A stretch of DNA of 51,548 bases, taken from IMG/VR virus record IMGVR_UViG_3300044712_000759, positions 1 through 51,548 of that record. One strand, given 5' to 3'. A model generated the notes under the pieces. It searched no databases. It saw nothing but the letters and a program-made list of their open reading frames with translations, and was not told the origin of the DNA. How positions within the stretch are numbered: position 1 is the first letter of the stretch; each line of letters opens with the position of its first letter. The position numbers and the translations under genes were made by a program. The stretch is from a virus. Below are positions 1 to 51,548 of this stretch, piece after piece.

Positions 1-235
1 CCTTGCCTGTTTTCTCGCAAGTGAAATGAGTTATCCAATGACTTACTTCTGGTTCGCGTCCCCCGGAATCAACTAATTCCGTTCTCTTCCCCAGAAAATT
101 ACAACGCTCAAAACATTTATGCCAGTTTTTAGGGTTTTGATTACATAAGCGTTCATGGCGAACCATTGCGCCTTTGCCTAACATCTTTCTTGAGCAAAAG
201 TCGCACTGATAAATTTCCTGCTGTTTTGTTTTCAT
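1..235 (-). CDS. Small zinc-finger protein, 3' end cut by the window edge
   Basis: Seen directly: an open frame starts with ATG at 235-233 and runs off the left edge after 78 codons. The start overlaps the stop of the upstream gene as ATGA, which supports it. The protein opens MKTKQQEIYQCDFCSRKM and has a C-x2-C...H-x3-C arrangement in residues 10-31, then further Cys and His residues (HKCFERC near residue 40, FTCEK near 73). This looks like a small metal-binding or nucleic-acid-binding protein. Short zinc proteins of this kind are common in phage accessory regions and have no known function. The C-terminus is not visible. If the window ends are joined, the frame reads straight into the lipoprotein-like gene at 51163, which I treat as possibly accidental. 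Confidence 0.6.
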   Translation of the reverse strand, partial: MKTKQQEIYQCDFCSRKMLGKGAMVRHERLCNQNPKNWHKCFERCNFLGKRTELVDSGGREPEVSHWITHFTCEKTGK

Positions 236-441
236 AGACTTGCAATTTTGTCGTTTAACCATTTGATGCGAGGGGATTTTTCACCTCTAGGGAACCAAAA
301 AGCATCTTCATGATTTTCTGACTCCTCATCGAGAATATCACGCAAAAAATCCCATTCCTCAAAACTTATAATATCATCCGATTCCATGTCTGAAACCAAA
401 CCGCAAAGCCCTGAATCCAATTCATCAATATGATCCAGCAC
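232..441 (-). CDS. Small acidic hypothetical protein
   Basis: A 69-codon frame with a GTG start, ending in ATGA overlap with the next gene. The product is strongly acidic (repeated D/E stretches, for example SDMESDDIISFEEWDF) and I do not recognise it. Upstream of the GTG the same frame stays open for about 23 more codons and reads like real coding sequence (KLKETRTEKELWQ), but it contains no ATG, GTG or TTG start. The natural start is therefore probably in the overlapping small frame at 425-532, with one base lost or gained between. Its neighbours are tiny zinc proteins and a secreted protein, which places it in the accessory part of the head operon. Confidence 0.5.
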   Translation of the reverse strand: MLDHIDELDSGLCGLVSDMESDDIISFEEWDFLRDILDEESENHEDAFWFPRGEKSPRIKWLNDKIASL

Positions 442-532
442 TATTTGCCAAAGTTCCTTTTCTGTTCTCGTCTCTTTTAGTTTTTCTATTTTGACACAAT
501 TCTTTTAATTCACCGCCACAGTGTTCACACAT
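425..532 (-). CDS. Short CxxC frame, probable N-terminus of a frameshifted gene
   Basis: ATG at 532-530 lies five bases after the stop of the upstream gene. The frame encodes 35 residues opening MCEHCGGELKELCQ, with a CxxC pair that resembles the beginning of a zinc ribbon. It stops at 427-425, inside the gene at 232-441. A +1 change near 488-493 would join this start to the acidic protein and give one continuous protein of roughly 100 residues. I infer either a sequencing or assembly indel or a true frameshift mutation. Translation as an independent peptide is less likely. Confidence 0.35.
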   Translation of the reverse strand: MCEHCGGELKELCQNRKTKRDENRKGTLANSAGSY

Positions 533-536
533 GCCG

Positions 537-926
537 TCACAGTCGGACAGTCGCAAGAACAAATAAGCCTTTATTCTGCTGATTAATCGCATAGCGTTTA
601 TGTTTGTGTTTAATGATCGCTTTCACACCTACAACAATACCGGTGCTAATTACACCGCCCAAAACAGTAGCCCCGAAGTCCTTAACATCGGGAGTGCCGA
701 AGCCGCCCATATCAAGAATTTCTTTCCCGGCCCCTGCGACCGTAGCGGCACCAATGCCGTAAACAAGCGGTTTCCACAGATGATCATCACTGGCTGGGAT
801 CATCGTTCCCCAGGCGCTGACGACGGATCCAGCACCCAAATGAAGCTGCTTATCCTTCGGGATAGCCTGAGAATAGCATGTCGCTGAAGCCAGGCAAAAC
901 AGAATTGTGATAATATGTGTTTTCAT
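537..926 (-). CDS. Secreted or membrane-associated YfiM/DUF2279-like protein
   Basis: The product is 129 residues. It starts with a cleavable-looking signal peptide (MKTHIITILFCLASATCYSQA) followed by KDKQLHLGAGSVVSAW, a hydrophobic glycine-rich segment, and AGKEILDMGGFGTPDVKDF. The order of conserved H, GKE-x2-D and D residues resembles the YfiM/DUF2279 family of periplasmic proteins, which is often carried by phages of Gram-negative bacteria. Its biochemical role is unknown. A role at the host envelope (for example exclusion of other phages or help in lysis) is only an inference. The gene is first in its transcription unit, directly behind the leader and terminator at 936-1045, so its expression is probably controlled by attenuation. 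Confidence 0.65.
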   Translation of the reverse strand: MKTHIITILFCLASATCYSQAIPKDKQLHLGAGSVVSAWGTMIPASDDHLWKPLVYGIGAATVAGAGKEILDMGGFGTPDVKDFGATVLGGVISTGIVVGVKAIIKHKHKRYAINQQNKGLFVLATVRL

Positions 927-935
927 CTCAGTAAG

Positions 936-977
936 TAAAAAGCCCCGCTTCGGTGGTGTGAGGCACGTGGCGGGGCT
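936..977 (-). terminator. Intrinsic terminator inside leader L3
   Basis: On the minus strand AGCCCCGC (977-970) and GCGGGGCT (948-941) form a perfect 8-bp stem followed by TTTT. It lies between MuF (1079-2140) and the gene at 537-926, and downstream of the promoter at 1038. It can end MuF transcription and can attenuate the promoter's own transcript. Confidence 0.8.
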
Positions 978-1045
978 GCGTTATTGAAAGATGGAAAAAT
1001 GAAGCTCTTTTAACTGTGACCTCACACAATCACACCACAAATATA
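936..1045 (-). promoter_or_regulatory. Leader L3: promoter, 5' antisense arm and attenuator
   Basis: The -7 box TATATTTG lies at 1045-1038. The predicted RNA begins at once with arm A (1037-1020). A can pair over 8 bases, in either of two registers, with CCTCACACCACC (963-952), which sits in the loop of the terminator formed by 977-970 and 948-941. The order is therefore A, B, A', B', T-run, as in leaders L1 and L2. Either pairing should interfere with the other. The gene start follows 15 bases after B'. A frame starting TTG at 1027 stays open to the gene start, but I do not count it as a gene. Confidence 0.6.
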
Positions 1046-1060
1046 GTTCTTTTTTGAATT
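1038..1060 (-). promoter_or_regulatory. Promoter with TTC-N6-GAA operator-like palindrome
   Basis: On the plus strand TTC (1047-1049), six T, GAA (1056-1058) directly abuts the minus-strand -7 box TATATTTG (1045-1038), giving GAACTATATTTG. A bound protein would cover the promoter, so repression is the simplest reading. Confidence 0.6.
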
Positions 1061-1078
1061 ACAATGAAATTATTTGAA

Positions 1079-2140
1079 CTATTTTTTCAATAGTCCTGCA
1101 ATTATTTGCTCATTATCCTGAATCCAATAGGGCATTGTTCTGTAACCGGATAATGTTTCATAGTTGGTACTGAGGTAGTCACGAAACCCGGCCGGGTATT
1201 CACGGACCATTTTATTAAGTTCTTTTTGTCCCCCTTTTAGGTAATTAAGGAAGTCTTCTGATGAACTGAGTACTGGTGTAGCGTGGCATAAACACTGAGT
1301 ATGCCATCCTGTCCACACGAAATCCTTCGGGTATGTCCCTTCACACACTTCGCAGATCTCAGGGAAATTGTACTCCGGGTGCTGGGCCGAGAGGCTGATC
1401 TTTATACCCTTGACCATATCAAGCTGATTCCATCGTATATTATCAGCCAGAAGAAAAGCCTGGTTCGTGTTCGAGCGGGCCAGCCGCATGGCATTTTTAA
1501 AAGCACTTCGATAAACGCCCTGCCCCGGGTGATATTCCAGCATTGCCTTCGACGCAACCAGTTTGCCATTCTCGTTACGGACCCTGCGAAATAACGCGTT
1601 CGGGTTCTGAAGGTACTGTCGTATCCTTCTGCTTAATACCTGGGCGCTGTCACCGTTCGTTATTGCTATCCCCAGGTGCGCGGTCATCTCGGCACGGAGT
1701 TGTTCGGCTACTTTCCACACGCTATCAGATAGCGAACCGGTGCCATGATCGGCCATGTTCGCAATGAACGCTTTCAGCGCTGGGGTATTCGGCAGGAAAT
1801 AGGCGGCTTTTTGTGCCGCTCGTATAGTGCCGATTGTGCTGAGAAACTGACCAACTAACTGGTCGTTCTTTGCATTACTCAGGTTCCATGCCCGCTCAAT
1901 ATCACTGACCTGCATCTCGAGAACGCGGTCGTGAAAGTCGGTCATCATGGCCGTTATCCGCTCGTCGAGATACGGATTCAATACGAACGCCTTTGCAAAA
2001 CGTATATTCGGGTCGTCTATTATCTGGGAAAACTGCTCAATGATGCGGTCGAAGATCTTCTGATACCTGGCATTGAAAGCGGCCTGGTTTGCGAGGAACT
2101 TTTCACGATACCGGTTTGATATGTCGAGATAGTCAGGCAC
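1079..2140 (-). CDS. MuF / SPP1 gp7-like head morphogenesis protein
   Basis: This is a 353-residue protein with a GTG start (the first bases overlap the stop of the epimerase gene). The N-terminal two thirds are helical. The C-terminal part holds the MuF-type signature near residues 255-290: EICEVCEGTYP followed by WTGWHTQCLCHATP, in which the Cys and His spacing is characteristic of Phage_Mu_F. Members of this family are minor head proteins that bind the portal side of the procapsid and are packaged in small numbers. In most phages the gene follows the portal gene directly. Here it is separated from the portal by about 7 kb of cargo genes (2.13-9.34 kb). It is the last gene before the leader and terminator at 936-1045. 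Confidence 0.85.
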   Translation of the reverse strand: MPDYLDISNRYREKFLANQAAFNARYQKIFDRIIEQFSQIIDDPNIRFAKAFVLNPYLDERITAMMTDFHDRVLEMQVSDIERAWNLSNAKNDQLVGQFLSTIGTIRAAQKAAYFLPNTPALKAFIANMADHGTGSLSDSVWKVAEQLRAEMTAHLGIAITNGDSAQVLSRRIRQYLQNPNALFRRVRNENGKLVASKAMLEYHPGQGVYRSAFKNAMRLARSNTNQAFLLADNIRWNQLDMVKGIKISLSAQHPEYNFPEICEVCEGTYPKDFVWTGWHTQCLCHATPVLSSSEDFLNYLKGGQKELNKMVREYPAGFRDYLSTNYETLSGYRTMPYWIQDNEQIIAGLLKK

Positions 2141-3011
2141 GGTTAATGTTGTTTAATACCAACCTTACGCCCGCAACTATTCCTATTTGCGGGGAAATGC
2201 CGGTAAGATCGCGCTGTTTTGTAACATCAGGTATCTTTTCAAGTGTCATACGGTCCGGCTGATTAACTTCTTCTATCAGGTCTCCGTAATTTATATTCAG
2301 TGCTTCACAAATAATCATTGCCAGTCCCTTGGTGTGGACCGGGAAAACGGACCCTATGTTCACCGTCTCCGGCCCCTTCACATAAATCAATTTCTCCAAC
2401 ACTCGCACCCCATCAGATATGTGCATCCACGACCGAACAGACCCCTTGTGAACTTGTATTTTCTTCCCCTGTGATAAATCTGTGCAGAACCGTATCATTG
2501 CGCTCCGGTGGTCGCCCCTGGTTTCGTCCTCGTCATAAAACATGAACGGCCGCACGATAATAGCATCCTTCAGATGATATTTCACAACGCTTTCACTGAG
2601 CAACTTTGTCACCCCATACAGGTTGTTAGGTTTACATTCCCGGTCCTCATGTAACACGCCGCCGATATTACCGTAAACCTCAGAGGTCGAAAAATGAATG
2701 AGCTTTGCTCCGTATTGCTTGCATAGAAGAACTACATTGCTTGTGCCGGAAACATTTACATCTATCGCCAGGGAGGGAGAGGCTTCGCAGGTGACACGAC
2801 TGACCATTGCGGCAAGGTGATATACCACTTCGGGACGAAAGTCGCTAAAAACACGCTGCAAATCCACCGGTGAAAGGATATTGACAACTGAATATCCGGG
2901 CTTCCACGCCTGAACCTGGTCAATGCAATAAACCTCATGGCCTTTTGACTGCAAAAAAGGAACCAGTTTGCGGCCGATATTGCCCTCTGATCCGGTGACA
3001 AGTATTTTCAT
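2133..3011 (-). CDS. NAD-dependent sugar epimerase/dehydratase (extended SDR)
   Basis: The product is 292 residues. It begins with a Rossmann nucleotide-binding motif, MKILVTGSEGNIGRKL (GxxGxxG), has the STSEVYG strand with the catalytic Ser/Thr near residue 110, and has the catalytic Y-x3-K in NLYGVTKLLSES near residue 132. This layout is that of extended short-chain dehydrogenases such as UDP-glucose 4-epimerase and dTDP-glucose 4,6-dehydratase, acting on nucleotide sugars in the cytoplasm. The exact substrate cannot be read from the sequence. The neighbouring glycosyltransferases suggest it supplies or alters the sugar they transfer. It ends 8 bases inside the MuF gene and starts 4 bases after the glycosyltransferase at 3015-3755, so it is translationally linked to both. 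Confidence 0.85.
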   Translation of the reverse strand: MKILVTGSEGNIGRKLVPFLQSKGHEVYCIDQVQAWKPGYSVVNILSPVDLQRVFSDFRPEVVYHLAAMVSRVTCEASPSLAIDVNVSGTSNVVLLCKQYGAKLIHFSTSEVYGNIGGVLHEDRECKPNNLYGVTKLLSESVVKYHLKDAIIVRPFMFYDEDETRGDHRSAMIRFCTDLSQGKKIQVHKGSVRSWMHISDGVRVLEKLIYVKGPETVNIGSVFPVHTKGLAMIICEALNINYGDLIEEVNQPDRMTLEKIPDVTKQRDLTGISPQIGIVAGVRLVLNNINRA

Positions 3012-3014
3012 ATT

Positions 3015-3755
3015 TCAAAAATCATTTGTTATTAAATGAACCGCCCGGGGGTTGCGGTCCTGTATCAGCTTATTGTATAAATGCCTGTTCTTTTCGAGTG
3101 CCTTAAACCGTTCTTCCCCGTACTCGGTTGTGTAGTGCCATTGGTGTATGACATAAGGGAATTCAGTTATGTAAACCATTATCCCCAGCATGCGGATCCG
3201 GGCCAGCAGATAGTTATCACCGTAGCCCACGCCGTCACTGAACCGTTCATCATATCCGTTAAGTTTGATTATGTTCGCAGCTGTGATAGCACTGCAGAAG
3301 TCATAACCTACCGGCCGGTATTTAGGGTGATTATACCAGGCACTTTCACCGTCGAACTCTGAACCCTTCATGTTGATTACACTCCCGGGGTCTTCTCCTT
3401 TTCCCTGCGAATAACAGCCGAACGAAAAATAGATCTTATCAGTCACGGCCCCGGCATAGTGCAGAATATTGTTTACGTGCATACACTCTGCATTTTGTAG
3501 TACTATTATATCGGCACCCCTGGATAGGGCGTATTTGATCCCGGCGTTATAGGCTGGTTCGGGGTTGGTCCATGTCTTGCCTCGCATCTTTATCACAACA
3601 ACTTCAAAGGGTAGTTTCGGGAGTATGATATCTTCCGGACTTCCGTCGTCCACGATCACAACAAAAAAATCCTTCGGGTCGTACTGTAAAAAAGAATGGA
3701 GCGTGTTTGTTAACTGCTCCTGCCGGTTGTAATATGTTGCGACTATTGCGATCAT
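3015..3755 (-). CDS. Family 2-type glycosyltransferase (GT-A)
   Basis: A 246-residue protein starting MIAIVATYYNRQEQLTNTL, then VVIVDDGSPE: the N-terminal beta-alpha unit of GT-A glycosyltransferases. The position normally occupied by DxD reads IIVLQNAECMH, so the usual metal-binding aspartates are replaced. The C-terminal part has NGYDERFSDGVGYGDNYLL, the aspartate- and glycine-rich acceptor region seen in galactosyltransferase-like members. It should transfer a sugar from a nucleotide donor in the cytoplasm; donor and acceptor are unknown. The missing DxD may mean a different metal site or weaker catalysis. The start overlaps the upstream stop as ATGA. Confidence 0.8.
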   Translation of the reverse strand: MIAIVATYYNRQEQLTNTLHSFLQYDPKDFFVVIVDDGSPEDIILPKLPFEVVVIKMRGKTWTNPEPAYNAGIKYALSRGADIIVLQNAECMHVNNILHYAGAVTDKIYFSFGCYSQGKGEDPGSVINMKGSEFDGESAWYNHPKYRPVGYDFCSAITAANIIKLNGYDERFSDGVGYGDNYLLARIRMLGIMVYITEFPYVIHQWHYTTEYGEERFKALEKNRHLYNKLIQDRNPRAVHLITNDF

Positions 3756-4192
3756 TTAACTATCGTTAATTCCTCACCGGTCAGGGCAAAGTAAAAGTTT
3801 TGAAGTTGGTGAACGTATTTTAAAAGAGATGAGGGAATTATTTCTTTATGCCCTTTTGTATAATGCCCGTGGATATCTTTACAAACAGTCGTTTCTGTAA
3901 CGTGCCATTCATCTCTATAATACCTGATCATTAAATGCTTTCCGTGGAACTTAATAAACGCGCATTTTTCACACCATTCGTATTTTTCAAACCCAAACTT
4001 CAGCAGCCATTCTTCGGTGAGTTCAATAGGTTGATAAACCGACATTACAGCATCTGGCCTTTCCTCGTTTTCTTCGGAAATTGCTTTTAGTAAGGGAATT
4101 GTCACTACAACAGGCTTATAGGTCTGATAAGTGTTAAGCATATTCCCTCCGAGGTTAATGAGGTTTCCTAATCTCAATTCAGTTGCTTTCAT
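3752..4192 (-). CDS. Conserved Bacteroidetes phage protein of unknown function
   Basis: The product is 146 residues. It starts MKATELRLGNLINL, contains QPIELTEEWLLKFGFEKY in the middle, and ends LLKYVHQLQNFYFALTGEEL. This combination recurs in small proteins of Bacteroidetes phages and prophages and has no assigned activity. It has no signal peptide or membrane segment and is probably cytoplasmic. It is translationally coupled to the glycosyltransferase downstream (ATGA) and follows a short membrane protein. Confidence 0.6.
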   Translation of the reverse strand: MKATELRLGNLINLGGNMLNTYQTYKPVVVTIPLLKAISEENEERPDAVMSVYQPIELTEEWLLKFGFEKYEWCEKCAFIKFHGKHLMIRYYRDEWHVTETTVCKDIHGHYTKGHKEIIPSSLLKYVHQLQNFYFALTGEELTIVK

Positions 4193-4199
4193 GTCTCTT

Positions 4200-4409
4200 T
4201 TATATTAAATTGTTTGGTCTGTTATGTCTATCCCTTACCGTCCACACCCATGTCTGCACACAACTGATCGCTGCACAAATAAGCAGGAAGGCAAGGATAT
4301 ATGGGTAATACTGCCGAATCAAAAAGATAAGCCAGTAAATCATCACCGCACTCAGGGCAAAGCCTATGATGCAGAAGATCCAGAACATTATCTCTCGGTA
4401 TCGGGTCAT
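4200..4409 (-). CDS. Small protein with two membrane segments
   Basis: This 69-residue protein has two hydrophobic stretches (about residues 8-30 and 34-54) joined by a short loop (RQYYPY) and a basic tail, the layout of a small inner-membrane hairpin. The ATG is coupled to the upstream gene (ATGA). I see no specific family signature. Within a block of sugar genes it could anchor an enzyme or act as a membrane carrier partner. A holin-like function is possible by topology, but it is far from the lysis genes. Confidence 0.5.
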   Translation of the reverse strand: MTRYREIMFWIFCIIGFALSAVMIYWLIFLIRQYYPYILAFLLICAAISCVQTWVWTVRDRHNRPNNLI

Positions 4410-4630
4410 ATTGTATTCAATATCTCATCAAACAACTCAATGTTTTTCTGCGTGTTGCGGCAAGTAAAGTCTATCCCACCCACATAGAAATGAATAACTT
4501 CCCTGCCGCCGTCGATCCAATAACCCGTGAATTGCTTTTCATTGAAGAAGAAGGGGGTGAAATCTGCTTCCTGTTTCAGATCCAAATCACACGCCTGTTT
4601 GTTCAATATTCTAATTCTAACTATTCTCAT
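4406..4630 (-). CDS. Hypothetical protein, 74 residues
   Basis: The frame starts with ATG at 4630 inside the end of the upstream glycosyltransferase gene (14-base overlap) and ends in ATGA overlap with the membrane protein. The product (MRIVRIRILNKQACDLDL...) is predicted to be soluble and mostly beta, and ends FTCRNTQKNIELFDEIL. I recognise no motif. The close packing and intact frame are the evidence that it is a gene. Confidence 0.5.
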   Translation of the reverse strand: MRIVRIRILNKQACDLDLKQEADFTPFFFNEKQFTGYWIDGGREVIHFYVGGIDFTCRNTQKNIELFDEILNTI

Positions 4631-5255
4631 CTTTCCTTACGTGTGTGTGTGATGCTGTGTCCTCGTCCTGAGTGCGATAATAATACTGCTCATCTTCCGG
4701 TAAGTCCCGGATATGATCGTACGACCAGGGTACATGAATAGCCGTGTACGGGCGGTTAGTGCGGAGTCCTTTGTATGAGAACGTCCGTGTTTTGTATAGC
4801 GCAAACGTGGTGTCAACGGGTGCGTTAAAATACATGCTGTCGAGTGCGGACTGCCAAAAGGGTTTCTCCCAGTCAATCGTTCCCTGATTCTTCACGCCTT
4901 GTAATTCGAGGGAAAAACCGCACTTATCGAACATTGGGTAAGATCTTAACCCTTCTTCCAGCACAATGAGGAAGTCGGGCGGGATCCCGGACAGGTCGAG
5001 GTCAGGATCAGTAACAATGTAATTGCCCCGAATTCCGAGCTTGTCGAGAAGGTTTTCTTTCCATACCACGTGAGCGCCGTAGTTCTCTTTCATCCTCACG
5101 ACCGGGAAAGGACAGCGGGTATTGTAGTATTCGAGCAGGGGTGGATAGGTGCTGTTATTGTCAATAATGATAGGTTCCAGCCCATTGTTAGCGCACCAGT
5201 TTGCGAGCTTTAAGGGAAGGGAGAGGCGGTTAAAATTGATTATGAGGGTTTTCAT
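4617..5255 (-). CDS. GT-A fold glycosyltransferase
   Basis: A 212-residue protein. Its N-terminus MKTLIINFNRLSLPLKLANW leads into EPIIIDNNSTYPPLLEYY, the nucleotide-binding half of GT-A enzymes. YIVTDPDLDL near residue 80 supplies the acidic DxD-type metal and sugar-nucleotide site. The C-terminal part, with many aromatic residues (SYKGLRTNRPYTAIHVPW), is likely the acceptor side. A cytoplasmic sugar-transfer role is well supported; donor and acceptor are unknown. The gene is coupled to the YopX gene upstream (ATGA). It is one of four glycosyltransferases in this block. Confidence 0.75.
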   Translation of the reverse strand: MKTLIINFNRLSLPLKLANWCANNGLEPIIIDNNSTYPPLLEYYNTRCPFPVVRMKENYGAHVVWKENLLDKLGIRGNYIVTDPDLDLSGIPPDFLIVLEEGLRSYPMFDKCGFSLELQGVKNQGTIDWEKPFWQSALDSMYFNAPVDTTFALYKTRTFSYKGLRTNRPYTAIHVPWSYDHIRDLPEDEQYYYRTQDEDTASHTHVRKDENS

Positions 5256-5713
5256 GACTTCAGCAGTTCGGGATTTTCATAAATATTGCCGATAACTTCA
5301 AGCGATTCTTTATCTTCCATGAAATCAAATAATTCACTTAATCTGAACATCGTCCATCTGATTCGGAAATCCCCATTATGAAAATATATATCGTGACAAT
5401 GCCCGTCACTTGAATCAATGAAGCGACATCGAATAATATCACCCTCATAAATCTCCTTGCCGTTTTTGTCGTGAAGGCCGGTAAACTGCATGACTCTTAA
5501 ATCCTTTTCGCAATGCTGATATGCTTCTGGATTTAAAATATAGGCATTTAAAATATGACTCCATTCTCCAAGTAACATGCACTCGCCAAATAAACTAAAT
5601 CCACCAAGATTAGAATATTCATAACCTAAAAGCCATTGCTTTTTCTCGTCATCCCACGCCCGGAATTTTATATCCCTTATCATTTCTTTAATTCTATGTC
5701 TCGATATTTTCAT
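5252..5713 (-). CDS. YopX family protein
   Basis: The product is 153 residues with the family's two hallmarks: IRDIKFRAWDDEKKQW near the N-terminus and the core MQFTGLHDKNGKEIYEGDI, ending VIGNIYENPELL. YopX proteins are common small phage and plasmid proteins with a barrel-like fold and no settled function. A second methionine at residue 11 (MIRDIKFRAWD) matches the usual family start, but the ATG at 5713 overlaps the upstream stop as ATGA, so I kept the longer form. The gene sits among glycosyltransferase and zinc-protein genes. Confidence 0.85.
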   Translation of the reverse strand: MKISRHRIKEMIRDIKFRAWDDEKKQWLLGYEYSNLGGFSLFGECMLLGEWSHILNAYILNPEAYQHCEKDLRVMQFTGLHDKNGKEIYEGDIIRCRFIDSSDGHCHDIYFHNGDFRIRWTMFRLSELFDFMEDKESLEVIGNIYENPELLKS

Positions 5714-5865
5714 TTTGCCTTCTCAGTTAAATGCAACCATTTCTGTTTATGCTTACGGTATCCGGTATTGCATTTATGAGCAAGCGGTCGGACAAAGTAC
5801 CTCCCGCAATGCTGGCACTGTACTGTGGCCTCTTTAAATATCTCTCTGCCCTTGTTGTGTTTCAT
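5710..5865 (-). CDS. 51-residue zinc-binding protein
   Basis: A short gene with ATG at 5865-5863 and TGA at 5712-5710. It overlaps the upstream gene as TAATG and the downstream gene as ATGA, so both ends are fixed by coupling. The product opens MKHNKGREIFKEATVQ and carries CQHCGRYF, PLAHKCNTG and YRKHKQKW: a C-x2-C followed by H-x-C and more histidines, consistent with one zinc site and a basic, nucleic-acid-binding tail. The function is unknown. It resembles the other tiny zinc proteins at 1-235 and 50.5-51.0 kb in style but not in sequence. Confidence 0.65.
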   Translation of the reverse strand: MKHNKGREIFKEATVQCQHCGRYFVRPLAHKCNTGYRKHKQKWLHLTEKAK

Positions 5866-6110
5866 TAGTTCCGATCGTATTCGTAAACTATCATCTTTTT
5901 AAGGCCGTGAAGTCTTAAAACCTTATTCACATTTTTCTCTGACATTTTGGCCCTGTCTGTAAAATGCTGGTGCCATATCTCTTTAAACTGAGGAGAGTTT
6001 ATGAAACGATTAAAGAGGCGCCTGTTCATGATTATAGTGTCAAAACTCACGCCTGATCTATTGGCAGCGTTAATCATGAGTTTTATGTCATTTATCGGGT
6101 CGCTTTTCAT
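5865..6110 (-). CDS. Truncated paralogue of the major capsid protein (81 residues)
   Basis: ATG at 6110-6108 overlaps the upstream stop as ATGA; a longer in-frame start at 6137 is less likely. The protein aligns with the phage's own capsid protein (47223-48290): here DPINDIKLMINAANRSGVSF, there DPIADFQAIVAAARKKGIKF from capsid residue 182. The match continues through IIMN versus MLMN, a shared helix ending F-x-x-x-(W/Y), and MIVYE versus ISVVE. The HK97-type N-arm, E-loop and most of the P-domain are missing. It could be a degenerate remnant, or a working fragment that binds capsid subunits and affects assembly or interferes with other phages. Intact coupling on both sides argues against simple decay. 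Confidence 0.65.
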   Translation of the reverse strand: MKSDPINDIKLMINAANRSGVSFDTIIMNRRLFNRFINSPQFKEIWHQHFTDRAKMSEKNVNKVLRLHGLKKMIVYEYDRN

Positions 6111-6718
6111 ACACAATACCTTCCCCCGATATGACATACAAAATACTCAGCAGGACCGATGAACTTGTGATTATCGAACTGCCGTAACTGCTGAATGAAA
6201 GCGAAGTCATGCCCGTAGCCGTCCTCGTTATCCTTCCACCGGAGATCCAGTCGTGAGGCATGGCAGATATTTGAAGTACCACAGCGACCGTACTGCGACA
6301 CATCAACGGTGCGCTCTATCCATTCTGAGCCATTCCACTGGTAGTCCGTGAAGTAAACCCAATCTTCACCGCCGAGATTGTCGTTAACCATCTTCAGGTG
6401 ATCACGGCCCCAGCGGTCGTCATTGTCAATATAGATGATGTACTCACCCCGGGCGTGAGATATGCCATAGTTCCGGGGTTCGTTGCTGAAGAGCTTACGG
6501 CGTTCGACCTTATGAAGATGAACCATTGCATTATTACCAAAGATTTTCCTTATCAGCCATTCGGTCAGATCGCACCCGTCAGCCACAACGATCAGTTCAA
6601 AGTCAGTGAATGACTGAGCTAAAACCGATTCAACGGCCTGAATGAGTTTATCGCTTCGGCCGGTTGCTGCACCGGGATAGTCGGCGAGAAGTGAGGGGAG
6701 GATGACGGAGAAACGCAT
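6107..6718 (-). CDS. Family 2 glycosyltransferase
   Basis: The product is 203 residues with the classic GT2 N-terminus: MRFSVILPSLLADY, AVESVLAQSFTDFELIVVADG, then NYGISHARGEYIIYIDNDDRW, in which DNDD is the metal-binding DxD. The C-terminal acceptor part is short for the family (usual length 240-300), so the enzyme may be minimal. It should transfer a sugar from a nucleotide donor in the cytoplasm. It follows the lipoprotein gene by two bases and is coupled to the capsid-fragment gene (ATGA). Confidence 0.85.
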   Translation of the reverse strand: MRFSVILPSLLADYPGAATGRSDKLIQAVESVLAQSFTDFELIVVADGCDLTEWLIRKIFGNNAMVHLHKVERRKLFSNEPRNYGISHARGEYIIYIDNDDRWGRDHLKMVNDNLGGEDWVYFTDYQWNGSEWIERTVDVSQYGRCGTSNICHASRLDLRWKDNEDGYGHDFAFIQQLRQFDNHKFIGPAEYFVCHIGGRYCV

Positions 6719-6720
6719 AA

Positions 6721-6984
6721 TTAATTGTGTTCAATTAAAATATACGTTCCATTCATAACCCCGAAAGAACTCTTTTCTGTAAAATAATAAGTTTTCGGCG
6801 TTTCGAGTCGTTCAACTTTTTCAGTGAGTATCCATAGATTGTCATCTTTCCAAGTTGTATTCACCAATCTTTCGTTTTTTGGGAGATCGAGAGTAGCAGT
6901 GCCTCCAAACTGTTTGACTCTCTGATTATTTGTGCATGACACAAATAACATTGACAAGAATAAAAGGACAATTATCTTTTTCAT
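6721..6984 (-). CDS. Small outer-membrane-type lipoprotein
   Basis: The product is 87 residues with a lipoprotein signal, MKKIIVLLFLSMLFVSC, in which the cysteine at 17 is the lipidation site. The mature part includes FGGTATLDLPKNERLVNTTW and ends SSFGVMNGTYILIEHN, a small beta-rich domain seen in other Bacteroidetes phage lipoproteins. After lipidation it would face the periplasm or the surface. Phage lipoproteins of this size often act in superinfection exclusion; that role is inferred here. It is the first gene behind leader L1, so it heads its own attenuated transcription unit inside the cargo block. Confidence 0.7.
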   Translation of the reverse strand: MKKIIVLLFLSMLFVSCTNNQRVKQFGGTATLDLPKNERLVNTTWKDDNLWILTEKVERLETPKTYYFTEKSSFGVMNGTYILIEHN

Positions 6985-6993
6985 TTCAATATT

Positions 6994-7083
6994 TTAAAAC
7001 CCCTCCGCAACCGGCTTATAACCTACACCACAAGGGAGAGATTCGTTTGCGAAAGGGGCGGTTAAAGTTTCTTTTTGAATCAT
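6994..7083 (-). CDS. Candidate 29-residue leader peptide in leader L1
   Basis: ATG at 7083-7081 opens a frame that crosses stem arm B and arm A' and ends at TAA (6996-6994), directly behind the terminator arm B'. The peptide begins MIQKETLTAPFANESL. No clear ribosome binding site is seen. A ribosome on this frame would cover A' and B' and so block the terminator. Open frames over such a short stretch can occur by chance, so this is a candidate only. Confidence 0.3.
   Translation of the reverse strand: MIQKETLTAPFANESLPCGVGYKPVAEGF
6996..7058 (-). terminator. Intrinsic terminator inside leader L1
   Basis: On the minus strand CCCCTTTCGCAA (7058-7047) pairs with TTGCGGAGGGG (7010-7000), with CGCAA/TTGCG and CCCC/GGGG as the firm parts, followed by TTTT (6999-6996). 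It lies 12 bases upstream of the lipoprotein start. Confidence 0.65.
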
Positions 7084-7110
7084 GATGTAGTTATAAGCAT
7101 GACAAAGTTA
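6996..7110 (-). promoter_or_regulatory. Leader L1: promoter, 5' antisense arm and attenuator
   Basis: The -7 box TAACTTTG lies at 7110-7103. About five bases later arm A, GCTTATAACTACA (7098-7086), begins. It is complementary, with a single one-base bulge, to TGTAGGTTATAAGC (7027-7014). That A' arm lies inside the loop of the terminator stem (7058-7047 with 7010-7000). The 5' end of the RNA can therefore compete with or thread the terminator. Among the four leader candidates this is the clearest A-A' match outside L2. Confidence 0.65.
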
Positions 7111-7132
7111 ATCATTTTGATTCAATATGGAA
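7103..7132 (-). promoter_or_regulatory. Promoter with TTC-N6-GAA palindrome
   Basis: The minus-strand -7 box TAACTTTG (7110-7103) has plus-strand TTC (7121-7123), six bases, GAA (7130-7132) in the region where a -33 box would be. It drives leader L1 and the lipoprotein gene. Confidence 0.55.
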
Positions 7133-7720
7133 CTATGCGAGACAAATTTTTTTGCCGTTCACTGTGAGATTGAGTTCAAAGTCGACAACGATTTTCTGTA
7201 CCTGGGTCGGGTGTTTCTGTAATTCCGCCGGAACCATGCTGTTATTGAGTTCTGCGAGGCGAGTGTTCTCGGCTTCAAGTTTGGCGATCATTTCCTTGAG
7301 TTCCTTAATGGGATTCTTTGTGATATCGGGATATTTCTCGTTTTTTTCAGCATCATAGACATCAATTACCGGAGCAGTCCATGTTTGTGTCTGCCCTGGC
7401 TGAAAAAAACGTTCATTGTCTTTATTAGCAGACTTACGCATCCCCGCCAGATCATCATTCACATCAACCTTCATCTTATCCGGCAGGCATTTACCGTGCC
7501 TCTCACCGTACTCAGCCAATCGCTGGCCAGAGTTGACCCACTTCTGAACAGCTTCCCATGCAGCCACTGAAGCCTTATCCCATGTGTTGCTGTTCTTGAT
7601 CATCGAGATATAGTTCGGCATTACCCCGAGGATCCGGCCGGCTTCCACATTTGACAGGTTTTCTTTTTCAAGTGCGGAAAGCAGTTTGTTCTGAATGTTT
7701 GTTTTTGCTACGTCGTTCAT
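7133..7720 (-). CDS. HTH DNA-binding protein with C-terminal coiled coil
   Basis: The product is 195 residues. Residues 10-50 (NKLLSALEKENLSNVEAGRILGVMPNYISMIKN) read as an XRE-like helix-turn-helix. A glutamate- and lysine-rich helical segment follows near residues 140-165 (KELKEMIAKLEAENTRLAEL), typical of dimerising coiled coils. It should bind DNA as a dimer. It ends directly in front of the promoter and operator at 7103-7132, so a role in controlling the cargo genes, including its own neighbourhood, is plausible. It is coupled to the upstream coiled-coil gene (ATGA). No inducer-binding or peptidase domain is visible. Confidence 0.65.
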   Translation of the reverse strand: MNDVAKTNIQNKLLSALEKENLSNVEAGRILGVMPNYISMIKNSNTWDKASVAAWEAVQKWVNSGQRLAEYGERHGKCLPDKMKVDVNDDLAGMRKSANKDNERFFQPGQTQTWTAPVIDVYDAEKNEKYPDITKNPIKELKEMIAKLEAENTRLAELNNSMVPAELQKHPTQVQKIVVDFELNLTVNGKKICLA

Positions 7721-7974
7721 GATTTGCTTTTTAGTTCGTTTGTGAGTTCATCAATTCTCCCATATAGTTTTCTTATCTCTTCTGAAATATATGATACTTC
7801 ATGTTTGCAGGAACTACCGGATACAAGCCAGTCATGATTTTCACCTCTCCCCTTTTTGACAAGCAATAACAACAGATTCCCTATATCAGTTTTTAGCCTT
7901 TCATTTTCAGCGGCAATTTCTTTAACTTCATTAATGCCAGCAACATTAACTTTTATAACATACGGTAGTTTCAT
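7717..7974 (-). CDS. Small coiled-coil protein
   Basis: The product is 85 residues. An N-terminal strand (MKLPYVIKVNVAGINEV) is followed by two helical heptad-rich segments (IAAENERLKTDIGNLLLLLVKK and EIRKLYGRIDELTNELKSK). It is probably an oligomeric adaptor. Both ends overlap neighbours as ATGA, linking it to the glycosyltransferase upstream and the HTH protein downstream. I recognise no family. Confidence 0.5.
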   Translation of the reverse strand: MKLPYVIKVNVAGINEVKEIAAENERLKTDIGNLLLLLVKKGRGENHDWLVSGSSCKHEVSYISEEIRKLYGRIDELTNELKSKS

Positions 7975-8948
7975 GACAATTCATTTATTACATTAAGTCT
8001 CATTACGTTAACTTTTGACAGCGAAAGGCAGTCTTTTACGTACTCCCATGCTATGTTATTTTGAGCCACCGTGTCAACCTCTCCGCTCATGACGGCCCGC
8101 ATAGCAGATAGGAATTCTTCTGCGTTGTTATACGGCAGCGCGCCGGGGACGTTCCACCAGCCGGGAGTGATGCAGCATGCACCCGCCCAGGTTCCTTCAA
8201 TGTAGGCAATGTTACTGCGGCACCTGTTGAACGTGTTATCGTGCAGCGGGATGAACATACCGGCCGGGCATTTCTCGGCCAGCTTCTTGAAATACATGAT
8301 TATATCCAGTGCCGGCAGGAAGTCTTTATTGTTTGTTTCAGCCAGAAACCAGGGATAAAACCCCATGAACAGAAAATTCCAGTCGGGAAATTCGATCGTT
8401 GCCAGGTTTATCTCTTTACCGTAAGTCATCATGTCGTAAATATGCGCCTCTGGTCCCCGCCAGACCATCCGCCTTTCCCGCTTCGGCAGTTCAGTGCGCC
8501 GGAGAAGATCCTCGTTCAGTGCGTTCGGTATGACCTGAATGTTTGTATTGAACTGCTTGTACGCCTGCCGCAAGAATTCTGTCGGGACAGTAACCACGTC
8601 GGCCATCTTCAGGCATTCTCTGACATTAGCCTGAGTGTCCGGGTCATTGTACGTCTGAAACGACCTGTTCTCGGGATTGAGCGCGAAAAGGTTATCGTCA
8701 TAGTCAACCCATAGCGGCTTGTTCATATCCTTCACGTAGTGGCAAAGGTCTGCAGATACTTTGGTGAACGGTCGCTGCAGCATGATGATATCATATTCGG
8801 ATAGCAGCTGCCAATGGAACACTGTCTCACTCCACTGCTTTACGTCGATGCGGTGAGAGCTTTTTCTCTGAAGGTCACGGACGATGCCACCGGCACGATA
8901 AAAGCTGGTTGCGTCGTATTTTTCGGGTACTACAAAAAGGATGTTCAT
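7971..8948 (-). CDS. GT-B type glycosyltransferase
   Basis: I start the gene at ATG 8948 (MNILFVVPEKYDATSFYRAGG); two codons further upstream only TTG is available. The protein is about 325 residues. Residues 75-95 read KPLWVDYDDNLFAL, and later MADVVTVPTEFLRQAY and IQVIPNALNEDLL are the linker region of GT4-like enzymes between the two Rossmann domains. The C-terminal domain ends with PYNNAEEFLSAMRAVMSG, the usual tail helix. It should be a cytoplasmic retaining-type glycosyltransferase; substrates are unknown. The gene follows the papain-like protease gene and is the first sugar gene after the portal. Confidence 0.8.
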   Translation of the reverse strand: MNILFVVPEKYDATSFYRAGGIVRDLQRKSSHRIDVKQWSETVFHWQLLSEYDIIMLQRPFTKVSADLCHYVKDMNKPLWVDYDDNLFALNPENRSFQTYNDPDTQANVRECLKMADVVTVPTEFLRQAYKQFNTNIQVIPNALNEDLLRRTELPKRERRMVWRGPEAHIYDMMTYGKEINLATIEFPDWNFLFMGFYPWFLAETNNKDFLPALDIIMYFKKLAEKCPAGMFIPLHDNTFNRCRSNIAYIEGTWAGACCITPGWWNVPGALPYNNAEEFLSAMRAVMSGEVDTVAQNNIAWEYVKDCLSLSKVNVMRLNVINELS

Positions 8949-8950
8949 GA

Positions 8951-9340
8951 TCAATTATTCTTTTTATGAAATACTTCAAACCTGAGAATATCTATAATTC
9001 CGGTGTTGTCGGGATGCGGATCATGTGCAATTCCGTTTTTCCAAACTACCGCATGATTGACTCCTCTCTGACTTCTACCTATAGCAATGCAGTATCCGTG
9101 CGTATCCTGAGATTCAAGCACTCCTGACAACACACAATCAATAGGTATAGATGAATACTCATATCCCGTTGAATCTAGTATTTCCATCATCTCGTTATAT
9201 TCTTCGGGCCATGTTATATCCCCATTGTGATATGGAAATAATTCTATATCGCATTCCAAAACAGATGCAATACATGCACGCCAACAGTCCCCATGCTGCT
9301 GGTCGGGGATATGTATATACTTTTGTTTGATTGGTATCAT
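8951..9340 (-). CDS. Papain-like (C39-type) cysteine peptidase homologue
   Basis: The product is 129 residues. QHGDCWRACIASVLE near residue 18 holds the active-site cysteine preceded by Gln and Gly-Asp, and VNHAVVWKNGIAHDPHPDN near residue 95 holds the catalytic His followed by Asp, the order of small papain-fold or C39-like peptidases. It has no signal peptide and should act in the cytoplasm. Possible substrates are a head protein precursor or a host protein. It lies between the portal and the glycosyltransferases; the neighbours do not settle which. Confidence 0.65.
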   Translation of the reverse strand: MIPIKQKYIHIPDQQHGDCWRACIASVLECDIELFPYHNGDITWPEEYNEMMEILDSTGYEYSSIPIDCVLSGVLESQDTHGYCIAIGRSQRGVNHAVVWKNGIAHDPHPDNTGIIDILRFEVFHKKNN

Positions 9341-9352
9341 ATAAATTTTATA

Positions 9353-10807
9353 TTACTGAGGTATTCCGGCTATTTCTTTACTATTGTCTTTCTGTATTCT
9401 CTGAAGCTCCGTCTCTGCATCTTCAACCAAAGGGTTGATCTCAACGGCGGTTTCCTTGCTTATGATTCCGCTTGTCTTTGCCACTGACAGGTTATCAATC
9501 ATCTCAGTGTCATTGCTCGGCAGGTATGGCGTGATGACTGGCTTTAATTGTAGCGTCTTTGCTTCACCAGCCAGCCGGGTATCAATGACCGCACCGATAA
9601 CGGCTTTGATCAGGTTTAGGCGGCGCTGCAGTCCGATGCCGAAAATCTCCTCTTTGTCATTGACAGCCATGTGAGCATCCAGGAACATCATTTTCAGCGC
9701 CACTCCTGAGATCTGGCCGCCAATACTCATCAGCTGTTCAAACGATATGTTCGGGGTCTGGCTCATGGAATAGATAAACTTCTCCAGGTTCTCGACTTCC
9801 ATCTTGATTGACTCCGGGGGTGAGGACAGAGCCAGGTAGTTTGCTTTTGCCGCATCTGACAGTTCTATTATCTTACCCTGCTCGCCTTTTGATGCAAAGC
9901 CCAGCACCTGGCCAGAGATAGCCAGGATAGGCGAACCGAAATAATCATTCATGTCAGCATGGTTTGAAACAAGCTCTTCCTGCCGGTCTATCATAGTCTG
10001 CACGTCGTTCCATTCCGGTTTCTTCTGCGAGTGATAAACGACCATGATCTTATTTACGGCGTTCGGGACCGGATTAACTACCTTCTGTCCCTCTTTGGTC
10101 CATACGTTTACTTCCTGGTCTAGCTGCCATGTATTGTCCCGCAAAACGTATTTATACTCAAATTCCGGGGTATAAACATCGAAGTGTTCAATATCGGTAT
10201 CGCCTTCTTTGATCATGTACTTTCTAGCAAAGGCAATCATGTCGCCGGTATTGTCAAACAGCGGGTACAGCGTATCACCCAGGTCAGGGGAAATGATCTT
10301 TATTTTAAGTGAAAACTGCTCACCTTTTTCTTTCGGCGGTTCCAGGTACCACAGTTCGGCACACTCCATTTCACTCATCATACGGCGGGCTATCTCTTTA
10401 TTTTTGTAGTCCATTTTGTTATCGTTCTGGATCTTCTCGACCATTGCAATCAGATCCTTTTCCTTTTGTGTGGCCGTCGCCCCGGCGTAAATGGCTGACA
10501 CTGTTACCGGATTGGAGAGCATGAACCCGACCCGCCTGTTTACAATCAGCTTCTGATATGGCAGTCCTACCCTGGCAACCGGTACCAGTTCGGTTATGGT
10601 CTGCCGTTTGTTGTCCGCATCCGTTGTCTCGGTGTCTTTCTTTATGGTCTTATCGGGTCTGATAGTTTCATCGAAGATATCATGCCCTTTGACTTGATAC
10701 TGATTAATGGCTTTTTCCGTTTCGACGTCAAACTTCGGCTTGCTGCCCTTAAAAAGCAGTTCGATTTGTTTGAAGTCCATTGATAGAATTACATCCTGTG
10801 CATTCAT
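9353..10807 (-). CDS. Portal protein (SPP1 gp6-like)
   Basis: I start at ATG 10807 (MNAQDVILSMDFKQIELL), 11 bases after the terminase stop; the open frame extends further upstream into the terminase gene. About 484 residues. The order VGLPYQKLIVNRRVGFMLSNPVTV, then SEMECAELWYLEPP, QMSQTPNISFEQL and GVALKMMFLDAHM matches the SPP1-type portal: stem, wing and the long channel helix near residues 350-400. Twelve copies form the DNA entry ring at one capsid vertex and dock the terminase. The length is normal. The position after the large terminase is standard; the head gene usually next to it (MuF) is displaced to 1.1 kb. Confidence 0.88.
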   Translation of the reverse strand: MNAQDVILSMDFKQIELLFKGSKPKFDVETEKAINQYQVKGHDIFDETIRPDKTIKKDTETTDADNKRQTITELVPVARVGLPYQKLIVNRRVGFMLSNPVTVSAIYAGATATQKEKDLIAMVEKIQNDNKMDYKNKEIARRMMSEMECAELWYLEPPKEKGEQFSLKIKIISPDLGDTLYPLFDNTGDMIAFARKYMIKEGDTDIEHFDVYTPEFEYKYVLRDNTWQLDQEVNVWTKEGQKVVNPVPNAVNKIMVVYHSQKKPEWNDVQTMIDRQEELVSNHADMNDYFGSPILAISGQVLGFASKGEQGKIIELSDAAKANYLALSSPPESIKMEVENLEKFIYSMSQTPNISFEQLMSIGGQISGVALKMMFLDAHMAVNDKEEIFGIGLQRRLNLIKAVIGAVIDTRLAGEAKTLQLKPVITPYLPSNDTEMIDNLSVAKTSGIISKETAVEINPLVEDAETELQRIQKDNSKEIAGIPQ

Positions 10808-10817
10808 TGTGTGTGAA

Positions 10818-12302
10818 TTATGGTAACATATTTGATAATTGACTGATTGAAACGGCTTTTTTAGCCCTCTTTTCATAGGTGCCTGTTAAAGCATCTTCAG
10901 CGTCGTCGTGCTGGTTCTTGCCTATTTTCATGTATGACGTTAGTGATTTATAGAACTCTGGCCACATCTTATCCCACCCGAGAGGCATGAAAGTCATATT
11001 CTGTACAGCCCCGGAATTCGTGAATATCCTCACGGCTTTATTTTCTGACTGATGAAACCAGTTGAAACGCGTTTTATCATTTTTCATCTCCCGACAAAGC
11101 CTTTCAACTGCACGGGCAAAGCCGCGCCCTCCGTTATTGGATTCGATATTTGCCTCAGACACGCTATGTTTTGTAATAAGTTCAGCCGTTGCCGGCTCGG
11201 TATATTCCATTGGCTTCTGAGTATAAAGTACGTCGATGACATAGTTACCCATTGGCAACTCATCATAGACAATTGCACATAAATAATCGTTTCCCTCATC
11301 GGCAGTATCAATATACGCCTTCCTTATTTTTTGGTGCTGCGGAACAATGTCATATTGCCTAAATCCGATCTCATACATAAGCCCCTGTAAAGGCTTTGGA
11401 TTCTGCATATACTGAGTATCGAACACATAAGAATTTACGTCCCTTAGTTTTCTCAGCTCGTCAAGTGTATGCTTAAACGGCCAAAGCGCCTCTTCCTCTC
11501 CTGATTCATTTGTCTGTATGCAAGGCAGTGATAGAACCTCCCATTCTCCAGGCTCTTTTGCCAGCAAAAAGCCGCAAAGATCATCTTCATGCACTCGCTG
11601 CATGATAATAATAATCGGCGTTTTTCGGCTGTTTACCCTATTTCGGATAGTAGTATCAAACTTATTATTTACCTTATTCCTTATTACAGGAGAAAGCGCA
11701 TCATCGGGCTTTATCGGGTCATCTATCACTATGGCACCCCCGAAATTCATATCCGCATCAATGGCAGGCATGAACTCTTCAATGCTATTTTCAAGTTCTT
11801 TTTGCTCCTCCTCTGAAAGATCTACAAGCCCCGCACCAAATCCGGTAACCTGCCCGGATGAACTGACAGCGTAAAGACCACCTCCCTCTGCAGTATACCA
11901 TTTTTTAGCGTTGTTTGATGTGGGTTTTGCCTTGAAAAGTTGTTGGTATTCTGGTGTCAGCATGATACTTTTTATCTCGTTTGAATTATCCTGGACCAGA
12001 TCATCAGAATATGAAAGATGAATGAATTTTGCTTTGGCGTTTAAGGCCAGTCCCTCGGCTATAAAATTCTTAACGGCTATTTCTGTCTTTGTATACCTGG
12101 GGGCTATATTTATCATTAGCTTAACGATCTCGCCCCGCAGAACCCTGTCGAGTGCATTACAAACTAACCTGTGATGCCCACCGACAATAAATCTCTTCTT
12201 ATTTTTGACCTTAAAGAAATACCGCGTAAAGTTTAAGGTGCTTAACAGGCACCATGTTTTTATAACATCAATATCCCGTATCGGTAGCTTTTCAGAAGTC
12301 AT
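10818..12302 (-). CDS. terL: Terminase large subunit
   Basis: Start ATG 12302 (MTSEKLPIRDIDVIKTW), overlapping the small subunit gene by 11 bases; an upstream in-frame start lies inside that gene. About 494 residues. The ATPase domain shows a deviant Walker A, INIAPRYTKTEIAV near residue 75, and Walker B GGAIVIDDPIKP near residue 190. The C-terminal nuclease domain has acidic positions at AYIDTADEGNDY, IESNNGGRGF and DDAEDALTG. It cuts concatemeric DNA and pumps it through the portal. Without analysing the ends I cannot say headful or cos, but the circular permutation inferred for this genome would fit headful packaging. Confidence 0.92.
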   Translation of the reverse strand: MTSEKLPIRDIDVIKTWCLLSTLNFTRYFFKVKNKKRFIVGGHHRLVCNALDRVLRGEIVKLMINIAPRYTKTEIAVKNFIAEGLALNAKAKFIHLSYSDDLVQDNSNEIKSIMLTPEYQQLFKAKPTSNNAKKWYTAEGGGLYAVSSSGQVTGFGAGLVDLSEEEQKELENSIEEFMPAIDADMNFGGAIVIDDPIKPDDALSPVIRNKVNNKFDTTIRNRVNSRKTPIIIIMQRVHEDDLCGFLLAKEPGEWEVLSLPCIQTNESGEEEALWPFKHTLDELRKLRDVNSYVFDTQYMQNPKPLQGLMYEIGFRQYDIVPQHQKIRKAYIDTADEGNDYLCAIVYDELPMGNYVIDVLYTQKPMEYTEPATAELITKHSVSEANIESNNGGRGFARAVERLCREMKNDKTRFNWFHQSENKAVRIFTNSGAVQNMTFMPLGWDKMWPEFYKSLTSYMKIGKNQHDDAEDALTGTYEKRAKKAVSISQLSNMLP

Positions 12303-12924
12303 TTTCAAGTTTGCGTAACAACTCCCTTGCTTCATCCTTTGTGAGTATCCTGGCGGCTGGAATAAGATCTTTCCCATCCTTACCTGTCACTTCAACCTTT
12401 CCGGCCGGGTCGTATCCGAGCATCTTTGTGATACTGTCGAGGGATTTTTGTTTGTCATGGAGTTTGATCTTTACATACTCAACATTGACGGGCGTTCTTT
12501 CCTTTGGATTGTCGGGGTTGTACTCATACTCGGTTTTAATCTTTGTATCAATCTCGGCAATGCAAGCCTTCTGATCGTCGGTGAGCGTTTCAAATTCCTT
12601 TCGGGTTATCCAGGTGCAGTACATGTGACCGAGCGAACTAAAGGCGATCTTTATGTGTTCGTTCAGCACTTTGAGGCGGGAGATACCGGCGACTTTCTCC
12701 AGATCTTTCTGAATTTCTTCTATGTACGCCTGTATTTTAGCATTTTTTAATAGACGATTCGCGTTAACCCCGGCAACATTATAACTGCTTACTGACTTAT
12801 ATATCTCTAAATATGAACGTGTTGCGTTCCATTCCAATATATAAGCACGGCAGAACGCCTTTTGCTTCTCCGTTAAACCCTTCTCGAGCTTTTTAGCACT
12901 GGTAGGAATTTTTTTCTGCTTCAT
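12292..12924 (-). CDS. terS: Terminase small subunit
   Basis: The product is 210 residues. After a basic start, LTEKQKAFCRAYILEWNATRSYLEIY and NANRLLKNAKIQAYIEE form the helix-turn-helix DNA-binding region of Terminase_2-type small subunits. A central helical oligomerisation part follows (AGISRLKVLNEHIKIAF), and the C-terminus RILTKDEARELLRKLENDF probably contacts the large subunit. It recognises the pac or cos site. It is the first gene of the late operon, directly behind the promoter and palindrome at 12942-12972. Confidence 0.85.
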   Translation of the reverse strand: MKQKKIPTSAKKLEKGLTEKQKAFCRAYILEWNATRSYLEIYKSVSSYNVAGVNANRLLKNAKIQAYIEEIQKDLEKVAGISRLKVLNEHIKIAFSSLGHMYCTWITRKEFETLTDDQKACIAEIDTKIKTEYEYNPDNPKERTPVNVEYVKIKLHDKQKSLDSITKMLGYDPAGKVEVTGKDGKDLIPAARILTKDEARELLRKLENDF

Positions 12925-12941
12925 ACTTAAATTTCAGCCCG

Positions 12942-12972
12942 CAAAATAGTTCTTTTTGTCCTTTTACACAAT
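12942..12972 (-). promoter_or_regulatory. Late promoter in front of terminase
   Basis: The minus strand reads GAACTATTTTG at 12952-12942 (a -7 box one base short of TAnnTTTG) with ATTG 20 bases upstream (12972-12969). The operator-like half-sites are GTTC and GGAC five bases apart (12949-12960 on plus), abutting the -7 box as at 1047 and 14526. Confidence 0.55.
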
Positions 12973-13015
12973 ACTTTTTGAACTTTTTTGTAAACAGGGC
13001 GTGAAGTTCTTATAC

Positions 13016-13047
13016 ACAAAAAAGCCTCCCCGACTGTGGAGAGGCTT
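13016..13047 (-). terminator. Intrinsic terminator after the antirepressor gene
   Basis: A 10-bp stem (AAGCCTCTCC at 13047-13038 with GGGGAGGCTT at 13031-13022, one G-T pair) is followed by a T-run on the minus strand. It isolates the late operon from the antirepressor unit. Confidence 0.85.
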
Positions 13048-13070
13048 AAAAACTAACCCTAAAACGAAAC

Positions 13071-13808
13071 CTACTTCCTGAACAATTCGGATGTTGCAGA
13101 CTCTTTTATTTTTCCCCTTCTTTTCACCAGGTCCATAACAAAAGCCCGTCCTTTTTCTGTCCAGTATGTCTGTATGGCAGATCGGTCCTGCCCGTTACTG
13201 TCGGAATAAACAAAGGTTTTTGTGCCAGTGTACCCTTTGTCCTGGTATTTATAATAAAGCACCCATGTATTACCGGCGCGATAAATAACGCCTGCCCGAC
13301 TAAGGATCTTATTGAGCGAAACGGCACTCATTCCGAGATCTTTGGCTATTACGGTTGTCGGTATAAGCCCCGGAGCCTGCAGAACGCTGTCATAGTAGTC
13401 AATTTTCGGAGAAGCTTCTTTAAGCTGCTTTGCCTGAAGTTCGGCTATTACCTGAAGACGTTCCTTTTCTTCCTCTGATTCATAGAGCATCTTTGCAAGG
13501 TCCTTACGTGTTATTGCGTCAAGGTTGATACGCTGGCTTTCCAGTTCCTCCCATCGGAGTATTAACCTGGCACGTGCTTCGTCATTGAACTTGGTTGCAA
13601 TATAGAGGCATTCCGTTTTATTAAGCTCGTACATCGGCCTCTTTTCCCCCTTTGCGTCGGCATATTCAACCAATCCAAAATTGGATCCGTTGATTTTCGC
13701 CCATGCAGCCTCCATCTCTCTGATGTCCCTCATAACATGAGCGTGTTGTCTGCCAGTATAATCTGCGATCTCCCGGCTTGTCATTGTGGCTTTAATCTCC
13801 TGTAGCAT
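13071..13808 (-). CDS. Phage antirepressor: Rha N-terminal plus KilAC-type C-terminal domain
   Basis: The product is 245 residues. Residues 8-95 (MTSREIADYTGRQHAHVMRDIR ... MYELNKTECLYIATKF) are a Rha-type winged-helix domain. A helical linker follows (KDLAKMLYESEEEKERLQVIAELQAKQL). Residues 155-235 (TTVIAKDLGMSAVSLNKILSRAGVIYR ... YWTEKGRAFVMDL) are the ANT/KilAC domain. Proteins of this build regulate phage development by binding DNA or the repressor. Here the gene sits between the replication genes and the terminase and is closed by a terminator, so it is a candidate switch from early to late expression. Confidence 0.85.
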   Translation of the reverse strand: MLQEIKATMTSREIADYTGRQHAHVMRDIREMEAAWAKINGSNFGLVEYADAKGEKRPMYELNKTECLYIATKFNDEARARLILRWEELESQRINLDAITRKDLAKMLYESEEEKERLQVIAELQAKQLKEASPKIDYYDSVLQAPGLIPTTVIAKDLGMSAVSLNKILSRAGVIYRAGNTWVLYYKYQDKGYTGTKTFVYSDSNGQDRSAIQTYWTEKGRAFVMDLVKRRGKIKESATSELFRK

Positions 13809-13814
13809 GGCAGT

Positions 13815-14057
13815 TCAGTTTTTCCGTGACAATTCGCTTTCTTCAAATGCCTGGATTCTTTTAAGAATACCATCTATGACCATGAATGCATGGTAAACAC
13901 GATCCCGGCTGTCGCTGTCATCTTCAGCGGCCAGGTTTGTCATTGCCATTTCGTTGAGAGTTTCCCTCAGATCAGAGGTAGGACCGAGCGTTCGCATGTC
14001 CGTAAGTATGCCGGACATCAAGTTCTGTTCGTTGATTGTTTCTGTTAAGTATGACAT
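13815..14057 (-). CDS. Hypothetical protein behind leader L2
   Basis: The product is 80 residues, acidic and helical (MSYLTETINEQNLMSGILTD ... LNEMAMTNLAAEDDSDSRDR ... ILKRIQAFEESELSRKN). I recognise no family. The ATG directly follows CACGGAA, part of a third copy of the sequence that forms arm A of leader L2, so ribosome access could depend on the leader fold. It ends 6 bases before the antirepressor start, and the two are probably co-transcribed. Confidence 0.5.
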   Translation of the reverse strand: MSYLTETINEQNLMSGILTDMRTLGPTSDLRETLNEMAMTNLAAEDDSDSRDRVYHAFMVIDGILKRIQAFEESELSRKN

Positions 14058-14084
14058 TTCCGTGAGATTTAAACACTGGCCAAT

Positions 14085-14243
14085 AAAAAGCGATGGCCAT
14101 TTACGCTGTCAAATCTCTCACGGAGGTTTCCGGTTTCCCGGACGTAAAATGGACCATCGCCGTATTGTAAAGGGCATAAAAAAAGGCCCTGAAGTTTGAG
14201 GCCATTAATGACCTCCGTGATATGATTTGACACACCAAAGATA
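14085..14243 (-). ncRNA. Leader L2: structured attenuator-like RNA with interleaved stems
   Basis: The -7 box TATCTTTG is at 14243-14236. Arm A (14232-14211) is complementary to A' (14127-14107) with about 18 matches over 21 bases. Arm B (14160-14143) is complementary to B' (14105-14090) with 16 of 18 bases and is followed by TTTTT (14089-14085). A' lies between B and B', so the two long stems are interleaved and cannot both form except as a pseudoknot. A 5-bp hairpin with a GAAA tetraloop (14142-14129) sits between A' and B, and smaller hairpins lie at 14214-14197 and 14190-14171. A sequence like A recurs at 14070-14058 over the next gene's start. Confidence 0.65.
14101..14205 (-). CDS. Candidate 34-residue leader peptide in leader L2
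   Basis: ATG at 14205-14203 is preceded by GGAGG at a good distance (within arm A), which is unusual here because most genes lack a strong Shine-Dalgarno sequence. The frame runs through B and A' and stops at 14103-14101 inside B'. The peptide starts MASNFRAFFYALYNTAM. A-A' pairing would hide its ribosome site, and a ribosome at its stop would prevent the B-B' terminator. The overlapping frame 14069-14269 is also open, so coding status is uncertain. Confidence 0.35.
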   Translation of the reverse strand: MASNFRAFFYALYNTAMVHFTSGKPETSVRDLTA

Positions 14244-14255
14244 TAAAATATTTTT

Positions 14256-14271
14256 AATATGCAAATCATTT
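14256..14271. repeat. 16-base repeat shared with 19964-19979
   Basis: AATATGCAAATCATTT occurs here and identically at 19964-19979, each time just downstream of a gene end and upstream of a leader promoter. The flanks are also alike (T-rich on both sides). Here its CAAA is the -33 region of the L2 promoter, 18 bases from the -7 box. It is a candidate shared regulatory site. Confidence 0.6.
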
Positions 14272-14281
14272 AAGATATTTT

Positions 14282-14476
14282 TTACTTCGCCAGCAACACA
14301 ATCTGATCATTCAGTTTGTGTACGGTGTTCAGAAGCCACTGGCCTCTCTTGTCGTAATCCCTTATCCCGGAATAGGCTGATAGCTCATTGAGCAATACTG
14401 CACGTGCCTGTTTGAGTGTATCCATTAAACTTACTTCTTTCTTGATCTGCGGGCGGTCAACTGTTAGTGTTTCCAT
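14282..14476 (-). CDS. Hypothetical protein, 64 residues
   Basis: A small helical protein (METLTVDRPQIKKEVSLMDT, then LKQARAVLLNELSAYSGIRD and NTVHKLNDQIVLLAK). It has no membrane segment or metal site. It has its own promoter with a perfect TTTG-N20-TAnnTTTG spacing at 14548-14517, so it is expressed separately from the genes upstream. I cannot assign a function. Confidence 0.5.
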   Translation of the reverse strand: METLTVDRPQIKKEVSLMDTLKQARAVLLNELSAYSGIRDYDKRGQWLLNTVHKLNDQIVLLAK

Positions 14477-14516
14477 GATTCGTCTGTTTTTGGTTGATGC
14501 TGGTTAAATATCAAAC

Positions 14517-14548
14517 CAAAAATAATTCTTTTTTGAATACGGACCAAA
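14517..14548 (-). promoter_or_regulatory. Promoter with ideal Bacteroidetes spacing and palindrome
   Basis: The minus strand has TTTG at 14548-14545, 20 bases, then TATTTTTG at 14524-14517. The palindrome TTC (14526-14528) N6 GAA (14535-14537) lies in the spacer touching the -7 box, the same placement as at 1047-1058. Confidence 0.7.
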
Positions 14549-14590
14549 CATTTTGGCACTTTTTTTTAATTATTTTCATAATTATTTCAG

Positions 14591-14914
14591 AAAAAAGAGG
14601 GACGTATGGCTGAATGCATAGTGAAAGTCGTTTGTCTGCCCTCCGGATGGAGTTGATAGTTAGTTAGAGAACGTCCCTCGATTAAAAGAATGCGTAATGG
14701 GATTTATACTTACTTGATTTCCGTAGCAGATCGCTTACTACTTCATAATCGATTTTCAGAACCGCCTAGCGACTATTGGCACGGTTTCCCGCCATTACGC
14801 AATATCATTGTGTTAAAGAACTGTCAAAGAGCGGGAGTAGATTAAAAAGACCAGAAATTAACTTAGTTTATTCGTTAATTAATTAGATAGAGTAACCAGC
14901 TCCGCACTCCCGCT
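14591..14914 (-). other. Three tandem long-loop hairpins in an otherwise gene-free stretch
   Basis: The 436 bases between genes at 14477-14912 contain no convincing reading frame. They hold three consecutive perfect 9-bp inverted repeats: 14830-14838 with 14906-14914 (85-base unit), 14692-14700 with 14792-14800 (109-base unit) and 14597-14605 with 14671-14679 (83-base unit). Each loop contains at least one smaller hairpin. The last unit is followed by TTTTTT on the minus strand (14596-14591) and can act as a terminator. The arm sequences differ between units, so this is repeated architecture and not repeated sequence. Candidates are structured RNAs, attenuators or a replication-associated site. 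I see no tRNA-like T-loop. Confidence 0.55.
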
Positions 14915-15107
14915 ATGCTTTATTTTCGGTTAACAAAAACTCTTTCATGTCGTCGACTTCTTTCACGACCTCTCGGCGCTCCTCGTTTGTCAGGCTCCCG
15001 AAATCATCGGTAGCGACGTATGCCAAAAACATTTCAAACAGTATCTCACTTTTCTTGCCGGGTGTGTGTGTTGCAGTCATTGTTGATAGTGTTAAATTGA
15101 ATTGCAT
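14913..15107 (-). CDS. Hypothetical protein, 64 residues
   Basis: The frame starts at ATG 15107 or, more simply, ATG 15080 (MTATHTPGKKSEILFEMFLA). The product is acidic and helical, ending LTNEERREVVKEVDDMKEFLLTENKA. A -7 box TAAATTTG lies about 20 bases upstream (15136-15129). The stop codon lies within the right arm of the first hairpin of the 14.6-14.9 kb array. The function is unknown. Confidence 0.5.
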   Translation of the reverse strand: MQFNLTLSTMTATHTPGKKSEILFEMFLAYVATDDFGSLTNEERREVVKEVDDMKEFLLTENKA

Positions 15108-15128
15108 TGAACTTTCATCCCAAAATTA

Positions 15129-15146
15129 CAAATTTATTTTGAACTA
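15129..15146 (-). promoter_or_regulatory. Probable promoter of the gene at 14913-15107
   Basis: A -7 box TAAATTTG (15136-15129) with a half-site TAGTTC (15146-15141) just upstream on the minus strand. No -33 box is seen at the expected distance, so the promoter may be weak or need help. Confidence 0.45.
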
Positions 15147-15197
15147 TTAACGTATTATTTGTCATTATTTTTCAAATTGTTAATAACTGTATTCAAT

Positions 15198-15225
15198 AAA
15201 AAGGGCCGGATTACCAGTCCGACCC
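15198..15225 (-). terminator. Intrinsic terminator after the replication operon
   Basis: On the minus strand GGGTCGGA (15225-15218) pairs with TCCGGCCC (15210-15203) over 8 bp, followed by TTTTT. It closes the operon that ends with the gene at 15263-15580. Confidence 0.85.
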
Positions 15226-15262
15226 CGCATAAGAACCCGTTTGCTTAATTTTTCATAGGTTA

Positions 15263-15580
15263 TCAGTTGATTAATGATTCGTGAACTTTTGACGCGTCAC
15301 ATTGCGGTTTTAAATTCTTCTCGACGTATTCCCTGAATAACTCCCTCGTTTCAAAGTTCGTCAGTATTGAAAACCCTTTGCTTTCTGCCCACTTCATGAA
15401 CTTATCGAACTCCCCGGCAAGCCGTTCGACTGTTTGCTCCTGCACGTATCCCTCAATTTCAGAAGTTGTTTCGTGGAAGATCTTGTAGTTATGCTGTGGT
15501 CCCTTTCGCTTGCTGATGATTTTGAAATGTTGCATCAACTGGCGGTTATGGTTACGGAGAATTACTTCAATTCGTTTCAT
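15263..15580 (-). CDS. Hypothetical protein, 105 residues
   Basis: The product starts MKRIEVILRNHNRQLMQHFK and continues IISKRKGPQHNYKIFHETTS, a basic first half, then a helical acidic second half (ERLAGEFDKFMKWAESKGFS ... ETRELFREYVEKNLKP). It overlaps the upstream gene by 14 bases and is the last gene before the terminator at 15198-15225. No family is recognised. The basic part would allow nucleic-acid binding. Confidence 0.5.
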   Translation of the reverse strand: MKRIEVILRNHNRQLMQHFKIISKRKGPQHNYKIFHETTSEIEGYVQEQTVERLAGEFDKFMKWAESKGFSILTNFETRELFREYVEKNLKPQCDASKVHESLIN

Positions 15581-15899
15581 GAGACAGTGCTTTATTGAAT
15601 GTTTTACTTACTGCTGCTTTAATCATCTCATCCTGAAATTTTAATACAAACCGTCCAGACAAAACACTTGTCATTTCATGGTTCTTGTACGGCATATCTT
15701 TCAGGTGATTCAGAAGTACTTTGATCCACTGGTAGTTTTCTTCCGTAACCTCAGACTTTTCGATAATCGCAGAAATACGGTTGTACCAAGAATGGTATTC
15801 CTGCTGGTAAAACTTCCGGTTTTCGTATCTCTGCTGAAGTTCAACAAAGACAGCCCCGGCGACGATTACGCCAATACTGGCAATGATAAATGAGTTCAT
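15567..15899 (-). CDS. Small membrane-anchored hypothetical protein
   Basis: Start ATG 15899, which overlaps the DnaA-domain stop as ATGA (an in-frame codon upstream lies inside that gene). About 110 residues: one N-terminal membrane segment (MNSFIIASIGVIVAGAVFVE), then a charged helical cytoplasmic part (LQQRYENRKFYQQEYHSW ...). It may tether a replication function to the membrane, because it is coupled to the DnaA domain IV gene; this is inference from position only. Confidence 0.55.
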   Translation of the reverse strand: MNSFIIASIGVIVAGAVFVELQQRYENRKFYQQEYHSWYNRISAIIEKSEVTEENYQWIKVLLNHLKDMPYKNHEMTSVLSGRFVLKFQDEMIKAAVSKTFNKALSHETN

Positions 15900-16330
15900 A
15901 TCTCTGGTGTTAAAGTTTTCTCTCCGCAAGCCTGCATGAGACAGTAATTCAGTGGAAGTTCTTTCTCGAGTTTCGCTCGCCTGGCAAACTCCCGAGCCGT
16001 TGCTTCAATCTCTTTTTCCAGTATGGCGGCTATCTCGTTAATCTCCCGCCGGTACATCTTATCGTAGTCATACAGATTCGTGACCGTTTTGCATGAGTGA
16101 AGTACTGTTGCATGATCCCGGCCGCCGATATCACTGCCGATAGTCTCGAGTGACTTCCTGGTAAGTGATTTGACAAAGAACATGATCACGTGCCTTGCCT
16201 GGACAACCTCACCTTTACGGGTTTTTGATTCAATCAGGGAAAGCGGGATCTGATAGTAATTACAGACTATCTTTTTGATCTGGTCCGGTGTTATCCCGGA
16301 GTCGCGGACTGTTGAAATACCGAGGTTCAT
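15896..16330 (-). CDS. Stand-alone DnaA domain IV (origin-binding) protein
   Basis: The product is 144 residues. DQIKKIVCNYYQIPLSLIES, then KTRKGEVVQARHVIMFFVKS and IGSDIGGRDHATVLHSCKTV are the helices and the GRDHATVLHS signature of the DnaA C-terminal domain that reads DnaA boxes. The ATPase domain (about 300 residues in DnaA) is absent, so it can bind DNA but cannot drive open-complex formation by itself. It may mark a phage origin, or compete with host DnaA. DnaA-box-like sequences in the window lie at 13010-13018, near 20600 and near 27758. Confidence 0.85.
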   Translation of the reverse strand: MNLGISTVRDSGITPDQIKKIVCNYYQIPLSLIESKTRKGEVVQARHVIMFFVKSLTRKSLETIGSDIGGRDHATVLHSCKTVTNLYDYDKMYRREINEIAAILEKEIEATAREFARRAKLEKELPLNYCLMQACGEKTLTPEI

Positions 16331-16343
16331 ATCGATGATTTAG

Positions 16344-16673
16344 TTAAGCCCTTCTCTGTAACCATGCGTTCCGCTTCTCCCGCTCCTTCATCACGTCGTC
16401 AATATTACAATGCCACATCGTGCGCTTGCCCCTGGTATCGGTACCGTTGACCCGGATAGATCCCTCGGCAATGGCGTTCTCAACCCACGACCGGGATCCC
16501 ACTATCTGAACAGCGCGGTTCTGACTGCAGTACTTTTTGCTTGTTTTCAGGATGATGTTGAGCTTTTCCATTTGCTTAATACTACGGAGCATATCGGAAA
16601 TGTTCAGTTCTTCCAGTACCTTGCGCGCGGCTATCTCGGCTATCTGTTGTGCCTGTTCGGGGGTGAAAGTCAT
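16344..16673 (-). CDS. Helix-turn-helix protein (excisionase/MerR-like domain)
   Basis: The product is 109 residues. An N-terminal helical half (MTFTPEQAQQIAEIAARKVLEEL) is followed by NRAVQIVGSRSWVENAIAEG and SIRVNGTDTRGKRTMWHCNI, the helix-turn-helix plus beta wing of excisionase-like DNA-binding folds. It may regulate transcription or assist replication or excision. It is coupled to the radical-SAM-like gene (ATGA) and lies 14 bases before the DnaA-domain gene. Confidence 0.6.
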   Translation of the reverse strand: MTFTPEQAQQIAEIAARKVLEELNISDMLRSIKQMEKLNIILKTSKKYCSQNRAVQIVGSRSWVENAIAEGSIRVNGTDTRGKRTMWHCNIDDVMKEREKRNAWLQRRA

Positions 16674-17335
16674 TTCAGTAGTCTCGTTAGGTTTCTCTTC
16701 TGATCAATCATGGTGAACTCATTCAGTTCATCAATAAGCCTCAATACTTTGTCCTTCGATGGCTCCGGGAGTTTATTATTTCCGCTCGCTGCCCCGATAT
16801 TCACCTGCTTCGGCATACACGCCCGAATGAGCGATACAAGGCCCGGGAGATCAAAGTCCATAATAGGCTCAATAGTTACGTAAGTATCAAAGTGCGCACT
16901 GAGGTGCTGCATCCATTTAGCGCGCTCTACGGGCCGGGGACAGCATTTCATTATCCCAGGATAAAAACGATTTGTCTCGATGGTTGTGCAGACAACTGAA
17001 TTCGCCGGGATGAGATGTAAAAAATTCATTATCCTGGCCGGGTTCTTTGTCTGAAACAGGTATTTGTTATGCCTGAACTGTGAGCAATGAACGAGGGTTT
17101 TCTCTATCCATTCGTAGGGTATTGCATCGGCAAACAGGTCGCAGCTGGAGCCGACGAATATTGTATTATCCTGCCCGAGATCGGTTTTTAATTCCTTCTC
17201 GTCGAACCTGACAGGTTTCTGCTGTCCCCAGCGACCCATATAACAATACGTGCAGTAATGAGGACATTCACCCTTAACGGTATTCCATGTTTGGTTTACC
17301 CATGTGTACATATTACCGGATGATGGATTGAGCAT
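16670..17335 (-). CDS. Radical-SAM-like phage protein (Gp37/Gp68, DUF5131 family)
   Basis: Start ATG 17335 (MLNPSSGNMYTWVNQTWN); the frame is open further upstream but that part overlaps the zinc-ribbon gene. About 221 residues. CPHYCTYCY near residue 25 is the C-x3-C-x2-C motif that binds the 4Fe-4S cluster in radical SAM enzymes. Further conserved segments are FVGSSCDLFADAIPYEW and FQTKNPARIMNFL. The family is widespread in phages; its substrate is unknown (nucleic-acid repair similar to spore photoproduct lyase has been suggested by similarity). It is cytoplasmic and belongs to the replication operon. Confidence 0.75.
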   Translation of the reverse strand: MLNPSSGNMYTWVNQTWNTVKGECPHYCTYCYMGRWGQQKPVRFDEKELKTDLGQDNTIFVGSSCDLFADAIPYEWIEKTLVHCSQFRHNKYLFQTKNPARIMNFLHLIPANSVVCTTIETNRFYPGIMKCCPRPVERAKWMQHLSAHFDTYVTIEPIMDFDLPGLVSLIRACMPKQVNIGAASGNNKLPEPSKDKVLRLIDELNEFTMIDQKRNLTRLLK

Positions 17336-17519
17336 TGTATTGAATTTTATCGTTGTGAAATACTGTTTTACACTCCGGCCTTTCTGTCTGCATCCGGCCG
17401 TTGACCACGTACAAAGGATAGAGATAATCGGCAATAGTTGATTTCTCACAGCCGCAGTTTTCGCACCTAAAGGCTTTGAATCCGATCTTAATCCATTTAT
17501 GCTTGATGAGGTTTGCCAT
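17313..17519 (-). CDS. Small zinc-ribbon protein
   Basis: Start ATG 17519 (MANLIKHKWIKIGFKAFRC), two bases after the DnaB stop. About 68 residues. FRCENCGCEKSTI gives C-x2-C-x-C and a later ERPECK completes a zinc ribbon. The longer in-frame start at 17549 lies inside the helicase gene. The end overlaps the next gene's start by 23 bases. The function is unknown; nucleic-acid binding is likely. Confidence 0.6.
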   Translation of the reverse strand: MANLIKHKWIKIGFKAFRCENCGCEKSTIADYLYPLYVVNGRMQTERPECKTVFHNDKIQYNAQSIIR

Positions 17520-17520
17520 T

Positions 17521-18942
17521 TTATTCTTTATAAAATTCAGGTTCACCAAAAGATTTTAGTTGATCAAAGTCTTTATTTGCCTTAAAATCCTCGGAATAAT
17601 CCTGGTAAATACACGAAAAGGACTCGTTATGCCTGAGCTCTATTTCTCCGACCGGGCCGGACCGGTTCTTTGAAATGATGGCTACGAATATTCCTTTTGA
17701 GTCGCGTCCGTTAAAATCAGATATGCCAAACTTTGCAGGAGGGAATGAGAACATGACCGTGTCTGCGTCCTGCTCAATGGCTCCCGACTCCCGGAGATCT
17801 GCGAGGGTTGGTTTTTTGTCTGCCCTGGTCTCGACACCCCTGTTAAGCTGAGATAAAGCAATAACCGGGACGCCCATATCTTTAGCAATGGCTTTTAGCC
17901 CCCGGGAAATTGATGCAACTTGCTGCTCTCTGTTATCCCCCTGTCCGGTCATTAATTGCAGGTAGTCAACTATTACCAGTTTAATACCGAACTCGTTGAT
18001 CATCTTCCGAACCTTTGCCCGTAGTTCTATAACCGATATTGAGCTGGTATCGTCGATGTATAGCGGCATATTCTGAAGCGGTTCCGCCTTGTGTATTACC
18101 TCAAGAAGATCACATTTACCGTTTATAAGTTCGATATTTGTCCGGCCGCTGGCACCTGATAGGTACCGGATCCCGAGTGCGCTGGCTGACATTTCACAGC
18201 TGAAGAACGCCACTGGATAATTAAGCTCTGCCACGTTCTTTGCAATCTGGCAGCCAAAAGCAGTTTTTCCGGTTGAAGGACGGCCCGCAATTATGATTAA
18301 TTCCTCTTTACGCAGTCCCCCTGTCATGCGATCAATGTTCGTGAATCCGGTAGGCACCCCGACGAGTTTTATCTCTCCGTTCTGTATCTTCTCGATGTCA
18401 TTGAAAACGCCGTCAACTATCACACCTAGGCGTACGGCTTTTTTCTTTGAGACCTTCCCTGATATTGCCATGAGGTTCAGTTCCCCGTAGTCAAGTAATT
18501 CGCTCACATCGTAGGTATCATCGAAAGCCCGGTTTTGTAGTTCCGCGCTGATCCTGATTACCTCCCTCTGCATATACCGCTGGGCTATTATCCTGGCATG
18601 GTATTCCACGTTAACCGTTGAAACGACTTTGGAAATAAGACTGGTAATATACACCGGCCCACCTACGGCGTCGAGTTCACTCCTGGCCCGAAGATATTCA
18701 GAGACAGAAAATATATCTGTGGGATTGTTTAGCTTGTTTAGCTCAAGCACCGCTGAAAATATCTTCTGGTGAGCTTCCCTATAAAAACTTTCAGGACTTA
18801 AAAAGTCTATAACAACCAGCAGTGCGTCGCGATCCAAAAGGACAGCACCCAAAACGGCCTCCTCCATATCCTGTGCCTGGGGCGGTACCTTTCCGAAGTC
18901 GGGAAGTAATACGGGAGCTGGTTTATCTGACTTCCGTGTCAT
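17521..18942 (-). CDS. dnaB: Replicative DNA helicase, DnaB family
   Basis: The product is 473 residues, the normal length. Residues 15-110 form the N-terminal DnaB domain (QAQDMEEAVLGAVLLDRDAL). The RecA-like motor has Walker A IIAGRPSTGKTAFGCQIAKN near residue 220, Walker B KLVIVDYLQLM near residue 325 and the QLNRGVETRADKKPTLADLR loop near residue 365. It acts as a hexamer that unwinds DNA at the fork and recruits primase. It overlaps the replisome organiser gene by 20 bases, so helicase and loader are made together. It may replace host DnaB at phage forks. Confidence 0.95.
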   Translation of the reverse strand: MTRKSDKPAPVLLPDFGKVPPQAQDMEEAVLGAVLLDRDALLVVIDFLSPESFYREAHQKIFSAVLELNKLNNPTDIFSVSEYLRARSELDAVGGPVYITSLISKVVSTVNVEYHARIIAQRYMQREVIRISAELQNRAFDDTYDVSELLDYGELNLMAISGKVSKKKAVRLGVIVDGVFNDIEKIQNGEIKLVGVPTGFTNIDRMTGGLRKEELIIIAGRPSTGKTAFGCQIAKNVAELNYPVAFFSCEMSASALGIRYLSGASGRTNIELINGKCDLLEVIHKAEPLQNMPLYIDDTSSISVIELRAKVRKMINEFGIKLVIVDYLQLMTGQGDNREQQVASISRGLKAIAKDMGVPVIALSQLNRGVETRADKKPTLADLRESGAIEQDADTVMFSFPPAKFGISDFNGRDSKGIFVAIISKNRSGPVGEIELRHNESFSCIYQDYSEDFKANKDFDQLKSFGEPEFYKE

Positions 18943-19705
18943 TGCTTATGAGATTTGTAGGAATATAACTCAATCCAGTTTTTTGGCCCGGCACTGATTT
19001 GTTTTCAAATTTCCCCTCTATGACCTTCAGAAAATTGTTTGGATTAATAAGCCAGTCAAAATCGGCCTTCCATGCACGTTCATTTTTCCCGTTTAGAAAA
19101 TCTGACTGACCGGCTCGCCTGAACACTTCTATAATTTTGGGTTCTCCAAATTCCGCAATTCGGGCGTTAAGATGTTTTTTTCGTTGATCGGAAAGTTTTA
19201 ATACACTTGGTAATTTATTACATAAAGAATTATAATTATCTATAATACTCTTATACTTTATAATACTATTATCTTCATCTTCAGGGTTTGCTATCTGTTT
19301 TGCTTGACCTTTTGCTTTCCTTTTTGCTGAAGCAAAACCACCTTTACTTCCGACCTCTGACCTTATAGTACTAATCCGATTGTCTGAAACCATGCGCTTT
19401 TGAAACAAAAAATCATTTTCAATGTCTAAAACCTTTTCATCCAAAAGCTCTTTTATGGCTGACTCTATTTGCTCAGTACTGAACGGCAAATGCCTAGCAA
19501 GCAGCACAGCAAAATTGTAGCAAATGCTTTCTGTTTGCTTGTCTTTTTGCTTTAGCAAAATTCCCCCGTAAGGATTAAGTTTATGAAAAACACACATGAT
19601 TTTTATATATATTCCCTGGGTTGCAGGAGAACACATATTTAACTTTTCATCTGTTAAATAATCCTGGACGTATAATGGTAAATATGGTTGGTCCCTTAAA
19701 GCCAT
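18923..19705 (-). CDS. Replication initiation / replisome organiser protein
   Basis: The product is 260 residues. The N-terminal part (MALRDQPYLPLYVQDYLTDEKLNMCSP ... IYIKIMCVFH) is the winged-helix start typical of Bacteroidetes and Firmicutes phage replisome organisers (DUF1376/Lin1244-like).  Near residue 125 a basic stretch (GSKGGFASAKRKAKGQAKQ) may contact DNA. The C-terminus contains RAWKADFDWLINPNNFLKVI, a helicase-loader signature. It should bind the origin and load DnaB. It is distinctly AT-rich compared with dnaB. It is the first gene behind the structured leader L4. Confidence 0.8.
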   Translation of the reverse strand: MALRDQPYLPLYVQDYLTDEKLNMCSPATQGIYIKIMCVFHKLNPYGGILLKQKDKQTESICYNFAVLLARHLPFSTEQIESAIKELLDEKVLDIENDFLFQKRMVSDNRISTIRSEVGSKGGFASAKRKAKGQAKQIANPEDEDNSIIKYKSIIDNYNSLCNKLPSVLKLSDQRKKHLNARIAEFGEPKIIEVFRRAGQSDFLNGKNERAWKADFDWLINPNNFLKVIEGKFENKSVPGQKTGLSYIPTNLISNDTEVR

Positions 19706-19717
19706 AATTGGATATTA

Positions 19718-19852
19718 TTAAAAAATAACCCCCGCGCACCGCAATAAAAAAACCACCAGGCCCGAGGAGTGACTAGCTCCACCTGATGGTAATTTCTGCC
19801 CGTGAACGGGGGCGTATTTAATATCTTTATTGAAAACAGAACTCATAGTCAT
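19718..19852 (-). CDS. Possible short open frame in leader L4
   Basis: ATG at 19852-19850 opens 44 codons (MTMSSVFNKDIKYAPVHGQK ...) that pass through the terminator hairpin and stop at 19720-19718. There is no clear ribosome site. I list it because leaders L1 and L2 also contain short frames across the terminator; it may be chance. Confidence 0.2.
   Translation of the reverse strand: MTMSSVFNKDIKYAPVHGQKLPSGGASHSSGLVVFLLRCAGVIF
19745..19790 (-). terminator. Intrinsic terminator inside leader L4
   Basis: On the minus strand ACCA, CAGG and GGAG (19790-19777) pair with CTCC, CCTG and TGGT (19769-19752), with internal loops, followed by seven T. It lies 40 bases upstream of the replisome organiser gene. 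Confidence 0.7.
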
Positions 19853-19963
19853 TTAATTTGGTAGTTCAAAGATATAAATAATAATTCAATTTCAAAACAT
19901 TTTAAGCCCTTTTTGAACTATGCAGAGCAAAAAAATATCAGATCATTTTATATTGACGTTTTA

Positions 19964-19979
19964 AATATGCAAATCATTT
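19964..19979. repeat. 16-base repeat shared with 14256-14271
   Basis: Identical copy of AATATGCAAATCATTT, again between a gene end and a leader promoter, with T-rich flanks similar to the other copy. Confidence 0.6.
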
Positions 19980-20005
19980 GGGTTATTTTTTTGAGATAGC
20001 ATCAA

Positions 20006-20857
20006 TTAAATTCCACAATATCCTTCGCATTCATCAATAAGTTCAGGGAACATATCCATCTGTGTATCTGCGTCAAAATCAATTTTGTCAAGATGCTTGC
20101 ATGAGCGATGCAGAAAAGGGATAGATTTTATAATTGATTCATGATTTTGCTGGCTTTGTACAATTCGTTCAAGATTAACAGCTTTCTGGAATTCTCCGGG
20201 AAACTCCTTTTTAAGCCATTTCCAATAACGATCAGAATGAAAGGGGCAGAAATAACATGATGATCTAAAAGGCATTTTTAGACCGCATTTCTTGACATAA
20301 TCAATAGCCTCCTTTCTTCTGATGAAATTGTCAACGAGAGGGTATTTATTAACCCTCCATTTGACTGTACTGATCCGCATCCTCTCTCTCTCATCAAATG
20401 AAATTCCAAGCCAGAGATTTACGGTGTCGCCCTTCTGAACTTTCTTTCTTATAAATGAATTGGTCGGATGGGTCTTATAATCAGATGTACATTGACGCAT
20501 AAGCATCCCTCTGGTACCATCAGCATTGAGTGTGAAAAAAGGCGGAACGGATGAAGTATAAAAGCCATTTCTTGACTCTTTGGGCGAGCTTGTGAGTTTA
20601 TCCACAAGCCCAACACCTTTTTTCTGAGTTTTATAAATATCGAAACCGTAATTTGTTTTACAGTAATCCGAGAAGTATTGAAAATATTCATATATAAATT
20701 CAGGCTCTGCGCCCGTATCAGCAAAAACAGCAAAGTCTGGTCTGGGTAAATTATATTCCCCGTTCAAGGCCATCAGAATGAGTGCAGTTGATTGCGTACC
20801 AGCACCGTAGCTAATTACATTGTATTCCATAGAGTTAGTATTGAGAAGTTTGATCAT
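20006..20857 (-). CDS. PP-loop (PAPS reductase-like) protein with a cysteine cluster
   Basis: The product is 283 residues. ISYGAGTQSTALILMAL near residue 15 is the PP-loop that binds ATP or PAPS pyrophosphate, followed by FAVFADTGAEPEFIYEYF. Cysteines at MRQCTSDYK, RSSCYFCPFHSDRYW and CEGYCG could hold an iron-sulphur cluster. This phage family is annotated as PAPS reductase-like. No partner gene for DNA phosphorothioation or deazaguanine modification is visible, so the reaction is unknown. ATG 20830 (MEYNVISYGAG) is an alternative start. It follows the VRR-NUC gene by 12 bases. Confidence 0.75.
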   Translation of the reverse strand: MIKLLNTNSMEYNVISYGAGTQSTALILMALNGEYNLPRPDFAVFADTGAEPEFIYEYFQYFSDYCKTNYGFDIYKTQKKGVGLVDKLTSSPKESRNGFYTSSVPPFFTLNADGTRGMLMRQCTSDYKTHPTNSFIRKKVQKGDTVNLWLGISFDERERMRISTVKWRVNKYPLVDNFIRRKEAIDYVKKCGLKMPFRSSCYFCPFHSDRYWKWLKKEFPGEFQKAVNLERIVQSQQNHESIIKSIPFLHRSCKHLDKIDFDADTQMDMFPELIDECEGYCGI

Positions 20858-20869
20858 AAATTTTGTTGA

Positions 20870-21253
20870 TTAAATCACTTTCATGTAAGCATCAATAATC
20901 TTTTGTGCCTCTGAGAACCCCACCGCAAACCAGGTCTGATAACCTTTGCTTGCCAGGGCCTTTAAAACTGCGTCCTGCTCTGCGATATGAGGGGATGAAA
21001 AGGAACCGTCCTTTTTGTATATCCGGGTGCCTTCCGCTTTCAGCTCAAGGAATAACCCATGATAAGAAGTGCGGGCCTCGGCAATGAATAGATCGGGCCA
21101 GCCTCTGCCGTGCTGTATTATTTTAGTCTGTCCTGCTTGTGCCTTGCTGTGGTTAAGCCCGGATAGGTCGAAGTGAAATATTACCTTCGGGTATTGAAGT
21201 CGCAAATAGGTTGCGATCTGCTTGCATAGGATATATTCTTTTGAGGCTCTCAT
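20870..21253 (-). CDS. VRR-NUC domain nuclease
   Basis: The product is 127 residues. GRGWPDLFIAEA, then HGLFLELKAEGTRI and the C-terminal EQDAVLKALASKGYQTWFAV form the PD-(D/E)xK core of VRR-NUC, with D at about 53 and E-x-K at about 70. Stand-alone VRR-NUC proteins in phages are thought to be structure-selective (Holliday-junction type) nucleases. It sits in the recombination block with RecT and the SbcC-like ATPase. The start overlaps the upstream stop as ATGA. Confidence 0.85.
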   Translation of the reverse strand: MRASKEYILCKQIATYLRLQYPKVIFHFDLSGLNHSKAQAGQTKIIQHGRGWPDLFIAEARTSYHGLFLELKAEGTRIYKKDGSFSSPHIAEQDAVLKALASKGYQTWFAVGFSEAQKIIDAYMKVI

Positions 21254-21462
21254 GCTGCCCTCCGCCTCTTATTGAACGAACAACGGCGGTTCTCCCTCAT
21301 GTAGCCTTTGAACTTTGAGCGGCGAGGGATGAAAAAAGGGGAACCGGTATGACCGCTTGCAGTTGGTGATGGCGCCCCGTTCCTCCTGAGTGTGAACATT
21401 GCTGTTGCCAGCATTATGATCGAAGCCAGAAAAGACTTCCCGGAAAGATTGTTTGTTTTCAT
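21250..21462 (-). CDS. Small basic protein with one hydrophobic segment
   Basis: The product is 70 residues: a weak hydrophobic stretch (FLASIIMLATAMFTL) followed by a very basic tail (IPRRSKFKGY and ending FNKRRRAA). Both ends overlap neighbours as ATGA, supporting translation. It could be membrane-bound with a nucleic-acid-binding tail. No family is recognised. Confidence 0.45.
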   Translation of the reverse strand: MKTNNLSGKSFLASIIMLATAMFTLRRNGAPSPTASGHTGSPFFIPRRSKFKGYMRENRRCSFNKRRRAA

Positions 21463-21818
21463 TTCGTTATATAATAAGCGTTTTTCAAAATTTCATGAAT
21501 GTTCAGACTTTTGTTAATCACTCCCTTAGCTTTTAAGTTCATAATTTCAATCCTGTTGAGAACGACGAGCGAGTAATCACCGGACGCTAAAACATAGTGT
21601 CTTTTTCCCCTGGCAACCTTGTTAACCTTTGACATCCGGCTCCGACGGTCAGCGTACTTCTTCGCAAACCACCAGTGGCCATAACCGTAGAAAATACGGA
21701 CAGTTGATTTTGTGGTCAGGAATACGAAGAATAAATTTTTGATCCATGACCAGATCATTGATGCTTCACCGGCAACCCACTGCCAAGCGATGCGGAGTTT
21801 GTTTTTGAGTGTTTTCAT
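21459..21818 (-). CDS. Hypothetical protein with an N-terminal membrane-type helix
   Basis: The product is 119 residues. Tryptophan-rich N-terminus (MKTLKNKLRIAWQWVAGEAS, then WSWIKNLFFVFLTTK), a basic middle (KYADRRSRMSKVNKVARGKR), then HYVLASGDYSLVVLNRIEIM. I do not recognise it. It overlaps the 30-codon gene upstream and the small basic gene downstream as ATGA. Confidence 0.5.
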   Translation of the reverse strand: MKTLKNKLRIAWQWVAGEASMIWSWIKNLFFVFLTTKSTVRIFYGYGHWWFAKKYADRRSRMSKVNKVARGKRHYVLASGDYSLVVLNRIEIMNLKAKGVINKSLNIHEILKNAYYITK

Positions 21819-21907
21819 ATTTGTCTGTTAGCGTAAATTAGACTTGTGATCATCGGGAAGTTGTGGCGAACCCACCGCTTAACGGCTTTTTTGATTCTGC
21901 GTCTCAT
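21815..21907 (-). CDS. 30-residue basic peptide gene
   Basis: ATG at 21907-21905 shares a base with the upstream TAA (TAATG), and the TGA at 21817-21815 overlaps the next ATG (ATGA). The peptide starts MRRRIKKAVKRWVRHN and ends PMITSLIYANRQI: a cationic amphipathic helix plus a hydrophobic end. Coupling at both ends is good evidence of translation. The function is unknown. Confidence 0.5.
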   Translation of the reverse strand: MRRRIKKAVKRWVRHNFPMITSLIYANRQI

Positions 21908-22296
21908 TAGTATCCGGTTTTTGTTAATCTCATCTCTTCTTTTTCGTAGGATAACAGGCTTCTTAGTGCATCTATTTGATGAACGCAACCCCTGTTTATT
22001 CGCTCAACCCAGTCAACTAAAAATGACTCCTGTTCACATATTGAATCCAAAAGCGCGTTTTGAACCGTAGCCGATAGATGTGATGCCTTTGCTATTGCAA
22101 TGATTGTATCACTTATCTCACGCGTCTTTCTTTCCCTCAGTATCTTCTTAGATAATGCAAGCATCTCACCGGATCGTGACATGTAACTCATCAGAATACC
22201 TATCCTTTCGGATATTTCAAACGGGTCATTAGAGACTGTTATATCAAGGTAGGACTGAATAACACCTGCTTCTTTTTCAATTTCTTCTATTGTCAT
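21907..22296 (-). CDS. Hypothetical helical protein, 129 residues
   Basis: A predicted all-helical soluble protein (MTIEEIEKEAGVIQSYLDIT ... ISDTIIAIAKASHLSATVQN ...). It has no known motif. The position between the MBL-fold gene and the small basic genes of the recombination block suggests a role with DNA, but nothing in the sequence proves it. Confidence 0.5.
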   Translation of the reverse strand: MTIEEIEKEAGVIQSYLDITVSNDPFEISERIGILMSYMSRSGEMLALSKKILRERKTREISDTIIAIAKASHLSATVQNALLDSICEQESFLVDWVERINRGCVHQIDALRSLLSYEKEEMRLTKTGY

Positions 22297-22304
22297 ATTT
22301 TAGC

Positions 22305-23036
22305 TTAAAAAGGTTTTTGATTAAATGGTATTTCCAGCCCCGGGGCGGCAATAAAAACCTGCTTTACGGTGATCTGCTGTATTGTCTGCTGAAATTCTTT
22401 GCTATTGCTGTTCCCTTCGGACAGGTGCAGGAGAACGATATTGATAACCTTCCTGAGATCGTTTGCCTTCAGAAAGTCAATCGTAGTCTGTAATTCCATG
22501 TGTGAAAACAAGATACGATTACGGACGTACATATTACCTGCTCCTGCTTGTAACTTCCTATTTACTATTTCCTCATCATAGTTGCATTCTATTAGAACTT
22601 GGTTTAGCCCAGGGAACCGATATTTGCAGTAACTTGTATCAGTAATAAAAACAATCCTTCCACACTCTTCGTGTTCGATCAAAAAACCATAATTACGGCA
22701 GTCGTGAACGAGGTCAAAAGGTTTTACGTGAAATTCTCCAATTTGATAAGTAGTACCCGCTTCGATCAATATTATATTATGATGGGTACCTTTTGCTTTG
22801 GCTGTCTCGGGACTGAGAAATACCTTTATTCCTGCATTAAGATATTGATAGATGTATTTGCTATGATCGCCATGTTCATGATCACATAGACAGCCTATTA
22901 TTTTTGAGAGATCGAAATTCAAAGCTTTTTTTACCTCAATCAAGGGAATGCCACAATCGATCAGGAGTGTCTCTTTTTTGCCCTCAATAATATAATTATT
23001 GCCCTGTGATGAGCTTCCGGTTACTTTAAGCAACAT
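22305..23036 (-). CDS. Metallo-beta-lactamase-fold hydrolase
   Basis: The product is 243 residues. CDHEHGDHSKYI near residue 52 is the HxHxDH metal motif, followed by histidine and aspartate ligands at VHDCRNYG and FITDTSYCKY and a late LLHLSEGNSN. This is the YycJ/WalJ-like branch of the fold, several members of which are nucleases. MBL-fold genes are often neighbours of phage recT, where a 5' exonuclease is expected, so it is a candidate for the exonuclease partner of RecT. That pairing is inferred from position. Its start overlaps the end of the HNH gene by 11 bases. Confidence 0.8.
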   Translation of the reverse strand: MLLKVTGSSSQGNNYIIEGKKETLLIDCGIPLIEVKKALNFDLSKIIGCLCDHEHGDHSKYIYQYLNAGIKVFLSPETAKAKGTHHNIILIEAGTTYQIGEFHVKPFDLVHDCRNYGFLIEHEECGRIVFITDTSYCKYRFPGLNQVLIECNYDEEIVNRKLQAGAGNMYVRNRILFSHMELQTTIDFLKANDLRKVINIVLLHLSEGNSNSKEFQQTIQQITVKQVFIAAPGLEIPFNQKPF

Positions 23037-23664
23037 CTTTTTTAAATTTAAACCCTACCGGTTCTGTTAATGCCCTTTTTACGGGCCATGATTTGATTCT
23101 GCGTTCTAATCCAGTATAACTAATGCCAATTTTTATAGCCCAATCTCTCAGGCAAAGAGTTGTTCCATTGAAGCTGATTAATACGTTATTCCTTTTATTT
23201 CGACACTGTTCATGTCTAGTAGACCATTTACAGTTGGAAGGTTCATAATTGCCGTTATTATTAATTCTGTCAATCGATAGATTTGGAGAATATCCATTCA
23301 TATTAGCCCATTCATAGAAAGATTTAAATTCATGCCATTCTTCGCAGACTGTAATTCCCCTTCCTCCATAATTCTTATAACCTGCTTCTTTCGGATCTTT
23401 GCACCTCCTTAACATATCCCACCACACCCTATAAAGCCTGGTCCTGCTCTGCCCATGTTTTGTTGAATGCATTATTGCAGTATCTCTTGTTAGGCATCCG
23501 CAGCTTTTGGTATTGCGTCTTAAGCTTGACATTGAGTGTGGTGATATTTTCCCACAATCACACTTACATAAGAAATATCTTTGCCTACCTCTTTTCGTCT
23601 CTTCACAAATAACTACCAACCTGCCGAACCGTTGTCCTTTATTTATCTGAATTTTTATTCGCAT
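23026..23664 (-). CDS. HNH homing endonuclease
   Basis: The product is 212 residues. KCDCGKISPHSMSSL with SCGCL forms a zinc-binding N-terminal domain. Residues 85-160 (YRVWWDMLRRCKD, NYGGRGITVCEEWHEF, LSIDRINNNGNYEPSNCKWS) are the phage HNH core, and NNVLISFNGTTLCLRDWAIK is the DNA-binding (AP2/NUMOD-like) tail. It cuts DNA to spread its own gene. It is markedly more AT-rich than recT next to it, consistent with recent arrival between recT and the MBL gene. Confidence 0.85.
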   Translation of the reverse strand: MRIKIQINKGQRFGRLVVICEETKRGRQRYFLCKCDCGKISPHSMSSLRRNTKSCGCLTRDTAIMHSTKHGQSRTRLYRVWWDMLRRCKDPKEAGYKNYGGRGITVCEEWHEFKSFYEWANMNGYSPNLSIDRINNNGNYEPSNCKWSTRHEQCRNKRNNVLISFNGTTLCLRDWAIKIGISYTGLERRIKSWPVKRALTEPVGFKFKKDVA

Positions 23665-23705
23665 AATTGAAAAATTATCCGGGGATTTCTCCCCGGAATT
23701 AATGA

Positions 23706-24644
23706 CTAAAACCCCCTTCTTGTGTCCCTGCCAAAATCTGAAAGGCTGGCTGACTCTTCTGCCGGCGGTTCCTGGTTGGGCTTCTCCTGTTCTTTCACTG
23801 GTGCCGGCGGTATAACCTCGGCTTCGGCGTCCATCGTTATCTCTTCTTTATTTGCATTGTCGGCAATGGCCTGCTTTGAAGCCAGGGTGCGTTCATCCCG
23901 GTCATCATCGTCGAACAGTGCGCTGTCGTCCGATGATGAAATAAAGAGCTTGCAGGCACGGCTGATAACTGTCTTTACAGCCATCTGATCGGGGAAGTTC
24001 TTGTGTGCCGGACTGCCACCCTTCATGGCTCCCTGCATCCATGCCTGGCGGATCTGTGCCATTGTCATGATCTCGACGTAAGGATCCTGGTTCTCATCCT
24101 CGAAAATCAGTGTAGCGTAAGCGCCTTTGATTTTGTCCGGGTCAATGTTATCGAGCTTCTGAACGTGTTTCTCGATCTTCTTGTAACCCGACGGCAGGAT
24201 GCTGTAAGCGAATTCGTCACCCTCATAGATGACATTCCCGACCGCTTCCTTTACATCCCCGTAGCGTTTTGCCAGGGCGATAGTGCCGTGATATTCCCGC
24301 TGGAGGGTGAGCTTGTCACCGTAGGCAATGAAGTCACACTGTTTTTTTACCGGGTTCAGTCCCTGGAGAACCATACTGAGCAGCGTGTTTGCGATACTCT
24401 CTTTCGTGCAGACCGACAGCACCGGGTTCCCGTTCTTGTCCTTTGCCTCCAGAAGGATCAGCCAGGCAGACTTCAGGGCGTTCTCCGGGGAGTAGTTTTC
24501 CGGCAGACGAATGTCTTTGTTTGCCGTGAACTGCTGCACCCTGGAAAGTACTTTATCAGCTATTGAGATTTGCAATACGGCTACTGCTGCCGGCTGCTGT
24601 TTTTCTTCATTCCCGCCTTTAGCGGGTTTTGCATCTTCTTTCAT
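23706..24644 (-). CDS. recT: RecT single-strand annealing protein
   Basis: The product is 312 residues. Core segments LSMVLQGLNPVKKQCDFIAYG, LTLQREYHGTIALAKRYGDV, and ADYTLIFEDE-like GAYATLIFEDENQDPYVEIMT leading to QIRQAWMQGA are those of the RecT family. The C-terminal 70 residues are acidic and low in complexity (DDDDRDERT, PPAPVKEQEKPNQEPP), usual for the family. It anneals single strands in phage recombination and repair, working with a 5' exonuclease. The promoter at 24671-24678 lies just upstream. Confidence 0.93.
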   Translation of the reverse strand: MKEDAKPAKGGNEEKQQPAAVAVLQISIADKVLSRVQQFTANKDIRLPENYSPENALKSAWLILLEAKDKNGNPVLSVCTKESIANTLLSMVLQGLNPVKKQCDFIAYGDKLTLQREYHGTIALAKRYGDVKEAVGNVIYEGDEFAYSILPSGYKKIEKHVQKLDNIDPDKIKGAYATLIFEDENQDPYVEIMTMAQIRQAWMQGAMKGGSPAHKNFPDQMAVKTVISRACKLFISSSDDSALFDDDDRDERTLASKQAIADNANKEEITMDAEAEVIPPAPVKEQEKPNQEPPAEESASLSDFGRDTRRGF

Positions 24645-24670
24645 GTTCGTCTCTCTTTAATTGATTTATA

Positions 24671-24722
24671 CAAAGTTAAGAATTATTGATGATTTTGAGA
24701 ACTATAATAGTTCATATTTGAA
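24671..24722 (-). promoter_or_regulatory. recT promoter with double palindromic operator
   Basis: The minus-strand -7 box TAACTTTG is at 24678-24671. Upstream lie GAACTATAATAGTTC (24699-24713), a perfect inverted repeat around one base, and AGTTC-N6-GAACT (24710-24724), sharing a half-site. The motif sits where a -33 box would be, so either repression or activation is possible. Confidence 0.6.
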
Positions 24723-24723
24723 C

Positions 24724-26688
24724 TTAATTTGACAAATTTTTTGCGACCTCTTTCGATACCTCGTTAGTGATGCGGAGCGTTGCATCTTCCGGCGATACGT
24801 ACAGGCTTATCACCTGGCAGTCCATTTCCGGGATATCCGTCACGCTCTCGCGGTTGTCAATAAATACCGGGGCGTATATGTCGTAATGCTTCGATATTGT
24901 GCGTATGATGTCAAGTCCGCCCTGTATCTTTTTGGCATTGTTCGCATCGGCAAAAGGCACCCCGTCGAGAAGTGTTTCACAGGTTTCCTCGACGCCGCCA
25001 TTGATCAGAGTGTTGAACATTTTGAACTTTACAAAGCTGAACATGGAATTGACCCTCTGTTCGATCATAGCGATCTTTGCTCTGGTGAACATCTCGCACT
25101 GATACTCTGCCTTTTCGAGTGATGCGATCTGCTGGGCGAGGGTCTTTTCTGAATCGGTCAGTTCTTTTATCCTGGCGTTTTTCTGCTCGTTGATGGCTTT
25201 GATCTGAAGTTTACCCGACAGTTCGGTTAGGGTTGAACCTATTATGGTCTTTTCAATCTTCAGTTCGGAATTATCGGCTGCTGTTACTGACTGGAATGAT
25301 TCGTTGATCTGTGAAATCTCCTGCTGTATCTTCTCAATCTCAGGGTTCGCTATTATTTTCGGTTCCGGCACCGTTAATGCGTCGTGCTGCTGTTGTTTGG
25401 CAGCAACGGTCTGCTCGAGGGCTGTAATTTTGTCCTGCATTTCCTGAGTCGCCCGGGTTCTGGTTTCAATATCCTCTTTGTTTGTCTTGCCCCGGTACGA
25501 TATCATGTCAAGTTTTTTGACCTTCGACTCATTGAACGAGCGGGTCAGTTCTTCCTTGCGGGTGTCAATATCTGATGTTTCAAGGGGTCGCTTACAGGCC
25601 GGACACACAAACTCGTTTTCATCAAAGAGCAGAATCCTTGCGTTCTCTTCATCCCACTGAGTGCGGAGTGTGTTGTTCTGACTTTCAAGGTCGGACTTTA
25701 TTTTTTCGTTTGCCTGGATCCTAACCTGCAGATCTTTGATATCGTTTTTGCTTGTCTGAATCTCAGCGGCGAGACGGTTGCGTGTAATGGTAAGATCGCG
25801 AACCTCGTTTTCTGCTTTCTGCCGGTCCTCAAACTGAAGGTCCGTGATCTTCCTTTTCAGTTCGTTGATCCGATTTTGTGTCTCGACGTTCTTGCGGTTC
25901 GCGGCATTGAAGCGTTCGGCTTCACTCTGGAGTAGTCCGTCAATCTCGGTTATTCGGGCATTAAGCCGGGCAATTTCCTTTTCGACTTCCTGGTAGTTCG
26001 GTTCTTCGAGCAGCCCCCTTTTGGCCTCGTCAATACGAACCGGCAGGTCCGCAATAGATTCCTTCAGAAGCTTTTTCTTTGCGGCCAGTTCGCGACGGTA
26101 CAGTTCAACATCCTTGCCCCCGAGCGAATCAAAGAACTTCCGTATTTCGGTATTGCTCGCTGCAACTTCCGCATCATTGACACCCCCGGCCATTTTAAAC
26201 AACACGGCCCGACGGTCACCCCATGCCATTGAGTTAAAGTATAGCGGGTTTGTAACCTGTTTGAACATACTCTCCGGGAGCAGGTTTTCAATATACTTCT
26301 GAAAGTCCTTCATCTGGTACGGGATACCGTCAATGAAAAACAGTGTTTCATGCCCGGCAAATTCCGGCGTTTCCTCGCCGCGTTTCTTCACCCATTTCTC
26401 TTTGAAGATGCGCTGCACTACCACGTTACGGCCGTCAACTGATAGCACGCCGGTAACGCTGTGGTCCACCTGGTGCAGAGGGTTGTTGTTTGCGTCGAGA
26501 CTTTTGATGTTAAAGTCCTTCCGGTCGTCGGAGTCTTTGCCGAAAAGCAGCCAGCTCCACGCGTCAAACAGGCGGGTCTTGCCGGATGCGTTCGCACCCC
26601 AAACCGACGTTCTGAATCCGAAGTTAACGAGCAGGTTTTTTGCTCCTTTAAAGTGCTGAAGGTTCAGCGATTTTAATTCGATTTTCAT
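24724..26688 (-). CDS. SbcC/Rad50-like AAA ATPase
   Basis: The product is 654 residues. Walker A WGANASGKTRLFDAWSW lies near residue 35, a long coiled coil covers about residues 200-540 broken by a zinc hook CPACKRP near residue 365, and the C-terminal half has CQVISLYVS after the Walker-B-like APVFIDNRESV near residue 610. This is the SMC-like layout, at about two thirds of SbcC length, common next to phage recT. It probably processes or tethers DNA ends with a nuclease partner (VRR-NUC, MBL protein or the distant phosphoesterase). It ends 80 bases before the recT start, with the recT promoter between. Confidence 0.85.
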   Translation of the reverse strand: MKIELKSLNLQHFKGAKNLLVNFGFRTSVWGANASGKTRLFDAWSWLLFGKDSDDRKDFNIKSLDANNNPLHQVDHSVTGVLSVDGRNVVVQRIFKEKWVKKRGEETPEFAGHETLFFIDGIPYQMKDFQKYIENLLPESMFKQVTNPLYFNSMAWGDRRAVLFKMAGGVNDAEVAASNTEIRKFFDSLGGKDVELYRRELAAKKKLLKESIADLPVRIDEAKRGLLEEPNYQEVEKEIARLNARITEIDGLLQSEAERFNAANRKNVETQNRINELKRKITDLQFEDRQKAENEVRDLTITRNRLAAEIQTSKNDIKDLQVRIQANEKIKSDLESQNNTLRTQWDEENARILLFDENEFVCPACKRPLETSDIDTRKEELTRSFNESKVKKLDMISYRGKTNKEDIETRTRATQEMQDKITALEQTVAAKQQQHDALTVPEPKIIANPEIEKIQQEISQINESFQSVTAADNSELKIEKTIIGSTLTELSGKLQIKAINEQKNARIKELTDSEKTLAQQIASLEKAEYQCEMFTRAKIAMIEQRVNSMFSFVKFKMFNTLINGGVEETCETLLDGVPFADANNAKKIQGGLDIIRTISKHYDIYAPVFIDNRESVTDIPEMDCQVISLYVSPEDATLRITNEVSKEVAKNLSN

Positions 26689-26701
26689 CTCTCTTTGATG
26701 T

Positions 26702-26881
26702 TTAATTATTGAAAATATGTTTGTTATATCTGATCCTCTGGTTCTTCACGCGGGTCATTGCTGTCCACGCAATAGAGTAAAGCATTGAACAGTTACTGAA
26801 GTGCTTGCCGTTCTCATGCACTATTCGGTTTATCTCACTGAGTGTTTTTGCCGAGTCGAGTTTTACAATTATTCCTGTCAT
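26702..26881 (-). CDS. Small hypothetical early protein
   Basis: Start ATG 26881 (MTGIIVKLDSAKTLSEINRI), 59 residues; the frame extends upstream over the previous gene. The product is basic toward the end (TRVKNQRIRYNKHIFNN). It is the second gene of the early operon. No family is recognised. Confidence 0.45.
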   Translation of the reverse strand: MTGIIVKLDSAKTLSEINRIVHENGKHFSNCSMLYSIAWTAMTRVKNQRIRYNKHIFNN

Positions 26882-26888
26882 GATAGTG

Positions 26889-27152
26889 TTATTTTGAATT
26901 ATTTTCCTCTGATGCCTTAAGCAGTTTTTCATTCTCCCGGCGGGCAGAAATGATATCATTATAGATTAATATTGCATCTTTAATGACATTTTCCGGGTTG
27001 CATTTTCCGGATCTAACGCCCTTGCCGGTCAAAATCCGGTACACGTCGCAGGCACTGATATTGTGCTTAATGCGAAGTTCTTTCTTTGATCCGCGCGGAA
27101 GCGTTCGACGGATCTCGTTTAGTTTTTCCTCAGAAATTGCACTATTTTTCAT
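26889..27152 (-). CDS. Small HTH protein, first gene of the early operon
   Basis: Start ATG 27152 (MKNSAISEEKLNEIRRTLPR); the in-frame GTG at 27185 falls inside the promoter. 87 residues. KKELRIKHNISACDVYRILT with TGKGVRSGK reads as a helix-turn-helix with a basic wing. As the first gene divergent from the repressor it occupies the Cro position, so it is a likely early regulator. I see no closer family match. Confidence 0.6.
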   Translation of the reverse strand: MKNSAISEEKLNEIRRTLPRGSKKELRIKHNISACDVYRILTGKGVRSGKCNPENVIKDAILIYNDIISARRENEKLLKASEENNSK

Positions 27153-27184
27153 TATTTTTCGTAAATTTGTATTATCCGATAGCA

Positions 27185-27256
27185 CAAAGATAGTTCAATT
27201 TTTTCATTTATTAGTATATTTTTGCACTTATTTTTATTATTTAATTCAATTTTGAA
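27185..27256. promoter_or_regulatory. Divergent control region: early promoter, repressor promoter and operators
   Basis: Early promoter: minus-strand GAACTATCTTTG with -7 box TATCTTTG (27192-27185). Repressor promoter: plus-strand TATTTTTG (27217-27224). Operators: a half-site AGTTC (27192-27196) touching the early -7 box, and a full TTC-N6-GAA (27245-27256) in the repressor's own leader, six bases before its start. The layout predicts repression of early genes and self-limitation of the repressor. Confidence 0.65.
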
Positions 27257-27261
27257 CTAAA

Positions 27262-27660
27262 ATGATTGAAGATCAGAGAGAAACAGAAGTAGCGGGGGGA
27301 ATGTCTATCGGACAACGGCTGGCATTAATACTGGAGCATTATGGGACGAACAGCAATAGGCTGTCATCCGAAATTGAACTTTCGACGAACACGATTTTAA
27401 CGCGGATCATTCGCAACCCGGAGCGCGGGATGTCGCTTGAGGTGATTCAGAAAATCCTTTTTAAGTACCCGGGAGTTAATCCGGATTGGTTCGTGACCGG
27501 TCGCGGTGAGATGATCCGCGATTATTTAGGTCAACCCAGGCCAGAGGTTTGCCCGGACTGCATCAGGAAGGATGCAGAGATAAAGGATTTAACCGTTAAA
27601 TTATTGGAGTGTAAAGACACGGTGATCAGGCTACACGAACAGGGCAGCAGGATCAGTTAA
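27262..27660 (+). CDS. Phage repressor, XRE-type HTH without peptidase domain
   Basis: The only accepted plus-strand gene, 132 residues. QRLALILEHYGTNSNRLSSE, then LSTNTILTRIIRNPE is the helix-turn-helix, and VNPDWFVTGRGEM is the C-cap typical of Bacteroidetes XRE regulators. The C-terminal 35 residues (CPDCIRKDAEIKDLTVKLLE ...) have a CxxC and a short coiled coil for dimerisation. No LexA-type peptidase is present, so induction cannot go through RecA-stimulated self-cleavage and probably needs an antirepressor such as the gene at 13071. It likely binds the TTC-N6-GAA palindromes. Confidence 0.8.
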   Translation: MIEDQRETEVAGGMSIGQRLALILEHYGTNSNRLSSEIELSTNTILTRIIRNPERGMSLEVIQKILFKYPGVNPDWFVTGRGEMIRDYLGQPRPEVCPDCIRKDAEIKDLTVKLLECKDTVIRLHEQGSRIS

Positions 27661-27759
27661 GCACAATCGTATATAGCCGTTTTTCAGTTTTAGATATTTC
27701 TGCGAATGTTAGCCACCTGGTGCCGATGCGTCGAGGCGTGTAGTCAAACTGCATTATCA

Positions 27760-28944
27760 TTATCCACATACGGCCTTAATTATTATTTCCTGTGCTGAGT
27801 CCACGCGGGCGCGAATCATGTCGTAATTGATATATGTGTCTGTTACCTGGTTCTGACCATGCCCCAGCCCCTGCTTTATATCTTCGAAGGATATGCCAAA
27901 TTTACGCCCTAGCGTGGCCCAGGAGTGACGCGCATAGTAAGTTGATAGGTATATACCACCGCAGGCGTATTTTGCAGCCAGACGCAGCCGGATGTTCGTT
28001 TCTTTGGTGAAATTCTTGTAGTGCGAATAAGAATCATCAACATCTAAAAAACTCAGGAGATATTTTTGACCTTTGTACTTATCGAATAACTTCTGACACT
28101 CGGGAAATACTTTAATATTGAACTCTGCCCCGGTCTTTGCTCGCCGGTAACGGATCCGCCCGTCGGTAAAATCCGAGTGTTTCAGGTAAAGAAGATCTTT
28201 AATGTTTATCCCGGCCAGAAAAAAGATCATCATAAACACGTCGACGGACCGCTGCTGGCTCGGGAAGTATGGCCCGACCATCAGTTTTTGTATGTGCAGT
28301 ATTTCGAGGGAGCGCTTTACAGCCTTTTCAGATTTGATTTTGTATTTACGGAACGGGAACAGTTCACCTTTTACGACGTCGTTATTTATGGCATGGTTGA
28401 AGATCGCCCGGATGTTGACCATATAAACCCTAATAGTATTTATTTTACTTTCCCGTGATTGAAGGAATTCATCAAAGCCCCCGAGGAATTGCCGGGTGAT
28501 TTCCTTAAATAAAAGTGTATCCCGTCCGGTGTATTGCTTAAGCAAACTGATTGTATTTTGATATGACAGGGCGTAAGATAGCCGCTTTTCTTTTGTCAGC
28601 ATTTCGGTGCGGGCCTGTGCATACTTTAAAAAGTCCTGTCCGTTTCCGCTACCGGACCGCAAACGGGAGACAATAGACTTTATGTCCATGAGTTTAATAT
28701 CCTTCCCGATGTCGGCCAGGATTTCGTTATACTCGTTCAGTAGGACGTTCAATGCTATGTTTAGTTTGTGCTGGTTCGGGCATTTATCCGATATCATGCC
28801 AGCCGGGGTCATGTACTGAGGTTCGACGTTAAAGGGCGTTTTTAAATATGCGACCTTTCGCTCGTGGCATATCCGGATTTTTATATTACATTTACCGTCT
28901 TGCTTGACCTGTGATTCTCTCACGACCGGTTTTATTGATGCCAT
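27760..28944 (-). CDS. int: Tyrosine recombinase integrase
   Basis: Start ATG 28944 (MASIKPVVRESQVKQDGKC); about 394 residues. The N-terminal arm-binding and SAM-like core-binding domains are followed by a catalytic domain. At the box I position (about residue 245) the usual Arg is Asn: FLAGINIKDLLYL. Box II reads YYARHSWATLGRKFG (Arg present, the preceding His replaced), then LGHGQNQVTDTYINY with the nucleophile Tyr. Loss of the first Arg is known in some Bacteroidetes recombinases such as IntDOT. It joins attP (tRNA-Lys core) to the host tRNA gene. It converges on the repressor gene, with no clear terminator between. Confidence 0.88.
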   Translation of the reverse strand: MASIKPVVRESQVKQDGKCNIKIRICHERKVAYLKTPFNVEPQYMTPAGMISDKCPNQHKLNIALNVLLNEYNEILADIGKDIKLMDIKSIVSRLRSGSGNGQDFLKYAQARTEMLTKEKRLSYALSYQNTISLLKQYTGRDTLLFKEITRQFLGGFDEFLQSRESKINTIRVYMVNIRAIFNHAINNDVVKGELFPFRKYKIKSEKAVKRSLEILHIQKLMVGPYFPSQQRSVDVFMMIFFLAGINIKDLLYLKHSDFTDGRIRYRRAKTGAEFNIKVFPECQKLFDKYKGQKYLLSFLDVDDSYSHYKNFTKETNIRLRLAAKYACGGIYLSTYYARHSWATLGRKFGISFEDIKQGLGHGQNQVTDTYINYDMIRARVDSAQEIIIKAVCG

Positions 28945-28947
28945 AAA

Positions 28948-29177
28948 TGTAGTGCATTTGTACTGCAATATTAACAAAGTACGCAAACTAAAGCAAATAA
29001 TGTTTGCTGATTAAATCCGGAAGACTTCAGAAATAAAAGGAAAAAGCGCAATAGTGAGGCTGTTGCGATTTTGCCGAATATCATACCTCTTAATCATGTG
29101 ATCAAGGGTTCGATCCCCTCCGGACCAACAAGCGTTTGCGAACTTTGAGATTTTGCGTTGTAGTGCAGTTGTAGTGC
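28948..29177. other. attP: integrase arm sites flanking a tRNA-derived core
   Basis: Repeats resembling arm-type sites flank the core: TGTAGTGC (28948-28955), TTGTACTGC (28958-28966), TTGTAGTGC (29158-29166) and TTGTAGTGC (29169-29177). The crossover core is the tRNA-Lys piece at 29087-29128. The first pair overlaps the integrase start region, so integrase or excisionase binding there could also regulate int. This explains the gene-free stretch 28945-29269 together with the terminator at 29184-29208. Confidence 0.65.
29087..29128 (+). other. 3' half of a tRNA-Lys(CUU) gene (attP core)
   Basis: The stretch starts with anticodon loop CTCTTAA (anticodon CTT), continues with the 3' anticodon arm, variable loop, T-arm with GGTTCGATCC, and ends with CGGACCA plus discriminator A. 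The 5' half of the tRNA is absent; the bases before 29087 cannot form the anticodon stem. Phages that integrate into tRNA genes carry exactly this piece so that integration restores the gene. Confidence 0.8.
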
Positions 29178-29183
29178 GGGAAA

Positions 29184-29208
29184 TAAAAAAGCGGGTTAAA
29201 GTCCCGCT
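29184..29208 (-). terminator. Intrinsic terminator before attP
   Basis: AGCGGG (29208-29203 on minus) and CCCGCT (29195-29190) form a 6-bp stem followed by TTTTTT. It ends the unit of the zinc/coiled-coil gene and shields attP and int. Confidence 0.75.
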
Positions 29209-29269
29209 TCCTTATATTGTTGAATGAAGGTTGTTATAGATCACAGTTAGTAATAAGGAACGGCACATC

Positions 29270-29641
29270 CTATAAATGTTGAAATATATCTTTGAATATA
29301 TCAAAATATATCTTCATCCGTTCTTCTCGATATTCTTGTTCTTTTTTAAGTTTTTCGATTTTTTTTAAACGTCTTTTTTCAACTGCTTTTTCGGAAGAAT
29401 AATATTTTCTTTGCTTTTCATTCCTAATTAGTCGCTCCTTCTCTTTTTGCTTTTCAAATTCTATTTGCCGGGAATATTCTTCTGACACTTTTTCTTGCGC
29501 TTCGCCTCCGCAAGCCTTACATAGAGTATAATCTATTTGAGAAAACTTATTATAGTGCATGGTGCAATTTTCACAAACAAACCTTTCGCAGTCTCTACAT
29601 TCCCATTCTGTTTCACTTCCACAGATATGACATTTACCCAT
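29270..29641 (-). CDS. Zinc-finger plus coiled-coil protein beside attP
   Basis: Start ATG 29641 (MGKCHICGSETEWECRDCER); 123 residues. The first 50 residues have five CxxC pairs plus a His, (CHIC, CRDC, CENC, CKAC), a B-box or AN1-like double zinc site. The rest is one long charged helix (EFEKQKEKERLIRNEKQRKY ...). It has its own promoter with palindrome and its own terminators on both sides and is AT-rich, the usual marks of a moron gene added next to att. Its function is unknown; a lysogeny-expressed protein that affects the host or other phages is plausible. Confidence 0.55.
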   Translation of the reverse strand: MGKCHICGSETEWECRDCERFVCENCTMHYNKFSQIDYTLCKACGGEAQEKVSEEYSRQIEFEKQKEKERLIRNEKQRKYYSSEKAVEKRRLKKIEKLKKEQEYREERMKIYFDIFKDIFQHL

Positions 29642-29662
29642 AATCTCCAATAATTATTCCAT

Positions 29663-29702
29663 CAAAGATACAAATTATATCCGACATGATTCTTTTTTGA
29701 AC
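29663..29702 (-). promoter_or_regulatory. Promoter with palindrome for the attP-proximal gene
   Basis: The minus-strand -7 box TATCTTTG (29670-29663) has TTC (29690-29692) N6 GAA (29699-29701) about 20 bases upstream, in place of a -33 box. Confidence 0.55.
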
Positions 29703-29705
29703 TAA

Positions 29706-29731
29706 ATAAAAAACGCCCCTCTCGGAGCGTT
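29706..29731 (-). terminator. Intrinsic terminator at the end of the late operon
   Basis: On the minus strand AACGCTCC (29731-29724), loop GAGA, GGGGCGTT (29719-29712) and a T-run. It ends transcription of the long late operon just after the gene at 29753. Confidence 0.88.
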
Positions 29732-29752
29732 CTTCAAAAACATGGATGAATA

Positions 29753-30325
29753 TCAATTCTCAAACACGATAGCCTTGTAGACAGGATCGCCGCAGGTTGC
29801 GCTGATCCTCTGAAGATATTGCCATTTACCGAACTGAATAAACAAAAACCGGTGCGACCGTTTTTTATAGAATGTTTCGGTAATCAGATTATTGTTTTCG
29901 TATAGTTGCCTCTCGCCCTGAAGTGAATCACCTGTTAATGTAAGTCGTGAAACATACCGCCAACACTTCCCGGAGTCACGAAGTACCCACGTATGGCCGT
30001 CGAGCTTGTTTATATAGACAGGCTTTGGAATGGTATCTTTAACATGGCTGGTAATATAAATGATCTTTTCGACCTGTTTAGGTTTGATCTTCAGTGCTGC
30101 AGCCAGAGAGTCGCGTTCATGCTTTAACCGTCCGGTAACTTCCTTTTCCCTTAGGTGAAGAATGGTTATCTGCCTACTGTCTTCGAGAAGCTGGTAATTA
30201 TTCTCTGCCAGACGGCCTATCTCAGTTTTAAGCCTGTTGATCCGTCCCGACTGTATTTTCACCGCCGCCGAGAACCCCAGCAACAGGATCACCACCACTA
30301 TCCAAACAAGCGTTTTTATTTTCAT
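29753..30325 (-). CDS. Membrane-anchored coiled-coil protein, possible inner-membrane spanin
   Basis: The product is 190 residues: a short N-terminal membrane segment (LVWIVVVILLLGFSAAV), a coiled coil over about residues 30-80 (INRLKTEIGRLAENNYQLLE ...), then a beta-type C-terminal domain (INKLDGHTWVLRDSGKCW). Topology fits an i-spanin or another envelope protein facing the periplasm. The gene lies in the late operon downstream of the endolysin but six genes away. It is also like phage proteins of unknown role in this position, so the spanin call is tentative. Confidence 0.5.
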   Translation of the reverse strand: MKIKTLVWIVVVILLLGFSAAVKIQSGRINRLKTEIGRLAENNYQLLEDSRQITILHLREKEVTGRLKHERDSLAAALKIKPKQVEKIIYITSHVKDTIPKPVYINKLDGHTWVLRDSGKCWRYVSRLTLTGDSLQGERQLYENNNLITETFYKKRSHRFLFIQFGKWQYLQRISATCGDPVYKAIVFEN

Positions 30326-30677
30326 TTGTCATTTTATAAAGTGTCATTTCATGCGCCATGATATTGAAGAAAACGGCGGCGGCATGGTCTTCGTCCGTTT
30401 CCCCGCAAAACCACTGCTCGCAGTGACGGAGCGCGGACTCTTTAAAGCGGTCGAGTTCATCCTGGCTATTTGCTTTCTCCCAGTTGCGGGAGTTATATTT
30501 CACTGCACCCCTCGCCATGAGCTCGGCAAAGCGGGTAATCATCTGGTGCTTATACGGCACCCCGGCGGCACGGATAAGATCAAAGCGGGCCTTCCCCTCG
30601 CTGGTATCTCGGACCATACCGGAGTCAAATTCTGACCTTTTGCCTGAGTCGAGTGTTTTAAATGTCTCCACTTGCAA
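30228..30677 (-). CDS. dATP/dGTP diphosphohydrolase-like protein (DUF5664)
   Basis: The product is 149 residues from a TTG start (GTG at 30671 is an alternative; both overlap the upstream gene). SGMVRDTSEGKARFDLIRAA near residue 20 and DEDHAAAVFFNIMAHEMTLY near residue 95 are the family's two conserved regions, an all-alpha MazG/HD-like nucleotide pyrophosphatase fold. It should hydrolyse purine dNTPs and so shape the nucleotide pool during infection. No purZ-like gene for base replacement is present. The last 100 bases overlap the coiled-coil gene. Confidence 0.75.
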   Translation of the reverse strand: MQVETFKTLDSGKRSEFDSGMVRDTSEGKARFDLIRAAGVPYKHQMITRFAELMARGAVKYNSRNWEKANSQDELDRFKESALRHCEQWFCGETDEDHAAAVFFNIMAHEMTLYKMTNENKNACLDSGGDPVAGVLGGGENTVGTDQQA

Positions 30678-31005
30678 TGCTTCGTTTTAGGATTTCAAGA
30701 TCATAATATATAGGTATCATCAGCTGCTTGGCGTATTCGAGTTCACGGCGGGTACCTTCCGACGTTTCCCATCCCTGGCAGACAAAGACAAAATCAACGC
30801 ACTCTAGCCAGGGAATATTATTGCTGAAAAAATCCTCATAGGTGAAATTCCCGTCAACCAGTCCCTCGAGAAAGTCATTACACGGCACAAAGACACTCAC
30901 CCCTATTTCGCGGAGTTTCTTTGCCGTCTTTATCATCACGTGCATATTCCGGATGTACCCAACAGCATCCGCATTGAGCTTGCCCGCGACATAGCATTTT
31001 AACAT
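30658..31005 (-). CDS. DUF4406 / nucleoside deoxyribosyltransferase-like protein
   Basis: Start ATG 31005 (MLKCYVAGKLNADAVGYIRN); GTG 31017 overlapping the upstream stop is an alternative. About 115 residues. CYVAGKL, VFVPCNDF, VDFVFVCQGWETSEGTRREL with the G-W-x-x-S-x-G-x3-E pattern match DUF4406, which is related to nucleoside 2-deoxyribosyltransferases. It probably acts on nucleosides or nucleotides in the cytoplasm. Its neighbour is the dNTP diphosphohydrolase. Confidence 0.75.
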   Translation of the reverse strand: MLKCYVAGKLNADAVGYIRNMHVMIKTAKKLREIGVSVFVPCNDFLEGLVDGNFTYEDFFSNNIPWLECVDFVFVCQGWETSEGTRRELEYAKQLMIPIYYDLEILKRSIASGDI

Positions 31006-31013
31006 TGTTGATC

Positions 31014-32096
31014 TCACTTGTCGTATCTTTTTAGCCAGAAATTAATTCGATTGAACTCCCCGTATTTCGGATGGACCATCCATGCACTTTGTGAGGGGTC
31101 ACTATGACGGCCGGATGAATGATCGTAGGCATCCGTGCCGGAGACGGACCCGCCGCCTGAATAAAGCGGTGCATCAAACGGCGTGTGAAAGTGTCCGTGT
31201 ACGATCTTATGAAAACCTATCTCTTTGGCAAGTTTATTATCCTGCATGATCAGGTGCTGGCGGGCCGTTGACTCGCGGGCCGTCCGGCGTTCGATGCCAT
31301 ACCAGGGAATACCCATCCATGCTTTAACCCCGTGCATGTGGGTTATTAGATAGTTACGGGTGCTGACCTTAATAACCTTTTCGTGCATGGCGTGAATATT
31401 GAACTTCACGTTCTGATGCTTTGCCAGGTATGCCTCCATGAGCTTTGCAACCAGGTAGCCGTAAGAATTCACCCCTGCCTCTTTTGCCTGTGGCTTTTTC
31501 GTGAGACGGCTGTGATTATCTTCAGTAAGGAAGTCAACAATGACCTCATCGAAATACGGAGCCAGCAGCGCGATCTGTTTGAAGTGCGATTGTGCGGCCC
31601 TGACGACTTGCTCCGGCACAGGGAAGGCGTTCGTAACCCTCAGTTCCTCATGTATGTCGCCACTGATCAGGTCGCCGGTAAATATCACATGGCACTTTTT
31701 AATTTTGTAGGCCGTGCGGTGCATCTGAACCCAGTCATTAAATCCCTGTGCAAATCCGATATTTCGTCGGTCGCAAATCTCAGGATTAAACTCGTTGAAA
31801 TACTCGATCTCATCCGGTTCCTGGACTGCTCCCATGTGGCTGTCAGTTACGTGCATGACCGGCACTATCTCGGTATCGCTCTTTTTCTTCTCGGTATAAA
31901 CCTTTGAGAACTGCGACTCGAGCGGTGCGACCGGTTCGATGTAGGATATTACCCGATTGAAAAACACTTCGAGTTTTCCGTGTTCCTTCCGGTACTCCCG
32001 GAGTATGAAGTCCTTTTCAGCAAGTTCGCGGTGTAGTTGCTGTTTTTCCTCGTCTGTGCGGGCGCGGAGTTCGTCACCTGATAGAAAATCACTCAT
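31014..32096 (-). CDS. Calcineurin-like metallophosphoesterase
   Basis: The product is 360 residues. After a helical N-terminal part (EEKQQLHRELAEKDFILREY) the metal motifs follow in order: MHVTDSHMG near residue 82, FTGDLISGD near 140, TEDNHSR (in place of GNHD) near 190, ITHMHG near 250 and VHGHFH near 295. It is a di-metal phosphatase or nuclease in the cytoplasm. The family includes SbcD/Mre11, so it might pair with the SbcC-like ATPase at 24724, but it is in the late operon 5 kb away. Phage protein phosphatase is the other possibility. Confidence 0.75.
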   Translation of the reverse strand: MSDFLSGDELRARTDEEKQQLHRELAEKDFILREYRKEHGKLEVFFNRVISYIEPVAPLESQFSKVYTEKKKSDTEIVPVMHVTDSHMGAVQEPDEIEYFNEFNPEICDRRNIGFAQGFNDWVQMHRTAYKIKKCHVIFTGDLISGDIHEELRVTNAFPVPEQVVRAAQSHFKQIALLAPYFDEVIVDFLTEDNHSRLTKKPQAKEAGVNSYGYLVAKLMEAYLAKHQNVKFNIHAMHEKVIKVSTRNYLITHMHGVKAWMGIPWYGIERRTARESTARQHLIMQDNKLAKEIGFHKIVHGHFHTPFDAPLYSGGGSVSGTDAYDHSSGRHSDPSQSAWMVHPKYGEFNRINFWLKRYDK

Positions 32097-32578
32097 TGCA
32101 AAACCCCCTCTGTTTTCATTGTGCGGATACTCTGAATACTTCCATAATAGACAACCCCGTCGGCACGGCCCCTGTGTTCAGTTAGTTCAGGCTGCTTTAG
32201 CGCGTCCCGATATCCTGGCTTGCCAAACATGCCCAGGCTTCTCAGCATTGCGCCCTCTTCGATAAACTTCCCGGCTGGTATCTCCGCAATAAATGTTCTG
32301 ATTGCAAACACTTTGTCATGCTTGCGGCGTATATCAGCTTCAGTTAACATAATGGTTTGAGTTGGTATGATAGCTTCAGTTGTGCCAGCTTTGAGCGGAT
32401 GTACGTCGTATTTCTCCCGGGAAAATAACATCTTTGGATTTGGGCTTTTACTGATGAGGTAATCCTTCACAGCTCCCCGGTATAGTTTTAGTTGCGCTTC
32501 CGCTTCGGTAAATGAAGGGAACGATTGAATAAATACGCCTGTATGATTGTCATAATGATGAACTGGTTCTAGTTTCAT
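32093..32578 (-). CDS. Hypothetical protein, 161 residues
   Basis: A soluble protein starting MKLEPVHHYDNHTGVFIQSF, with IMLTEADIRRKHDKVFAIRT and FIAEIPAGKFIEEGAMLRSL in the second half. The spacing of aromatic and basic residues in the last part suggests a small winged-helix or DNA-binding fold, but I recognise no family. Coupled on both sides by ATGA, between holin and phosphoesterase. Confidence 0.5.
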   Translation of the reverse strand: MKLEPVHHYDNHTGVFIQSFPSFTEAEAQLKLYRGAVKDYLISKSPNPKMLFSREKYDVHPLKAGTTEAIIPTQTIMLTEADIRRKHDKVFAIRTFIAEIPAGKFIEEGAMLRSLGMFGKPGYRDALKQPELTEHRGRADGVVYYGSIQSIRTMKTEGVLQ

Positions 32579-32913
32579 GATTCTGGATTTTGTTTAACAC
32601 TCTCTGTTTTGGCCTTAAATAATTTATAAAATAGGGACGTGAGGCCGAGTCCCAAAAGGAACGCCATGAGCCAAGACCCCGGCACCTTAATTTTGATAGG
32701 TAGTTCTGATAGTATCTGGTCGAAGTTTATTTCTGTCCCTGGAGCGAACAGCAGTATCATCAGGGCAATATCCAGCAGTAAGGTAGTGGATAGCTCCGGC
32801 CAGTTATTGCGTAGCCAGAAACGCACGGAAAAGGGCTTATTCTTGTCACCCCTATGTGCATACCGATTTATGAAGTAAATCAGTATTCCCAAAATGTTAA
32901 GCAGTATTTTCAT
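32575..32913 (-). CDS. Probable holin with two or three membrane segments
   Basis: The product is 112 residues: an N-terminal hydrophobic segment (MKILLNILGILIYFINRY), a second (TTLLLDIALMILLF) and a third (SWLMAFLLGLGLTSLFYKLF), with a charged tail (KAKTESVKQNPES). It lies one base after the endolysin stop. Position and topology support a holin that releases the endolysin. No sequence family is recognised. Confidence 0.65.
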   Translation of the reverse strand: MKILLNILGILIYFINRYAHRGDKNKPFSVRFWLRNNWPELSTTLLLDIALMILLFAPGTEINFDQILSELPIKIKVPGSWLMAFLLGLGLTSLFYKLFKAKTESVKQNPES

Positions 32914-32914
32914 A

Positions 32915-33406
32915 TCAATCTATAAATTTGCAGTTATTAACTCTGTTCAGCCACCCCGGGAGAAATACCGAAAGCTCCGGTTTCTTCTGAGATAACTTGA
33001 CGTAAAAGGCTTTCCGGGTCTTTTTAAACTCGTCAACCAAATCACCTTTATATTCGTTTACGAGCCGTTCTGTCTGCGGTCCTATCCTTCCGTCCTTGTC
33101 GGCACCAATAACGCCCTGAAGCATCCGTATTGAAGTCTGCAGGCCAGCATTGACCCCCATGTCAAAAAGCTCAAGCGTGACCTCTGGTGTTTTAATGTTC
33201 GTCAGGTGCATCGGCGTCCAGTAGTCATTGAAATAAATATCTATGGCCATCGCCTTTGTCAGATACTTAATGTTGATGTCCGGATAGTTCCGTTTACATA
33301 TCCCATACTTTGTCTCTCCTCCCGGGTCGGAAGGATGGTTTGAGTAGCCGCCCTCAAGTCGAAGGACGACCTCGATACATCGATTAAAGATTTCCGGGTA
33401 TGCCAT
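32915..33406 (-). CDS. Endolysin: glycosyl hydrolase family 108 muramidase
   Basis: The product is 163 residues. VLRLEGGYSNHPSDPGGETKYGI carries the catalytic Glu of the EGGY motif typical of GH108 (residue about 18). The C-terminal half (MLQGVIGADKDGRIGPQTERL) is the peptidoglycan-binding 3 domain. It cuts the glycan backbone of peptidoglycan. No signal peptide is visible, so it needs the holin. It overlaps the cysteine-rich gene upstream by 23 bases. Confidence 0.93.
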   Translation of the reverse strand: MAYPEIFNRCIEVVLRLEGGYSNHPSDPGGETKYGICKRNYPDINIKYLTKAMAIDIYFNDYWTPMHLTNIKTPEVTLELFDMGVNAGLQTSIRMLQGVIGADKDGRIGPQTERLVNEYKGDLVDEFKKTRKAFYVKLSQKKPELSVFLPGWLNRVNNCKFID

Positions 33407-33590
33407 GACTGAGGTTTTTCGTTCTGGTCCCGGGACGTATCTCTCCCTTGCGCTGACATACCGGCGGCGGTATCATCACCGGCGGGTCTACCTGAAGGTT
33501 ATAAGCCGGTGCCGGGCAGTCGTCCATTGACTGGCAATACTTACACTGCCGATACTCATGTTCGACCAAATCACGGTTTTTGATATCCAT
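33384..33590 (-). CDS. Small cysteine- and proline-rich protein
   Basis: The product is 68 residues with CKYCQSMDDCPAPAYN and PPVMIPPPVCQRKG: four or more cysteines and a proline-rich stretch. It has no clear signal peptide. It lies in the lysis block, overlaps the endolysin gene and could be a zinc-binding or outer-membrane spanin-like partner, but this is a guess. Confidence 0.4.
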   Translation of the reverse strand: MDIKNRDLVEHEYRQCKYCQSMDDCPAPAYNLQVDPPVMIPPPVCQRKGEIRPGTRTKNLSHGIPGNL

Positions 33591-33593
33591 TTG

Positions 33594-33881
33594 TCAGGCG
33601 ACTTTCTGTTCCAGTACCCTAACCTTTTCTTTGAGATCATCAATAACCTCGACTTTTTGTTCAAGGCATTTGATTCGTCCTTCGTGACCTTTAACAGTTC
33701 TGATCAGTTTTGTGAGATCTTCAGAGTTCATCTTCTGCATCTCATAGATAATCCCCATAGCCCGAAGATTGATGTGCAGAATGTCTAGTGCGTTGCCTTT
33801 TTTCGCCCCTTCAATTATGTCGGGGTTAATCGGGAAATTGTCGAGTTCAAAGATCTCGCTGTGTGTTTTCGTGTTTTTCAT
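33594..33881 (-). CDS. Coiled-coil protein in the lysis block
   Basis: The product is 95 residues with a C-terminal coiled coil (GHEGRIKCLEQKVEVIDDLK, then EKVRVLEQKVA). No membrane segment. The start lies inside the 50-codon membrane gene at 33847. The function is unknown; coiled-coil partners of XhlA-type membrane proteins look similar. Confidence 0.45.
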   Translation of the reverse strand: MKNTKTHSEIFELDNFPINPDIIEGAKKGNALDILHINLRAMGIIYEMQKMNSEDLTKLIRTVKGHEGRIKCLEQKVEVIDDLKEKVRVLEQKVA

Positions 33882-33999
33882 TGACTTCTCTTTTTTTATT
33901 GAGTTTAATTGCCTGCCGTAAAAAAATTAAAAGTGCGCCAGCTACGGCAGCTGCTATTATTATTAATCCATGAGCGGTATTTTCATTTATCAGTGCCAT
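33847..33999 (-). CDS. 50-residue single-span membrane protein
   Basis: ATG at 33999-33997, TGA at 33849-33847. Opens MALINENTAHGLIIIAAAVA, continues GALLIFLRQAIKLNKKREVN: a short outside part, one membrane span and a basic inside tail. It overlaps the genes on both sides by 17 and 35 bases. The sequence is typical of small phage membrane proteins (holin, pinholin or antiholin). Confidence 0.5.
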   Translation of the reverse strand: MALINENTAHGLIIIAAAVAGALLIFLRQAIKLNKKREVNEKHENTQRDL

Positions 34000-34447
34000 T
34001 TTTCAATGGAACAATCGTTGTTTTAAATTCCCGTTTTTGCTGAAGTTCCTTTAACAGCCTGTCAATTCCCCCGGTCAGTTCAGCATACTGTTCCTTACTA
34101 ATTCCAGGGTTCACTTTAAGGCTCTGCTTGTAGTTCAGGATAAACCCGTCGAGCTTTTCATTTAGTTCGGTTACATCATACTGAAGGGACAGGATAGATT
34201 TATAGGTCATTCCGGTTGTGTCTGCAATGCCTCTTTGCTGTGCAATGCTTTCCTTTAATAATGTTCTGGCAATGGAAATATCTTTGCGTATCGAATCCCT
34301 TTCAGCCTCTTTTGCATAACTCCCCTTACCGACCCCGACCCCGTAGGCAAACACAATTCCCACAGCACCGGTAATGCTGATCAGCAATGCCTTATACTGA
34401 CCGAGAGCTTTGAAGAATTGAGCCTTTGTTATTTCATTTTCTGCCAT
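33983..34447 (-). CDS. Membrane-anchored coiled-coil protein (XhlA or spanin-like)
   Basis: The product is 154 residues: soluble start (MAENEITKAQFFKALGQYKA), one membrane segment (LLISITGAVGIVFAYGVGVG), then a long helical part (ERDSIRKDISIARTLLKESI ... GGIDRLLKELQQKREFKTTI). It is probably anchored in the inner membrane with the helix in the periplasm and lies in the lysis block. Its ATG overlaps the stop of the 24-codon peptide gene (TAATG). Confidence 0.55.
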   Translation of the reverse strand: MAENEITKAQFFKALGQYKALLISITGAVGIVFAYGVGVGKGSYAKEAERDSIRKDISIARTLLKESIAQQRGIADTTGMTYKSILSLQYDVTELNEKLDGFILNYKQSLKVNPGISKEQYAELTGGIDRLLKELQQKREFKTTIVPLKNGTDK

Positions 34448-34521
34448 TAATGAAAATATTTATGAAAAATTATCATCAGCAGGATCGCAAAGATTAGCCA
34501 GTAGAGGGGTGGGATTCTCAT
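34447..34521 (-). CDS. 24-residue hydrophobic peptide gene
   Basis: ATG at 34521 overlaps the upstream stop as ATGA; TAA overlaps the next ATG as TAATG. The peptide starts MRIPPLYWLIFAILLMII and ends FHKYFH, one membrane span. The double coupling is the evidence for translation. It may be a small lysis regulator. Confidence 0.45.
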   Translation of the reverse strand: MRIPPLYWLIFAILLMIIFHKYFH

Positions 34522-34685
34522 GGCTGTTCAAAGTAGTTTCTTTTTTCCGCTGGAATATCTTCATACGTGTTATACTCCTCGACCCTATTGACCGTTTCTA
34601 TCCTGCCGGTGAAAAGCCCTGCAAAAGCAACATTTTCGTCGGCATCATAAACGATCACATACTTGTTTGTTATTCTTTTATCCAT
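34518..34685 (-). CDS. 55-residue hypothetical protein
   Basis: ATG at 34685, TGA at 34520-34518. The product opens MDKRITNKYVIVYDADENVA and ends DIPAEKRNYFEQP, a small soluble alpha/beta protein. It starts just after the tail fibre stop and is coupled to the hydrophobic peptide gene. I reject the plus-strand frame over the same bases. Confidence 0.5.
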   Translation of the reverse strand: MDKRITNKYVIVYDADENVAFAGLFTGRIETVNRVEEYNTYEDIPAEKRNYFEQP

Positions 34686-34687
34686 GA

Positions 34688-35833
34688 CTAATTAGTTAAT
34701 ACAGTGCAAGCTGTATGGGTATATCCGCTATTTGTTGTTGTTAATTTTGCAACGGCAGCATCAGAAGCCGATGTTCTTGCTGCATTTGATCCTTGTAATG
34801 TGATTGTTTTGCCACTCATTGAATTACTGGCCGCCATGTCAATCAGAATATTATCAATCATCGTAGATGAATAGCCATAACCAATGCTTGGATTAATTAG
34901 TACAGTTGCATTTGACCATGTGGCTCCGGGAGTGTACGTGTTCATGTGGCAGGAAAAAAGCTCCAAATCAAGAACCCCATTAACCATATTATTTAAGCCT
35001 ATATCTCCACCTAATGTGCAATTTGCAGAACTAAAGTAAAGTGATGTTAAATTTGTGAGATTTGTAAGGTTGCCGGATACAGCAGATGACCCATTTAAAA
35101 ACACACAAAATGTTAATGACGTGTTATTAGAAATATCCCCATACCAAGTATTATTGCCATTAACATTTAAAATTGTATTATTAGTAAATTTTGATATATC
35201 TGCATTATTAGATGGAGCGTTAGCTTGTGAAAGCCATCCTCTTGTCGCACCAGTGCCACCTAATTTTGTTACAAGTAATGGGTTGGGAAATTTTAAATTA
35301 GAATTACCAGAAGTTACTTTTATATACCTTGTTCTTAAAGTTGTGTCTGTACTTGCAACAACATCCCATGACTGACTTTGATCTGCTGTTCCGCCAGAAT
35401 CAGAATAAAAATATCCATTCCCATCAAGCGTTAACGTACAATTCGATGAGACTTGAATTTGTAATGTAGCCACTCCTGCCCCTGTTCCGGTAGAAGTAAG
35501 CACCATTTTATAAAGAACATTATTAGTCACCGCTTTGGTCATTCCAGATGACTTGCCACATACAATAGTTAATGAATTACCATATACAACTGCTGTGCTT
35601 AAAGTGAGGGTAAGTATTTTATTTGTGGCATCTCTTGAAAGCGACGATACTGTAAATCCCGAAATGGTAAAGTCAGAAGCGACAAGCGTTGTGTTTTCCT
35701 TTGTAAAGGTCATGACAACTTTTGTGGGATCAGCATCCTCGACCGTTGCCGATGTCATGCTTGACCAGTATGATTTCCATAAATTGCCCGACTTTACCCC
35801 AAGCGCACTTAAACCCCTTAAAGGTGATAACAT
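34688..35833 (-). CDS. Putative tail fibre / adhesin with repeat-rich beta structure
   Basis: The product is 381 residues, rich in Thr, Ser and Asn. Residues 30-105 (VVMTFTKENTTLVASDFTIS ... LTLTLSTAVVYGNSLTIVCG) resemble an SwmB-like Ig domain, a beta-rich middle follows, and residues 230-300 (NTSLTFCVFLNGSSAVSGNL, TNLTNLTSLYFSS) look like an irregular leucine-rich ladder. Such proteins bind cell-surface glycans or proteins. It lies at the end of the tail operon where host-recognition genes sit. Base composition is clearly more AT-rich than the tail genes around it, which points to exchange. Confidence 0.6.
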   Translation of the reverse strand: MLSPLRGLSALGVKSGNLWKSYWSSMTSATVEDADPTKVVMTFTKENTTLVASDFTISGFTVSSLSRDATNKILTLTLSTAVVYGNSLTIVCGKSSGMTKAVTNNVLYKMVLTSTGTGAGVATLQIQVSSNCTLTLDGNGYFYSDSGGTADQSQSWDVVASTDTTLRTRYIKVTSGNSNLKFPNPLLVTKLGGTGATRGWLSQANAPSNNADISKFTNNTILNVNGNNTWYGDISNNTSLTFCVFLNGSSAVSGNLTNLTNLTSLYFSSANCTLGGDIGLNNMVNGVLDLELFSCHMNTYTPGATWSNATVLINPSIGYGYSSTMIDNILIDMAASNSMSGKTITLQGSNAARTSASDAAVAKLTTTNSGYTHTACTVLTN

Positions 35834-35851
35834 AGCTTTGAATTTTAGTGA

Positions 35852-36172
35852 TTATACGCCTGCATTATTCAGCTTGTCGAGCAGCAGCATAACGCTGTTT
35901 GTTGACGAGGCCAATGTGATAGAGGTGATCGGATCTTCGAACGGCACGAAGTCAATCCCGGCCAGCAGGTTGGCATTCATCCAGGACTCACCTGTCACCA
36001 CACCACTTGCGCCCGTATCTGTTTCAATTTTCGTTACTGAGGTAATCACAGTATTATCCACACGGACAATAGCGGCATACGCTTTATAACCGGTCTTTAC
36101 GGCAGTAGGTCCGGATGCAGTTACTATCTGGCACCCATTCGACCCTACGAGTTTTCCTAATTCTGATAACAT
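35852..36172 (-). CDS. Small tail-associated hypothetical protein
   Basis: The product is 106 residues (MLSELGKLVGSNGCQIVTAS ... ITSVTKIETDTGASGVVTGE), beta-rich with glycines and no signal. It sits between two putative fibre genes and is likely a virion component. No family is recognised. Confidence 0.5.
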   Translation of the reverse strand: MLSELGKLVGSNGCQIVTASGPTAVKTGYKAYAAIVRVDNTVITSVTKIETDTGASGVVTGESWMNANLLAGIDFVPFEDPITSITLASSTNSVMLLLDKLNNAGV

Positions 36173-36191
36173 TGGTTTGAGTATTAAGTTA

Positions 36192-36629
36192 TTAATCTAT
36201 GTTTACTGTTAAATCTCCTATTTCAAAGCGGGGAGTATTGCCGGGACTTACGGACATATTGCTCTGAAGTGCGCCCCATTTATCACCGTCGTCAACATTT
36301 ACTCCCGATGCTCTGTTTATCGTAAATCCAATGACGACATTTGTTCCAGATACACACTGCCCGAACACAACGGCCGAGGCATTGCTCATAGTGTCTCCGA
36401 CGATTGTAAATCCGGCACTCGACCTTTCAAGCGGCGCGCGCTGATAGCCTGTATAATTACATTCAACCCCGCTGGACGAATCCGTTGCAGCTTCGGTATA
36501 TAGTGCAATCCATAAATAACCCGGAGTTGAACTTCCCCGTAGTCCGGTAGCGTCACCAATATTCGGGATATTAGCATTTTGATAATAATGCTTTAAAAAA
36601 TCATTTTCAAACCCGTCTCTTGCACTCAT
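36192..36629 (-). CDS. Putative tail fibre / baseplate protein
   Basis: The product is 145 residues. GLRGSSTPGYLWIALYTEAA and NYTGYQRAPLERSSAGFTIV follow a pattern seen in small phage tail-fibre-like proteins (LWxALxT followed by YTGYxR), then a beta-rich end. Probably structural. It lies between the FISUMP protein and small tail genes. Confidence 0.6.
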   Translation of the reverse strand: MSARDGFENDFLKHYYQNANIPNIGDATGLRGSSTPGYLWIALYTEAATDSSSGVECNYTGYQRAPLERSSAGFTIVGDTMSNASAVVFGQCVSGTNVVIGFTINRASGVNVDDGDKWGALQSNMSVSPGNTPRFEIGDLTVNID

Positions 36630-36640
36630 ATCTATTTTAT

Positions 36641-37702
36641 TTATACGTTATTCCAATCATTGTTATATGCACACAAAGCCCCTTCAGTTGCCTCAATCCA
36701 CTCGGTGTTATCTGTTATTTCCGGGATAGTGTCGCCGTTACGGTATTTGGTTTCGGCGATATTCTGAGCGGTGATAACAATATCACCTATTTTTGTCGTC
36801 GGATATGTTTTGCCGTCGTTGCCCGTCATGGTACCGGGGTCGGTAGTGTTATCTTTAACCCATCGATATGACATGCCTACATTCTTGTCTGTTTCTGACC
36901 ACGAAGGAGATTCGAGAGGGAAAACATAACCCTCATAATCTGAATCTGGAATAATTATTCCTTGTTGGTAATTGCCCCCTATAAGTATCCGGTCGGCCGT
37001 GCCTTGAACAGAAAACTGCTTTATATATCCAAAAGACCCGTCAAATAAAACACGCTCACCTGATCCGCGAACATTTAAACCTAATGAGTTTGTGTTTCCG
37101 TAGGTGTTATTCCAATAATCTTCACTCGTATCCCGTAAGTCAAATCCGGCAGTATTTGCACCTCCGGTTTCCCATGTAAATGTTGGGTCTGATTCTTGAA
37201 TAATCTTAGTCCAATCTTCAAAAGTTGCAGTATGCCATCCTTCCGGCGCAAACCCCCTGGAGTCTTCAATAGCGTGATAGTTGTAAAGCAGTCCGTTTTT
37301 GATCGTATATATTGCAAGCGTCAATTTCCCCCATGCCTCAAACGAAATGAACGCCTTGCCCCTGAACTCATGATGCTGTGACAGTTTTCCTGAAGCGTTG
37401 AACTTTATCCATACCTCAGACTTTAGCCTTTGTGATGCTTCGAGCGGGATAGTTGCATTGGTGAGTTTTCCGGAAGATGTGAATTTAATTGTGCTACTGC
37501 CGATCAAATGACTGCCGCCACTGAGACTGCCGAAAGCATTGAAACGTATTGTCGTCGGTGCAGCCTTCAGATAAACGGACGGCATAAGTATTTCAGCAGA
37601 CCCAGCGAACGGTATCCCGTGACGCGGAGTAACGACATTCAACCCGTTGCGGTGGCCCGGCTTGAGTGTTACTGTATTTCTATGTCCTGCGACTATTCCC
37701 AT
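36641..37702 (-). CDS. FISUMP-domain tail protein, candidate receptor-binding protein
   Basis: The product is 353 residues. The N-terminal 130 residues contain short beta repeats (LKAAPTTIRFNAFGSLSGGS, VWIKFNASGKLSQH, AFISFEAWGKL). From residue 135, LLYNYHAIEDSRGFAPEGWH through KIGDIVITAQNIAETKYRNG, DTIPEITDNTEWIEATEGAL to the end matches the FISUMP domain found in surface proteins of Fibrobacter and Bacteroidetes. In phages of this host group it sits at tail tips and probably binds carbohydrate. The start overlaps the baseplate gene stop by one base. Confidence 0.7.
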   Translation of the reverse strand: MGIVAGHRNTVTLKPGHRNGLNVVTPRHGIPFAGSAEILMPSVYLKAAPTTIRFNAFGSLSGGSHLIGSSTIKFTSSGKLTNATIPLEASQRLKSEVWIKFNASGKLSQHHEFRGKAFISFEAWGKLTLAIYTIKNGLLYNYHAIEDSRGFAPEGWHTATFEDWTKIIQESDPTFTWETGGANTAGFDLRDTSEDYWNNTYGNTNSLGLNVRGSGERVLFDGSFGYIKQFSVQGTADRILIGGNYQQGIIIPDSDYEGYVFPLESPSWSETDKNVGMSYRWVKDNTTDPGTMTGNDGKTYPTTKIGDIVITAQNIAETKYRNGDTIPEITDNTEWIEATEGALCAYNNDWNNV

Positions 37703-40700
37703 TACTGCTTTATTCTCAAATATCCGTTTGCATCCTGGTAAACCCTGCCGGTGAAAAGACCGGTCCCCGAAGTCGGAAGGTTTGAAAGCCTCACGGTTGC
37801 AGCGTCGATGTTCACGAACTTGCCATCACCGTCCTCGAGTGAATTGCCACCTACAGCTAAAACAGCGTTACCCTTGCCGTCACCAATAATGAACTGACGA
37901 AAGTACAACGACCCGCCGTTATATCCTTTCATGTTCACCAGGATAGCGGCGTGGCTGGAAGAATTGCTTTTATCTTCCCAAATGTCATTCCCTTCGATGC
38001 TGATAGCCCCGGAATACGATGAAGGTACGTTTACTATTGTAGTGCTGCCGGTAAAGTCAACGCCCTTGTATCTCGAAGTGAAAACCAGATCTTCCCCGTC
38101 GGCCGTTACGACTACATCACCGAGCAGGTAACTGGCTGCATGATTAGCGACAAAGTTCGTAGCGGTTTCAGAAAGGGAGCCTCCCCACATTGCGCGGCGG
38201 ATAAGTCCGTCACAGGTTACGTTCGCGCTTCCTCCGGTACCGGAGAGCGTTATACGGTCGACCCGTTTAGCCCCTTCGACATGCGAGGGATCGGTGGTGA
38301 AACTCCCCGACAGATTGCCTGTTAAAGTTGATATCGATGAACTTCCCGAGAAGTCGTTTCCATTAATTTCACGGAACGATATCGAGGATCCGGAATAGTT
38401 CAGCTGAATTCCGATAGCGTAATAGTCCTGGTACCATTCCATTACAAAGGCTATGGCGGTATCGTTCAAACTGCTATTTATATAGGTGCAGAGTTTTGTC
38501 AGACCCCCAACAGTTATGTTTGCCGATCCGCTGGTACCAGATAAAGCGAGTGTGTCAATCCTTGCGGTACCTGTTACGTTTGCTGTCTCGTTGGTGACGG
38601 TTCCGGTAAGATCGCCGACCCCGACCGGTACGCCTTCAAAGAAGCGCACCCCGAGGTTTTCAATAAACGCAGTTTCGGCAAAGAATAGGTTAGTTGCCAG
38701 GCTTTCAAAGTCACCCCCGAAGTCACTCCAGTAATCTTCGTTTGTCGGAAGCACTCCCCGGAACGGATTGCCTGCGGTTGGCGTAGCGATATAATACCGT
38801 CCAGTTACGGTGTAGTAAACAATGTCAACCCGCGCGCTGGTGCCGTAATAGTCTTTTCCGACGGACCACTCGCCGCAGAATATACCCACAGGGCTGGCAC
38901 CGTCACGACCGGCAGCACCGATAGATGAAAGTTTGTTCCAGTAAGCGCCTTCGACGGGCGTTATCCCGCTGGCCGGTGTCGCGTTAACATAGATCCATGT
39001 TTCATCCAAATAGTTTACCTGGTCGCCCCGGTGGTAAACGGTCGTAGGACTGTATGTTCCCCGGAAAACAGTTATCGGGAAATACTCTCCAGGTTCCCTC
39101 TGCACAAGCGCACCGATGAGCGTGAGCGTGTCCGGGTTCGTTACGTTCCAGTCTATTGAACTGTTTGAATCACCCAGGCGGGCGGCGTTCTGGTCAAGAT
39201 CAAAATAATTGAGTTTATTGAGTGACTGTATGCGTCCGGTTGTGATCGTGCGGCCGTTGATATACGTCATCCCGTAGGTGAAATCAAAGTCACGCCATGA
39301 ACCTATCTCATCAGTATAAACAGCATACAACACCCCACAGAGAAAATAATAATACCCGTCATTACCGTCAGCTGCTTTCTGCGTGGCCGACAGATCCCAT
39401 GACCCGGTGAGTGCGGATTTTGAACACTTACAATAAAGGTAATACGCCGTAGTGCTTACCAGGTCGTCGAACGTGGCGGCCGAGCCTATTATCCACACAT
39501 ATCCCAGGCCGGTTATCTCAAGTTCATGATGAACCAATTCCCCGGCGCTGACATAAAGGGCGTTCGGGTCCGTCTCGGTGCCGTTCCAGTTTGCCTTAAT
39601 GGTTACTCCGTTCAAATGGAAGTTCTGACTCTTTGCACCTACCGATAGATACATGGTTTCGATTGATAGCGGACGTATCCGGGTGCCGTCGAAATAACCA
39701 TCAGAGTCGAAGATCAGATCTTTAAGTTGTCGCTGCCGCATGGCATTGCGCCTGGTCAGTTCATCAGCGCTACGGTCAATGATGCGGGTATCAATAGTCT
39801 GTGTTACGGTCCCGTGAATGATTCTCTCCTGTATTGTATAGGGGACAAAATCAGCTATTACAGCCTTTATGTTATATATATTGTTTAGCGGGTATTCGAT
39901 CTGAGCTATGCGGATCAGGCTGTCTACTCCCAGGTCAGCATCAACGACTGTAACCTTATCCCCGGCGGTGACTGTTATCGTATTTGTGCGGGCGTACTTC
40001 TCGTCAATATCAACGGCATAGACTACCATCGGCAGGCTGTTCTCATCCAGGTATGCCTGCGTTGCGGCCTTAAGTGCTGTCTCGGCTGCGTCAATATAAC
40101 TCTGAGGGAGTGCGATATTAACCAACGTGTAGAGGTCGCCGGTTATCGGTACGTTCAGCGTGTTTGGGGTTGTGTATCCGTCCTCCTCGCTCTGAGGGTT
40201 AAAGTATATCCGCTTTGTGGCATGGTCGTACTTCCATATCTCGAACTCCTGCCCCGAAAGATCACCGCTTTTAAACACGATCAGCGGGGTCATTCCTTCA
40301 ATCAGATAGTCGTTCAGGTCAAAGTCTATGCTCGAATCCGATATATAGCTGGTCTGCGGCTGATAAACTCCGTCTGTGAATACCATATTCACACTCTCAA
40401 CATCAGAGGTGCGGTTCGGGAATATGTCATCGTTGGTGTATTGCCCTTCAATGACGCCATACAGTTCGGTGTTCTTTGTCAGGAAACGTTCTTCAAAAAC
40501 AAGGCGCTTTGATCTGTTACGGTAGGTGTACGGAATGTTCTGCATGGAGCCGAAGCCGTAAACCTTTGTCACTATGTTTTGATCGCTTACCTGCTGGCGT
40601 TCGAGCTTGTAAAGTCCAGCACCCTTGCCGTATGTGAAGGTAAAAGCGGTTTCTGAGCCTACGGCTGCGATCATTGAAATGGACTTACCGACTACCGTAA

Positions 40701-41190
40701 ATTCCAGATTAAAGGTTTCGGCGACCTTCATCAGCACGGAGTAACAGTCCTGGTTTGAGAACACAATCGTTTTTTCGTCCGTCTCGTCAACGGTCCCGAC
40801 CGTCCATCCGGTATAGTTGACATTCATGTTTGCGACGATAGCCGTTACGAAGTCTAAAGCCGTTCCTGTATATCCGAACTCTGCCAGACCGTCGGTGCTG
40901 ATATAAAGCTTTTTCTTCAGATCGTATTCGACGGCCTCAAAATCAACGGTGTATTGAAATGTCGTATTATTGATTTTAACGACCGACGGGATGCGGTTAA
41001 TATAGTAGTTCTCAGAGTTATGTGTTACATAATCTCCTATCTGTATGACCCAGGGAGTCGCAAGCGTAAACTGTGCCTGTATCCGATGTTCTCCCATGAG
41101 CTTATGACGATAAACTGTTTTTTCGTCGATCAATGGCGACAGTATTATTGTGGCTGGACTCCCGGGGCGATATATTGAAATATAGTTCAT
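37702..41190 (-). CDS. Tail-associated baseplate hub protein (Prophage_tail-like)
   Basis: The product is 1162 residues. The N-terminal 380 residues (MNYISIYRPGSPATIILSPL ... VIQIGDYVTHNSENYYINRI ...) are the hub domain of tail-associated proteins next to Dit. Later parts read as carbohydrate-binding and collar-like modules (YSPTTVYHRGDQVNYLDETW). Two tandem copies of a roughly 95-residue beta domain occur near residues 870-965 and 965-1065 (LALSGTSGSANITVGGL and ITLSGTGGSANVTCDGL), an internal duplication. It forms the tail tip. It overlaps the Dit gene by 4 bases. Confidence 0.8.
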   Translation of the reverse strand: MNYISIYRPGSPATIILSPLIDEKTVYRHKLMGEHRIQAQFTLATPWVIQIGDYVTHNSENYYINRIPSVVKINNTTFQYTVDFEAVEYDLKKKLYISTDGLAEFGYTGTALDFVTAIVANMNVNYTGWTVGTVDETDEKTIVFSNQDCYSVLMKVAETFNLEFTVVGKSISMIAAVGSETAFTFTYGKGAGLYKLERQQVSDQNIVTKVYGFGSMQNIPYTYRNRSKRLVFEERFLTKNTELYGVIEGQYTNDDIFPNRTSDVESVNMVFTDGVYQPQTSYISDSSIDFDLNDYLIEGMTPLIVFKSGDLSGQEFEIWKYDHATKRIYFNPQSEEDGYTTPNTLNVPITGDLYTLVNIALPQSYIDAAETALKAATQAYLDENSLPMVVYAVDIDEKYARTNTITVTAGDKVTVVDADLGVDSLIRIAQIEYPLNNIYNIKAVIADFVPYTIQERIIHGTVTQTIDTRIIDRSADELTRRNAMRQRQLKDLIFDSDGYFDGTRIRPLSIETMYLSVGAKSQNFHLNGVTIKANWNGTETDPNALYVSAGELVHHELEITGLGYVWIIGSAATFDDLVSTTAYYLYCKCSKSALTGSWDLSATQKAADGNDGYYYFLCGVLYAVYTDEIGSWRDFDFTYGMTYINGRTITTGRIQSLNKLNYFDLDQNAARLGDSNSSIDWNVTNPDTLTLIGALVQREPGEYFPITVFRGTYSPTTVYHRGDQVNYLDETWIYVNATPASGITPVEGAYWNKLSSIGAAGRDGASPVGIFCGEWSVGKDYYGTSARVDIVYYTVTGRYYIATPTAGNPFRGVLPTNEDYWSDFGGDFESLATNLFFAETAFIENLGVRFFEGVPVGVGDLTGTVTNETANVTGTARIDTLALSGTSGSANITVGGLTKLCTYINSSLNDTAIAFVMEWYQDYYAIGIQLNYSGSSISFREINGNDFSGSSSISTLTGNLSGSFTTDPSHVEGAKRVDRITLSGTGGSANVTCDGLIRRAMWGGSLSETATNFVANHAASYLLGDVVVTADGEDLVFTSRYKGVDFTGSTTIVNVPSSYSGAISIEGNDIWEDKSNSSSHAAILVNMKGYNGGSLYFRQFIIGDGKGNAVLAVGGNSLEDGDGKFVNIDAATVRLSNLPTSGTGLFTGRVYQDANGYLRIKQ

Positions 41191-42005
41191 TCTACTTCCG
41201 TCACGTATAGGTTAATTTTCAATTTCCCCAGCACAAAAGTATCGGTCACTATCACGTTCGACACTTTAAATCCTTCCGGCGCAAAGCAGGTGAGTGTTAA
41301 TTGACTGTTAAGTATCAGTGTTCTCGTTCCGGCGGAAGAAAAGAGCAGGTAAAGCGCTTTGATCTTTGCCTGAAAATCAGCAATCGAACTGCCGATGATC
41401 AAAAATTCAAAAGGCTGTTTGCCTGTTTGCCTTTTGGTTACCTGGAATCCTTCAACTTCGCTATTATTGAAGTACTGCTGTTTTGTTTCCGGAAGGTCCA
41501 GGATGCTCTGGATAGGCGCGATGTACAGCCCGAAAGACTCAATCGGTATGCTGTCAATAGTATAAGCTGATGATCCTGTCGAGGGGAGTGTTCCTGTACT
41601 CAAATCAATGCCAGGTTCACGCATTGTAATTGTGAGGTTACAGGCACCCATGACAACGGATGTTTGAATCGATTTGATGTATACGACAAACGCGCCGTAG
41701 GGAGTATCAAACGTTTCAAGTTCAGTCAGACTATTAATTTCTGCCTGAAACGCCAAGAGATTTGAGTAAATATTCTCCCTGGTATCGAATATGTAACCCG
41801 TAAATGATATATCCCGGCCCCCGAAAAACAGTTCAGCAGTTTCGACGTAAGGTTCACAGCCGTTCTCGTCGCCCCATTCGTGCATTGTCTTACCTATCCT
41901 TGCCGGCATATCGAAACAACCCTGCATAGCAATATTCCCCCCGGGTGCGTGTCCGGGTGTTATTCCGTAGGTTGAAAGATCCGTGCCGTGAAAGAGATAT
42001 GCCAT
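41187..42005 (-). CDS. Distal tail protein (Dit-like)
   Basis: The product is 272 residues. MAYLFHGTDLSTYGITPGHA, LFFGGRDISFTGYIFDTREN and LTITMREPGIDLSTG fit the N-terminal ring-forming half of Dit-type proteins, and the second half repeats the same fold (SNDKIKALYLLFSSAGTRTL-like segment). Position between the tape measure and the hub is diagnostic. It forms the ring that joins the tail tube to the baseplate. It overlaps the tape measure stop by one base (TAATG). Confidence 0.75.
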   Translation of the reverse strand: MAYLFHGTDLSTYGITPGHAPGGNIAMQGCFDMPARIGKTMHEWGDENGCEPYVETAELFFGGRDISFTGYIFDTRENIYSNLLAFQAEINSLTELETFDTPYGAFVVYIKSIQTSVVMGACNLTITMREPGIDLSTGTLPSTGSSAYTIDSIPIESFGLYIAPIQSILDLPETKQQYFNNSEVEGFQVTKRQTGKQPFEFLIIGSSIADFQAKIKALYLLFSSAGTRTLILNSQLTLTCFAPEGFKVSNVIVTDTFVLGKLKINLYVTEVE

Positions 42006-44503
42006 TACACGCCAATGTTTGAGTATGCGGGCTTTGTATTCGTATTTATTGCCTTGAGTTCCAGTATTGCGCTATCGAGCCTTGCAACGGTATCAAGAGT
42101 ATTTTTTTCAATGCCGATGAGATGATCAACAGAGAGCTTATTGTAGTCCCTGTTCGCCCGGTTATCATCGCTGATTTTCCTCATGAGCCCGGCTAACTCC
42201 GTACCTGTGTCCTCAGTTATATTCCTGGTAATCTGTCCCACCAGCGGCGACGGCTGCCCGATAGTCCCGAGATCCAGATTTGCCGTCATTGCCTGCCATT
42301 GAGTATTTGAGGTATTTACTATTTCAGCAGTAGCGGCATTAATCTTTGCCGCCTCTTCTTTGGTAATGATCCCGGCGCCCTCTGGACCTTCTGCGAGCGC
42401 CGCATTAATTAGAGGTGTTAATTTTGCATTAATAAGCGGTAGCAAAGTCTGTGATTTGAATATCTCAATCACCGCATTATAAAGTACATCATTCAGGTAG
42501 GTCGCAAAGTCGTCCGCGCTGGTCTTGCCGTCCTGAAAACCTTGTGCGATAGCATCGGCTATGGAATTTTGCGTTATTCCTCCCGCCATAAAGTCCTGCA
42601 ATGCCAGTTCTGCATCTGCTATTTCTCCCTGAACGGCAATGAGCTGATTTAACAGGTCATCGGTAGGCTTACCCATTGCAGCCGCATCATTGAGCGCTCG
42701 GTATATCGCTTTCTCTTTCTCTTTCAGTATATCAATTTCTTTCTGTCTGGCTGCTGATCCCTCTCCAGTTCTATCTGCAAGCTCTATTAATCGTTGCTGC
42801 TTTTCGAGCAGCCGGTTAATCTCAGCTATCTGATTTGCAAACTTTGTGGCTGACTCGGGGATCTTTGATAGCATGGTCATGATGAAGGTCGAGGCGGCAC
42901 CGATGTAATCACCTTCGGCCGCCTGCTGAAACGCCGTTATGCTTGCACCTAATTCACTTAACTGCTGTTCTGTCAGTCCGAGGCTCACCCCTAGTTGCAT
43001 AACCAAATCAGAGACGGCACGAATTATTTTCTTGCGGGTTTCAAGTTCCTTATCCAGCCCGTCCTGAATGTTTTTCTGTATCTCTTTGTTTTTTTCCTGG
43101 ACCCATTTGCTCGGGGCAATCAATTTTTTAGGGGTCCAATCCTTATCCTGTGAAGCGAGTTCTGCAGGTGTTTCGACTCCGGCCGTACTGAGCGCACGAT
43201 TGAGAATTGAAAATCCTTTCCCGGGGTCGATCTTCATGAACGCCTCGGCTATCTTCTTATTCTCTTCTTGTAGCTTTTTGAGGTACTTGAGTTCAATTTC
43301 ATTCCTTCTCAGTGCGTACTCCTCAGTCAATGCCAGTTTGACCTTTTCATTATCCGCGAACTCTTCCATGTCAGCGTCATACTTCTGTTTCAGTTGAAGC
43401 AATTCACGATCCTGTCCGTCGGTCTTCAGAAGATCAATATTATTTAGTACCTCTTTGAGTTTTTCCGCCTGCTTCTCATTATACTCAATCTCAAGGTCAG
43501 CCCATTTCTGAGCAGCGTCATGAACTTTCTTGCGCCATTCGATCTCTTCGTCCGCCTCTTCCTTCAGTATTGTTGAGCGCTTCATCGTGAGCCTCTTTGT
43601 CGTGGAAAAGCGGGCGGCTTCGAGGTTTTCGAGTTTTGTATTCAGTTCTGCGAACTTCTTTATAGCATCTTCGTCCCCGGGTCTGAGTTCGAGTGTCTTT
43701 TTTGCCAGCTTAAGCAGTTCCTCAGTATGGTGCATCTCATAATCGATAGCCTTATTATGAGCGGCCAAAGCTTCATCAATGATCTTCAGTTTTTCCGCCC
43801 CCGGGAGTGTTGCATCGAGTGCCTGGCTGTAAAGCTGCTGATAAATGTTCATTTGCTGGGCAGCCTTGAACTCAGTTATATATCCCTCATGCCTGAGTGC
43901 GTTTTGTTCTTTCTGTATTGACAGGGCTTCGGCTGCACGACTGGAGTTAAGCCCCTGCATCGAAACAATATCGTACATGACTTGCTTTGTGACGGCACCG
44001 ATATTATTAAACAGGTTCATCCCCCCGGCCGTCTCTTCAAAGGCTTTTTTCAGGGTATGCAGCAATGCAGCAGCGCCACCAAGTCCAAGCGCCCAGTGAC
44101 TTATCTTCTGAGTGAGGGTTTCGGTACTATCCCCCATCTCCTTATCAGTCTGAACCTTTACCCTTCCGGCCTGGGTATATTCCTTTAAATTAAGTTCTGC
44201 CTCCTGTATCTTTCTGTTGAATTTCTCAATATCCTCTATATTGTTCGCATTCCGACGTGACTCCTTCAGTTCAGCAAGCGATTTTTCCAGGTCCGCAATA
44301 AGACCAATTTCACGCTTGTAGTTCGCGTTTACTTTATTCCAGCTGACAGTTGACTCGGTGCCGAGGTTCTTGTAAAGGTTCTCTATCTTCCCGCCGGCCT
44401 TCTCGATATCCTGCACCCAGGTCTGTACGGATTTCTTCGACTCTTTAATACTCTTTTCGAGCTTCGAGTTATCGAGATCCGCTGAGAATGTGATTGTTGA
44501 CAT
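42005..44503 (-). CDS. Tail tape measure protein
   Basis: The product is 832 residues, mostly helical with long charged coiled coils (about residues 30-130 and 260-420) and a hydrophobic region near residues 135-190 (ISHWALGLGGAAALLHTLKK). A second hydrophobic stretch near residue 500 (AVSDLVMQLGVSLGLTEQQL) also fits the family. Length suggests a tail of about 120 nm at 1.5 Angstrom per residue. It follows the tail assembly chaperone frame with only two bases between, as in other siphoviruses. Confidence 0.88.
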   Translation of the reverse strand: MSTITFSADLDNSKLEKSIKESKKSVQTWVQDIEKAGGKIENLYKNLGTESTVSWNKVNANYKREIGLIADLEKSLAELKESRRNANNIEDIEKFNRKIQEAELNLKEYTQAGRVKVQTDKEMGDSTETLTQKISHWALGLGGAAALLHTLKKAFEETAGGMNLFNNIGAVTKQVMYDIVSMQGLNSSRAAEALSIQKEQNALRHEGYITEFKAAQQMNIYQQLYSQALDATLPGAEKLKIIDEALAAHNKAIDYEMHHTEELLKLAKKTLELRPGDEDAIKKFAELNTKLENLEAARFSTTKRLTMKRSTILKEEADEEIEWRKKVHDAAQKWADLEIEYNEKQAEKLKEVLNNIDLLKTDGQDRELLQLKQKYDADMEEFADNEKVKLALTEEYALRRNEIELKYLKKLQEENKKIAEAFMKIDPGKGFSILNRALSTAGVETPAELASQDKDWTPKKLIAPSKWVQEKNKEIQKNIQDGLDKELETRKKIIRAVSDLVMQLGVSLGLTEQQLSELGASITAFQQAAEGDYIGAASTFIMTMLSKIPESATKFANQIAEINRLLEKQQRLIELADRTGEGSAARQKEIDILKEKEKAIYRALNDAAAMGKPTDDLLNQLIAVQGEIADAELALQDFMAGGITQNSIADAIAQGFQDGKTSADDFATYLNDVLYNAVIEIFKSQTLLPLINAKLTPLINAALAEGPEGAGIITKEEAAKINAATAEIVNTSNTQWQAMTANLDLGTIGQPSPLVGQITRNITEDTGTELAGLMRKISDDNRANRDYNKLSVDHLIGIEKNTLDTVARLDSAILELKAINTNTKPAYSNIGV

Positions 44504-44505
44504 GA

Positions 44506-45122
44506 CTACATATATTTACCGAGAATCTGTTCAGCCTGCTTGCCTGTAACTACAATTCGTTCCTTCCCTTTCGGATCGTACCAGGGGAAATCCGCGCTTT
44601 GAAGGCATAATGAGATGTAACTTGAATTCATCATTTCCGTGTCCGTTAACCCGAGTTTTACCCGCATGGCGGCCAGACGGCCAAAGATCGTATCTGCCCC
44701 TACTGTACATCCTTTTGTGTCTTCCTGAAGAGGTTGGTTTTTCTCGCCGAGATGATAGTGTAAAAAAAAACTTCCGGATCAGAGTGTTTTACAACCAGGT
44801 CGAAGAGCTTTGACAGATCGGCCGGCGGCAGTTCCATTATTGACGTTGTGACAATACCGGCGAGCCTGGTGCCGGTTGCTATCGCAATGGCACGGGCTAT
44901 GTGCGGCGCGTCCTTGACATGATCCATGAGAGCGTGAAACATTGTCCCCTGTTCGTCGCGGTCAAAGTCAGATATCTTTGATAACTCCCGAGAAATACGG
45001 ATAAGCCTCTCAGTTGAAATAGGTTTGATGCTGAGATGCAGGTTTATTCCGTGCCACTTTATAGTAAAACTATCACCTTTTGCTCCGCTACCGAGCAGTA
45101 TATCCGCAGCTCTCGTATCCAT
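44506..45122 (-). CDS. Tail assembly chaperone, long form made by -1 frameshift (gpGT-like)
   Basis: The short form (44700-45122, 140 residues) ends at TAG. In the -1 frame the sequence stays open from the A-run at 44742-44738 (0-frame AGA AAA ACC) down to TAG at 44508-44506, two bases before the tape measure ATG. The extension reads as real protein (KGCTVGADTIFGRLAAMRVK ... ICLQSADFPWYDPKGKERI-like) and has no strong start of its own except an internal ATG. Paired chaperone frames with programmed -1 slippage upstream of the tape measure gene are conserved in siphoviruses. Confidence 0.65.
44700..45122 (-). CDS. Tail assembly chaperone, short form (gpG-like)
   Basis: The product is 140 residues: MDTRAADILLGSGAKGDSFT, then WHGINLHLSIKPISTERLIR and a helical rest ending TNLFRKTQKDVQ. 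It lies between the tail tube and tape measure genes, the conserved place for the chaperone that coats the tape measure during tail assembly. It is not expected in the virion. The terminator hairpin at 45138-45171 lies just upstream and would lower its expression relative to the tail tube. Confidence 0.75.
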   Translation of the reverse strand: MDTRAADILLGSGAKGDSFTIKWHGINLHLSIKPISTERLIRISRELSKISDFDRDEQGTMFHALMDHVKDAPHIARAIAIATGTRLAGIVTTSIMELPPADLSKLFDLVVKHSDPEVFFYTIISARKTNLFRKTQKDVQ

Positions 45123-45137
45123 GTTTTGTCAGATTGT

Positions 45138-45171
45138 AAAATGAAAGTGTCCCGGTGTGTCGCGGGACACT
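45138..45171 (-). terminator. Terminator/attenuator after the tail tube gene
   Basis: AGTGTCCC (45171-45164 on minus) and GGGACACT (45153-45146) form a perfect 8-bp stem with a 10-base loop, followed by TTCATTTT. It probably lets the tail tube be made in excess over the genes behind it. Confidence 0.7.
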
Positions 45172-45175
45172 CTCG

Positions 45176-45664
45176 TTACGGTTTTGTGATTTTCCAGCTA
45201 CCGGAGTTATCCGATGTCAGCTGGGGAGTTGCTTTCAGTTCGAGTGCAAACATCTTATCACGTCCGCCTCCTCCTACAATCCTGGTGACACATGATGCGT
45301 TGTACATGATCAGTGTATGACCGGAGTCGAGTTTTATCTCGAGCGCCTTGTCAACTGTCGTGTATCCGGTTGCCGGGGTGTATCCCGAAGCATCACCACT
45401 GCCACCTTTGAGGGCGGCAATGTTCGCAAAGGACATATCGTAAAACTGCATGGTTGCGGTCAGCTTCCCTTCCTCAGTTTTTACCTGGCGGACGGGGGAG
45501 AATTTCTGATCCACAAAAAACTCAGTTGTCGATCCTTCTGTTTCGTCGATTGATACGGACCCTTTGACGGTATCCGGGAGTGAGGTAAGCGATCCGGGCA
45601 TGGTGTTTGTGCTGGCTGCTGTACCGTATTTTACTGAGGTGATCCCAAATAAATATTCTGCCAT
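45176..45664 (-). CDS. Major tail tube protein
   Basis: The product is 162 residues. MAEYLFGITSVKYGTAASTN with DTVKGSVSIDETEGSTTEFF, VDQKFSPVRQVKTEEGKLTA and MFALELKATPQL form the beta-sandwich pattern of siphovirus tail tube proteins found in Bacteroidetes phages. It polymerises into the tail tube. It follows the tail terminator gene by 4 bases and is closed by the hairpin at 45138-45171. Confidence 0.8.
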   Translation of the reverse strand: MAEYLFGITSVKYGTAASTNTMPGSLTSLPDTVKGSVSIDETEGSTTEFFVDQKFSPVRQVKTEEGKLTATMQFYDMSFANIAALKGGSGDASGYTPATGYTTVDKALEIKLDSGHTLIMYNASCVTRIVGGGGRDKMFALELKATPQLTSDNSGSWKITKP

Positions 45665-45668
45665 TTGA

Positions 45669-46064
45669 TTAATTATTAATCAGTTTGAATGAAAAACGTA
45701 AATTACTGAAGTGTTCCTCCAGCGCTTCCTCTCTTATTATCTTCGGTTCCTCGAAGTCGATCAGATAGCCGGTCGTGGTTACTTTCTTAAGCACCGAGAG
45801 GACCGCTTGCGATCCCGCTTCGAGCTTTACCACATCCGGGATGCCGGACGGCCCCGATTTATCCTTCAGATCCTTAACATGATAATTGACATTGACAAAG
45901 AACTTCTGCATCACATCGGCCGTACCGCCGAAAGCGTTAATGACGATATACTCGGAGTCGTTTTTGCTGGTCGGCTTTGTAAAACGGTACTTCGGCTTGC
46001 TTATCGAACTCAGAAGCCCGTAAACAATCCCGACGACATATTCCGGTGTTTTATAGTCTGCCAT
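45669..46064 (-). CDS. Tail terminator-like protein
   Basis: The product is 131 residues (MADYKTPEYVVGIVYGLLSS ... DVMQKFFVNVNYHVKDLKDK ... HFSNLRFSFKLINN), a mixed alpha/beta protein whose size and place, between HK97-gp10-like and tail tube genes, match the tail terminator (lambda gpU-like) that ends tube polymerisation. Sequence similarity alone would not have named it. The start overlaps the upstream stop by one base. Confidence 0.65.
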   Translation of the reverse strand: MADYKTPEYVVGIVYGLLSSISKPKYRFTKPTSKNDSEYIVINAFGGTADVMQKFFVNVNYHVKDLKDKSGPSGIPDVVKLEAGSQAVLSVLKKVTTTGYLIDFEEPKIIREEALEEHFSNLRFSFKLINN

Positions 46065-46552
46065 TATAGCCCTGCATCGTAGTTATCCGTTCCGGCTGCG
46101 AAAGCCTCCGCGACCTTTGTATTATGACTCTTTTCTACCGCTTCAATCGTTTCGAGGTAGCTCTCAAGATTCAGGTAGCAAGTTTCGGCTTGCATACTGA
46201 TGACGTTATATCCTTTTGCCTCGACAAACGAAGCGTAATTCATGCCGGCTATACCTATCAACTGTATTCCCTTTGGCTTAACAAGCTCCTGTACCTCCGC
46301 GCGGTTTTCCTCATGAGTACTGTTTTCATGAAGCAACTGCCCGTCAACGAATATGAAATACCCGATCGAGTTACGGAGGTTCGTTGTCTGGTCCAGATAT
46401 GTACCGAGAGCATGGTCCTGCACCTGATCGCGGGCCTGAGTTACGAAGTTCTCGCCGGCACGTATAAACGCCTCGACGATCCTTTCATAAAGCCCTTCGC
46501 GCTGCTGCTCTACGGAGTGTTCAAAGCCACTCATGTTAGCCTTTATACCCAT
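46064..46552 (-). CDS. HK97 gp10-like tail completion protein
   Basis: The product is 162 residues. ERIVEAFIRAGENFVTQARD near residue 25, LRNSIGYFIFVDGQLLHEN and IAGMNYASFVEAKGYNVIS near residue 105 give the helix plus YAxFVExG pattern of the gp10/HK97 family. It completes the head-tail joint or the tail end. It overlaps the head closure gene by 10 bases. Confidence 0.8.
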   Translation of the reverse strand: MGIKANMSGFEHSVEQQREGLYERIVEAFIRAGENFVTQARDQVQDHALGTYLDQTTNLRNSIGYFIFVDGQLLHENSTHEENRAEVQELVKPKGIQLIGIAGMNYASFVEAKGYNVISMQAETCYLNLESYLETIEAVEKSHNTKVAEAFAAGTDNYDAGL

Positions 46553-46854
46553 AGCCTGGAATTCAGTTGGCCGTTTGAAGCCCGTTTGATCTTGCCGCTC
46601 GAAACATCATTTAGCAGTGTCGCAAGTACATAGTCACTGCCGGCAGGTATCACCGTTGTGGTGCGTGGCATGAATATCTGAAACGCGTAGTCTACCAACT
46701 GCCCGTCTGCGCCCGGTATCTTCCTTCCGGTGCCGTTTGCTTCGGCCCGGCAGTCAAAGATGTAACTGGCGCTGGCTCCCTCAGAAAAAATCCCGCTTGC
46801 ATTCATTGACGCGGAAGCCAGGGTTGTGATTACTATCGTGTCAGGATACTGTAC
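46543..46854 (-). CDS. Head closure / connector protein
   Basis: Start ATG 46854 (MVQYPDTIVITTLASASMNA), four bases after the upstream stop; the open frame extends over that gene but the overlap would be long. About 103 residues, small beta barrel-like (IFDCRAEANGTGRKIPGADG, QLVDYAFQIFMPRTTTVIPA). It is in the place of the head completion protein that seals the connector (SPP1 gp16-like). Confidence 0.65.
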   Translation of the reverse strand, partial: VQYPDTIVITTLASASMNASGIFSEGASASYIFDCRAEANGTGRKIPGADGQLVDYAFQIFMPRTTTVIPAGSDYVLATLLNDVSSGKIKRASNGQLNSRLWV

Positions 46855-46858
46855 CATA

Positions 46859-47161
46859 TTACCAGGGACGAACGAATTTTGCGGTGGGTTTTGAAATAGC
46901 CGTCTCGCCGTAACGCTCATAGATATAGCTTGCCACTTTGGTCAGGTTTTCCTTATCGGAATTACTGACCGAATAACCACCTTCCGAGATGTTCGGGGAA
47001 GTGACTACGTTCATAAGAGCATCAGCATAGGCCAGATCAAAAGACCTTCCTTTTGCGTATGTATCCGAACTGGTAAGTCCGCGATCAGTCAGCGCCAGTA
47101 AAAGCGCGTTTTCCGAAAGCGGGTATGTTACTTTGCCTTTGAGTGCTTCGAGGTATGTCAT
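46859..47161 (-). CDS. Head-tail adaptor
   Basis: The product is 100 residues (MTYLEALKGKVTYPLSENAL ... SFDLAYADALMNVVTSPNIS ... SNSDKENLTKVASYIYERYG), helical, with the pattern of DUF6706-type phage adaptors that bind the portal ring. First gene behind the terminator that follows the capsid gene, so it is made at a lower level than capsid. Confidence 0.7.
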   Translation of the reverse strand: MTYLEALKGKVTYPLSENALLLALTDRGLTSSDTYAKGRSFDLAYADALMNVVTSPNISEGGYSVSNSDKENLTKVASYIYERYGETAISKPTAKFVRPW

Positions 47162-47173
47162 CTCATGCTTTGT

Positions 47174-47201
47174 AAAAAAGGCCGCCGATGATCAGACGGC
47201 C
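47174..47201 (-). terminator. Terminator after the major capsid gene
   Basis: GGCCGTC (47201-47195 on minus) and GGCGGCC (47186-47180) form a 7-bp stem with a G-T pair, followed by TTTTTT. It sets high capsid expression relative to the connector genes behind it. Confidence 0.8.
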
Positions 47202-47222
47202 CTAAAGAGAGAGAAACTATTT

Positions 47223-48290
47223 TTAAGCCCAAGCGCTGTCGCTGGCTGTATAGAGCGAATAGCATCTGTCAACGTTTGTCCATGACGGGAAAACGTTACA
47301 TTCTGCTTTGGTGAGCACACTGACCGGGTTCGACTCCCTGCGAATTGACATCGACACGTTGCCTTTCATTGAAAGCAGCACGCCGTCGGGCTTTTCAATC
47401 TGCTCTGCTATCGGACCGTTAAACATATCGCCGCACCTGAGTTCGGGGACAAATGTAATATGGCTTGCAGACCAGGGGTCAGTTGCGGTTATGGTTGCGC
47501 TTTTTGCTTCAATACCGACAGAGGTTTCAACAACGCTTATCTGCGGAAGGTTGTAATCAGCCAGGAGCATATTAACAGCTGCCAGATTGATCGGAACAAC
47601 GATACTCGAAGCGTTGGTGAAGTATGCCCTAAACTTGGTAGCGGCTACCATCAGATCGTAAGTGTCGGCGTTCATCAGCATGCGCTGGAATTTGATGCCT
47701 TTCTTACGGGCGGCTGCGACAATGGCCTGGAAGTCCGCGATGGGATCCATAGTTGCTACGTTGCCGGTTGACCAGATAACAGAAGCATATTTCTTGTTTG
47801 CGGTCGGCATACCGAAGTCAATCACAGTCTCATTGATTATACCCTGGGGGTTGTTCGTGGTCGAGAGCTGGAGTTTGGTTGCAGACAGAGCGATCAGGGA
47901 ATACCATTCCATACGTGCCTGTACGCTGTCCCATACGAAGTCAAGATCATTGAAATAATCTTCAATGACGGCGTCCTGACCCCTGAGTGAGCGGGTGATG
48001 GCATGTTCAAGAATGTCTTTTTCTGTTTTCCTTCGGCTCTGTGCTACCTTCGGAATATCGAAGAACAGAGTGCTGAGCGATTTGCGGGATGCTTCCGGTG
48101 CCTTTGCATCATACGAGATGACGTGAGCGGCAACCCTTGACCCGACTGCTCCGATGAGTGTTTTCCCGTCCAGGCTGTTTACGTCCTTCAGAGGGAAGAA
48201 ATTAGGCCAGTAGAGCGCATCATACTGACGTGCTGCGAGGTATGACTCCAGTCCTGCCTGTGTAACCCCTTCGATGATTGGTGTTTTCAT
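47223..48290 (-). CDS. Major capsid protein (gpE-like, HK97 fold)
   Basis: The product is 355 residues. Segments that fit the Phage_cap_E family: IEGVTQAGLESYLAARQYDA, MEWYSLIALSATKLQLS near residue 130, DPIADFQAIVAAARKKGIKF from residue 182, LMNADTYDLMVAATKF, and the C-terminal SMKGNVSMSIRRESNPVSVL. It forms the icosahedral shell. The position behind the scaffold and decoration genes and the terminator behind it are typical. Residues 182 to about 250 have a second copy in the cargo block at 5865-6110. Confidence 0.9.
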   Translation of the reverse strand: MKTPIIEGVTQAGLESYLAARQYDALYWPNFFPLKDVNSLDGKTLIGAVGSRVAAHVISYDAKAPEASRKSLSTLFFDIPKVAQSRRKTEKDILEHAITRSLRGQDAVIEDYFNDLDFVWDSVQARMEWYSLIALSATKLQLSTTNNPQGIINETVIDFGMPTANKKYASVIWSTGNVATMDPIADFQAIVAAARKKGIKFQRMLMNADTYDLMVAATKFRAYFTNASSIVVPINLAAVNMLLADYNLPQISVVETSVGIEAKSATITATDPWSASHITFVPELRCGDMFNGPIAEQIEKPDGVLLSMKGNVSMSIRRESNPVSVLTKAECNVFPSWTNVDRCYSLYTASDSAWA

Positions 48291-48307
48291 GATTTACACG
48301 ATTTAGG

Positions 48308-48913
48308 TTAAACAACATTTATGAGACTGGTACCAGTGCCGGCAGTTCCGCCACGAAGAGCCACTTTGTAAATATCCGGAAGAGGATAAGTGAGAGCGTC
48401 CTCGCGAACTGTTCCGATCTTTACTACTGCAACATCGGCGTTACCGTCTTTGATATACGCGTCCCGTTTGGTGAGGCCGTTCGGGGTATACTTCAGTGAT
48501 GTTGAATAGGCGCTTGCTGCTCCGGCAGTTGCTTCGAGGTACTTTGTTCCGGCTGTGCCGACGAGGCCAGAAGGAACAGTTATCAGATCATGCCCGGTGC
48601 CTGATGCGGCAATAGCCGAGATGATACGACAAAAAGATCCGTCGGTGATTGAGTCACCAACTTTGAAGTGATGACCGGCGGCGACATAAAGATGTGTTGC
48701 ATCAATAGCCACCTCCGATTTTGTTGACTTACAAACCTCCGCAGTGCGGGCTGACAGGTCAACATATACCGGTGTGCCTGCCTTGAGATATTCCTTCCCG
48801 GATGTGGTATAATCCAGGCGGGTAACATTCAGAGCCACACCGCCGGGAACTTCTTCGAGAATATTCTCGAAGATTACCTTCTTCCCGGTGATTGAGCCAG
48901 TTGTTATCTGCAT
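48308..48913 (-). CDS. Probable head decoration protein
   Basis: The product is 201 residues, Gly/Ala/Thr-rich and beta-type (MQITTGSITGKKVIFENILE ... ATHLYVAAGHHFKVGDSITD ...). It sits between the scaffold and capsid genes, where decoration or head fibre proteins lie. Stabilising the expanded shell is the likely role. No family is clearly recognised. Confidence 0.6.
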   Translation of the reverse strand: MQITTGSITGKKVIFENILEEVPGGVALNVTRLDYTTSGKEYLKAGTPVYVDLSARTAEVCKSTKSEVAIDATHLYVAAGHHFKVGDSITDGSFCRIISAIAASGTGHDLITVPSGLVGTAGTKYLEATAGAASAYSTSLKYTPNGLTKRDAYIKDGNADVAVVKIGTVREDALTYPLPDIYKVALRGGTAGTGTSLINVV

Positions 48914-48931
48914 TTTGAATTTTTGCTTAGT

Positions 48932-49642
48932 TTATACAATCGTCTTACCCTTTATACCGTCGGACGCGTTGGTATTTCTTTTCTCGGCTGCTTTCTTGCC
49001 GAGCGCTTCTCCCTCTTTAACTATATCAGTGGATGAAGCGGGCTTGGAGATGTGAACCCCTCGTTCGGCCTGTTCCTGTGTGAATGTGTTCCAGTCTGCT
49101 TCCAGGTCAGCAACGAGTTGATCGAGTTTGTCCTCTGATTCGGGAACCAGATTACGTCCTTTGAGAAATGAAGCCGGTATGTTCTTAACCTTGTCGTGCG
49201 CCTTAACACGTGATTCAAGTGCGGCGGCTGTATTAGCCTTTTCCTGGTTTTCAAACTTAGCTTTCATCTCTGCCAGTTCCGTATCTTTCTTCTCGCGATA
49301 TGCCTTGAACCATGCAGGTTCTTCTGGGTCAGAGTCCTTTTTCTTGTCGTCCTTCTTTGCGTCGTCGTCCTTCTTTATCGGAAGTCCGTTCTCGTCGAGT
49401 CCGTGTTTTGTTCTGAAAGTTTTAACCGCGTCTTTTGCCCTTCTGTCTGTTTCTGACTGAGTGAAGGTGTAGGCGGCTTTGATTGATTCGAGCGCAATGT
49501 CCGTGATGTCCGTTGCGATCTTTGATTCTTCTGTTATGGTCTTGCTGTATGATTCAGCGATCCCATCTAAAAAAGAATCCTGAATCCCTCCGGCGTGACC
49601 TGCCAGTTTGGTCTTCAGGAACTGCAAAATCTTTTCTTTCAT
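48932..49642 (-). CDS. Scaffold protein (GP20-like)
   Basis: The product is 236 residues, highly charged: KKDDDAKKDDKKKDSDPEEP near residue 90, a coiled coil (KKDTELAEMKAKFENQEKAN), and a C-terminal end with basic residues (KKAAEKRNTNASDGIKGK) that would contact capsid subunits. The layout is that of Phage_GP20 scaffolds that guide capsid assembly and then leave. It starts the capsid operon, behind the promoter at 49652-49693. Confidence 0.8.
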   Translation of the reverse strand: MKEKILQFLKTKLAGHAGGIQDSFLDGIAESYSKTITEESKIATDITDIALESIKAAYTFTQSETDRRAKDAVKTFRTKHGLDENGLPIKKDDDAKKDDKKKDSDPEEPAWFKAYREKKDTELAEMKAKFENQEKANTAAALESRVKAHDKVKNIPASFLKGRNLVPESEDKLDQLVADLEADWNTFTQEQAERGVHISKPASSTDIVKEGEALGKKAAEKRNTNASDGIKGKTIV

Positions 49643-49651
49643 GAAGTTCTT

Positions 49652-49693
49652 TATTGGTTTTACGTTGCGTAATAGTGCAAATTTAAACCAATA
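49652..49693 (-). promoter_or_regulatory. Capsid operon promoter flanked by an inverted repeat
   Basis: The minus-strand -7 box TAAATTTG (49685-49678) lies beside one arm of a perfect 9-bp inverted repeat, TATTGGTTT (49652-49660) and AAACCAATA (49685-49693). A protein dimer bound there, or a leader hairpin, could control capsid transcription. A perfect palindrome TTGATATTTATCAA sits upstream at 49740-49753. Confidence 0.5.
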
Positions 49694-49776
49694 GACGAAC
49701 TTTTGTCACTATCATTAATGACATTTATTAACGCGAGAATTGATATTTATCAACAGTGGAATTAATATATATCAAT

Positions 49777-49803
49777 AAAAAAGCCCCGGACGAATCCAGG
49801 GCT
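49777..49803 (-). terminator. Intrinsic terminator upstream of the capsid operon
   Basis: AGCCCTGGA (49803-49795 on minus), loop TTCG, TCCGGGGCT (49790-49782) and a T-run. Ends transcripts from the small genes at 49.9-51.5 kb. An operator-like GGTTC-N6-GACC (49872-49886) and a weak -7 box TATCTTTA (49852-49845) lie just upstream, so it may also act as an attenuator. Confidence 0.85.
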
Positions 49804-49893
49804 GCATTACAAACGTCCCCTTTTGCACGGAGAACTTTAGACTGTAAAGATAAATATTAATTCAATATAGTGGTTCTTTTTTGACCTTTATTT

Positions 49894-50127
49894 TTATTCC
49901 TTTTTGCACTCGCACGTCGTATAACTTGCCGGATCATCGAAGTTGAAATGATCAGTTTCGTAATTTAGAATTTCCATTTCTGATTTGTCGCAAAGGGTTT
50001 CATCTGATGAATTAATGAGATGATCATCATACTTGCTGAACGTGCTAGTTGTGCATGTGTAACATACTTCCTTCTTGCATGAACCGACAAACAGGAAAAT
50101 AACAAAGATCGGGATAAGTGTTTTCAT
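49894..50127 (-). CDS. Small lipoprotein, cysteine-rich
   Basis: Start ATG 50127 (MKTLIPIFVIFLFVGSC), a lipoprotein signal with lipidation Cys at residue 17. The mature part (KKEVCYTCTTSTFSKYDDHL ... SYTTCECKKE) has five more cysteines, which could form disulphides in the periplasm. 77 residues. It resembles small lipoproteins of Bacteroidetes. It may belong to the cassette-like region or be a phage exclusion lipoprotein; I cannot decide. Confidence 0.5.
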   Translation of the reverse strand: MKTLIPIFVIFLFVGSCKKEVCYTCTTSTFSKYDDHLINSSDETLCDKSEMEILNYETDHFNFDDPASYTTCECKKE

Positions 50128-50190
50128 TTGAGGCGTTTTGCTCAAATGTAGGAAAAATTCTGTTTGCCGGTGGCCGGGGAGTTGTGTTAT

Positions 50191-50397
50191 TTAGGCTGAA
50201 TACCTCTTCGCATTTTTCGCAGTAGTGTAAGCGGCCCACCAATGCATTCCTTTGCTTAGGCAATCAACGAATACCCATTGTCTCCATTGGCAAAATAACC
50301 CCCACAAAATAATTTGCAATCCATGCAGTTTATGACCTGATGTTGATCGCATTGCCTGTTTGAAAATAGCATCTTCTTCTTTGGTTAACTTTCTCAT
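50191..50397 (-). CDS. Small hypothetical protein in the cassette-like region
   Basis: The product is 68 residues (MRKLTKEEDAIFKQAMRSTS, then LHGLQIILWGLFCQWRQWVF), tryptophan-rich with a weak hydrophobic stretch. I recognise no family. It may be the fourth gene of the cassette-like series at 50.2-51.5 kb, behind a weak attC-like site. Confidence 0.4.
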   Translation of the reverse strand: MRKLTKEEDAIFKQAMRSTSGHKLHGLQIILWGLFCQWRQWVFVDCLSKGMHWWAAYTTAKNAKRYSA

Positions 50398-50430
50398 CTC
50401 TTCTTCAATTTTGTTTCACATTTAATTTCC

Positions 50431-50482
50431 TAATATTGGATGTATTGAGGAATAAAGGTTGTTATATATTCTAGTTATGTGC
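50431..50482 (-). other. Weak attC-like site (attC3)
   Basis: On the minus strand GCACATAAC (50482-50474) is a 8-of-9 match to the complement of the downstream half of the previous site (GTTAGGTGC at 50764-50756), as expected for the two ends of one cassette. The other end (CCTAAT at 50430s on plus) and the inner GAATA/TATTC stem are degenerate. I count it as possible only. Confidence 0.3.
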
Positions 50483-50498
50483 AAAACCGAAATAAAAA

Positions 50499-50714
50499 TT
50501 AGCCTACACACTCGTTTAAATCTATATCGTGACAAAATTTTACAATTCTAATACAATCAGGACAATTAACTTTACTCTTTACTAACACTGCTCTTTCGAT
50601 AGAAAGTCCTTTATCTCCCCCAGTTTCAAGCCCGCATAGGGTATAATTATTTTGCCGAGTATCAAAGTGTACGTGATTATTTTCTCTCGTCTTAATTCTT
50701 ATGTGTATTCCCAT
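50499..50714 (-). CDS. Cassette gene: small zinc-type protein
   Basis: The product is 71 residues (MGIHIRIKTRENNHVHFDTR ... NYTLCGLETGGDKGLS ... VNCPDCIRIVKFCHD): His-rich start, then C-x-x-C and further Cys/His, a probable zinc site. Function unknown. It starts 42 bases after the attC-like site at 50756-50811 on the same strand, as a cassette gene does. AT-rich compared with phage structural genes. Confidence 0.5.
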   Translation of the reverse strand: MGIHIRIKTRENNHVHFDTRQNNYTLCGLETGGDKGLSIERAVLVKSKVNCPDCIRIVKFCHDIDLNECVG

Positions 50715-50755
50715 CGCTATTAATTTTTATTCATGACTAAAACCTAATAAGTTCT

Positions 50756-50811
50756 GCACCTAACTACGTGTAAAGTGCATTAAAACGACACTTTACACCT
50801 GTCCGTTAGCC
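50756..50811 (-). other. attC-like site (attC2)
   Basis: On the minus strand GGCTAAC (50811-50805) and GTTAGGT (50764-50758; matches GTTRRRY) are the outer boxes. Between them an unpaired spacer of unequal length surrounds a perfect 10-bp stem, GTGTAAAGTG (50768-50777) with CACTTTACAC (50789-50798), loop 11 bases. Total 56 bases, within the known attC size range. No T-run follows, so it is not a terminator. Confidence 0.6.
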
Positions 50812-50831
50812 GTAATTGCTACGACCACGTT

Positions 50832-51038
50832 TCAAAACGAAATTTGTGGTGGTATCAAATCAGTTACTTTGCCACAAGACGGACAAACGTGTCTATATCC
50901 TTTACCTTGTGGAATATGAATGTGAGTTGGTAGTTCGTGTGATTTATCCTTACATCTTTTGTCTTGTGGCAAATCAAAGAAACCACCTTGCTTTTCAGGT
51001 TTGGTTATTTCACCAAGTTTTTTAAATAAATCTTCCAT
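50832..51038 (-). CDS. Cassette gene: small zinc-binding protein
   Basis: Start ATG 51038 (MEDLFKKLGEITKPEKQGGF), 68 residues; the upstream in-frame start overlaps the attC site. RCKDKSHELPTHIHIPQGKG and YRHVCPSCGKVTDL give C...H...H...CxxC, a zinc-ribbon-like arrangement. Many hydrophilic residues, no signal. It lies alone between two attC-like sites, so it is the one complete cassette in the window (about 270 bases). Confidence 0.6.
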   Translation of the reverse strand: MEDLFKKLGEITKPEKQGGFFDLPQDKRCKDKSHELPTHIHIPQGKGYRHVCPSCGKVTDLIPPQISF

Positions 51039-51072
51039 TTTTTTAAGTTTTGTGCTGAATAACCGCAACTAC

Positions 51073-51168
51073 GGCTAACAGCGTTTTTATGCAAGCGGGC
51101 GGACAGCTTGCGGTTAATATTTAATTTCGTGCTATGCCCGCCTGACATAAACACGCAAAACGTTACCT
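51073..51168 (-). other. attC-like site (attC1)
   Basis: Imperfect inverted repeat: left arm 51076-51100 and right arm 51136-51165 on plus. Read toward the loop, both arms give TAAC, an unpaired part, GCGT, TTTATG and CA(A/G)GCGGGC, the right arm having one extra T after TTTATG. Outer TAAC boxes, an internal unpaired spacer and a bulged base in one arm are the attC hallmarks. The loop is 35 bases. The stop codon TAA of the upstream gene (51165-51163) is part of the outer box. Confidence 0.65.
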
Positions 51169-51548
51169 CGTACAATTCACCGGATCACAGTTACAAAAGC
51201 TCTCCACCCACAAGCTATCCGGTAAACTTTCAATGACCTTAACGAAAAATAGCGAGTCAGGACCGGTCAGGAAATAAGCATAGATAGCCGATACCTCATC
51301 CCGCTTCATAAAACGTTCAAAGGTATGTTTGCGCTGGTAACTGACAATCTCATCACCTGACTTGTTGTGAAGGTAGTCAACGACTGTGAGCTGATCCGGG
51401 CCACATTTAAGCCTTTCAATCGTGTAGTCGGTATATACCTTCCAGTTGCGCTCCCTGTCCTCGTATTTGGTGCAGGAAAAGATCGCAAGAAGGCAAGTTA
51501 TTATTATCACTGCCGCAGGGACAGCGAGTAATAACCAGGTTTTATCTT
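51163..51548 (-). CDS. Lipoprotein-like cassette gene, 5' end cut by the window edge
   Basis: The frame is open from the right edge; the nominal GTG at 51510 is inside the signal sequence, so the true start lies beyond the window. Visible N-terminus DKTWLLLAVPAAVIIITC, then LLAIFSC with a lipobox cysteine. The mature part (TKYEDRERNWKVYTDYTIER ... FLTGPDSLFFVKVIESLPDS ... CNCDPVNCTR) has a cysteine-rich tail. Periplasmic or surface lipoprotein of unknown role. Its stop is in attC1. Joining the ends would fuse it in frame to the zinc protein at 1-235, which gives no sensible start for a lipoprotein. Confidence 0.5.
   Translation of the reverse strand, partial: DKTWLLLAVPAAVIIITCLLAIFSCTKYEDRERNWKVYTDYTIERLKCGPDQLTVVDYLHNKSGDEIVSYQRKHTFERFMKRDEVSAIYAYFLTGPDSLFFVKVIESLPDSLWVESFCNCDPVNCTR

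Follow-up and report, generated by a model that had tools for sequence, protein, structure and literature searches.

Three leaders with a common A-B-A'-B' layout in a temperate Bacteroidota phage: candidate c4/CI-type antisense RNAs with predicted antirepressor and endolysin targets

A layout shared by three leaders

Why are three leader RNAs of one phage, each with a different sequence, built to the same plan? The phage is represented by a 51.5-kb virus record, which we call, at its full length, the window; it carries both an integrase gene and a repressor-like gene and is a temperate Bacteroidota phage. Its leaders L1, L2 and L3, all on the minus strand, are laid out as A-B-A'-B', in which A' is complementary to A and B' to B. 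A first-pass annotation had proposed that the A:A' and B:B' (terminator) stems compete or form a pseudoknot, so that the start of the RNA can decide termination, and knew of no named RNA class built in this way. The question is whether A' answers only to the 5' end of its own RNA or also to sequences elsewhere.

The arms, promoters, T-runs and spacings described by that annotation were all located again at the same positions, each leader lying directly downstream of a TAnnTTTG box; the layout is real and recurs with different sequences. Arm A begins at about +1 in all three leaders and the gap between A' and B' is 1-3 nt. In L1 and L3, a small hairpin at the 5' end carries arm A in its loop, a detail that had gone unmentioned. 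To compare A:A' pairing with chance, the first 30 nt of each leader were subjected to 12,000 mononucleotide and 12,000 dinucleotide shuffles. The pairing clearly exceeded chance in L1 and L2; in L3 the excess was weak. For L2 (22 nt, about -30 kcal/mol), the observed energy was reached by 0/12,000 shuffles of either kind. For L1 (-12.5 kcal/mol for the arms as originally drawn, -21.5 to -23.3 kcal/mol for the first 25-30 nt against the loop), it was reached by 1/12,000 mononucleotide and 0/12,000 dinucleotide shuffles. For L3 (-15.9 kcal/mol for the arms, -23.0 kcal/mol for the first 25-30 nt), the counts were 13/12,000 and 58/12,000, a weaker result due to repeated GTGTG. When 474 TAnnTTTG sites from the window and 80 related phage contigs (the terminase relatives) were scanned, L1, L2 and L3 ranked with the strongest outliers, as did RNAs in the contigs L046, L010, L052, L037, L042 and L027. 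A separate scan for the pattern TTTG-TGTCAAA...TTTGACA returned mostly chance palindromes.

Database searches with the window itself gave little. No related phages were found by a nucleotide search of an annotated collection, and the antirepressor, the endolysin and the 87-aa and 129-aa proteins, used as baits, each had few relatives. Rfam at the gathering threshold produced 0 matches over the whole window; a permissive scan (E ≤ 10) gave nothing for L1, L2 or L3, and the RF01695 model had no match anywhere in the window. Among the other genes, a NAD-dependent epimerase gene (2133-3011; PF01370, 7.8e-36) lies within the late region and probably has a role in surface modification.

L2 and its c4-type relatives

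L2 is preceded by a promoter (14236-14265) with a -33 TTTG (14265) and the -7 box TATCTTTG (14243-14236). Arm A (14211-14232) is the upstream target-like copy, equivalent to a1b1 or seqA of known systems. Arm B (14143-14160) is the 5' arm of a c4-like core, or terminator, stem; between B and A' lies a GAAA-tetraloop hairpin (TCCGG GAAA CCGGA, 14129-14142), identified from the sequence and from alignments with its c4-2 relatives, which have it too. The antisense element A' (14107-14127) is followed by B' (14090-14105), the 3' arm of the stem, and by TTTTT. In the minimum-energy fold, A:A' forms in place of B:B'.

The antisense segment of c4-type RNAs binds its target mRNA in the region of the ribosome-binding site (PMC5320573, PMC12197685), and the CI RNA of P4 has two pairing partners, one on its upstream and one on its downstream side (PMC4825925). 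By that logic the terminator should be followed by another copy of A, and after L2 there is one. This copy, A2 (GTGTTTAAATCTCACGGAA, 14076-14058), had been overlooked in the first pass; it is the equivalent of a2b2 or seqC, overlaps the translation start of gp80 and touches its start codon. A':A2 pairing reaches -19.8 kcal/mol (p = 0.002), and when the L2 core was cofolded with 62 pre-start regions, gp80 was singled out as the best. gp80 (13815-14057, minus strand), an 80-aa small ORF and the predicted L2-controlled gene, is followed by the antirepressor gene ant (13071-13808, minus strand), whose product has Rha and KilAC domains (PF03374, 2.3e-31; PF09669, 1.3e-21; phrog_63, 7.6e-55). We take gp80 to occupy the position of icd in phage P1. 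Three features by which the c4-type clan is recognized are thus found in L2: an antisense segment complementary to an upstream copy, another such copy at the ribosome-binding site of the gene that follows, and a small ORF followed by the antirepressor.

The claim that no named RNA class has this design did not survive comparison with other phages. In the permissive Rfam scan, the RNAs of L216, L084 (the same contig as L037) and L222 were recognized as c4-2 RNA (RF02944, clan CL00128) at 71, 58 and 54 bits, and relatives with the L2 layout had E values of 1e-9 to 1e-14. c4-2 RNA, reportedly described by Weinberg and colleagues in 2017, resembles L2 in its promoter-proximal A, its core stem with a GAAA hairpin, an A' placed just upstream of the 3' arm and the recurrence of A at the start codon of the gene that follows. 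It differs in that the RF02944 model (membership at 41 bits or more) leaves L2 unscored, with no match up to E = 10, while L1 and L3 are without both the hairpin and the start-codon copy. Because L2 retains the layout and the gene order as well as the GAAA hairpin and the second target, we class it, judging from its sequence, as a divergent c4-type RNA by mechanism; because the Rfam models give it no score, we do not file it under RF02944. An HDV-like ribozyme topology (a nested double pseudoknot) had been considered for the layout and was dropped, since the c4-2 match explains it.

The context of L2 is shared by its relatives. In L037, L042 and L010, as in the window, an antirepressor follows the RNA directly or after one small ORF, and the antirepressors of L037 and L222 are similar to that of the window. 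In seven relatives, too, A recurs at the start codon (p from 0 to 0.058); no such recurrence was seen for L3, L046 or L1 (p = 0.998 for L1). A search of Bacteroidota genomes with RF02944 found matches in 11/395 genomes of a phylum sample, 10/200 of one family and 0/14 controls, and most of the matches carry a promoter, A, a core with A' and the start-codon copy.

The first-pass annotation had read the repeated layout as a sign of selection on structure. For the L2 type this was borne out by strong co-variation of A and A' across relatives; L1 is a single case. At 35 c4-type loci, for which some segments were chosen by eye and 21 by anchors only, the mean energy of A:A' was -16.4 kcal/mol with a locus's own partner vs -7.5 kcal/mol with swapped partners, and that of the start-codon copy with A' was -14.8 vs -6.7 kcal/mol; 0/10,000 permutations reached the observed difference. 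Since the co-varying partner includes the start codon, these results point to antisense control as the function, and not to a leader fold alone. A covariance model built from a sequence alignment of 15 cores caught 7 pairs only and was not used. The differences in sequence among leaders reflect differing targets and immunity specificities.

Three known systems help to place L2. The c4 RNA of P1 and P7 (RF01695) is likewise an antisense RNA from the leader of an ant operon and represses antirepressor synthesis (PMC5320573, PMC12197685); it is excised by RNase P, whereas here a terminator-like stem ends the RNA. The P4 CI RNA (seqA-CI-seqC) shares the antisense core with complementary sequences on both sides, and premature termination has been reported for it (PMC4825925), but its target gene is another one, and the second target of L1 is 26 kb distant. 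IsrK of prophage Gifsy-1 is also a short RNA with a terminator that is partly read through, and it precedes an antirepressor operon (PMC4825925); it activates anrP, however. Given the integrase and the repressor-like gene, immunity is a sensible role for L2, which would be the immunity RNA of the phage and repress gp80-ant in lysogeny.

L1, L3 and their possible targets

L1 follows a promoter with the -7 box TAACTTTG (7103-7110) and consists of arm A (7086-7098), a candidate target mimic at the 5' end, arm B (7047-7058) of the terminator hairpin, and arm B' (7000-7010) followed by TTTT. Window-wide comparison of its A' revealed a match overlooked in the first pass: the 36-nt terminator loop holds two blocks of 15 and 12 nt, exact and colinear, that are antisense to the endolysin leader at a distance of 26 kb from L1. 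Block 1 (ATCTCTCCCTTG, 7031-7042) is complementary to CAAGGGAGAGAT (33439-33450), about 33 nt upstream of the endolysin start codon, and block 2 (AGGTTATAAGCCGGT, 7010-7024), which is mostly A', to ACCGGCTTATAACCT (33496-33510). The bipartite site (33510-33439) extends from 33 to 104 nt upstream of the start and lies inside gp68, a 68-aa ORF (33384-33590, minus strand) that overlaps the endolysin start. The endolysin gene itself (32915-33406, minus strand), the predicted target of L1, encodes a glycosyl hydrolase 108 domain and a peptidoglycan-binding domain (PF05838, 1e-22; phrog_315, 8.4e-48).

None of 10,000 dinucleotide shuffles reached the block match, and no other such match occurred among 1,715 window segments. 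When L1 was cofolded with the 62 pre-start regions, the endolysin was the only outlier, with a net pairing of -27.8 vs a mean of -8.2 (s.d. 3.3); the next best region had -12.8. Arm A of L1 also resembles the endolysin target, so that L1 appears to repeat in trans the c4 logic of target mimic, antisense loop and target. As in c4-type RNAs, the bipartite target is near a start codon, here that of the remote endolysin gene. L1 thus seems to be a c4-like antisense RNA directed in trans against lysis, and would repress endolysin synthesis. It stands as a single case: searches returned no homologues of L1 or of its target region, and a lysin relative in L363 (37% identical) has no matching antisense RNA. 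The nearest published likeness is PAK_P4as15 of phage PAK_P4, an RNA antisense to the endolysin gene that is proposed to repress endolysin and thereby put off lysis (PMC12197685); that RNA is cis-encoded and about 550 nt long, whereas L1 is trans-encoded, about 100 nt long and c4-like in layout. In the literature searched, we found no trans-encoded antisense RNA delaying lysis.

The L1 loop (7042-7010) can also be described as the reverse complement of two gp68 segments within 33510-33439, with a spacing 39 nt shorter and in frame. The antisense RNA may have arisen through inverted duplication of its target.

L3 has the same arrangement: a promoter with the phage motif TTCAAAAAAGAACTATATTTG (1038-1058), a weakly defined arm A (1020-1038), arm B (970-977), A' (952-963) and B' (941-948) followed by TTTTT. 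No second target for its A' was found within the window, and the 62 start regions yielded no outlier. The motif TTCAAAAAAGAAYTANNTTTG is identical at 1058-1038, where it drives L3, and at 14537-14517, where it precedes a 64-aa ORF upstream of L2; 0.13 matches within 3 mismatches were expected, and it is likely a phage-specific promoter motif.

Cis or trans: weighing the readings

We favor, at a probability of about 0.7, the reading of L1, L2 and L3 as small antisense RNA genes of c4/CI type, with L1 aimed at the endolysin and L2 as the immunity RNA. Each would be a gene with its own Bacteroidota-type promoter and terminator, whose stem B:B' would present A' as the antisense segment. Arm A, at the 5' end, would serve as a copy of the target; A' could then bind both this copy, in RNA that is nascent or free, and the target mRNA, the latter in trans. 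In L2, the partners of A' would be A, at the start of the ant-operon transcript, and the copy that covers the gp80 start codon. The antirepressor would thereby stay off in lysogeny, through a block of translation, premature termination upon pairing with nascent A, or both. L1, with the same layout, would act in trans on the endolysin leader and hold back lysis. L3 has the layout and no target in the window. The reading draws on the architecture, the second target, the co-variation among L2 relatives, the antirepressor context and the unique complementarity of L1 to the endolysin leader; expression, repression and the direction of effect are what it predicts.

The cis attenuation of the first-pass annotation, in which the 5' end of the RNA settles whether transcription stops short of the following gene, keeps part of its ground: the position of A at about +1 and of A' 1-3 nt before B' in all three suits the stacking of two helices, and L2 folds best with A:A' rather than B:B'. 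It leaves unexplained, however, the second copies of A at start codons and the remote target of L1, which mark A' as an antisense element whose targets are not confined to its own 5' end. An identical layout, moreover, acts between molecules in P1/P7 and P4 (PMC5320573, PMC4825925), and homologues of the genes following L1 and L3 occur elsewhere without such leaders, so that L1 and L3 look like independent small-RNA cassettes and not like attenuators. We consider cis attenuation quite improbable.

Two further alternatives concern single leaders. That the endolysin match of L1 is a relic, an inverted partial copy of gp68 with no regulatory role, its 5' pairing merely protecting a stable RNA end, would account for the conserved order of the two blocks and the in-frame difference of 39 nt in their spacing; yet the matches are exact with abrupt ends, fall within a hairpin loop and face a site just upstream of the endolysin start, and arm A resembles the target independently. 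We regard the relic as rather doubtful, and give about the same weight to the possibility that L3, perhaps also L1, is an ordinary terminator behind a promoter whose complementarity is accidental. This would fit the 0.1-0.5% of L3 shuffles that reach the observed energy and the lack of a target for L3 in the window; it sits less well with the place of L3 among the top outliers in 474 sites and with the exact recurrence of its promoter motif at a second site of the phage.

Under the antisense reading, the kinship of L1 and L3 to c4 is one of design only, because they have neither the GAAA hairpin nor a start-codon target. The leaders would then comprise a known kind of antisense RNA (L2), a lysis-aimed variant that looks unreported (L1) and one unexplained case (L3). 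c4-type immunity RNAs are extended to phages that the Rfam model does not score, with an antisense-target logic backed by co-variation across the 35 loci. Should the prediction for L1 hold, one kind of RNA would govern both lysogeny and the timing of lysis in a single phage, and the c4 design would be a reusable module. More tentatively, Bacteroidota phages might use the c4/CI layout as a re-targetable small-RNA cassette, directed at ant and lysogeny, at the endolysin in trans and at a third target outside this record.

Some features of the related RNAs were noted in passing. A very strong A-B-A'-B' RNA in L046 (5145-5273, minus strand; -30 kcal/mol) is convergent with a head gene and has no gene behind it; its 5.6-kb contig contained no target. 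The c4-2 cores of L322-L349 combine the GAAA hairpin with a UAUGG/CCUAAG internal loop in the B stem that resembles the 11-nt tetraloop receptor, probably forming a tertiary contact. In L351, L352 and L355, c4-2 RNAs precede helicase-like genes of 459-460 aa, and not antirepressors; in P4, the CI RNA controls replication genes, a parallel to this arrangement. Tandem c4-2 copies about 120-180 nt apart were found in one genome each for the pairs L347/L329 and L345/L328.
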